Assembly: GCA_027314665.1 (NCBI GenBank)
Contig: DAHVAK010000099.1
Location: forward strand, 1-39,090
Direction: 5' to 3'
From: Spirochaetales bacterium
GTDB taxonomy: Bacteria; Spirochaetota; Spirochaetia; DAHUYW01
Length of the DNA stretch: 39,090 nt
The position numbers were made by a program, and so were the translations under genes. The notes under the pieces are model-generated. The model ran no database searches and was not told the origin of the DNA. It saw only the letters and a program-made list of their open reading frames with translations. Below, one piece after another: positions 1 through 39,090 of this stretch. Numbering within the stretch: the first letter of the stretch is position 1; every line of letters starts with the position of its first letter.

Positions 1-347
1 GCCTTGCGGGCGATGTTGCGAGGATCGCGGGTATAGTCCTGTCCGGTGATGGGATCCGCGATATTGCAGACCAGCACGAGGGTCTTGTGCACCGTGAAGG
101 GGTCGACGAAGGCGGTCTCCGCGACGGGCTTCACGAGCATGTCCGACTCGTTGATTGCCTGCCAGCCGCGAATGCTCGAGCCGTCGAAGCCGAGGCCCTC
201 GGCGAAGACATCCTCGCTCATCTCGGCAATGGGCACCGAAAAGTGCTGCCACAGTCCTGGAAAGTCCATGAAGCGAAAGTCTACAATCTCCACCTTCTCG
301 CGCTCGATGAAGGCCATCACATCCTTGGGGGTCTTCAGTGAACTCAT
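1..347 (-). CDS. glnA: Glutamine synthetase type I, N-terminal part (truncated by window edge)
   Basis: Reverse complement reads MSSLKTPKDVMAFIEREKVEIVDFRFMDFPGLWQHFSVPIAEMSEDVFAEGLGFDGSSIRGWQAINESDMLVKP..., with the GS beta-grasp signatures DFRFMDFPG and GFDGSSIRGW. Not in the supplied ORF track because it runs off the window. Confidence 0.95.
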   Translation of the reverse strand, partial: MSSLKTPKDVMAFIEREKVEIVDFRFMDFPGLWQHFSVPIAEMSEDVFAEGLGFDGSSIRGWQAINESDMLVKPVAETAFVDPFTVHKTLVLVCNIADPITGQDYTRDPRNIARK

Positions 348-825
348 TCGTCACTCCTCACTTCGCAAAGATTTCTTTCTCAACCCGCCGGGGGCGGTTT
401 CTGTTGACCGAAGCGATTATACCGGCTGAGGGTCGGCGTTTCTACCTGTCAGCGGGGGCCCGGACGATGCCGGCCCTGCACGGGCTTGAGGGGCAAAGCG
501 CCGCCACGCCCGTGCCGCGGCACGCAGACCTACCTGGAATTAAATTACGCAAGGATCATGCCATCCGAGGACCTTCAGCGTATCTCCCGGAATGGACGAG
601 AGTTAGCGTGAGCTTCGGCTCGCCGCGCGGCGTCTCGGAGGCTCGGAGATCCACGGATGCGTAGGTTTGGCTGCAATATCCTACTCCACGGTAGCCCTGT
701 TGCAGCCTTTGTACATCGCGGTGAGGGTGGAAGCGAAAACCGCCGCCGAATCCCGACTCCTTTCAGGGAGGCGGGGGTGCACTCGCCTCTTTACTCCGGC
801 GAGGGCTCTCTACTATTATTCGCAG

Positions 826-2073
826 ATGAACAAGCTCGACCAGTCCTTCCAAGACCAGCTCCTTGAGCGCTTCATCCGCTACGCCCGGATCGAAACGACC
901 TCGGATCGACACGTCCGCGAGATCCCCTCAACCCCGAGCCAGTGGGATCTCCTGAAGCTGCTCGTCAAGGAGCTGATGGACCTGGGCCTCTCGGACGTCG
1001 AGCTGACCAAGAACGGCTACCTCATCGCGCGGATCCCGTCGAACAGCCGTCGGGGGGACCCTCCCCCCATCGGACTGATGGCGCACATCGACACGGCATC
1101 CGACGCCCCCGGCGACCAGGTGAATCCCCAGATCCATCGAAACTACGACGGTGGGATCATCGAGATAGGCGAGGGCTTCCGGCTCGATCCGGCGGAGACC
1201 CCTGAGCTCCGTCGCTACAGCGGGGGGACGATCGTCACGACCGACGGGAGGACCCTTCTCGGCGCCGATGACAAGGCGGGCGTCGCCGAGATCATGACCG
1301 CGGCGGCGTGGCTGCAGCGCCATCCGGAGTTGGAGCACGGCACCCTCGAGATCCTCTTCACCCCGGACGAAGAGACCGGGAAGGGACTCGACCTCTTTCC
1401 GGTCGACAAGCTCACCTCGCGCTGCTGCTACACGGTGGATGGGACCGTTGAGGGAACGGTCGAGGCGGAATGCTTCAACGCCTACCAGGTGAACGCCACC
1501 TTCACCGGGCGCGTGATCCATCTCGGATATGCCCGTGGGAAGCTGGTGAACGCCGTCAGCATGGCCGGGGCCTTCTTGAACATGCTGCCGCAGTCGGAGA
1601 GCCCAGAGGCCACCGACGGGCGCTACGGCTACTACTGCCCGGTGGAGGTGCGAGGAACCCTCGAGACCGCGACCGTCGACGTCTTTCTGCGCGACTTCGA
1701 CGAGCTCGAGATGAGGCGGCGCGTCGATACCCTCCACCACGTGGCCCGGGCCGTCGAGGCCATCTTTCCGGGAGGCAAGGTGGTCCTGACCGAGACCAAA
1801 CAGTACTCCAACATGTTCCAGCGCATCCAGCGCGAGCCGCTCGCAGTCGATCTGGCCTTGGAGGCGATCAAGAGGAGCGGCTGCGAGGCGCGCCTCGAGC
1901 TGATTCGGGGGGGAACCGACGGCTCGAAGCTCACGGAGATGGGCATTCCGACGCCCAATCTCTTCTCGGGGGCGCAGAACTATCACAGCCGCAGCGAATG
2001 GGTGGGGCTCTCCACGATGGTCAAGGCGACCGAGACCATCCTCAATCTGGCGGAGCTGTGGGGAAAGCAGTAG
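826..2073 (+). CDS. pepT: Peptidase T (tripeptide aminopeptidase, M20 family)
   Basis: ORF 667..2073; the likely start is ATG 826 (MNKLDQSFQDQLLERFIRYARIET). Motifs: GLMAHIDTASDAPG, LLGADDKAGVAEIM, LFTPDEETGKG, PTPNLFSGAQNYHSRSEWV. Confidence 0.93.
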   Translation: MNKLDQSFQDQLLERFIRYARIETTSDRHVREIPSTPSQWDLLKLLVKELMDLGLSDVELTKNGYLIARIPSNSRRGDPPPIGLMAHIDTASDAPGDQVNPQIHRNYDGGIIEIGEGFRLDPAETPELRRYSGGTIVTTDGRTLLGADDKAGVAEIMTAAAWLQRHPELEHGTLEILFTPDEETGKGLDLFPVDKLTSRCCYTVDGTVEGTVEAECFNAYQVNATFTGRVIHLGYARGKLVNAVSMAGAFLNMLPQSESPEATDGRYGYYCPVEVRGTLETATVDVFLRDFDELEMRRRVDTLHHVARAVEAIFPGGKVVLTETKQYSNMFQRIQREPLAVDLALEAIKRSGCEARLELIRGGTDGSKLTEMGIPTPNLFSGAQNYHSRSEWVGLSTMVKATETILNLAELWGKQ

Positions 2074-3199
2074 GGCGCGGCTTCTCCTCGCGGTCGGTGT
2101 AGAGACGGGGCACCCGTTTGTTGATGTCGCAGGTGACCTCGTAGGGGATCGTGCCGATCAGGGTGGCGATGCGCTCGGCGTCGGGACCCTCCGGATCGGG
2201 CCCGAAAAGGGTCACCCGATCGTAGAGCTCCGCGGGGGAGTCGGACCCAAGGTCGACCATCAGCTGGTCCATGCAGATCCTTCCCACAATCGGATAGCGC
2301 CTCCCGCGGACGAGCACCTCGCCTCGGCCCGAAAGGAGGCGGCTATAGCCGTCGCCGTAGCCGATCGGGATCGTGGCGATCGTCGTCTCGCGCTCGGCGT
2401 GATAGGTCATGCCGTAGGAGATGGGGGTACCCTTCGGGACGCGCTTGAGAAAGACGATGCGCGACTCGAGCTCCATCACGGGGAGAAAGGAGAGGCTTCG
2501 CGGCTGCTCTTGGGAGGGATAGTAGCCGTAGAGGAGAATTCCGGGCCTGACCATGTCGAAGTGGGAGGCGGGATAGCCGAGGACCGCACCGGAGTTGGCT
2601 GCATGGATCAGACCGGGATCGATTCCCTGGACGCGAATCGCATCAACCACTGCGGCGAAGCGTCTGATCTGCGCGGTGGTGAAGGGATTGTCCGGAAGGT
2701 CGGCAACGGGGAAGTGGGTGCACACCCCGGCAAGGCGCAGCCAGCGAGAGGCCGAGGTCGCGGCGGCTAGCTCGAGTGCCTCCTGCGGGGTACAGCCGAT
2801 TCGCCCCATTCCGGTGTCGACCTTGAGGTGGACCTCGATGCGCCGGCCCTGTGCGGCGGCAGCCTCCTCGAGAACCTGCAGGAAGAGCCGGTCGGTGACG
2901 AGCGGCGTGAGCCCGTAGCGGATGACCTCGGGGACCTCTTCGGGAAGGGGGAGGCTCAGGAGGAGGATCGGGGCGTCGACACCCTCGGTCCGAATGTCGA
3001 TCCCCTCCTGGACCGTCGCGATCGCAAAGTATTCGACCCCTTCGGAGAGGGCTACCTGTACAACTCTATGTACACCGTGCCCGTAGGCATCGGCCTTGAC
3101 CGCCATGCAGATCCGCTTGTCAGGACCGATGTGGCGGCGGACGAGCCGAATGTTGTGGCGCAGGTTCTCCAGGTGAATGATCGCTTTGGTCGCCCGCAT
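2042..3199 (-). CDS. alr: Alanine racemase
   Basis: MRATKAIIHLENLRHNIRLVRRHIGPDKRICMAVKADAYGHG (PLP lysine motif), SYGMTYHA, GYGDGYSRLLS, VGRICMDQLMVD. Start at the internal M of ORF 2042..3319. Confidence 0.95.
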   Translation of the reverse strand: MRATKAIIHLENLRHNIRLVRRHIGPDKRICMAVKADAYGHGVHRVVQVALSEGVEYFAIATVQEGIDIRTEGVDAPILLLSLPLPEEVPEVIRYGLTPLVTDRLFLQVLEEAAAAQGRRIEVHLKVDTGMGRIGCTPQEALELAAATSASRWLRLAGVCTHFPVADLPDNPFTTAQIRRFAAVVDAIRVQGIDPGLIHAANSGAVLGYPASHFDMVRPGILLYGYYPSQEQPRSLSFLPVMELESRIVFLKRVPKGTPISYGMTYHAERETTIATIPIGYGDGYSRLLSGRGEVLVRGRRYPIVGRICMDQLMVDLGSDSPAELYDRVTLFGPDPEGPDAERIATLIGTIPYEVTCDINKRVPRLYTDREEKPRPTAFPTAPPD

Positions 3200-3374
3200 C
3201 TCTTCCCCCGATCTGAAGGGGATGCTACCGAAAAGCCGCGATTTCCTCAATATAGCAGCCTTTGCTGCGGCCATCCCGGGCCCCGCGCGACGGTGAGCCT
3301 GTGGACTTTTTCGATCCAATGCGCCCGATACTTGATAACCGTTCTGAGTGTGATATCATCATTGCGGGGGGGTT

Positions 3375-5255
3375 ATGCTCGGTCGGGCACTCATTGTTCC
3401 AACCATAATCGGAGCGGCGCTCTTCGTCTCATGCAGCGCCAACAGCCTGCTCTCGCCGCTCGGCGACCAGTCGACCAACCAGGTGACGGTCGGCACGATC
3501 TCGGCCGGGACGATGGTCGGCAGCGGGGACCAGATTCCTCTGGCGCTGAAGTACAACCAGAGCCAGGTGAGCCCCAAGGATCTGAAGGTCGAGCTGCTCG
3601 ATGCCCAGGGGAACGTCATTCAGACCGGGGATCTCAAGGGAATAGACTTCAGCGCTCCGCTTCCCCCGGTTCAGCTCCCCTCCCTGAGCTCGGGCACCTA
3701 CACCCTGCGGCTCACCCTCTACGACGCGAACAATCAGGTCATCACCCAGAAGAGCATCACCTTCTTCTATACCCAGGGGACCTATAGCCTCCAGGGGATC
3801 GCCTCCTATCCGCCGACCCTCGCCCCCGGAGGGGCTGGTCTCCTCTACGCGAGCCTTTCGGTTCCCAGCGGGGCAAATCCCTACCTGCGCTGGACCATGG
3901 GCAGCAAGGTGATCGCCGAGGGCTATCTGCAGGACGGCTACGACAAGGTCCAGTGGACCGCACCGGCGAGCTCCGGGGTGTACTCCGTTACGGTGGAGCT
4001 CTTTCCCTTTGGTCCGGCAGCGGGAGGCGATTTTACCTTCACCTCTCCCTACTCCATGCATGTCGAGATCTTCGTAACGAACGGGGCATCCTCGACCGCC
4101 AAGAATCAGCTCGGGCCCGCGAGCGACTACTACAGCCTCTTCCATTTCGGCGGCGATCTCACCGACTCGAGCCCGCGCGGTCAGAGGCTTCAGCTTGCTG
4201 CCGCGCCGATCGGCAGCCCCCAGCTCGGGGTCAACGGGAGCGTCTTCGGCTATCAGCTGAACGGCTCGGCTGGCTTTCGGATTCCGAACCTGATTCTTCC
4301 CCTTTCCGGCTCGACGCTGGCCCCCTTCTCGATCACGATGCGCTTGCGCCTGGACAGCTTCCAGTTCGGCCGCAACTTCCTAACGGCGACCGCCGACCAG
4401 GGCGGCTTCCAGCTCCAGCTCGCCACCAACGCGAAGGGACGGCTCGCGGCGACGGTTGATTCGGTGAGCGAGAGCGGCTCGGTCGAGATACCGACCGGGC
4501 AGCTGACCACGATCACCCTTTCGGTCATTCCGACCAGCCAAGGCCTGAGCCTCCTCTGGTTCACCGACGGGAACATGGTTCTCGCCGACAGCCTTGACAT
4601 ATCCCCTGCGGTCAACGCCCCGGCGAACGGTGAGACGATCATCGGCGGCACGAACGGATTCGTCGGCCTCATCGACGAGCTCGGAGTCTACTATCGCGAC
4701 GGTTCCGGTCAGGCGAGCGTCGATCCCGAGGTCTTTCGCCGGGCGATGAGCGAGGAGTACGGCAGCAGCCTCGTTTTCGCGGAAGGATTCGACGGGATGC
4801 GCCTTCCCGGCGACCTGAAATACGACTCCTCCACCACCGACGGCGACCTGCAGGCCGGAAGCCTCCTTCTCGGGGCGGGATCGTGGGTCTCGCTGCCGTC
4901 GTTCGGGGTCGGCGAGGACGAGCAGACGCTCGCGATCGCCTTCTCGCAGTTTCCGCCGGGGGCGACCGGCGAGGTCGTCTTCTCTGCCAACGGTCGCGAG
5001 CTCGCCAGCTTCGCGCTTGGAGCCGCCTTCGATGCGAGCCATCCCCTTCGCGTGAGGATCTCGAAGGGTGGGACCGGTCTTGAGATTTCCGAGGGAAACA
5101 TCGTCAAGAAGCTCGACGGCAACCCCGGCGATCTCACGGTGCAGGTTTCGAATACCGGAAAGGTCGATTTCGATCTGCGCAGCTTCTTGATCGTGAAGAG
5201 CGGCTCCCGACTCGGATCGGAGGTGGCGGGCGCGACAAAGGCTTCACACTCCTGA
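3375..5255 (+). CDS. Putative lipoprotein with LamG/concanavalin-A-like domain
   Basis: N-terminus MLGRALIVPTIIGAALFVSC resembles a spirochaetal lipobox. The C-terminal half has LamG-like stretches (FSITMRLRLDSFQFGRNFL..., IIGGTNGFVGLIDELGVYYRD). Confidence 0.65.
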   Translation: MLGRALIVPTIIGAALFVSCSANSLLSPLGDQSTNQVTVGTISAGTMVGSGDQIPLALKYNQSQVSPKDLKVELLDAQGNVIQTGDLKGIDFSAPLPPVQLPSLSSGTYTLRLTLYDANNQVITQKSITFFYTQGTYSLQGIASYPPTLAPGGAGLLYASLSVPSGANPYLRWTMGSKVIAEGYLQDGYDKVQWTAPASSGVYSVTVELFPFGPAAGGDFTFTSPYSMHVEIFVTNGASSTAKNQLGPASDYYSLFHFGGDLTDSSPRGQRLQLAAAPIGSPQLGVNGSVFGYQLNGSAGFRIPNLILPLSGSTLAPFSITMRLRLDSFQFGRNFLTATADQGGFQLQLATNAKGRLAATVDSVSESGSVEIPTGQLTTITLSVIPTSQGLSLLWFTDGNMVLADSLDISPAVNAPANGETIIGGTNGFVGLIDELGVYYRDGSGQASVDPEVFRRAMSEEYGSSLVFAEGFDGMRLPGDLKYDSSTTDGDLQAGSLLLGAGSWVSLPSFGVGEDEQTLAIAFSQFPPGATGEVVFSANGRELASFALGAAFDASHPLRVRISKGGTGLEISEGNIVKKLDGNPGDLTVQVSNTGKVDFDLRSFLIVKSGSRLGSEVAGATKASHS

Positions 5256-5326
5256 AAGGGCAGAGAGGTCGTTGCACGCAGTTGCTCATCATGACCGCTG
5301 GGACGTGGGCCCGGCTCGGAGGAGTG

Positions 5327-6610
5327 ATGCGCAGGCTCTGGGTGCTCCCGCTGCTTTTCGTCTGTGCCGGCACGCTCTCCGCCGAGATCCCTTCTGCAAA
5401 GACCACGGTGGCCCTCTTCGGCATCTCGGACCTGCCTCTGCCGGCCCCCGAGCTCCAGACAGTCGACCTTCGCATCGCGGAGGTCTTCGCGAGCTCGAAT
5501 CGGGTGCTCCGCCTGCCCTATCGTCTCACTGCGGGCGACCTTTCCCCCTTCATACAGGCAATGAGCCGAGTCAAGTCTGCGGAGGCGACGATCGCGGGGG
5601 CCGTCGAGATCGGCGGCGAGGCCATACCGGCGGCGGAGCTGCGGCGCATCGCGGCCTCCTCCCTTGCGGTGATACCGGACGTCACGAGCTACCTCCGCGG
5701 CTTTTCGGAAGCGGGCGGCTACAACGCACGGCTGGAAACGAGCTTCACGATCGTCGATCTCTCCACGCTCGCGACCCTCGCGCACATCGCCGTGGAGGCC
5801 TTGGGCACGGGAGTGAGTCCGCAGCGGGCGCTCCGCGAGGCCGCCGACCAGATCCCCATCCAGCTCGCCCTCGAAGGCGGGCCCGGCATCGAATCGATTC
5901 CGGGACCCGTGAGCATCGAGGGAAGCACTGCCCTCATCCGCTTTGGTCGAAAGATGGGAGTTCACGTGGGCGAAAAGTTCGCGGTCCTTTCGACGCGTCT
6001 CTCTCCTTCGGGAGGGGCGGTTTCGCGGCAGACGGGGCTTCTCCTCGTGAGCAGCGTGCGCGAGGACTATTCCTACGCGCGCGTGCTCTATGCCGAGCCG
6101 ATCTTTGGCGTCGGAGATCGGCTGCGGGAGATCCCGCAGATCGGCTTCGAATCCACGGCCTACTTCCACGTCATAGCGAACGCCAACGCAGCGGCGGGGG
6201 CGATCGCGCCTCCTTTGGTCTACAGCGTAGGCACCTATGAGTCGGTAACCCGTGGTTTCTACAACTTTCGTCCGCTCATCGGGATTGAGTCTGCGATTGC
6301 GTCGGCGTTCTATGCCGCCGGAGGGGTGCCGCTCAGTCTCTACCTCGGCGCCGAGCTCAACTGGCGCTTCGGTCGCTTCGCGCTGCGCCCGGTTTTCGCG
6401 GGTGGGGTCGGGGGGATGATTCCCCTTCAGTCCGGGGCAAGCTTCACCCTGACGATGGCTGGCGGCTTCGGCCAGCTTTCCTTGAGCTACCTAATCGGCA
6501 ACAACCTTCGCTTGAGCATCGACGGCGGCTACGTGCAGTGGCTGCCGCTCGTGCCCAACGGGGGATTCGGCGGCTACTACGGAGGAATCGGAATTGGGAT
6601 GGATCTCTAA
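5327..6610 (+). CDS. Exported protein of unknown function; CsgG-like N-terminal region, beta-rich outer-membrane-like C-terminus
   Basis: ORF 5282..6610; the likely start is M16 (MRRLWVLPLLFVCAGTLSAEIP signal peptide). Glycine/aromatic-rich C-terminus (LSIDGGYVQWLPLVPNGGFGGYYGGIGIGMDL). Confidence 0.5.
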   Translation: MRRLWVLPLLFVCAGTLSAEIPSAKTTVALFGISDLPLPAPELQTVDLRIAEVFASSNRVLRLPYRLTAGDLSPFIQAMSRVKSAEATIAGAVEIGGEAIPAAELRRIAASSLAVIPDVTSYLRGFSEAGGYNARLETSFTIVDLSTLATLAHIAVEALGTGVSPQRALREAADQIPIQLALEGGPGIESIPGPVSIEGSTALIRFGRKMGVHVGEKFAVLSTRLSPSGGAVSRQTGLLLVSSVREDYSYARVLYAEPIFGVGDRLREIPQIGFESTAYFHVIANANAAAGAIAPPLVYSVGTYESVTRGFYNFRPLIGIESAIASAFYAAGGVPLSLYLGAELNWRFGRFALRPVFAGGVGGMIPLQSGASFTLTMAGGFGQLSLSYLIGNNLRLSIDGGYVQWLPLVPNGGFGGYYGGIGIGMDL

Positions 6611-8129
6611 CGCAACCGGGCGCTTCCGCCGAAACGGCGAAAGGTCTCCCGACGGGCGAGCGCAGGGCTCTCCTGCGGCGCGATTGCTATGGGCCGCTTT
6701 TCTGCTGCTCCCTCTGGCCGCTTGCGCCACCCCCGGCGCCCCCCAGGCCCCTCGCTGGGTTTCCGAACCCCCTTCCGCCACGCAGGAGTTCAGCTACTTC
6801 GTCGGGAGCGGCAGCGGCGCAGGCGGGCAGGAATCGCTCGCCCAGCGCGGCGCCGAGCGCTCGCTCGTTGCCGAGATCGCGCGCTTCGTCGGCGAGGGCC
6901 TGGGGGCAAAATCCACCCCGGCTCAGGCTGAAGAGCTCGCGCGGTACGAGCAGCGGCTCGGCGGGCAGGTCGGGCCGGAGCCGGGGACGCAGGCGCGCGA
7001 TCTTGAGGTGGTCGACCGCTTCGTCCGCAAAGAGGGCGCGAAGGTGACGGTATTCCTTCTCGGACGCTGTTCCACCGCGGCCCTCAAAGAGGAGCTCACT
7101 CGGCTCCGCTCCGGCGAGGGGCAGGAACAGGCGGCGGCGGCGCCCAGGGCTTCGGGGGCGGGGAGCGAGGTCGCGGCGAGCACTCCCTTCGAGGCTGCCA
7201 AGGCCTTCATCGCGGCGGCGGCCGCCGCCGGGGCGTCCGGGGGAGCGGGGGCCGGCCCTCAGATCGAACGGGATCTCGGCAGGGCGCGGGAGGCGATCGA
7301 GGGGATCAAGCTCGAGAAGCTCACGGGCGCTTTGAGCGGGCTCATCCGGCATCCGCTCCCGGAAGCCTTCAAGCTGCGCGTTATGACCTCCGGCGGCAGC
7401 CCCCTCCCGGAGGCGGCAATCCGCGCCTCCTACACGACCGCGCAGCCGGATGGAACCCTCGCGACGGCGGTCGAGCATCTGCGCAGCGACGAGTCGGGGA
7501 TGGTCCTCCTCGAGCTGCCGCCGCTCAGCTTCGTCGGACCGGGAACGGTCACGATGGCGCTCGATCTTCAGGGCGAGCTCGCCTCCCTCGGGAGCCTCGG
7601 CGCCGAGTACCGGCCGCTCGCGGCGCAGCTCGACCGGGCCGCTCAAGAGAAGAGCGTGGAGTTCAGCTACTCCGCTACCTCGCAATCGGCGGCAATCCGC
7701 ACCGGCGTTCTCATCGTCGATCTCGATGGGAGCGGCAATTTCATCTGGGGGGACGCGACTACCTCCGGAGTAGTGGAGGCCCTGGCCCCGCTCGGCTTCA
7801 GGCTCACCACGGTGCCGGGAAACCCCTCGGTTGCGGGAATCGACGATCCGGACCTTCTCATGATCGTCCGAAACAACTTCGGCGGGCAGTTTACCCGCGT
7901 CATCCTCGGGCAGGCCGTCATCTCCAGCTTCCGGCAGGAGGCTGGGGGAGGCTACCGCGTCGAGGTGTCCGGGAAGCTCAGGGTAGCCGATCTCGCGACG
8001 GGAAAGGTCCTCGCTACGGCAAGCAGGGTCGCCGCGGGGAAGGGAACGAACGCGATGGGGGCCGTCACTGCGGCTTTTCGGGATCTCGGCGCTCGGCTCG
8101 GGATCGAGATCGCGAACCTCCTTCCGTGA
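6594..8129 (+). CDS. LPP20-like lipoprotein
   Basis: Lipobox LLLPLAACATPG, then WVSEPPSATQEFSYFVGSGSG...AQRGAERSLVAEIARFVG as in LPP20-type proteins. An in-frame TTG at 6684 is an alternative start. Confidence 0.55.
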   Translation: MGWISNATGRFRRNGERSPDGRAQGSPAARLLWAAFLLLPLAACATPGAPQAPRWVSEPPSATQEFSYFVGSGSGAGGQESLAQRGAERSLVAEIARFVGEGLGAKSTPAQAEELARYEQRLGGQVGPEPGTQARDLEVVDRFVRKEGAKVTVFLLGRCSTAALKEELTRLRSGEGQEQAAAAPRASGAGSEVAASTPFEAAKAFIAAAAAAGASGGAGAGPQIERDLGRAREAIEGIKLEKLTGALSGLIRHPLPEAFKLRVMTSGGSPLPEAAIRASYTTAQPDGTLATAVEHLRSDESGMVLLELPPLSFVGPGTVTMALDLQGELASLGSLGAEYRPLAAQLDRAAQEKSVEFSYSATSQSAAIRTGVLIVDLDGSGNFIWGDATTSGVVEALAPLGFRLTTVPGNPSVAGIDDPDLLMIVRNNFGGQFTRVILGQAVISSFRQEAGGGYRVEVSGKLRVADLATGKVLATASRVAAGKGTNAMGAVTAAFRDLGARLGIEIANLLP

Positions 8130-8892
8130 GCGCAAGGAGGGGCGCCGGATCATTCGAGATCAGCCCCGCGACGCCGCGCTCGAGCAGGCGCTCGGCGGTC
8201 TCCGGCTCGTCCACGGTCCACGTGATGACCGGGTAGCCGAGCACTCGCTGGTTGAGGAACATCCCCATCGGGGTGACCTTCCGAAAGTCCGGCTTCAGGA
8301 TCGGACAGCCGGAGATGAAGCGCCCCTCCCCGTGGCGGAGAAAGGGGAGAACCTCCCGGTCGCTGGAGTAGATGATGGCGGTCGGAATCTCGGGGGCGAG
8401 ACGCCGCGCGGCACGGATTGCGTAGGGGTTGAAGGAAGAGATGAGGCAGCGACGCGCGAGCCTCCTGCCGCGAATCAATCCCACCAGCTCCTGCGCGAGG
8501 CCGTCATCCTCCCGCAGGCGGCTTTTTATCTCGATGTCGTAGTAGACCGTGTCCGCGAGCGCGTCGAAGAGCTCGGAGAGCAGGGGCAGCCGCTCGCCGC
8601 GGAAGCGCTCGCCGAACCAGGCCCCGGCGTCGAGGGATTTCAGGGTAGCGATGTCGCACTCCTCGACAAGGAGATCCTCGCCGGTGATGCGCTTCAGGTT
8701 GAAATCGTGCACGACGACGAGCTCGCCTGAGCGGGCGCGGTGGACATCGAGCTCGACTCCGGGGATCGAGGCCGACCGGGCCGCGGCGAAGGCGGCGAGG
8801 GTGTTTTCGGGGGCGCGTTTGGCGTAGCCGCGGTGAGCGAAGAGCAGGGGCAGCTGCGCATCGAGGTGGGCCGAGAGCTGTTCGGGCCTCAC
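8065..8892 (-). CDS. Glycerophosphodiester phosphodiesterase
   Basis: GDPD signatures LLFAHRGYAKRAPENTLAAFAAA, GVELDVHRARSGELVVVHDFNLKRITG, YYDIEIKSR. Confidence 0.92.
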   Translation of the reverse strand: MRPEQLSAHLDAQLPLLFAHRGYAKRAPENTLAAFAAARSASIPGVELDVHRARSGELVVVHDFNLKRITGEDLLVEECDIATLKSLDAGAWFGERFRGERLPLLSELFDALADTVYYDIEIKSRLREDDGLAQELVGLIRGRRLARRCLISSFNPYAIRAARRLAPEIPTAIIYSSDREVLPFLRHGEGRFISGCPILKPDFRKVTPMGMFLNQRVLGYPVITWTVDEPETAERLLERGVAGLISNDPAPLLALTEGGSRSRSRAERRDPEKPQ

Positions 8893-9338
8893 GTCCCTTC
8901 GTCCTGCCTCTTTTTCAGATCGTCGAGCGCCCAGTCGGCCTCGGCGCTGCGGAACTTCTCGTCGATCTCCGCGTGCTCGCCGACCACCATCTCCATTTGG
9001 GCGAGGAGGAGATCCGCATCGACCCCGCTCAAGCGGGGCCGCGTCTCCATGCTCTTCAGCTGCACGACCATGCGGGCGATCCCGTCGCGATACTCCTGTT
9101 CTTCGCCCTTGAGCTTCGCGATCTGCGGGGAGAGCTCGTCGGCCTTCGCCTGGGCGCCGCTCGCGAGGTCAGGCCTTCCCTTTTCGGTTGCGAGCCGGAC
9201 GCGCGAGAGCCAACTCTCGGACTCCTTCTCTATCTGGATCCGCTTCGCGGTGGTCGTCTTCAGGGTCGTCATGACGGCCGTGACGTACTCGCGGGCGGAT
9301 TCGGGCTCGAGCCCGAGGATGTTGTAGTCGTCTGACAT
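8889..9338 (-). CDS. Conserved hypothetical protein (charged, probably helical)
   Basis: 149 aa ORF overlapping the GDPD start by 4 bp (ATGA), which suggests translational coupling. Confidence 0.6.
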   Translation of the reverse strand: MSDDYNILGLEPESAREYVTAVMTTLKTTTAKRIQIEKESESWLSRVRLATEKGRPDLASGAQAKADELSPQIAKLKGEEQEYRDGIARMVVQLKSMETRPRLSGVDADLLLAQMEMVVGEHAEIDEKFRSAEADWALDDLKKRQDEGT

Positions 9339-9458
9339 GGCTCATCCTCCCTCATGCGAAGTATAGTCCCAAGGCTGCCGGTTGAAAAGGAGCGCCCTCG
9401 TTCGCGCAGCTCGTGCGATCATTGCACAAGCGATCGATTCCCGTTATCGTCCGATCTC

Positions 9459-10823
9459 ATGAATGAGCTTGCCTACGAACTGGATGAGCCGATTGCGGCG
9501 CTCGCCACTCCCTGGGGCGAAAGCGCTCTGGCGGTGATCCGCACCTCAGGGGCAGGATCCATCGAGCGGGTGGCGCAGCTCTTCTCGCGTCCAGAGGCCG
9601 TGCGAGCCGCCTCGGGCAGCACACTCGTCCTCGGGGAGATTCTCGACCGAGCGCACGGGAGCCCGATCGATCAGGTGATGCTTGCCGTCTATCGCGAGCC
9701 GAGAAGCTACACGGGGCAGGACGGGATCGAGCTCTTCTGCCACGGAAATCCCCGCGGGATCGATGCGATTCTGGCCGCCCTGAAGGCGAACGGCTTTCGT
9801 GCTGCTGAGCCAGGCGAGTTCACCCTTCGCGCCTTTCTCAACAAGAAGATGGACCTGACGCGAGCGGAGGCAGTGCAGGAGATCGTCCGCGCGAAGACGC
9901 GCGAGGCGCACAGCCTTGCCCTGCATCGCCTCTCGGGAGCGATCGAGGCCCGGATCAACCGGGCGAAGGCGGGGCTCCTCCGGCTCATGACCGCGATCGA
10001 GATCCAGCTCGACTACCCTGAGGATGAGGTCGCGGGCGATCTCGATGCCTCCCTGCCCGAGCTTGCCGCAATCCGCAGCGAGCTCGCCGCCCTTGCCGCC
10101 ACCTACCGAACCGGGCGCCTCTACCAGGAGGGGGTGCGGGTCGCTCTCTGCGGCAAGACCAACGCCGGGAAATCCTCGCTCTTCAACTATCTGCTCCGTG
10201 AGGAGCGCTCGATCGTCTCGGAGCTGCACGGAACGACGCGGGACTATATCGAGTCGCTCGTAACGATCGAAGGGCTTCCGGTTCTCCTTTTCGATACGGC
10301 GGGCCTGCGAAGCGCCGAGAATCCGGTCGAGGTCGAGGGGATCAGGCGAAGCGAGCGGATCATCGAGAGCGCCGATCTGCTCCTCTACATCGTGGATGGG
10401 ACCCTCGGGCTGACGGCGGAGGATGAGGGCTTTCTCTCCTCGCATCCGGCAGGCGCCCTCATCGGACTTTGGAACAAGACGGATGCGGGCGCCGCCGAGC
10501 CTCCCGCGGGCTTTCTCCCGGTGAGCGCAGCTACGGGCGCCGGGCTTTCAGAGCTCGTCCGCGAGATCAGGCGTCGAGCCGTCGGAGAGGGGGTCGCTCC
10601 GGCAGGAGAAGCGGTCATCGACTCCGCCCGCCAGAAGGAGCTGCTCGAGCGCTGCATCGAGGCGCTTGCCCAGGTCAAGAAGGGGATCGCTGCCGGAATG
10701 CCCGCCGACGCGGTGGCCCTCGATCTGCGGGAAGCGCTCGACGCCCTGGGGGAGATCACCGGAGAGGTGACGACCGCGGACATCCTCAATCAGATGTTTG
10801 CCGGTTTCTGCGTGGGAAAGTAG
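9459..10823 (+). CDS. mnmE: tRNA uridine-5-carboxymethylaminomethyl GTPase MnmE (TrmE)
   Basis: PIAALATPWGESALAVIRTSG, GEFTLRAFLNKKMDLTRAEAV, G1 GKTNAGKSSLFN, FDTAGLR, WNKTD and C-terminal FAGFCVGK (MnmE C-[I/V]-G-K motif). Confidence 0.97.
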   Translation: MNELAYELDEPIAALATPWGESALAVIRTSGAGSIERVAQLFSRPEAVRAASGSTLVLGEILDRAHGSPIDQVMLAVYREPRSYTGQDGIELFCHGNPRGIDAILAALKANGFRAAEPGEFTLRAFLNKKMDLTRAEAVQEIVRAKTREAHSLALHRLSGAIEARINRAKAGLLRLMTAIEIQLDYPEDEVAGDLDASLPELAAIRSELAALAATYRTGRLYQEGVRVALCGKTNAGKSSLFNYLLREERSIVSELHGTTRDYIESLVTIEGLPVLLFDTAGLRSAENPVEVEGIRRSERIIESADLLLYIVDGTLGLTAEDEGFLSSHPAGALIGLWNKTDAGAAEPPAGFLPVSAATGAGLSELVREIRRRAVGEGVAPAGEAVIDSARQKELLERCIEALAQVKKGIAAGMPADAVALDLREALDALGEITGEVTTADILNQMFAGFCVGK

Positions 10824-10873
10824 GGAGCTCCGTGCCGCCACCTGCCTCGCTCACGGGATGCGCATCGCGGCGG

Positions 10874-11671
10874 CTACTGAAGGCGATCGAGGCGCGCGAG
10901 GACGAGGGTGAGTCCGGCGACGCAGGCGCTTTCCGCGCGCAACACCCGCTTGCCGAGGTGGACGAGGAGGAAACCGCTCGCGCGAAGGAGCTCGCGCTCA
11001 GCTGCGGTCCAACCGCGCTCGGAACCCACCGCGAGGTAGACCCGCGGCCCGCTCGCGCGATCGGCTGAATTGCTTCGAGGCGAGGGGGGGGGAGGCTCGC
11101 TTGGCGAGGCATTCGGATGGTGCGGCGCTCGCCAGCCGGCAAGGGGAAGCGAGGCCTCGTAGTTGTCCAGGGCGAGCCTCGCCGACTGAGGAGCGAGGGA
11201 GGCGAGGCACTCCGCAAGCGAGTCGAAAAGGCGAGCCGCCGGAAGGCGGGTGTCGAAGGCCTGCGCGGCCCCGTCGACGAGGTGGCGCCGGTACTCGCCC
11301 GAGCTCCAGAGGCTGCTTGCGCGGTAGGAGGCCTCGCCCCGCTCGGTGGCGGCGAACAGAAGCTCGCCTACCCCCAGGGTGGTTGCGTCGCGAAGGATCC
11401 TCCGCATCGTCTGGGGGCGGGCGAGCCCCACGATGAGCGAGACCGGGGAGGGCGCCGCGGCCGCCTCGTCGGGATCGAGGCGGTAGCCGAGGGAGAGCGA
11501 ACAGTCGTCGCGCTCAGTGATCCAGCCCTTGCCGCGCGGTCCGTCGACGACCCCCAGGTCGAAGGGCTCTCCCACGCGCCGCTTGAGGACTGCGAGGAGG
11601 TGGACCGCCCGCGGATCGTCGAGGGGAAGGGCACGATCGAGCTCGCCGGGCTCGAAGAGGATCAGGTTCAT
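10874..11671 (-). CDS. rsmE: 16S rRNA (uracil-1498-N3)-methyltransferase RsmE
   Basis: LIVGLARPQTMRRILRDATTLGVGELLFAATERGE, YLAVGSERGWTAAERELLRASGFLLVHLGKRVLRAESA (RsmE SPOUT motifs). Confidence 0.85.
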   Translation of the reverse strand: MNLILFEPGELDRALPLDDPRAVHLLAVLKRRVGEPFDLGVVDGPRGKGWITERDDCSLSLGYRLDPDEAAAAPSPVSLIVGLARPQTMRRILRDATTLGVGELLFAATERGEASYRASSLWSSGEYRRHLVDGAAQAFDTRLPAARLFDSLAECLASLAPQSARLALDNYEASLPLAGWRAPHHPNASPSEPPPPSPRSNSADRASGPRVYLAVGSERGWTAAERELLRASGFLLVHLGKRVLRAESACVAGLTLVLARLDRLQ

Positions 11672-11716
11672 AGGTGCATTCGCCCCTACCGCCGGGTAGG
11701 CTCCCGCCGCGACGGC

Positions 11717-12202
11717 TCAGCGCGAGATCGCCGCAAGGAAGTCCTTCGCGAAGGTCGCGGCCTTTTCGATCTCGTGCTCGGCGAGCGGTCCCTTCATTCC
11801 GGTCACCTCGCAGCGCAGGGTGGACGGGTAGACGGCGAGCCCGAGCCGCTGTGCCCGTTCGTGGAGGATTCCCGCGGCGCCGGGGTCGATCCATTTCTTC
11901 GCGTCGGCGAGCTCCTCGGGTGTCTTCGGGAGCGGTCCGTAGGTGTCGAAGATGGCGACTGGCCTGCCGGCAAAGGAACGCGCGCGGAGCCTCCGGAGGG
12001 CTGCCTTCGCGCTCACGCCTGCGCGAGCCATCCGCGTCGGACAGCCGACGAGCACGAAGTCGACGCCAGCGAGATCGGGGAGCTGCCGGCGGACGTCTTG
12101 AACCGTCGCCGCATGACCGGCGGCCCCCGCCGCTTCCGCGATGGCCTCGGCGACCTGTTTCGTGTTGCCGTAGTGGCTTCGATACAGGACAAGTCCCTTC
12201 AT
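11717..12202 (-). CDS. Flavodoxin domain protein
   Basis: MKGLVLYRSHYGNTKQVAEAIAEAAG (FMN phosphate-binding loop) and VDFVLVGCPTRMA. Confidence 0.85.
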   Translation of the reverse strand: MKGLVLYRSHYGNTKQVAEAIAEAAGAAGHAATVQDVRRQLPDLAGVDFVLVGCPTRMARAGVSAKAALRRLRARSFAGRPVAIFDTYGPLPKTPEELADAKKWIDPGAAGILHERAQRLGLAVYPSTLRCEVTGMKGPLAEHEIEKAATFAKDFLAAISR

Positions 12203-12302
12203 CTGCCTACCTCCTGCTTCTCACCTTAAAAGGATGCGAGAGAACTGCGCTTCTGTCAAACGAGCCTCGGCTCCGAAACGGCGCGGGATCAGCGTCCGCC
12301 CC

Positions 12303-13580
12303 TCAGAAATAGACGATGACATCGAGGGTCGCCGCGAGGCTTGCGGGCAGATTGCCGAACTCGCTTAGGGCCTCCCCGTTTGCCCAGCTCACCGTGAGGT
12401 TGATCGCCGAGTCCTTGACGAACGCCGTGGTGATGCCCCCGGTCGAGAAGAAGGAGAGATCGGTGAGGTTGAGCAGGCAGGTTGCAAGGAAGCCGATCTT
12501 GTCGAAGACCGGATGGCCGCTGTCGGTCACCGTCGGCTGGGAAAGCGAGAGGAAGAGGTAGTCCTGGCCCTGACGCCCCGGTCTTCGCGCGAGCTCGCCG
12601 TACCAGCCATAGGACTGGGCGAGCACGAGAGGATCCGCGGAGTGCAGAGCCTGGTAGACGGCGGACAGCGCACCTGCAGAGAGCCCCTCGGAGAGGTGGT
12701 AGTACTCGGCGAGCAGCATGGTGCCGATGACTGGAAGCTGCGCCGAGCCGCCGGCGAGGAGGGCGTAGTTGGGCCCGCCCGGTTCGCAAGGAAGGAGGGT
12801 TCCGGGGATCGGTCCGGAGACCGGGGTGGCATAGCGTCCCCGGTCGTAAATGCTGCCTTCGATCCAGAGCTGCAGGGTGTCCCATCCGGGGATGTCGTAC
12901 AGCGGGGCCACCGAGGCATTGAGGGCTGCGGTCCAGGATTCGCTCTCGCTCCAGTAGCCCGAGACGGAGAGGTCCGTGTTGGGGATCACGGAGGTGGAGA
13001 GCTTGGAGCCGAAGCCGGTCTGGTCGAGGGCATCGTAGAGGACCGCAAAGCTCATGAGCGACACCGGCTTCGCGATGAGCTCCGCCTTGAGCGCCGTTAC
13101 CCCCTCCCGCACCGCGCGCAGGGCAATGGGGTCCTTCGGGGGGTTCACCGGGTCGGAGGGGTTAAAGATGTAGCCGGCCCCCCATTTCAGACGCTGCTTG
13201 CCGAGGCGGACGAAGAAGGCGTCTCCGAAGTTGACGTCGGCGTACAGCTCGTTCACCGTAAGGGAGAGGCTCTCAAGCTTCGCCCCGTTCAGGTGGTCAA
13301 GCACGTTCGCGGCCTGGAAGGTGAAATCGAAGAGGCCGAGGGTCGTGTAGTGCTTCGAAAGGACGAGCTTCCCGTCGAGGAACCCGGCTGCGGTCACCCC
13401 TTGGATGGGCGAAACCGCGCTGAAGGCCGATGCCTGGTTGGCTGCGGCGTAGACGGCCTGTGCGTCCAGGTCGCCGGAGAAGCTGAACGAAAGCGGTTCT
13501 TCCGCGGACAGAGGTTCGGTGAAGGCGAGGGAGCCGGCGGCCACGACGGCCGCCGCCGCGAGGCGGGCGAGGCGCTTCAT
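12303..13580 (-). CDS. Putative outer-membrane beta-barrel protein
   Basis: Signal peptide MKRLARLAAAAVVAAGSLAFTEPLSA; alternating aromatic strands; FVRLGKQRLKWGAGYIFNPSDPVNPPKDP; ends in VIVYF (barrel-type terminal F). The ORF-track start at 13724 lies inside the repeat element, so the start was moved to 13580. Confidence 0.6.
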   Translation of the reverse strand: MKRLARLAAAAVVAAGSLAFTEPLSAEEPLSFSFSGDLDAQAVYAAANQASAFSAVSPIQGVTAAGFLDGKLVLSKHYTTLGLFDFTFQAANVLDHLNGAKLESLSLTVNELYADVNFGDAFFVRLGKQRLKWGAGYIFNPSDPVNPPKDPIALRAVREGVTALKAELIAKPVSLMSFAVLYDALDQTGFGSKLSTSVIPNTDLSVSGYWSESESWTAALNASVAPLYDIPGWDTLQLWIEGSIYDRGRYATPVSGPIPGTLLPCEPGGPNYALLAGGSAQLPVIGTMLLAEYYHLSEGLSAGALSAVYQALHSADPLVLAQSYGWYGELARRPGRQGQDYLFLSLSQPTVTDSGHPVFDKIGFLATCLLNLTDLSFFSTGGITTAFVKDSAINLTVSWANGEALSEFGNLPASLAATLDVIVYF

Positions 13581-13613
13581 GGTACCTCCTTTTTGGCGCC
13601 AGAAGTCGGAGCG

Positions 13614-13744
13614 TCTATCAGGGTGCTGACGAATGCAAAGGTACCTGCCAAATCGGCGTTTTCTCGAACCAAATTGGAGCAAGAGGCTCAACCGAAAACG
13701 CCGTTTTGGCAGCGGGTCAATCACTTTGTCAGCACCCAGCTAGA
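13614..13744. repeat. MITE-like nested inverted repeat, copy 1
   Basis: Begins tctatCAGGGTGCTGAC and ends GTCAGCACCCAGctaga. Inner arms are GCCAAATCGGCGTTTTC / GAAAACGCCGTTTTGGC, with central CCAAATTGG. Counted by eye, about 94% identical to the reverse complement of copy 2. Confidence 0.85.
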
Positions 13745-14501
13745 AGTCGTAGGGAAAGAGGCGTCCGGATTCGAGGTACTCCTTGGTGAAGAACTGATCC
13801 GGAATCCTGTCGAGCGGGCGGATGTCGTAGAGGCGGAGCCGGCTCGAGTTTTCCGGCTTCAGGGCGTCCACATAGCGCATCTCGACCTCCGTCGCCCTGC
13901 CGTCGCGTAGATCCGTTCGGGTGATCGTGAAGTACTTGAGGGCCATCCCCGAGACCGCAAAGAAGGCCTTCTTTACCGGCATCCGGGTCGCTCGGTCGAC
14001 CCAGAGCTGCACGAGGCTATAGGCGAGCTTTCGATTCTTGGCGCGAAGCTCGAAGCGGTAGCACTCCTTGCCCTCCACGGGGTCGCGCCCGAGATAGCTC
14101 ACCGTGTAGTCGCGATTGGTGTTGAAGCGGGTGAGATCCAGGTTCGAGGTCTCCCCTCCGCGGGCGTTGGCGGTGGCCGAAGTCTTGACCACCTTGTTGG
14201 TCGCCGCGAGCCGCTCGTAGAAGAGGTCCTCGTCGCGAAGGAGGGCGAAGTTCTTCTGAGAGGCGGGGGCAGTCGCGACCCACACAACCCGATTGTTCTT
14301 GCGGATAAAGAACCCGTCGCTCGCGCGGTCCTCTCCGGTGGCAAAGGTGTCGAGCACCGACATTTTCGCCTTGCAGTTGACCGGGAGCATGACCGCATCC
14401 ACCGAGTCTATGTAGGCGGCCAGGTCACCCTCCGGAAAGGTCTCGCCCGCCGCAGGAAGGGCGAGTGCGGCGGCAATCAGGATCACCAGGATCGATTTCA
14501 T
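13740..14501 (-). CDS. Outer-membrane lipoprotein-sorting (LolA-like) protein
   Basis: MKSILVILIAAALALPAAGETFPEG signal peptide; FFIRKNNRVVWVATAPASQKNFALLRDEDLFYERL, CYRFELRAKNRKLAYSLVQLWVDRATRMPVKKAFFAVSG, RLYDIRPLDRIPDQFFTKEYLE. Stop codon TAG overlaps the edge of repeat copy 1. Confidence 0.7.
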   Translation of the reverse strand: MKSILVILIAAALALPAAGETFPEGDLAAYIDSVDAVMLPVNCKAKMSVLDTFATGEDRASDGFFIRKNNRVVWVATAPASQKNFALLRDEDLFYERLAATNKVVKTSATANARGGETSNLDLTRFNTNRDYTVSYLGRDPVEGKECYRFELRAKNRKLAYSLVQLWVDRATRMPVKKAFFAVSGMALKYFTITRTDLRDGRATEVEMRYVDALKPENSSRLRLYDIRPLDRIPDQFFTKEYLESGRLFPYDF

Positions 14502-14530
14502 GTCTCCTCCAAGTCGTCTTTCGCTGTTTT

Positions 14531-15748
14531 CTATCGGCTTGCCATTTGGGCTGCCGCCTGCTTCTCGGTTTCGCGTCCCACGGTTCGCAGGGTCGTGAGC
14601 AGCAGGATCGCGAAGAGGAGCAGGAAGGGAACCGCGAGGGTCACAGCGTTCAGGGTTATCGCCATTCGAGTCATCCCGAACATGTACTGCAGCATCAGAA
14701 GCGGCGGGCGGACGACCGCCGCCTGGAAATAGGCTCCGATCGCCGCGACCGCCCCCACGCCCAAGGCGTAGCCGAAGGCAAGACACGCCAGGGACTCCCC
14801 GACGAAGAGATTGCGCACGGTTGCGCGGGGAAAGCCGAGCGAGCGCAGCGTCCCGATCTCCTCGCGGCGATCGAAGATGTTCGTGAGCATGATCGAGTGG
14901 ATTCCGATGAGGAGCGCAAGAAAGATGATCATCGCCATGGTGCCAAACATGATGATGTTGCTCGTTCCCAAGGAGAGGAGGAAGCGGACGAACTGATCGT
15001 CCCGATAGCCCTTGACCGGGAAATCCTTCACCTTTGCGTGAAGCTCACGCACCATCGCGGGGATGCCGCGCTCGTCCTTGACGTATACCTTATAGAAGGG
15101 AAAGGCGTCGCCGAGCTCGCTCATGGCCGCGTAGTCCTGCGCCCTCACCGTGATTCCCTCGTCGTACCAGGGCGCCGAGGCGCGGTAGATTCCCATGACC
15201 ACGAACTCCATCGCATTGCGGGCGCCGAAGGCCGACGGAATGAAGACCGTGATGCTGTCTCCCACGTTGAGCCCGTAGCGCTCAGCCTCCACCGTGGTCA
15301 CGAGGGCGCCGTATTCGTCGCCGGGTCCCGGGAAAGCTCCTGCCACGAGCTCGGTATGCTCGCGGTACGGGGCATCCTTTTCGAAGTCGGTGGCGGTCAC
15401 CATGACGTAGGAGCGGCTCGTTCCGGCCTGGATCTCGTCATAGGAGACTACCCAGGGAGTAAGAACCGCCGTGTTCGGGTGGCCCTGAAGGTAGTCGCGC
15501 ACCGCCTTCGCCTGCTCCGAGTAGGAAGGGATTTCCTCCTCCTTGAACTCGAAGTCGTCCTTGCGGGAGACCCAGAGGTGTCCAGTCCATTTCGCTATGG
15601 TGTCGGTTCGGATGTGCTCGGTGACTCGCGCCCCGAGGGCGAACGCGAAGACCAAGACTGCGGAGCTCAAGAAACCGGCGATGATGATGAAGGCGGCGCG
15701 CATCGGTCGCCGCAGGATGTTCATCGCAACGTAGCGGATGAGTTCCAC
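14531..15748 (-). CDS. ABC transporter permease, FtsX/LolC-E type
   Basis: MELIRYVAMNILRRPMRAAFIIIAG; IFDRREEIGTLRSLGFPRATVRNLFVGES (FtsX/MacB core motif). Confidence 0.85.
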   Translation of the reverse strand: MELIRYVAMNILRRPMRAAFIIIAGFLSSAVLVFAFALGARVTEHIRTDTIAKWTGHLWVSRKDDFEFKEEEIPSYSEQAKAVRDYLQGHPNTAVLTPWVVSYDEIQAGTSRSYVMVTATDFEKDAPYREHTELVAGAFPGPGDEYGALVTTVEAERYGLNVGDSITVFIPSAFGARNAMEFVVMGIYRASAPWYDEGITVRAQDYAAMSELGDAFPFYKVYVKDERGIPAMVRELHAKVKDFPVKGYRDDQFVRFLLSLGTSNIIMFGTMAMIIFLALLIGIHSIMLTNIFDRREEIGTLRSLGFPRATVRNLFVGESLACLAFGYALGVGAVAAIGAYFQAAVVRPPLLMLQYMFGMTRMAITLNAVTLAVPFLLLFAILLLTTLRTVGRETEKQAAAQMASR

Positions 15749-15752
15749 CTTT

Positions 15753-17015
15753 CTACCTCTTTTCCAGGGTCTTCAGGATCGAGAGCCGTCCCCCGAGGAT
15801 GGCCGGAACCAGGGGAGCGAGGAGCGCCACGGCAAGGAAAACGCTCGTGACCGCAATGATCTTGTCTGCGTGGAAGGACGGCTGAAAGCCGCCCCCAACG
15901 ATCCAGGCGAAGAAGGTCAGGGTGTTGCGCACCCCGGTCGCATGAAAGAGGGCGATTCCCCCCGCTGCGAGCAGGAATCCGGCGAGTGCGCCTGCCGCGA
16001 TGACCAGGAAGCCTTCCGCAGCGAACTGAAAGGTGATGTCGGCGCGCGAGAAGCCGATCGCGCGCAGGGTCCCGATCTCGCTGTAGCGCTCCATGATCGA
16101 GAAGGTCGTGAGCTTCAGGACCAGAAGCACGCAGATGGCGAGGAGGATGCCCTCCATCGCCTTCATCGTCACGTCGAAGCCGAGAACAATCTCGGCAAAG
16201 ATCGGGGCATAGTCCCGCCAGGAGACCACCTTGAGGTCGGGATGCCGCTCTGCGAGAAAGGTCGAGATCTTCGGGAGCACGCGGTTGGCCGAGCGGGCAT
16301 CGCCCAGGAAGCCGACGACCTCGGAGGCGAGGGGCTGGCTGTAGCCCACCAGCTCGCGAAACCCGTCGAGGTCGAAAAAGAGGCTGCTCATCCCCACGAT
16401 GTCGCGAGGCATGGTGCGGTAGTCGATGCCGCCCTTTACGGTGACGAAGCGATCGACGAACTCCCCTTGGCGGTTCGGCAGGAGGAAGACGTAGCGCGTG
16501 CCCACGTCGACGGTCTTGTTGCGCTCGTATTCATACCACGAGGCGGCGCAGGCTTCGCGCTCTCCGGCCTGAACCGCCGAGCCCTTTGCGTAGTAGAGAT
16601 CCGTGAAGTTGTGATCGAAGGTTGACATTCGCATCGCGACGCCGTGGACCGCGCGCTCGGCGTCGTTGGATCCGAAGACCAATCCGTTGAAGATGATGCG
16701 CTCCTCGGCGCCGCTCACCTCGGGAAGGCCGGCAAGGAACTCCTTGACAGAGGTGATCTCTTCCGGCTGCAGCATCTCTTCGGGCTCGTAGTGGTAGTAG
16801 CCGAAGGTGTTAGTCGTCTTGATCGACCGGTTCAGGATCCGAAAGTGACCGGAGAAGGCGCGCCCGAACATATCGGACTGCTTGCGCGAGATGTCCTCGA
16901 TGATATTCTCGCCGACAAAGGTGAGCAGGGCGCCGAAAAGGGCGATGAGGAAGATGATGCGGTTTCGCCAGCCGTGGCGGGCGAGGTTCCGGAGGCAGAG
17001 CTTGAGGCGCTCCAT
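15753..17015 (-). CDS. ABC transporter permease, FtsX/LolC-E type
   Basis: LRNLARHGWRNRIIFLIALFGALL; SIMERYSEIGTLRAIGFSRADITFQFAAEGFL. Confidence 0.85.
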   Translation of the reverse strand: MERLKLCLRNLARHGWRNRIIFLIALFGALLTFVGENIIEDISRKQSDMFGRAFSGHFRILNRSIKTTNTFGYYHYEPEEMLQPEEITSVKEFLAGLPEVSGAEERIIFNGLVFGSNDAERAVHGVAMRMSTFDHNFTDLYYAKGSAVQAGEREACAASWYEYERNKTVDVGTRYVFLLPNRQGEFVDRFVTVKGGIDYRTMPRDIVGMSSLFFDLDGFRELVGYSQPLASEVVGFLGDARSANRVLPKISTFLAERHPDLKVVSWRDYAPIFAEIVLGFDVTMKAMEGILLAICVLLVLKLTTFSIMERYSEIGTLRAIGFSRADITFQFAAEGFLVIAAGALAGFLLAAGGIALFHATGVRNTLTFFAWIVGGGFQPSFHADKIIAVTSVFLAVALLAPLVPAILGGRLSILKTLEKR

Positions 17016-17692
17016 CAGGCGGCCTCTACCTTGCCGTCGTGCAAGCGGATGATGCGGGCGGCGCGCTGCATGATGCTTGGATCGTGCGAGGAGAAGAGGA
17101 AGGTCGTTCCCCGGGTCCGGTTGATGCGCTCCATCAGCTCGAGCACCTCGTTGCCCGTGACCGAGTCCAGATTCGCGGTGGGCTCATCCGCGAGAACGAT
17201 CAAGGGATGGGTGACAAGGGCCCGCGCGATCGCCACACGCTGCCGCTGACCTCCCGAAAGCTCGAAGGGCTTGTGCCGCAGATGCTCATCGAGCCCCACT
17301 GCCTCGACAAGCTCCATGACCCGAGCGTGCTTTTCCTGCTTGGAGAGCTCCCGGTGAAGGATCAGAGGCAGGTGGATGTTCTCGTAGACCGAGAGGACTG
17401 GAAGGAGGTTGAAGGTCTGAAAGATGAAGCCCAAGGTCCGATTTCGGTAGCGCGTCCGAAGGCGCTCCGAAAGGGCCTGGATATCCGTCCCCCCGACGCG
17501 AACGCTTCCGGACGTGGGCGTGTCGATGAGCCCGATCATGTTGAGGAGGGTCGTCTTGCCGCTTCCGGAGGGCCCGGCCACGCACACGAAGGAATTGCTC
17601 TTGATTTCCAAATCCACGCTCTTCAGGGCGCGCACGACCGTTCTTCCCAGACGATAGTCCTTGCACAGGCCCTCGATTCTGATGCCGTTCAT
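17015..17692 (-). CDS. ABC transporter ATP-binding protein, LolD/MacB type
   Basis: Walker A GPSGSGKTTLLN, signature LSGGQRQRVAIARAL, Walker B LIVLADEPTANLDS. Confidence 0.95.
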   Translation of the reverse strand: MNGIRIEGLCKDYRLGRTVVRALKSVDLEIKSNSFVCVAGPSGSGKTTLLNMIGLIDTPTSGSVRVGGTDIQALSERLRTRYRNRTLGFIFQTFNLLPVLSVYENIHLPLILHRELSKQEKHARVMELVEAVGLDEHLRHKPFELSGGQRQRVAIARALVTHPLIVLADEPTANLDSVTGNEVLELMERINRTRGTTFLFSSHDPSIMQRAARIIRLHDGKVEAA

Positions 17693-17699
17693 GTTCTCA

Positions 17700-17800
17700 C
17701 CCTTCTACCTTAATTATTTTGAGCGAAAAGTAAGTAAAATTGATAAATAAGTCAACCGAAATAAAGAAAAACAATACCTGAGTGAATTATTTTGATTTCA
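17700..17800. promoter_or_regulatory. AT-rich upstream region of the Lol-like ABC operon with an 11 bp direct repeat
   Basis: AATTATTTTGA occurs at 17712-17722 and 17785-17795, in a strikingly AT-rich stretch immediately upstream of the LolD-like start. Confidence 0.5.
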
Positions 17801-18293
17801 ATCTGTCCAAAATCTGCAAAAAGGGGATGAAAAGGGCGCGCTCCGCTGCCGCTTTCGTTCGAGGACTATCACCGCCGCCGGCTCGCCTCCGGTCTCGTGC
17901 CCCATTTCGATGGCCTTGCCCAGCATCCTCAACACCGACGGGTGTCGCTTGCGCTCCCGCGGTTGAGCGCCGTGAGATGAGCTGACAGACCTGAGCATCT
18001 TGAGCCGAATTGCCTTTGAAGAGATTGACCGATCAGCGCAGCCTCGCGCTCGATTGTCGAGCCGATGGACGCGACCCACGCCAAGGGGATATCCCTTGGA
18101 GGGACGTCACCGATCGAGTCAGCGCCTGGCCCACCTGTGCAAGGGAGCCCTTTCAGAGAAACCGCGTGACAACGCCTTCCCTCCACCGACGGTGGGGTTG
18201 CGTGGAGTCTCGGGTCGCAGCACGGGTGTAGAGGGTCTCACAGGAAGGGCCACTGGTTGTGGCAGGTCTTGGTCTTCGCAGGCTGGAGGCCGC

Positions 18294-18917
18294 CTACCAC
18301 CTTCGCCACCGATCGTCGTCGCGGTGGATGATGATCGGGCGCGGGGGCGGGGTACGGTCGATGATGACCGGCGGCGGCAGGGCTCGATAGACGGGCCAAG
18401 GCCGCTGCATGAGCCAGGAGCCGCTCAGCCAAACCCAGCCGTTGTTCCAATACCAGCGCCCGGGCGTCCAGAAGTAGCCGGGACCGGGGGCCATGGGGAC
18501 TACCTCGACCAAGGGGGCCGGCGGCACCGTCGTGACGATAGTCGTGGAGGTTTGCGCCGGGAGCGGGGTCTCGGAAGGCGCCGCCGGCTGGGATGCAACC
18601 TCACCCTGCGGCTTCTCGATCAGACCCTCGTGGCTCAGGATGGCCGTGATGACGCGAGGCGAAACCTTCGAGTTATTGAGGGCAATGATGTCATCCGTGG
18701 TAAGCGCGAAGGTTTTGTCGGACTTGTCGACGTAGGCGATGATGACGTCATCGCTGACTCCCGCGTCGGCGAGCTTAATGACATCCGCGACGCCCGGGGA
18801 GAGGCTCGCGGAGGAGACGCCCGTCTCGCTCCCGGCCGACGGGCTCGTCTGGGCGTGTGCCGCGGCAAGCGGCGTCGCCGCGAGAAGCACCATCCAAAGC
18901 ACCCTCATGGTCTTCAT
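18294..18917 (-). CDS. Exported protein with C-terminal WxxGxW-like motifs
   Basis: Signal peptide MKTMRVLWMVLLAATPLAAAHA; ...GYFWTPGRWYWNNGWVWLSGSWLMQRPW... Confidence 0.55.
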   Translation of the reverse strand: MKTMRVLWMVLLAATPLAAAHAQTSPSAGSETGVSSASLSPGVADVIKLADAGVSDDVIIAYVDKSDKTFALTTDDIIALNNSKVSPRVITAILSHEGLIEKPQGEVASQPAAPSETPLPAQTSTTIVTTVPPAPLVEVVPMAPGPGYFWTPGRWYWNNGWVWLSGSWLMQRPWPVYRALPPPVIIDRTPPPRPIIIHRDDDRWRRW

Positions 18918-19076
18918 GAATCCACCCCTTCACCGGAGGCTTGCGCGGGGACCCTGCGGCATCTGCGAGGAGCTTTCGCCGGGCGAGCTCCGGAGGCAGC
19001 GGAAAGGCATGATGGCAGGGACACCCCCCCTGACCGCAACCGACTCCGCCTGCCCTAAATGTATCGCGCCCGACCC

Positions 19077-20057
19077 CTAGGAATCAAGCTCCCCGAGCTC
19101 ATTGACGGAGTGCTGCGGCCGTCCGGTCGTGAGGGCCGCAGCGACGTTCTGCGCGGCCCTGGTCTTGAGCTCCGACATGGATTCCTCGCTGTACCACGCC
19201 GCATGGTCCGAAAGGATGACGTTCTCGAGCTGATACAGGGGGCTCTCGGGCGCCGGAGGCTCGGTCTCAAAGACATCGAGCCCGGCGCCTGCAATCCGCT
19301 TCTGCCGCAGCGCCTCGACGAGGGCAGGCTCGTCGATCACCGCCCCGCGCGAGGTGTTGATGAGGATGGCGGTGGGGCGCATCAGGGCGATCTCCCTCGC
19401 TCCGATCAGCCGCCGAGTCGCCTCGTTCAGGAGGGTGTGAAGGGATATGAAGTCCGACTCCTGCAGGAGCCTCGGTAGGTCGACCGGCAGCGCCCCGGCG
19501 GAGAGGATGGTGTCGCGATCGACGAGGGGATCGTGGACAAGGACCTGCCCGAGGTCGAAGCCCGAGAGCTTGCGGTGCAGGCGCCGCCCGATGGTTCCGT
19601 AGCCGACGATCCCGAGCGTCCTTCCTGCGATTCGGTGGCAGGGCTGCTCCTTCTGCAGATCCCAAGCGCCCTCCCGAATCCGCTTGTCGCGGTACGGGAT
19701 CTTGCGGGCGCATCCGAGGAGAAGCGCGACGGCGTGGTCGGTGACCTCCTCGGCCGCATAATCGGGAACGCGGGCAACCCAGATCCCCTTCCGTGTTGCC
19801 GCGGGAACGTCGACGCTGTCGTAGCCCACTCCGTACCGAGAGATGACCCGGCATTTCGGCAGGCTCTCGATGATCTCCGCGGTCAGGGGGAAAAGGTTCG
19901 CGAGAATGGCGTCCGCCTGCGCGAGCTCCCTCTTCGCCTCCGCCGCCGACGCGAGATTGCGGACCAGAAGGCGAGCGTCGACCTCGCCGAGCACACGTTT
20001 TTCCTCTTCGTAGCTTCCGTAGCGATCGTCGGTTACGACGACAGTGAATTTGGCCAT
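19077..20057 (-). CDS. D-isomer-specific 2-hydroxyacid dehydrogenase (CtBP/SerA-like)
   Basis: MAKFTVVVTDDRYGSYEEEK; RVISRYGVGYDSVDVPAAT, TLGIVGYGTIGRRLHRKL, ILINTSRGAVIDEPALVEAL, GAGLDVFETEP, LSDHAAWYSEES. Confidence 0.9.
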   Translation of the reverse strand: MAKFTVVVTDDRYGSYEEEKRVLGEVDARLLVRNLASAAEAKRELAQADAILANLFPLTAEIIESLPKCRVISRYGVGYDSVDVPAATRKGIWVARVPDYAAEEVTDHAVALLLGCARKIPYRDKRIREGAWDLQKEQPCHRIAGRTLGIVGYGTIGRRLHRKLSGFDLGQVLVHDPLVDRDTILSAGALPVDLPRLLQESDFISLHTLLNEATRRLIGAREIALMRPTAILINTSRGAVIDEPALVEALRQKRIAGAGLDVFETEPPAPESPLYQLENVILSDHAAWYSEESMSELKTRAAQNVAAALTTGRPQHSVNELGELDS

Positions 20058-20103
20058 TGAGCTCTCCCGCACGGCGCGCATGCCCGGCGGGGGTGTCGGC
20101 GCT

Positions 20104-21072
20104 CTACTTTCTGCGCGTCCGCTCGCCGCCGGCAAAGATGATGGCAAGGATTATGAACCCGGTGATGATGTAGCGCAAGCCGACGGCGATCCCGAGAATA
20201 TCGAGCAGATAGAGAATGAGAAGCAAGAGCAGCGAGGCACCCACGATGCCGGGCACGTTCGAGTTGCCCCCCGCGATGCTGCTCCCTCCGATGACTGGAA
20301 CCGCGATCGAGTTGAGAAGATACTCGTGGCCCATCCCGAGCGTTACGCCGCCGCCGAACGCAGAGAGCAGGATCCCCGTCAGACCCGCGAAGGTCCCGCA
20401 AAGGATGTAGGTCACGAGCTTGTTCGCATCGACCCGAATGGCGGCAAGGGAGGCCGCTTTCGTGTTTTGGCCGATCGCATGAAGATGGCGCCCGAAGCGC
20501 GAGCGCATGAGGACGAAGTGCATCACCACGGCGATCGCGAGGACCAGGAGAAACAGAAGAGGCACGATGCTGAGCCTCATGGTCACGAAGTGGCTGAGGC
20601 TGTCGGGGGGTTTGATCTGAAGGCCTCGGAAGAAGACGATCGCGAGGGTCTGCACAATGAAGCCCGAGGCGAGGGTGGCGATCATGGGTGGGACCCGGAC
20701 CATGCGTATGAGCCCGAAATTGAAGGCACCGACGGCGGCCCCGACGACCAGGCCGGCGAGAATCCCGAGGGCTATCTCGTTGTTCGCTGCGTTCATCACC
20801 TTCATGGCGACGAAGCCGGCGAGTCCGATGGTGTAGGGAATGGAAAGGTCGATGTTTCCCGGTCCCAGGGTGATGACGAGCATCTGGCCCATGCCGACGA
20901 GGATGAAAAAGGAGGCAAAGCTCGCGGAGGCCGTCAGGGTTCCGATTGCATCGGAGGAGACGGCGGTTATGACGAGATAGGCGATGACTACTCCGACATA
21001 GGACCAAAGCCACTTGACCGCAGCCAGTTCCCGAAGGGAGAAGAGGCGGGTATCCTGCCTGAGACTAGACAT
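20104..21072 (-). CDS. Sugar ABC transporter permease (RbsC-like)
   Basis: FFILVGMGQMLVITLGPGNIDLSI, HAIGQNTKAASLAAIRVD, IAVPVIGGSSIAGG (BPD_transp_2 family). Confidence 0.88.
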   Translation of the reverse strand: MSSLRQDTRLFSLRELAAVKWLWSYVGVVIAYLVITAVSSDAIGTLTASASFASFFILVGMGQMLVITLGPGNIDLSIPYTIGLAGFVAMKVMNAANNEIALGILAGLVVGAAVGAFNFGLIRMVRVPPMIATLASGFIVQTLAIVFFRGLQIKPPDSLSHFVTMRLSIVPLLFLLVLAIAVVMHFVLMRSRFGRHLHAIGQNTKAASLAAIRVDANKLVTYILCGTFAGLTGILLSAFGGGVTLGMGHEYLLNSIAVPVIGGSSIAGGNSNVPGIVGASLLLLLILYLLDILGIAVGLRYIITGFIILAIIFAGGERTRRK

Positions 21073-22030
21073 AGCGGGCCTCTCCCTGCGCCCTGGCGAT
21101 GCCGTTCAAGAACAGGACAACGAGGAGGATGCTGCCCTGGGCCCCAATCTGCCAGTCGGGCGAGAGCTGAAGAAAGGTAAGAAGGGTTCCCACGAGGGTC
21201 ATCGTGCAGGCCCCGAGCACGGCGCCGACCGCGGAGACCTTCCCTCCCGAGAACGAGCCGCCGCCGAGCATGACTCCCGCAACGGAAAGGAGGGTGTAGT
21301 TGGTGGCGACGTTGGCGTCGGCGCTCGTCGTGATTCCCGCGAGGGCGGTTCCCGCAAGGATGCCGAAGAGCCCCACGAGCCCGAAGACGGCGGCATCCAA
21401 CCGCGTTATCGAGTGGCCGGACAGCGAGACCGCTTTCGCGTTGCCTCCGATCCCGCGCAGGAGAATGCCGAAGCTCGTCCGAAAGAGGACCAGGTGGCCG
21501 ATGATTGCGAGAGCCACCAGGAACAACACGGGAAAGGGCACGAGGGGGGTGTTCACGGACACCGCCTTCTGGATGATCCCGGGGACGCTCCCTCCGGGAG
21601 TCGGCTGGATCGTTACGGCAAGCCCGGTCCAGATGAACGACATCCCGATCGTGACGACGATCGAGGAGAGCTTCCGCAGATTGAGGAAGGCTCCAATGAG
21701 CAGGTAGATCGCCACGATCCCGAGGAGAATCGCCAAGCCGAGACCGAGACTCCGCGGAATGACCGTGCCGACGACGCAGGTCACGAGGCTCACCAGATTG
21801 CCCATCGAGAAATCGATCTCCCCGATTGCCATCGCGAACATCTGGCCCATGGTGGCAAGGCTCAAGGGGATGGCCATGTTCAGAAGCAGCTGCAGCCCCA
21901 CGTACTTGAGCACGATCGGGCGAAGCGCGGCGATCGGAATGAGGATCACCAGCACCGAGAGGATGGGAAGGAGGAGGATCTGAAGGTTGTTTCCCCGTCG
22001 CAGGGCGCTCAACGGATTCATCTCTGTCAC
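21065..22030 (-). CDS. Sugar ABC transporter permease (RbsC-like)
   Basis: LSLATMGQMFAMAIGEIDFSMGNLVSLV, RGIGGNAKAVSLSGHSITRLDA, GVMLGGGSFSGGKVSAVGAVLGA. Confidence 0.88.
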   Translation of the reverse strand: MTEMNPLSALRRGNNLQILLLPILSVLVILIPIAALRPIVLKYVGLQLLLNMAIPLSLATMGQMFAMAIGEIDFSMGNLVSLVTCVVGTVIPRSLGLGLAILLGIVAIYLLIGAFLNLRKLSSIVVTIGMSFIWTGLAVTIQPTPGGSVPGIIQKAVSVNTPLVPFPVLFLVALAIIGHLVLFRTSFGILLRGIGGNAKAVSLSGHSITRLDAAVFGLVGLFGILAGTALAGITTSADANVATNYTLLSVAGVMLGGGSFSGGKVSAVGAVLGACTMTLVGTLLTFLQLSPDWQIGAQGSILLVVLFLNGIARAQGEARYV

Positions 22031-22050
22031 GCTCCCAAGACTGCTCTTCG

Positions 22051-23520
22051 CTAGAACGAGGACTTGAGGATGTCCTCTTCGGTGGCCTCCTCGCCGGCAA
22101 GCTCGGCAAGGATCTTCCCCGATTTGAAGACGTAGATCCGATCGCAGTATTTCAGCTCATCCATCTCCGTCGTGTACCACACGAAGGCTCTTCCCTTGCC
22201 GGCCTCCTCGAGGATCAGCTTGTAGAGCTCATCCTTGGTGCCGACATCCACCCCACGGGTCGGATCGTCCATGAGCACGAGGGGGGAGGCGGACTCAAGG
22301 CAGCGCGCGAAGAGGACCTTCTGCTGGTTGCCGCCGCTCAAGGAGAGGATTCCGCGTCCGACGGAATCGGTCCTGATGTCGATGATCTTCTTCCACTTGT
22401 TCGCGACCGCGTTCTCGCGCTTCGGGTCGATGAGCAAGAGGCGCCTGAGCTTCTCGTAGACCTGAACGCTCAGGTTCTTGGCGATCGACCAGACCGGGAA
22501 GATCCCGTCCGATTGTCGATCGCCCGGCACGAAGGTGGCAGGCCCTCGAATGCGATAGTCCCGATTGCGCCGGTAGTCGAACAGCCCGAGAAGGAGCCGG
22601 GTCTGCCCGTGTCCCGCGAGTCCCGTCAGGCCGACGATCTCTCCCTCGTGGACGCGGATGTGAAGCTCGCCGTTGTCGGAGGCCGGCTCGACGACCAGCG
22701 GAACTTCGGTGAATCTGTCGGCTCCCCGGCGCGCGCCTGCGGCGCCCGCGCCGCCTTCTTCCTGCTTCAGGGGCTTTGCCTCGCCCATCAGCTCGATGAT
22801 CGTCTGGCGCGAGGCCTGCCGGGTCTCGAGAACGCCGAGATTGCGCCCATCCCGCAGGACGGCGATCCGGTTGGTGCACGCGAGCACCTCGTCGAGGAGG
22901 TGCGAGATGTAGATGACGCTCAAGGGCTCGCCGCGAAGCGAGCGGATGTAATCGATCAGCTGTCGGGAGGTGTGATGGTCGAGCGCGCTCGTGGGCTCGT
23001 CGAGGATGAGGAGCTTCAGCGGCTGCTCCGAGGTCGAAAAGGCCTTCGCAATCTCAACCATCTGACGCTTGCCGAGCGAGAGGCTCTCCACCGCGTCACT
23101 TGCGCGAACCCCATGGCCGGGGAAGATGCGGTCCATCGTCTCCAGGATGATCCGTCCGAGCCTCCTCTGCCATCCGATGCCTCCGAGGGCCGGGTGAAAC
23201 ACCCGCATGTTCTCGACGACCGAGAGGTTCGGACAGAGGCTCAGCTCCTGGAACACCGCTCGGATGCCGAGGGCGTTGGCCGCATGAACGTCGTAGGCTT
23301 CATCGAGCTTTCTTCCATCGATCGAGATCTCCCCGGAAGACGGCAGGTAGCTTCCCGTCAAGATGTTCACGAGCGTGGACTTCCCTGCGCCGTTGTGCCC
23401 CACGATTCCGAGAGCTTCCCCCTCGAAGATCGAAAGGCTGAGGTCGTCGAGGGCGTGAGAGTGGATGAAGTACTTGTGGATGTTCGAAAGCTCTACGATC
23501 GCGCGTCTTTCATTCATCAT
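22051..23520 (-). CDS. Sugar ABC transporter ATP-binding protein with duplicated NBD (RbsA/MglA-like)
   Basis: MMNERRAIVELSNIHKYFIHSHALDDLSL; Walker A GHNGAGKSTLVN; LLILDEPTSALD; second half GLTGLAGHGQTRLLLGL, LSGGNQQKVLFARCL, VLMDDPTRGVDVG. Confidence 0.92.
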   Translation of the reverse strand: MMNERRAIVELSNIHKYFIHSHALDDLSLSIFEGEALGIVGHNGAGKSTLVNILTGSYLPSSGEISIDGRKLDEAYDVHAANALGIRAVFQELSLCPNLSVVENMRVFHPALGGIGWQRRLGRIILETMDRIFPGHGVRASDAVESLSLGKRQMVEIAKAFSTSEQPLKLLILDEPTSALDHHTSRQLIDYIRSLRGEPLSVIYISHLLDEVLACTNRIAVLRDGRNLGVLETRQASRQTIIELMGEAKPLKQEEGGAGAAGARRGADRFTEVPLVVEPASDNGELHIRVHEGEIVGLTGLAGHGQTRLLLGLFDYRRNRDYRIRGPATFVPGDRQSDGIFPVWSIAKNLSVQVYEKLRRLLLIDPKRENAVANKWKKIIDIRTDSVGRGILSLSGGNQQKVLFARCLESASPLVLMDDPTRGVDVGTKDELYKLILEEAGKGRAFVWYTTEMDELKYCDRIYVFKSGKILAELAGEEATEEDILKSSF

Positions 23521-23615
23521 CTCGCCGCCGCTGGAGCTGGTCCCGAAGACCGCGCGAGGCGGTTTCACGCCCTTTCGGGATGAAACCGCTCGCGACAATC
23601 CGAGAGCGAGCGCCC

Positions 23616-24701
23616 TTACTCCTCCGCGATGGGATCGGGCGGCTCGGGCTGCCCCGCCGTGGCAGTTGCGATGAGCTGCTGCACCCAGGACTGGGGATAG
23701 AACAGGGTGGCGACTCCGCCCTTCTGGGTATGCGACAGGAAGAAGTCGAGCTTGTCACTCGTGATCACGAGGGGGCGGATGTTCAGCTCCATCGGGACCT
23801 TCTTGCCGTTCAGGACCTCCAAGGCGGTCCAGAATGCAATCTGCACCGACGAGGGCTGGCTGCAGGCGGACCAGGTGTCGTAGCCGTTCTTGTCCTTCAT
23901 CTCCTTCCAGATTGCGAGCTCGTCGTAGCGGTTGCCCATCATGACCATGGGGATGGGGCGACCGGCATCCTTGAAGGCCATGACCGCCCCGTAGCCGTCG
24001 CCGCCCTGGTCCACCACGGCGTCGATCTTGGGAAGGGAGGGCAGAATCCCCGCTACCGCCTTCTGGGCGGTGGCCTCATCCCACTTGCCGTACACCGTTC
24101 CGACGACCTTCAGGTTCGGATATTCCTTCAGCCCCTGGACGATCCCTTCGTGAATCGCGTTGTCCACAAAGGTTCCGGGCAGGCCGCGAATCTCGAGGAG
24201 ATTCCCGGAGGTCGTGAGGTGCTTGGCGATGTACTCCACCTCGTGGCGCCCGTACCACTGGAAATCGATGATGATGCGGTACGCCTTTGGATTGGTCACG
24301 GCGTTGTCGAAGGCCACGACCGGAATCCCCGCGGCGACCGCCTTGTCGACTGCACCGTTGAGCGCGGTGGGGGACGCGGCGTCGAGCAGGATCGCGTTGT
24401 AGCCCTCGAGGATCAGATTCTGAATCTGGGCTGCCTGCTCGGCCGCCGAGCTCTCGTTCGTGGTAAATGCCGCCCCCTCGGCGATGAGCCCCTCGCTCTT
24501 TGCCTTGTCGACCACGAGCTGAAAGTCCCGGAGCATCTGCTGTCGCCACGAGTTTGCGGCATAGTCGTTGCTCAGCGCGATGCGCCATTTGGCCTTCGGC
24601 GCGCCGGCCTGCGCCCCCGTTCCCTGCTCCTTGCCGCCGGCGGCAAAGACACTCGCCGCGACCAGCAGCAACGCGGACACCAACAACGACACTCGCTTCA
24701 T
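23616..24701 (-). CDS. Sugar ABC transporter substrate-binding protein (periplasmic-binding type 1, RbsB-like)
   Basis: MKRVSLLVSALLLVAASVFAAGGKEQGTG; IQNLILEGYNAILLDAASPTALNGAVDKAVAAGIPVVAFD. Confidence 0.9.
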   Translation of the reverse strand: MKRVSLLVSALLLVAASVFAAGGKEQGTGAQAGAPKAKWRIALSNDYAANSWRQQMLRDFQLVVDKAKSEGLIAEGAAFTTNESSAAEQAAQIQNLILEGYNAILLDAASPTALNGAVDKAVAAGIPVVAFDNAVTNPKAYRIIIDFQWYGRHEVEYIAKHLTTSGNLLEIRGLPGTFVDNAIHEGIVQGLKEYPNLKVVGTVYGKWDEATAQKAVAGILPSLPKIDAVVDQGGDGYGAVMAFKDAGRPIPMVMMGNRYDELAIWKEMKDKNGYDTWSACSQPSSVQIAFWTALEVLNGKKVPMELNIRPLVITSDKLDFFLSHTQKGGVATLFYPQSWVQQLIATATAGQPEPPDPIAEE

Positions 24702-24960
24702 GAGGTCCTCCTTGACGTACATTTCCTATTCGATACCGACTCCGATATCGTCTTTTTCTCGAGTAGCGCAGCAAGCGCCGAGCTGCAGTGGTGAGGTTTT
24801 TAGCCGAGCGGGGTCTGACGCAGAGGGAGAGAGGCTACGTGTGAGGCAAGCGGAGCTGTCGAGGAAGCGAATCGGCCCTCCTCGAGATGACGACGTTACG
24901 GTGCACCAAATCATTCGCACCTCCGCCGGTGATGCGCCGTGCGACCTTTGTGATGCACTC

Positions 24961-24988
24961 ATTGTATATCGTATACAATAGGTGTCAA
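24961..24988 (-). promoter_or_regulatory. Predicted sigma70-type promoter with overlapping GntR operator, upstream of the ABC transporter operon
   Basis: Minus strand: TTGACA (24988-24983), 16 bp spacer, TACAAT (24966-24961). The palindrome ATTGTATA-TCG-TATACAAT (24961-24979) has perfect 8 bp arms. Confidence 0.72.
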
Positions 24989-25061
24989 GGAAAATGTTGC
25001 CCTGCGGGGCGCCGTCCGCCGCGGCGGGATGGCTCGCGCCCTGCAGCGCACGATCCGTAGG

Positions 25062-25191
25062 CTATCAGGGTGCTGACAAAGTGATTGACCCGCTGCCAAA
25101 ACGGCGTTCTTGGTTGAGCCTCTTGCCCCAATTTGGTTCGAGAAAACGCCGTTTTGGCAGGTACCTTTGCGTTTGTCAGCACCCTGCTAGA
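25062..25191. repeat. MITE-like nested inverted repeat, copy 2 (inverted relative to copy 1)
   Basis: Perfect 15 bp terminal inverted repeat CAGGGTGCTGACAAA / TTTGTCAGCACCCTG. Inner perfect 16 bp inverted repeat CTGCCAAAACGGCGTT (25093-25108) / AACGCCGTTTTGGCAG (25145-25160). Confidence 0.88.
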
Positions 25192-25852
25192 CGGCCTCGA
25201 GGAAGCTCAGATGATGCAGGATGTGCTGCTCGAGGAGCTCGTCGATCTCCTGCACTGCGTTCCGCTCGAGGAGGCTCACGAGCATCTCGTGCTGGGCCAG
25301 ATAGGAGGAGAGCTTGTCGGAAGGCAGGTGCTGTTTGAGTCGAACCAGCTGGAACTTCGCATCCAGGGTGGTCAGCATGTTGAACAGCTCCGCGTTGCCG
25401 GTCCTCCGCGCAATCCCGAGATGAATGGCGCTGTCCGCCTCGTGCACGGAGGCGTAGTCGCCCCGCCTGTTCGCCTCGTCGCATCTGGAGGCGAGCTCGT
25501 GGAGGGGGGCGAGGAGCTCGGGGGTCGCCATGGGCGCCACGGTGCGAAAGGAGAGCCGCTCCAGGGCGAGGCGCACGGTCGCGATGTCCCGGGCCTCCCT
25601 CATGTCGATGGAGGCAACGAAAGCGTAGCTCCTCGGCTTGATGACGACGAGTCCGTACTCTGCGAGCTTTCGGATGGCCTCACGGACAGGGGTGCGGCTT
25701 ACCTGGAGCTGCTCGGCGACCCTGCTCTCGGGGATTTTCTCGCCGCCCTCGAGCGCCCCCGAGAGAATCAGGCGCTTGATGTGCTCGTAGACCTGATCGG
25801 AGATGCTTTTTCGCTCGATGATCGCGTCGGGAAGGCTCTCTCGCTCAAGCAT
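25187..25852 (-). CDS. GntR-family (FadR/FCD-type) transcriptional regulator
   Basis: ISDQVYEHIKRLILSGALEGGEKIPESRVAEQLQVSRTPVREAIRKLAEYGLVVIKP winged HTH; FCD-like C-terminus (HEADSAIHLGIARRTGN, HEMLVSLLERN). Start ATG at 25852; its TAG stop lies at the repeat copy 2 edge. Confidence 0.92.
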   Translation of the reverse strand: MLERESLPDAIIERKSISDQVYEHIKRLILSGALEGGEKIPESRVAEQLQVSRTPVREAIRKLAEYGLVVIKPRSYAFVASIDMREARDIATVRLALERLSFRTVAPMATPELLAPLHELASRCDEANRRGDYASVHEADSAIHLGIARRTGNAELFNMLTTLDAKFQLVRLKQHLPSDKLSSYLAQHEMLVSLLERNAVQEIDELLEQHILHHLSFLEAV

Positions 25853-26801
25853 GGCCACGCTCTCGTTTCTTCCGCACGACGGCATGGGCGGTCTCCACGA
25901 TGCGCGAAACTCCCATTCCATAGCTCTCGAGAAGGGTCTCATAGGGGCCGCTCTCGGCGAAGCGATCGGAGATGCCGACCCGAGCGATCGGCACGGGATG
26001 AAGCTCGGCGGTGAGCTCGGCGATCGCGCCCCCGAGACCGCCCACGATGCTGTGCTCTTCGGCGGTGACGAAGGCTCCCGTCTCCCGCGCGGCGGCAAGC
26101 ACCCCTTCGCGGTCGAGGGGCTTGATCGTGTGCACCTCGATGACCCGAGCCGAGACGCCCTCGGCGGCAAGCCGCTCCGCGGCAGCGAGGCTGCGGCTCA
26201 CCATCAGTCCGCAGCACAGGATGGAAAGGTCGCTCCCTTCGCGCAGGGTGATCGCCTTCCCGATTTCGGGGGCGTAGCGTTGGTCGAAGAGGACCGGCAC
26301 CTCGTTTCGATTCAGGCGAAGGTAGACGGGGCCTTCCCAGGCGGCGACCTGCGGCAGCAGCTTTGCCACCGCGACCGGATCGCTCGGCACGACGACCGTC
26401 ATGTTCGGGAGGCTGCGCAGGATCGCGATATCGGTGATCGCGTGGTGCGTGGGCCCGTCGAAGGAGTCGGACAGGCCCGCGTAGGCTCCCATGAGCTTGA
26501 CGTTCGCCCGTCCATAGCAGAGGTGGGTGCGAATCATCTCGAGGGCCCGGGTCGCGAAGAGGAAGGCGAAGGTATTGGCGAAGGGGATGTAGCCGCTGTG
26601 GGCGAATCCCACCGCGACGTCCACCAGCGACTGTTCCGCGATGCCGACGTTGAAGAATCGGCTGGGGAAGGCCTCCTCGAACATGTAGCTGAAATCGGAG
26701 TTCGAAACGTCGGCGCTCAAGGCAACCACCCTTTCGTTCGCCTGGCCGAGGGCGACGAGCGCCTCGCCGTAGGCCTTGCGCATCGACACTACCTCTCCCA
26801 T
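25845..26801 (-). CDS. Transketolase, C-terminal subunit
   Basis: MRKAYGEALVALGQANERVVALSADVSNSDFSYMFEEAFPSRFFNVGIAEQSLVDVAVGFAHSGYIPFANTFAFLFATRALEMIR; split-transketolase Pyr and C domains. Confidence 0.92.
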   Translation of the reverse strand: MGEVVSMRKAYGEALVALGQANERVVALSADVSNSDFSYMFEEAFPSRFFNVGIAEQSLVDVAVGFAHSGYIPFANTFAFLFATRALEMIRTHLCYGRANVKLMGAYAGLSDSFDGPTHHAITDIAILRSLPNMTVVVPSDPVAVAKLLPQVAAWEGPVYLRLNRNEVPVLFDQRYAPEIGKAITLREGSDLSILCCGLMVSRSLAAAERLAAEGVSARVIEVHTIKPLDREGVLAAARETGAFVTAEEHSIVGGLGGAIAELTAELHPVPIARVGISDRFAESGPYETLLESYGMGVSRIVETAHAVVRKKRERGHA

Positions 26802-27679
26802 CGCGAAAGCTCCCTCTCCAGCTCCGCCAACCCTGCGGCGAACTGCTCGTCGTTCGGGGGCGAGCCGTGCCAGCGATGGTCGTACTCCATGAAGCTGACC
26901 CCTTTCCCCTTGACCGTGCGCGCGATGATGACGCTCGGGCGGGCATGCACTTCATCGGCGCGATCCAGGGCAGCGAGAATCTCCGCCACGTTGTGGCCGT
27001 GGATCTCCTGGACATGCCAGCCGAAGGCGGCCCACTTGTCCGCGATGGGCTCAGTCGGCATCACATCGGCGGTCGCCCCGGTCTGCTGGATGCCGTTGTA
27101 GTCGAGGATGACGGTGAGGTTCCCCAATCGGAACTTCGCGGCGGACATGATCCCCTCCCAGATCACCCCGGCGTTGATCTCCCCGTCGCCGACGATGACG
27201 TAGACCCGCGCGCCGGCCGCGCGCGCGGAGGGGGCGGACTGGCTGGAGGGCTTTTCGCCCCTCATGCGAAGGGCCAGGGCCATCCCGGTCCCGATCGCTA
27301 TCCCATGGCCGAGCGGACCCGCGGCGATCTCCACCCCCGGGGTCTTCGCCGGATCGGGATGACCCTGCAGGGTGCTGCCGGCCGAGCGAAAGGTCGGCAG
27401 CAGCGCGGGATCGAAAAAGCCGCGATGGGCGAGGACCGCGTAGAGCATGGCGCAGGCGTGTCCCTTGCTGAAGAGCAGGCGATCGCGCTCCGGCCAGTCG
27501 GGCCGCAGCGGGTCGATCAGGAGGTGATGGAAGTACAGGGAGGTGAGGATCTCCGCGACCGAAAAGGCTCCCCCGATATGGCCGCTCTGGATGTTCTTCA
27601 CCATGCGCAGCACATCGATGCGGTAGCGCAGGGCGCGGGCGGTGAGATCTCGAACAAGCTCTTCGCTGTGGTAGTGCAC
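26789..27679 (-). CDS. Transketolase, N-terminal (TPP-binding) subunit
   Basis: GHIGGAFSVAEILTSLYF, DRLLFSKGHACAMLYAVLAHRGFF, GPLGHGIAIGTGMALA, YVIVGDGEINAGVIWEGIMSAAKFRLGNLTVILDYNGIQQTG. Confidence 0.93.
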   Translation of the reverse strand: MHYHSEELVRDLTARALRYRIDVLRMVKNIQSGHIGGAFSVAEILTSLYFHHLLIDPLRPDWPERDRLLFSKGHACAMLYAVLAHRGFFDPALLPTFRSAGSTLQGHPDPAKTPGVEIAAGPLGHGIAIGTGMALALRMRGEKPSSQSAPSARAAGARVYVIVGDGEINAGVIWEGIMSAAKFRLGNLTVILDYNGIQQTGATADVMPTEPIADKWAAFGWHVQEIHGHNVAEILAALDRADEVHARPSVIIARTVKGKGVSFMEYDHRWHGSPPNDEQFAAGLAELERELSRWER

Positions 27680-27692
27680 TGCCTCTCTCCCC

Positions 27693-28445
27693 TCAGTCGC
27701 GGAGGGTTCCCCCGTTGACGTTCATCGTCTCGGCGGTCACGAAGCTCGCACGCGGGTGGGCGAGGTAGGCGACCGCGAAGGCGATATCCTCCGGCGTCCC
27801 GAGCCGCTTCACGATGCTCTTGTCGATGAAGCGCTGATTCTCCTCGGGGGTGACTGAGCCGGACATCTCGGAGGCGATCCGTCCGGGGCAGATGGCGTTG
27901 ACCGTTATGCCGTCGGATCCGACCTGCTGCGCGAGGTTGCGGGTAAAGGCGAGCACCCCGCCCTTCGAGGCGGAGTAGTGCAGGGCGGCGATCGTTCCCC
28001 CGTTCTTGCCGGCCTCGGAGGAGATGTTGATGATCCTGCCGTACCTTCGCCGCCGCATCGCCGGCAGGACGGCCTTGCAGAGGTGGAAGTGCGCCTTGAG
28101 GTTGACGGCGAGCACGAGGTCCCACTCCTCGTCGCTTATCTCCTCGATGGCGTGGAGCGGATGGATGCCGGCGTTGTTGACCAGGATGTCGATTCGAGCG
28201 AAGCGCTCCTCGACCTCGCGCACAAAATCGGAGATCTCCTGCGCTCGGGAGAGGTCGACCCGCCGGGCGAGGATCTGTCCGCTCGCGCTCGCCGCGAGCT
28301 CCTGCGCAAAGGCGGTCAGCTTCTCGCTTCTGAGGTCGCAGATCGCGAGATTTGCCCCCTGGGAGGCCAGCTCCGCGGCGATGGCCCGTCCGATGCCCTG
28401 CGCCGCGCCGGTAACGATGGCGGTCTGCCCCACGAAGTCACCCAT
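27693..28445 (-). CDS. Short-chain dehydrogenase/reductase (SDR)
   Basis: AIVTGAAQGIGRAIAAELA (TGxxxGIG), ILVNNAGIHP, INISSEAGKNGGTIAALHYSASKGG (YxxxK), ICPGRIASEM. Confidence 0.93.
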   Translation of the reverse strand: MGDFVGQTAIVTGAAQGIGRAIAAELASQGANLAICDLRSEKLTAFAQELAASASGQILARRVDLSRAQEISDFVREVEERFARIDILVNNAGIHPLHAIEEISDEEWDLVLAVNLKAHFHLCKAVLPAMRRRRYGRIINISSEAGKNGGTIAALHYSASKGGVLAFTRNLAQQVGSDGITVNAICPGRIASEMSGSVTPEENQRFIDKSIVKRLGTPEDIAFAVAYLAHPRASFVTAETMNVNGGTLRD

Positions 28446-28468
28446 CTCACCCCCCGCGCTCCCTCACC

Positions 28469-28507
28469 TTGCGCGAATTATTGTATATCGTATACTGCAA
28501 TCGTCAA
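28469..28507. promoter_or_regulatory. Divergent promoter region with shared GntR operator
   Basis: Minus strand: TTGACG (28507-28502), 16 bp spacer, TACAAT (28485-28480). Plus strand: TTGCGC (28469-28474), 16 bp spacer, TATACT (28491-28496). Palindrome core GTATA-TCG-TATAC at 28483-28495, identical to the core at 24964-24976. Confidence 0.7.
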
Positions 28508-28533
28508 GCACAAGGATGCGGCGAGGCGGACGG

Positions 28534-29574
28534 ATGAAGGCTCTGGTAAAGTACGCGGAGGGCCCCGGAAACATGGAGATCCGAGAGGTCCCGGAGCCCT
28601 CGGCGGGGCGCGGTCAGGTGAAGATCGCGGTCGCGAAAACGGGAATCTGCGGATCGGATCTCCATATTCTCCACAGCGACATCTCCATTCCGGTGAAGCC
28701 CCCGGTGGTCACGGGCCACGAGTTCGCCGGCACGCTCTGCGAGATCGGCCCGGAGGTCGAGGGCTGGAAGATCGGCGATCGGGTCGTCTCGGAGACCGCG
28801 ATGAGCTACTGCGGGAGCTGCCCTGCCTGCAGGAGCGGTTTCTACAACCTCTGTCCCGAGCGCAAGACCCTCGGCTACTGGTACGACGGGGCCTTTGCCC
28901 CCTTTACCGTGGTGCCCGCGGCCCGGCTCCACCGCCTGCCCGACGGCGTCTCCCTGGAGGATGCGGCGCTCGCCGAGCCCCTCGCCTGCATCACCCATGC
29001 GGTCATGGAGCTGACGACGATTGCGCCCGAGGACGTCGTCCTCGTTTCCGGTCCCGGGGCGGTGGGGCTGGCGACCCTGCAGGTAGCGATGGCCCACGGC
29101 GCTCGGGTGATCGTCGCGGGCACGAGCGCCGACGCCGCTCGCTTGGAGGCGGCGCGGGAGCTCGGGGCCCTTCGGGTGCTGAACGTGGAGAGGGAGCCGC
29201 TTGCCGAGATCGTGCGGGAGCTTACCGACGGGGCGGGGGTCGACGTGGTGCTCGAGTGCTCCGGCAGCGCGCGGGCGGTGGACGCGGGCCTCTCCGCCCT
29301 CAAGCGCCGAGGTCAGTTCACCCAGATCGGTCTCTTCGGCAAGGCGATCACCGTGAGCTTCGAGCTGATCTGCTACCGAGAGCTCCGGGTCACGGGCTCC
29401 CTCGGCTCGCGGTTTTCGAGCTGGGAGAAGGCCCTCGCGCTCATGGCAAGCGGAGCCGTCCGGACCCGCCCCCTCATCTCGCACCTTCTCCCGATGCGGG
29501 AATGGTCGGAGGCCTTCGCGATGTTCGAGCGAAAAGAGGGCTTGAAGCTGTTGCTTGACCCGCACGAAGCCTAA
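28534..29574 (+). CDS. Zinc-dependent MDR alcohol/polyol dehydrogenase
   Basis: MKALVKYAEGPGNMEIREVPEPSAG; GICGSDLHILHSD, VTGHEFAGTLCEIG, structural-zinc cysteines CGSCPACRSGFYNLC, VSGPGAVGLATLQVA. Confidence 0.92.
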   Translation: MKALVKYAEGPGNMEIREVPEPSAGRGQVKIAVAKTGICGSDLHILHSDISIPVKPPVVTGHEFAGTLCEIGPEVEGWKIGDRVVSETAMSYCGSCPACRSGFYNLCPERKTLGYWYDGAFAPFTVVPAARLHRLPDGVSLEDAALAEPLACITHAVMELTTIAPEDVVLVSGPGAVGLATLQVAMAHGARVIVAGTSADAARLEAARELGALRVLNVEREPLAEIVRELTDGAGVDVVLECSGSARAVDAGLSALKRRGQFTQIGLFGKAITVSFELICYRELRVTGSLGSRFSSWEKALALMASGAVRTRPLISHLLPMREWSEAFAMFERKEGLKLLLDPHEA

Positions 29575-29604
29575 GGGTCAGGATCGCAGAGGAGGCGACC
29601 AGAG

Positions 29605-30897
29605 GTGCAGCACGATCGGTGGGACCGCCACGGCGTCATCCAGGCAATGCTTGGTCCGGTTCCGCTGCCGAGAATGGCGCTCGTTCGCCAGCTCTTCGAC
29701 CGCAGCGAGATCGGGGAGGTCGAGCCCGCCGTGGAGCGCGAGCTTTCGCAGCGGTGGGTGGCCGAGGCGGTGAGACCCGGGACGAGCGTCGCCGTCACCG
29801 TCGGAAGCCGGGGGATCGCGAACATCGCCTTGATAACCCGCGCGGTCGTTCGGGGTCTCAAGGCCCTCGGCGTGCAACCCTTTCTCATTCCCGCCATGGG
29901 CAGCCACGGCGGGGCGACCTCGGAGGGCCAGCGAGAGCTGCTCGAGGGATACGGCGTGAGCGAGGAGTCGGTCGGGGCTCCGATTCGCGCGACGATGGAT
30001 ACGCGGATCATCGCCCGCACGGCGAGCGGACAGCCCGTGCACCTCGATCGCTACGCCGCGGAGGCCGACGGGATCGTGGTGGTCGGCCGGGTCAAGCCGC
30101 ACACCGCCTTCCGCGGAGACTACGAGAGCGGGCTCATGAAGATGATGGCCATTGGAATGGGCAAGCAGCGCGGAGCGGAGATCTGCCATGCCGACGGCTT
30201 CGGCAAGATGGCGGAGAGGGTCCGCGAGTTCGGCTCGGCGGTCCTCGCCAACGCGCCGATCCTCTTTGGAGTGGCCATCCTCGAGAACGCCTATGACCGG
30301 ACCGCCCGGATCGAAGCCGTTCCGCGGGAGGCCATCGCGCGCAGGGAGCCGCTCCTGCTCAAGGAGGCGCGGGGCCTCATGCCGCGCATTCTCTTCCCTG
30401 AGTTCGACGTGCTCGTCGTGGATACCATCGGGAAGAACTTCAGCGGCGACGGCGCCGATCCTAACATCACCGGGACCTACTGCACGCCCTTCGCAAGCGG
30501 GGGGCCGAGCTTTCAGCGCTACGTCATCCTCGACGCGAGCGAGGAGACCCACGGGAACTCCCTCGGGGTCGGCATGGCCGACATTACGACGAAGCGGCTC
30601 TTCGACAAGACCGACTTCGATGCGAGCTATCCGAACGCCCTGACGAGTCGCGTCATCAAGACCGTACGGATGCCGATGGTGCTGCAAAGCGACCGTCTCG
30701 CCCTCCAGGCGGCGATCTACACCTGCGTGAGTCTCGGGCCCAAGGGGGCGCGGGTCGTTCGGATTCCGAACACCTCCCATCTCGGCCTCATCGCGGTCTC
30801 GGAGGCCCTTGTTCCCGAGGCACTGGGCAATCCGGCGCTCGAGGTCGTCGAGGCGCCGAGGGAGCTGGCCTTCGATGCGGAGGGAAACCTCTTCTAG
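29605..30897 (+). CDS. LarA/DUF2088-superfamily protein (lactate racemase domain-like)
   Basis: GTG start after GAGGAGG. PFLIPAMGSHGGATSEGQRELLEGYGV, GIVVVGRVKPHTAFRGDYESGLMKMMAIGMGKQRGAE. Divergent from canonical LarA. Confidence 0.7.
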   Translation: MQHDRWDRHGVIQAMLGPVPLPRMALVRQLFDRSEIGEVEPAVERELSQRWVAEAVRPGTSVAVTVGSRGIANIALITRAVVRGLKALGVQPFLIPAMGSHGGATSEGQRELLEGYGVSEESVGAPIRATMDTRIIARTASGQPVHLDRYAAEADGIVVVGRVKPHTAFRGDYESGLMKMMAIGMGKQRGAEICHADGFGKMAERVREFGSAVLANAPILFGVAILENAYDRTARIEAVPREAIARREPLLLKEARGLMPRILFPEFDVLVVDTIGKNFSGDGADPNITGTYCTPFASGGPSFQRYVILDASEETHGNSLGVGMADITTKRLFDKTDFDASYPNALTSRVIKTVRMPMVLQSDRLALQAAIYTCVSLGPKGARVVRIPNTSHLGLIAVSEALVPEALGNPALEVVEAPRELAFDAEGNLF

Positions 30898-30902
30898 CAG
30901 AG

Positions 30903-32189
30903 ATGAAGCTGAAGCTGGCCTACGGAAAAACCGATCTTGCGATAAGCCTCCCGCCGAGCGCGGATGTGACCGTGGTGGAGCCGCGCTTCGTTCCGTCGGT
31001 CGGCGACCAACGGCGAGCGGTGACGGAGTCGCTGCGACGCCCGATCGGCAGGCCGCCCCTTCGCGAAGCGGTGAAGGCGAGCGACACGGTGGCGATCGTC
31101 TTCAGCGACATCACGCGCCCGACTCCGAACGACCTGCTCATCCCCGCGATCTTGGACGAGCTCCGCTCGGCGGGGGTTGCCGAGGAGCAGATCACGCTCT
31201 TCAACTCGACCGGAACCCACCGCCTGAACACACGCCAGGAGCTTTCGGGCATGCTCGGCGAAGAGGTCGTCGGGCGCTACCGGATCATCCAAAACGACGC
31301 GCGAGCGGAGAACGCCCACGCGTCGGTCGGAGTCACCTCGAGCGGCAACGAGATCAAGCTCCTCAAGGACTTTCTCGCCTGCTCCTTCAAGATCCTCACC
31401 GGCTTCATCGAGCCCCACTTTTTTGCCGGATTCTCCGGGGGAGGGAAGGCGGTCATGCCCGGCCTCGCGCATCTCGATACGGTGATGCGCAATCACAACG
31501 CGCGCAACATCGACGATCGCCGCTCGAGCTGGGGCATTCTCGCGGGGAATCCGATCCGCGACGAGGTCGAGGAGGCGGTGTCACTCGTGAGCCCCGATTT
31601 CCTGGTGAACGTCACGCTGAACAAGCACAAGGAGGTGACGCGATCCTTTGCCGGCGACTGGATCACGGCATACCGCGAGGGGGTCGAGTTCGTGAGGAAG
31701 ACCGCGATGAGAAGGGTCGACGCCCTCTTCGACATCGTGATCACCTCGAACTCAGGCTACCCCCTCGACCTGAACCTCTACCAGGCGGTGAAGGGGATGA
31801 GCGCCGCCGCGAAGGTGGCGAGGCCGGGCGGCTCGATCATCGTGGCTGCGGAGTGCTGGGACGGCATCCCGGATCACGGCTCCTTCGGGAGACTCCTTCG
31901 GGAGGCGCGGGACGCCGAGGATCTTCTCGCCCGCATCCGCTCCGAGGGCTTCATGGCCGACGACCAGTGGCAGGCGCAGATTCTCGCCTCGATCGTGCAG
32001 CGCTACGAGGTCTCCGTTTACTCCGGCGGGCTTACCCAAGAGCAGCTTGCGCAGGCTAAGCTTCGGCCCTGCCTCTCGATTGAGGGGAAGGTGGTGGAGC
32101 TCCTCGAGCGCTACGGCTCGAGTGCCCGGATCTGCGTGCTGCCCGAGGGACCGCAGACGATCCCCTACTACTATGAGGAGAACAGATGA
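30903..32189 (+). CDS. LarA homologue (nickel-pincer-dependent 2-hydroxyacid racemase/epimerase family)
   Basis: SDITRPTPNDLLIPAIL, NSTGTHRLNTRQEL, EPHFFAGFSGGGKAVMPGLAHLDTVMRNHNAR: these match LarA family His/Lys signature positions. Confidence 0.82.
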   Translation: MKLKLAYGKTDLAISLPPSADVTVVEPRFVPSVGDQRRAVTESLRRPIGRPPLREAVKASDTVAIVFSDITRPTPNDLLIPAILDELRSAGVAEEQITLFNSTGTHRLNTRQELSGMLGEEVVGRYRIIQNDARAENAHASVGVTSSGNEIKLLKDFLACSFKILTGFIEPHFFAGFSGGGKAVMPGLAHLDTVMRNHNARNIDDRRSSWGILAGNPIRDEVEEAVSLVSPDFLVNVTLNKHKEVTRSFAGDWITAYREGVEFVRKTAMRRVDALFDIVITSNSGYPLDLNLYQAVKGMSAAAKVARPGGSIIVAAECWDGIPDHGSFGRLLREARDAEDLLARIRSEGFMADDQWQAQILASIVQRYEVSVYSGGLTQEQLAQAKLRPCLSIEGKVVELLERYGSSARICVLPEGPQTIPYYYEENR

Positions 32190-32953
32190 ACCTACGATTC
32201 GACGGAAAGGTGGTCCTCGTGACCGGCGCAAGCACGGGGATCGGGGCCGCAATTGCGAAGGCCTTCGGCGCCGGCGGGGCGAAGGTCGCGGTCCACTACA
32301 ACGCGAGCGAGGCGCAGGCGAGAGCGGTCGCGCGCGAGATCGACGGCGGGCGCGGGGAGGCTGCCGTGCTCGTGCGGGCGGACCTGCTGGACCCGCCGGC
32401 GGCGGAGCGGATGGTGGGAGAGGCGATCGCCCGCTTCGGGCGGCTCGACATCCTCGTGAACAACGCAGGGGGGCTCCTTGCGCGCCGTCCGATCGACGAG
32501 ATGTCCGATGAGGTCTACGCGCGGATCATGGAGCTGAACATGGGCTCGACCTTCCGTGTCTCGAAGGCGGCGATCCCTCATTTGCGCAGGGCCGGCGGCG
32601 GGGCCATCATCAACATGACCTCGATCGCCGCGCGCAGCGGCGGGGGCGGTGGGGCAGTCATCTACGCCGCCTCCAAGGCGGCGGTCTCCACCTTCACGCG
32701 GGGGCTCGCGAAGGAGCTTGCCGCGAACGGGATCCGGGTCAACGCGATCGCCCCGGGGATCGTCCTCACCCCCTTCCACGACAAGTACACGAAGCCCGAA
32801 GCGCTCGCGGCGATGATCGGAGGGATCCCCCTCGGGCGCGGGGCGACGGCCGAGGAGGTCGCGGGCACGGCGCTCTTCCTCGCCTCCGAGGAGCTGTCGA
32901 GCTTCATCACCGGAGAGGTCATCGAAGTGAACGGCGGCGCCCTGATGGCATAG
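32186..32953 (+). CDS. Short-chain dehydrogenase/reductase (SDR)
   Basis: VVLVTGASTGIGAAIAKAFGAGG, ILVNNAGGLL, INMTSIAARSGGGGGAVIYAASKAAV, IAPGIVLTPFH. Overlaps the LarA-homologue stop by 4 bp (ATGA). Confidence 0.93.
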   Translation: MNLRFDGKVVLVTGASTGIGAAIAKAFGAGGAKVAVHYNASEAQARAVAREIDGGRGEAAVLVRADLLDPPAAERMVGEAIARFGRLDILVNNAGGLLARRPIDEMSDEVYARIMELNMGSTFRVSKAAIPHLRRAGGGAIINMTSIAARSGGGGGAVIYAASKAAVSTFTRGLAKELAANGIRVNAIAPGIVLTPFHDKYTKPEALAAMIGGIPLGRGATAEEVAGTALFLASEELSSFITGEVIEVNGGALMA

Positions 32954-33033
32954 GGCTCGCAGTGGAAACGATCGGCAACGGTCGAATAGCGGGCCGCCCG
33001 CGCCGATCGCTTGCCTTCCCTCTCACGCAGCTA

Positions 33034-33059
33034 TAAACTTGAGTCAATTTGTAAGTTTA
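33034..33059. promoter_or_regulatory. AT-rich inverted repeat upstream of the amidohydrolase gene
   Basis: TAAACTT (33034-33040), 12 bp spacer, AAGTTTA (33053-33059), 38 bp before the ATG at 33098. Confidence 0.4.
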
Positions 33060-33097
33060 ACTGGGCGCAGAGCGTGGATTTGCGGGAGGAAAGCCGG

Positions 33098-34726
33098 ATG
33101 GCCGAGATCGTCCTATTCAATGGTACCGTTATTCCCCTATCGCGGACGGGAGAGCGGCAGAGCGCGGTGCTCCTTCGCGACGGGAAGATAGCGGCGGTGG
33201 GAGGGGATCGCGAGGTCCTTGCCGCGGCGGGGCCGGAGGCTCGGCGCATCGACCTCGCCGGGCGGACGGTCGTCCCCGGTTTCAACGACGACCACCTGCA
33301 CGTCGCGGGGATGGGCAATCACCTCGACACCCCGAATCTCCGCGGCATGAGCAAGGCAGAGATTCTCGCCCATCTCAGCGAGCGCTACCCGGCGCCGCGG
33401 GGCCTCGATCCGATCTTCGGCGTGCAATGGGACTACCCGACCTGTCCCGATCCCCACGCACGCGATCTCGACCGTCTCTTCGACGCTACCCCGGTCATTC
33501 TCTTTCAGTACTCCGGCCACGCGATGTGGGCCAACAGCGCCGCGCTTCGCCTGATCGGCATCGACGAGCGCACGAGGGAGTGGCCCTCCGGCGGTCCGGT
33601 CCGCGACTCGGCGGGGCATCTGACCGGAATCGTGCGGGAGCCCTACGGACATCCGGGGTTTCAGAAGATCTTCCGGCGGCGACAATTCGATGCCGGCTCG
33701 ATTCGCCGCGGCATCCCGGCAGCGCTCGAGCTCCTGCGCGAGAGCGGGGTAACCTCGGTGCAGGACAACACCTGGGTGCGGGCGGGCCTCGCGACCTACC
33801 GGGAGCTGCACCGCGCCGGGGAGCTGACCTGCCGGATCTCCTGTTGGTCGCTCGGGGAGACGCCGAAACCCTTGCGCTATCTGTTCGAGCATGACCGCTT
33901 CGATCCGGAGTGGTACGCGCGCGGACCGCGGAAGTACTTCCTTGACGGCGCCTTTTCCAGCCGCACCGCCTATCTCGTCGAGCCCTACGCCGACGAGAGC
34001 GACACCTCGGGAAAGGGCAAGAGCCCGCAGGAGATCGAACGGCTCATGGCCGACACCGCGCGCTCGGGGCGGCAGATCGCCTGCCATTCGATCGGCGATC
34101 GATCGACCCAGCAGTACTGCGACGGGGTCGAGAGGACGCTCGCGCGCTACCCCGGCGTTCGGGAGATGCGGTGGCGCGTCGAGCACGGTCAGCTGATTCG
34201 CCCCGAGGACATCGAGCGGCTGCGGGGGCTGGGGATTGTCATTTCAGCGCAGCCCCATGCCCTCTCCGACCCCGAGAAGGACCGGCGCCTCCTCGGGGAG
34301 AAGCGGGCGGAGCGCGCCTATCCCTACCGCTCGCTCCTCGACGCCGGGGTCCCCCTTGCCTTCGGGTCCGACTTCCCTGGAGAGGGCACCTACGATCCGC
34401 TGCTCGGGATCCATCTGACGGTCAACCGCGAGGGGCCGGAGGCTATCACCCCCGAAGAGGCACTCGCCTGCTACACCCTCGGAAGCGCCTACGCGCAGTT
34501 CGAAGAGGAGCGCAAGGGGACGATCGAGGTGGGAAAGCTCGCCGACCTGGCGCTCCTTTCGGACGATCCGACCGCGGTGCGCCGGGAAGCCATCCGCGAG
34601 ATCAAGGTCGAGATGAAGATCGTCGCGGGCAGGATTGTCTACGAGCGCTCCCCCGAAGGGCGGGGCGTCAGCTCGCGGGGCGGCCTTCGGCGGGCGCCGG
34701 CAGCGTCTCGTCGCGCAGCACCCTGA
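33098..34726 (+). CDS. Amidohydrolase family protein (YtcJ-like, Amidohydro_3 type)
   Basis: RBS GGGAGGA then MAEIVLFNGTVIPLSR; GRTVVPGFNDDHLHVAGMG, FGVQWDYP, VTSVQDNTWV, ACHSIGDRSTQQYCDGVE, WRVEHGQLIRPEDIERLRGLGIVISAQP, FGSDFPGEGTYDPLLGIHLTVNRE. Confidence 0.87.
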   Translation: MAEIVLFNGTVIPLSRTGERQSAVLLRDGKIAAVGGDREVLAAAGPEARRIDLAGRTVVPGFNDDHLHVAGMGNHLDTPNLRGMSKAEILAHLSERYPAPRGLDPIFGVQWDYPTCPDPHARDLDRLFDATPVILFQYSGHAMWANSAALRLIGIDERTREWPSGGPVRDSAGHLTGIVREPYGHPGFQKIFRRRQFDAGSIRRGIPAALELLRESGVTSVQDNTWVRAGLATYRELHRAGELTCRISCWSLGETPKPLRYLFEHDRFDPEWYARGPRKYFLDGAFSSRTAYLVEPYADESDTSGKGKSPQEIERLMADTARSGRQIACHSIGDRSTQQYCDGVERTLARYPGVREMRWRVEHGQLIRPEDIERLRGLGIVISAQPHALSDPEKDRRLLGEKRAERAYPYRSLLDAGVPLAFGSDFPGEGTYDPLLGIHLTVNREGPEAITPEEALACYTLGSAYAQFEEERKGTIEVGKLADLALLSDDPTAVRREAIREIKVEMKIVAGRIVYERSPEGRGVSSRGGLRRAPAASRRAAP

Positions 34727-35795
34727 TCCGCGGCTCGAGGACCGTCAGGGTGAGGGGGAAGTCGCTTCCCGAGAGCCAGGAGACCTCCCCGTCGAGCTGC
34801 ATCGGAATCCGGGCGGCGTAGTCGATCTCGACTTGGTCGGCGTGGTAGAAGCTCACGCAGGGAAGCTCGCCGTGCCTTCCCTTGTAGAAGAGCTTCTTGT
34901 TTGCGATTTTCTCCCAGGTGCTCAGCGACGCCACCAGGCACACGTTCTCGCTGCCGGGGAGCACGGGCATGTGGCTTCCGTAGGTCCGGCCTCCGCTGAT
35001 CCCGACCACCACCATGGACGGCAGGAAGGAGCGGAGGTGCGTCGCCGCGCCTGCGCGACGGATGGTGATATCCATGGGAGCGGGCTTCACGGACTGCTCG
35101 TAGAACAGGGATCCGATGTCCACCATCGCTTTGTAGGCTTGGCCGGGGATGGCCCGCTTGAAGCGGTTCGTGAGGTCGGTGATGTAGGCGTCCAGGCCGA
35201 GGCTTCCGATGTTGAAGGAGTAGCGGGGAGCCCCCTCGGCCCCGGCGACGCGAAGGGCGCCGGTCCGCACGGTGTGCTGCGAGCCGAGAATGAGCTCGTA
35301 GGCGTTGCCGAAGGTCCGCGCGTCGGCGACGTCGTTGCCCGATCCCAGCGGTAGGCGCAGCAGCTTCAGCCTGTCGAGCAACCCCGTGTCGGCCTCCATC
35401 AGGGAGGTGCAGATTTCGTTGCTGGTCCCGTCCCCGCCGCAGGCGATGAGCAGGTGCTCGATCCCTGAGGAAACCCGCTCCTCGCGATTGAGGATCTCCT
35501 CGGTGATCCGCCGGGCGTGGCCGGCGCGCTCGGTGAAGCGGACCTCGTTGATCTCCACTCGCCGCCGGGGCGAGCGCCGGCGCAGCTCGGCGAGCCTCTG
35601 CTCTAGGTCGAGGATGAGCTTGCGAATGGTGGAGGTGCGCTTGAAGAAGCCTGCGTGCGGGTTGACGATCACATCGACGACAAGGGGCGCCCTCTCGAGC
35701 GATCGGGAGAAGCTCGCGAGCTCAGAGACGCCGTTCGCGTAGGTTGCGATAAGATCCACGGGAGCCTCCGGAGAGGTAATAGAATAATCTTGCAC
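34668..35795 (-). CDS. Diacylglycerol kinase-like / lipid kinase catalytic-domain protein
   Basis: VVDVIVNPHAGFFKRTSTIRKLI, HLLIACGGDGTSNEICTSLM (GGDGT), LLRLPLGSGNDVADARTFG. Confidence 0.88.
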   Translation of the reverse strand: MQDYSITSPEAPVDLIATYANGVSELASFSRSLERAPLVVDVIVNPHAGFFKRTSTIRKLILDLEQRLAELRRRSPRRRVEINEVRFTERAGHARRITEEILNREERVSSGIEHLLIACGGDGTSNEICTSLMEADTGLLDRLKLLRLPLGSGNDVADARTFGNAYELILGSQHTVRTGALRVAGAEGAPRYSFNIGSLGLDAYITDLTNRFKRAIPGQAYKAMVDIGSLFYEQSVKPAPMDITIRRAGAATHLRSFLPSMVVVGISGGRTYGSHMPVLPGSENVCLVASLSTWEKIANKKLFYKGRHGELPCVSFYHADQVEIDYAARIPMQLDGEVSWLSGSDFPLTLTVLEPRIRVLRDETLPAPAEGRPAS

Positions 35796-35846
35796 GGAGA
35801 TCGCTTCGTCGTCAATTCGATTCCCGAGGAGGGCTCGGGCCCTCGG

Positions 35847-36278
35847 CTACGGCCTCCTCGTTCTCTGCGGAGGAACGAGGAGAAAGGTGAGGACGACGAG
35901 CAGGGCGAAGGCGACATAGGCGACGAGGAAGACCCAGGCCGGAAAATCGTAGAAGATGATGCTGCGCAGGAGCCTTGCGATGAAGGGGATCTGACTCGAG
36001 AGACGCTCGCCGGCAAGGGCGCGCAGGCGATACTCCCAGACCGTGAGGGGGCAACTTGTTCCGGTGACGGCCTCTACGGCGACGAGAACTACGGTCGCGA
36101 GGTGGGTGAGACGGAATGCCAGGTTGCGCACCCAGGACCACCTGAAGAGGCCCCCTGCGAGGACAAGCGCCTCGCCCCCCACGGTGAACCCGACGTAGCA
36201 GAAGTGAACGACGAGGACGATGTTGGCAAGAACGGCATAGAAGGCCACGTGCGCTTCCCTCATCGGCGGCGGAGGCAC
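35847..36278 (-). CDS. DUF2784-like small membrane protein
   Basis: [27 protein letters not shown]; multiple hydrophobic helices. Confidence 0.65.
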
Positions 36279-36352
36279 CGGGGCCCTACGGTCGCCCGCT
36301 GCTCGGGCGGCTCCGCTTACCGAAATCCGACCATTCTGCTATTATAGCCGCC

Positions 36353-38377
36353 GTGGATTTCGACGCAATCGTCATCGGCGGCGGGCACGCGGGGATCGAG
36401 GCCGCCCTTGCCCTCCCGAGGCTCGGCTTCAGCACCCTCCTCATCACCCAGAGCATCGACACGATCGGCAGGCTCTCCTGCAATCCAGCCGTGGGCGGGC
36501 TTTCGAAGGGGAACATCGTGCGCGAAATCGATGCCCTCGGCGGGGAGATGGGTAGGCTCATCGACGCGAGCATGATCCAGTACCGGATGCTCAACAAGAG
36601 CCGGGGACCTGCGGTGCAGGCCCCGCGCGCCCAGGCGGACAAGTTTCTCTATTCGCGTCTCGCGAAGCAGCGCCTCGAGGAGCAGAAGGGGCTCCACCTT
36701 TTCCAGGACACAGTGGTGGATTTCATGCTCGACTCTTCGGGAGCGAGGATCGAAGGAGTGGTGACCGAGCGGCGGCGGCGCTTCACCGCGCGGACGGTGG
36801 TGCTCACCACCGGCACCTTCATGGACGGGAAGCTTTTCATCGGGGAGTGGAGCGCGCCCGGCGGTCGCCTCTCCGAGCCGGCGGCGATGGGGCTGGGGGC
36901 GCGGCTGCGGGAGCTGGGCTTCTCGGTCGGACGCCTGAAGACCGGAACCCCGCCGCGGGTTGCACGCTCGACCGTGGACTTCGGCAGGATGGAGGAGCAG
37001 CCCGGCGACGAGCTGATCGTCCCCTTCTCCTTTCGGAATGCGCGGGTCGACCGCCCACAGGTCTCCTGCTACATCACCCACACGACCGAGGAGACTCACT
37101 GCGTCATCCGCGAGAATCTCCATCGCTCGCCCCTCTACTCGGGCAAGATCGTGGGGCGAGGTCCGCGCTACTGCCCCTCGATCGAGGATAAGGTCGTGCG
37201 CTTCCCGAGCCGAGGCAGCCACCAGCTCTTCGTGGAGCCGGAAGGCCTCGAGTCGGAAGAGATGTACCTGAACGGGATCTCCTCCTCGCTTCCCGAGGAG
37301 GTGCAGCTCGCTGTGCTCAAGACCATCCCCGGGCTCGAGCATGCCGAGATGGTGCGCCCGGGCTACGCCGTGGAGTACGACTTCATGGATCCCCGCCAGC
37401 TCTTCCCCAGCCTGATGTCGAAGCGGATCGAGGGGCTCTTCGTCGCGGGTCAGACCAACGGAACCTCCGGCTACGAGGAGGCAGGCTGCCAGGGGATCGT
37501 GGCGGGAATCAACGCCGCCCGCTACCTCCAGGGCAACGAGCCGGTCATCCTCTCGCGCGCGGAGTCCTATGCCGGAGTGCTCATCGACGATCTGGTCACC
37601 CTCGGCACCGAGGAACCCTACCGGATGTTCACCTCGCGCGCAGAGTATCGCCTATGCCTGCGGCACGACACCGCGGATGTGCGCCTGCTCGAGAAGGGCT
37701 TCGGGATCGGCCTACAGCACCGGGAGGACATGGATCGCCTGGAGGCGAAGAAGCGCGGAATCGAAGAGGTGAAGGAGCTCCTACGCAGGCGGCGCCTGCG
37801 CGAAGCGGATGTGAGCGCGGCCGCCGCCGCTTTGGCGGACGGAGCCGGGGCCTCTGTCGAGCTCCACCTCGTCGCTCCCGACGCGGGCGCCGAAGGCGCG
37901 GAGGAGGCCGAGCCCCCGCTCGCCGAGGGCGCTTCGGACGAAGTGGAGGGCTTCGAGGCCCCGAGCGCCGCGGAGCTTCCGCTTTCTGCCCGCCTTGCGC
38001 GGCACCTCGGAAAGAGCCTCGATCAGCTCCTGAAGACCCAGGAGTTTTCGCTCGCGGAGCTCGGCTCCCTCGAGCCCGGGCTTGCCGGCTGGACCCCGGA
38101 GATCCTCCACTTCGCCGAGCTCGACATCCGCTATGAGGGCTACATCGCGCGCCAGGAAAAGCAGATCCACCGCTTCCGCAAGATGGAGCGGGTGCGCATC
38201 CCTGCCGACTTCGACTACGACGCGATCACGGGTCTTTCCAACGAGGCGCGTGAGAAGTTCAAGCTGATTCGTCCGCTCTCGGTCGGCCAGGCCTCGCGCA
38301 TCTCGGGGGTCCGCTCTGCCGATGTCGCCATCCTCCTCGTCCTCCTTGACCGGGAGAGCCGGAATGGGGCTGCTTGA
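36353..38377 (+). CDS. mnmG: tRNA uridine-5-carboxymethylaminomethyl synthesis enzyme MnmG (GidA)
   Basis: GTG start; [96 protein letters not shown]. Confidence 0.97.
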
Positions 38378-38999
38378 GGAGGGGCTTGCCCGACTCGGCC
38401 TTCCCGCCGATCCCTCTCGCCTGCGCCGCCTGGAGACCTACCTCGCCGAGCTTGCCCTCTGGAACCGAAGGCTTGGCCTGGTGAAGGCGGAAGGCGATGC
38501 GCTCATCGTCCGCCACCTCCTCGACTCCCTCGCGGGGCTCGCGGTCATCCGCCGCCTGCCCCATGCGACCGTAGCCGATGTCGGCTCAGGAGCGGGTTTC
38601 CCCGGCATCCCGCTCGCCCTCTTCCTCGATGAGGCTCGCTTCACCCTCATCGAGCGCTCGGCACGGAGCGCCTCCTTCCTTCGCAGCGCGGTGCTCCTCT
38701 GCGATCTCACGGAGAGGGTCGAGGTGGAGGAAGCCGAGCTCGCCCGGATCGAGCGCCGCTTCCAGCTCGTTACCTTCCGCGCGCTTTCAGCCCTCCCGGC
38801 GATGATCGAGCCCCTGCTCCGGGCGACCGAGAGAGGGGGCTCGATCGTGGCCTACAAGGGAAAGCGCGCGGCGGCGGAGGAGGAGCTTGCGGCGCTCGCA
38901 AAGGGGCCTTTCGCCGCTAGGTTCAGGGAGATCCGGCTCGAACGGCTGCAGGTGCCCTTCCTCGAGGAGGAGCGGCAGCTCGTGATCCTTGAGGTGTGA
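38364..38999 (+). CDS. rsmG: 16S rRNA (guanine-527-N7)-methyltransferase RsmG (GidB)
   Basis: [66 protein letters not shown]; adjacent to mnmG with 14 bp overlap. Confidence 0.93.
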
Positions 39000-39090
39000 G
39001 CGCGATTGTCCTCGCGCGGGCTGTCGGGGCGTCGGCGGGGCCGTCGCGCCGGCGACGGGATCGGCGGGGTCCGAGGGCAGGGCGCGCGGT

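Follow-up and report, generated by a model that had tools for sequence, protein, structure and literature searches.

The gene cluster studied here carries two matching palindromic sites, each set in a promoter, with a gene for a GntR-family regulator between them, which raises the question of whether this regulator controls the operons on both sides and in response to what. We addressed it in a window of 39,090 nucleotides from a Spirochaetales bacterium (the whole stretch of DNA analysed) and in the 3.64 Mb genome to which the window belongs. We consider it very likely that this cluster forms a local regulon for the catabolism of a sugar or sugar acid, governed at both sites by an autoregulated FCD (VanR-like) repressor that a carboxylate releases. 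Very probably we are dealing with a local repressor switch of an ordinary sort, from a well-known family; the regulon is a new one of a known kind, and the kind of regulation is not new.

The transporter operon lies on the minus strand and encodes the substrate-binding protein (Peripla_BP_4; 23616–24722), the AraG/GguA-like ATPase (22051–23598) and two permeases (21065–22030 and 20104–21072) of a sugar ABC transporter, followed by a D-2-hydroxyacid dehydrogenase as the last gene (19077–20147). The gntR operon, also on the minus strand, begins with a FabG-like short-chain dehydrogenase (SDR; 27693–28445), continues with the N-terminal (tktN; 26789–27679) and C-terminal (tktC; 25845–26801) subunits of a split transketolase and ends with the regulator gene (25187–25852). 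Divergent from it, the plus strand encodes a zinc-dependent MDR dehydrogenase that resembles threonine and polyol dehydrogenases (28534–29574), two LarA-like proteins (29605–30897, with a weak Lar_N match and a score under the DUF362 cut-off, and 30903–32189, with Lar_N and LarA_C), a second short-chain dehydrogenase (32186–32953) and an amidohydrolase (Amidohydro_3; 33098–34726). The amidohydrolase gene starts about 145 bp past the preceding gene, and its membership of the operon is thus uncertain. The tandem LarA-like genes (29605–32189) are possibly a sugar-acid epimerase pair.

Reading the window confirmed the two sites reported in the preliminary description, together with the 16 contiguous bases that they have in common, and showed the palindrome at the first site to be longer than had been described. 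Operator 1 (24961–24979, unstranded; ATTGTATATCGTATACAAT) is a perfect palindrome over all 19 nt, in which the 8-bp arms of ATTGTATA-TCG-TATACAAT flank the central TCG and a 17-mer core occupies 24962–24978. Operator 2 (28480–28498, unstranded; ATTGTATATCGTATACTGC) has symmetry limited to GTATA-TCG-TATAC. The divergent genes for the SDR (start codon at 28445) and the MDR dehydrogenase (start codon at 28534) are separated by 88 bp, and the centre of operator 2, at 28489, is the middle of that gap. The operator as predicted here spans 17 bp, TTGTATAC-N-GTATACAA, and so extends beyond the GTATA-N3-TATAC palindrome. Read on the minus strand, both sites give GTATACGATATACAAT, preceded at equal distance by TTGACA or TTGACG; the start of TTGAC stands 10 nt from the 17-mer in each case.

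Each site overlaps a near-consensus minus-strand promoter of the same geometry, as had been proposed. The transporter-operon promoter (24961–24988, minus strand; TTGACA-N16-TACAAT) matches at 11 of 12 positions, and operator 1 spans its spacer and −10 element; the promoter of the SDR-tktN-tktC-gntR operon (28480–28507, minus strand; TTGACG-N16-TACAAT) matches at 10 of 12. Each is the single promoter-like match in its region, and a promoter scan of both regions returned these two and nothing else, against 0.1 in shuffled sequence. A plus-strand promoter for the MDR-LarA operon had also been suggested at the second site. The candidate is indeed present (28469–28496; TTGCGC-N16-TATACT), but it is weak: it matches at 8 of 12 positions, falls under the scan threshold and was read from the sequence, being absent from the scan output. 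Between the first promoter and the substrate-binding protein gene runs a leader of about 240 nt (window 24702–24953), which contains no known RNA, as an Rfam search of the window found no family.

A regulator-free explanation of the likeness between the sites would be chance, or a shared AT-rich, TATAAT-like promoter consensus, and half of the motif does overlap the −10 element TACAAT. Base composition, however, predicts about 0.02 matches to TTGTATA-N3-TATAC in the genome, and pattern scans found it in exactly two places, both at this gene cluster and 3.5 kb apart, with none for the reversed-pattern control; the frequent random occurrence that would have spoken against the proposed regulon was thus not seen. 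The 19-mer at up to three mismatches likewise occurs in these two places alone. The 10-mer core TTGTATACAA at one mismatch occurs at nine genomic places, site 1 among them, which places the specificity in the long form. Within the window, five strand matches at up to two mismatches compare with a shuffle mean of 0.03. Since the motif also emerges from the loci of relatives and disappears when these are shuffled (see below), we regard an origin without a regulator as extremely improbable.

The regulator is a protein of 221 aa with an N-terminal GntR winged helix-turn-helix (Pfam 1.3e-17, 63.7 bits, cut-off 27) and a C-terminal FCD domain (1.9e-18, 67.5 bits, cut-off 24.3). A search against solved structures groups it with GntR-family regulators, 7xp0, 3sxy and 4p9f among them, several of which are FCD proteins. 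Across 17 aligned orthologues, the SRTPxRE recognition helix, with the DNA-contact residues S52, R53, T54, P55, R57 and E58, is invariant, as are H144, H188 and H210 of the predicted metal site, at which D140 is nearly so. The operator contributes a further FadR-subfamily trait, a palindrome with TKGT...ACMA boxes, present as TTGTATAC-N-GTATACAA. By its predicted features the protein is a member of the FadR subfamily, combining the GntR winged helix-turn-helix, the FCD domain, the TKGT...ACMA palindrome and an Asp/Asn with three His, and its 221-aa length and the 2-nt core spacing suggest the VanR group. No named NCBIfam equivalog scored above its curated cut-off (phnR_burk gave 104 bits against 271.5). 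A close-relative search of named genomes with the single regulator protein found none, and a profile search returned chiefly distant FCD proteins.

The stop codon of gntR is supplied by an inverted-repeat element of about 117 bp, TA[G/A]CAGGGTGCTGACAAA...TTTGTCAGCACCCTG..TA, with window copies at 25069–25185 and 13621–13737. The genome has at least 40 copies, mostly 90–95% identical (examined in L069–L076 and L166–L185), and the element is not in Rfam. In 21 of 29 copies its end is the TAG or TAA stop of an open frame of at least 80 codons; counted by ends, this is the case for 24 of 46, compared with 20% of the window's TAG/TAA codons. Two readings suit its appearance: a TA-duplicating MITE that inserts at stop codons, or a 3′-end repeat.

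Phylogenetic footprinting supports the proposed binding of both sites by the GntR protein whose gene lies between them. Within the class sample, 45 further genomes encode orthologues of the regulator, at 34–48% identity. We ran motif discovery on 30 non-redundant loci with an FCD-GntR orthologue, excluding the window, with palindromic symmetry imposed, one or no site per locus and random starting words. The search converged on TTGTATACaGTATACAA (TTGTATAC-N-GTATACAA) with a score of 209, compared with 27–39 for dinucleotide shuffles and 42 for loci of weaker paralogues. Applied to the window, the resulting matrix, learned from the relatives, gave 29.4 bits at operator 1 (E = 3.7e-4 for 3.64 Mb) and 22.2 bits at operator 2 (E = 0.07 for 3.64 Mb, of moderate significance by itself); the next best score was 9.3 bits. 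A third window match, at 15081–15097, was rejected as chance (9.3 bits, E = 0.5 in 39 kb). An alignment of the sites in which symmetry was not imposed showed one half to be stronger than the other at many of them. With each site turned so that its better half comes first, a strong ATTGTATAC core emerges, followed by a near-invariant AC nine nucleotides from the core centre.

The motif also tracks the orthologue across 395 genomes. At one mismatch, the strict pattern occurs in 38 of 46 genomes with an orthologue and in 108 of 349 without one (Fisher p = 2e-11, a value that overstates independence because the genomes share ancestry); it is missing in the other eight orthologue genomes, and the same-genus genome G001 has neither orthologue nor motif. 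The matches in about 31% of genomes without an orthologue would be chance in AT-rich genomes or sites of other FCD proteins with similar specificity.

Site placement in the relatives resembles that in the window, both in relation to TTGAC and in relation to split-transketolase and transporter genes. TTGAC stands 10–13 nt ahead of the 17-mer at 7 of 46 sites, compared with 0.33 expected, and these seven TTGAC-operator promoters align in a common layout. Many genomes have a split transketolase next to the gntR orthologue or close to it, often divergently and with the motif in between. In genome G016 (L042), the site at 7802 is upstream of a transketolase operon, 7 kb from gntR, and in G080 (L039) the site at 7627 is between gntR and a sugar ABC transporter, comparable to operator 1 ahead of such a transporter in the window. 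Other genes that adjoin sites or belong to the same clusters encode TctABC transporters, a PdxA-like dehydrogenase, xylose-isomerase-like TIM barrels, iron alcohol dehydrogenases and LarA.

Some loci depart from this pattern. Locus L043 has three identical TTGTATACAATATGCAA sites (461, 9544 and 17098), spaced by 9.1 and 7.6 kb around a gntR orthologue; its neighbours include an aldehyde ferredoxin oxidoreductase and a methylmalonyl-CoA mutase gene, possibly a different regulon under the same regulator family. Adjacent tandem duplicates of the gntR orthologue are present in L068 (G206) and G341:C30. Identical TTGTATTCTGTATGCAG sites are found 125–190 bp upstream of distant FCD genes in Ensifer, Brucella and Symplocastrum (L099 5814, L104 5840 and L124 5876). 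With the 17-bp double-core form thus also found next to FCD genes of other phyla, this extension of the operator may be a general one.

Together with the precedent of Atu1419, these features suggest how the switch would work. GntR would bind the 17-bp operator over the spacer and −10 element of the transporter promoter, and the second operator where it overlaps the promoter of the operon for the SDR, the split transketolase and GntR itself, within the gap from which the dehydrogenase/LarA operon diverges. By likeness to Atu1419, the bound protein should stand in the way of RNA polymerase at both sites until a carboxylate at the predicted FCD metal site, probably a sugar acid that is imported or made by the pathway, releases it. 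The regulator would also limit its own level, since its gene closes one of the operons that it would repress. The gene content, namely the sugar ABC transporter, the two LarA-like proteins, the hydroxyacid dehydrogenase and the split transketolase, along with the PdxA-like and TctABC genes of relatives, suggests a sugar acid as ligand and substrate.

Two alternatives keep the operators and change the regulatory logic. GntR could be an activator, or could repress one side and activate the other at the divergent site, as operator 2 is common to divergent operons with unequal promoters, and weakness such as that of the plus-strand promoter is frequent among activated promoters. At both minus-strand promoters, however, the operator covers the spacer and −10 element, the classical position for occlusion, and the precedent, Atu1419, is a repressor; activation is therefore unlikely. 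The sites could instead belong to another FCD or GntR regulator while the local GntR controls something else. Cores of the TTGTATAC type are common to the VanR group and other FCD proteins (PMC4494728, PMC7797058), and the genome contains two more, weaker GntR protein matches. Yet the motif was learned from orthologue loci and is not found at paralogue loci, the presence of orthologue and motif coincides and both genomic copies of the site flank gntR, so that we judge a foreign regulator to be quite unlikely. Direct repression by the local GntR is the reading that we retain.

An elaboration of this repression, to which we give a small chance, is that the 17-bp operator combines two 10-bp FCD sites that overlap, with their GTATAC cores 7 bp apart, and is occupied by two dimers or one tetramer, and that the protein bridges operators 1 and 2 over 3.5 kb in a loop that switches the transporter and pathway operons together.

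A conserved FCD regulator thus travels in many genomes with split transketolase, LarA, PdxA-like and TIM-barrel isomerase genes, and its regulon and operator can now be tested. The operator can serve as a probe for further pathway genes, and identifying the ligand would reveal the substrate.

A literature search for the 17-bp operator in several spellings returned nothing relevant, and the nearest comparisons are with characterized FCD regulators. NanR of E. coli binds GGTATA direct repeats via an N-terminal extension (PMC8012715). Like the window protein it is a GntR/FCD regulator with closely spaced GTATA repeats, and its ligand, sialic acid, is a sugar acid. As GTATA repeats directly at 7-nt spacing in the window operator, we considered a NanR-like direct-repeat binder and rejected it: unlike NanR, the window protein has a short N-terminus before the winged helix-turn-helix in the alignment, and the unconstrained site alignment shows an inverted TTGT...ACAA repeat and no TGGTATA direct repeats.

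The published FadR-subfamily consensus has TKGT/ACMA boxes with 2-nt GT-AC spacing and an extra half-site 7–12 nt from the centre (PMC4494728). The window operator similarly has a TKGT-N2-ACMA core and an additional ACAA box 9 nt from the core centre, whereas at site 1 this additional box is perfect and yields a full 17-bp palindrome. Atu1419 of Agrobacterium fabrum, a VanR-group FCD repressor that contains zinc, binds ATGTATACAT at the −10 element and spacer of its promoters, its own included (PMC7797058). The window protein resembles it in combining a GntR winged helix-turn-helix with FCD, in sites over the −10 element and spacer, in having its own operon among the predicted targets and in a recognition-helix Arg predicted to contact the G of GTATAC. 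The metal-site pattern N137, H141, H192 and H214 of Atu1419 corresponds to D140, H144, H188 and H210 in the window protein. Pathway and ligand differ between the two systems, and, in contrast to the single 10-bp palindrome ATGTATACAT of Atu1419, the window operator is extended to 17 bp by a second GTATAC-like core.
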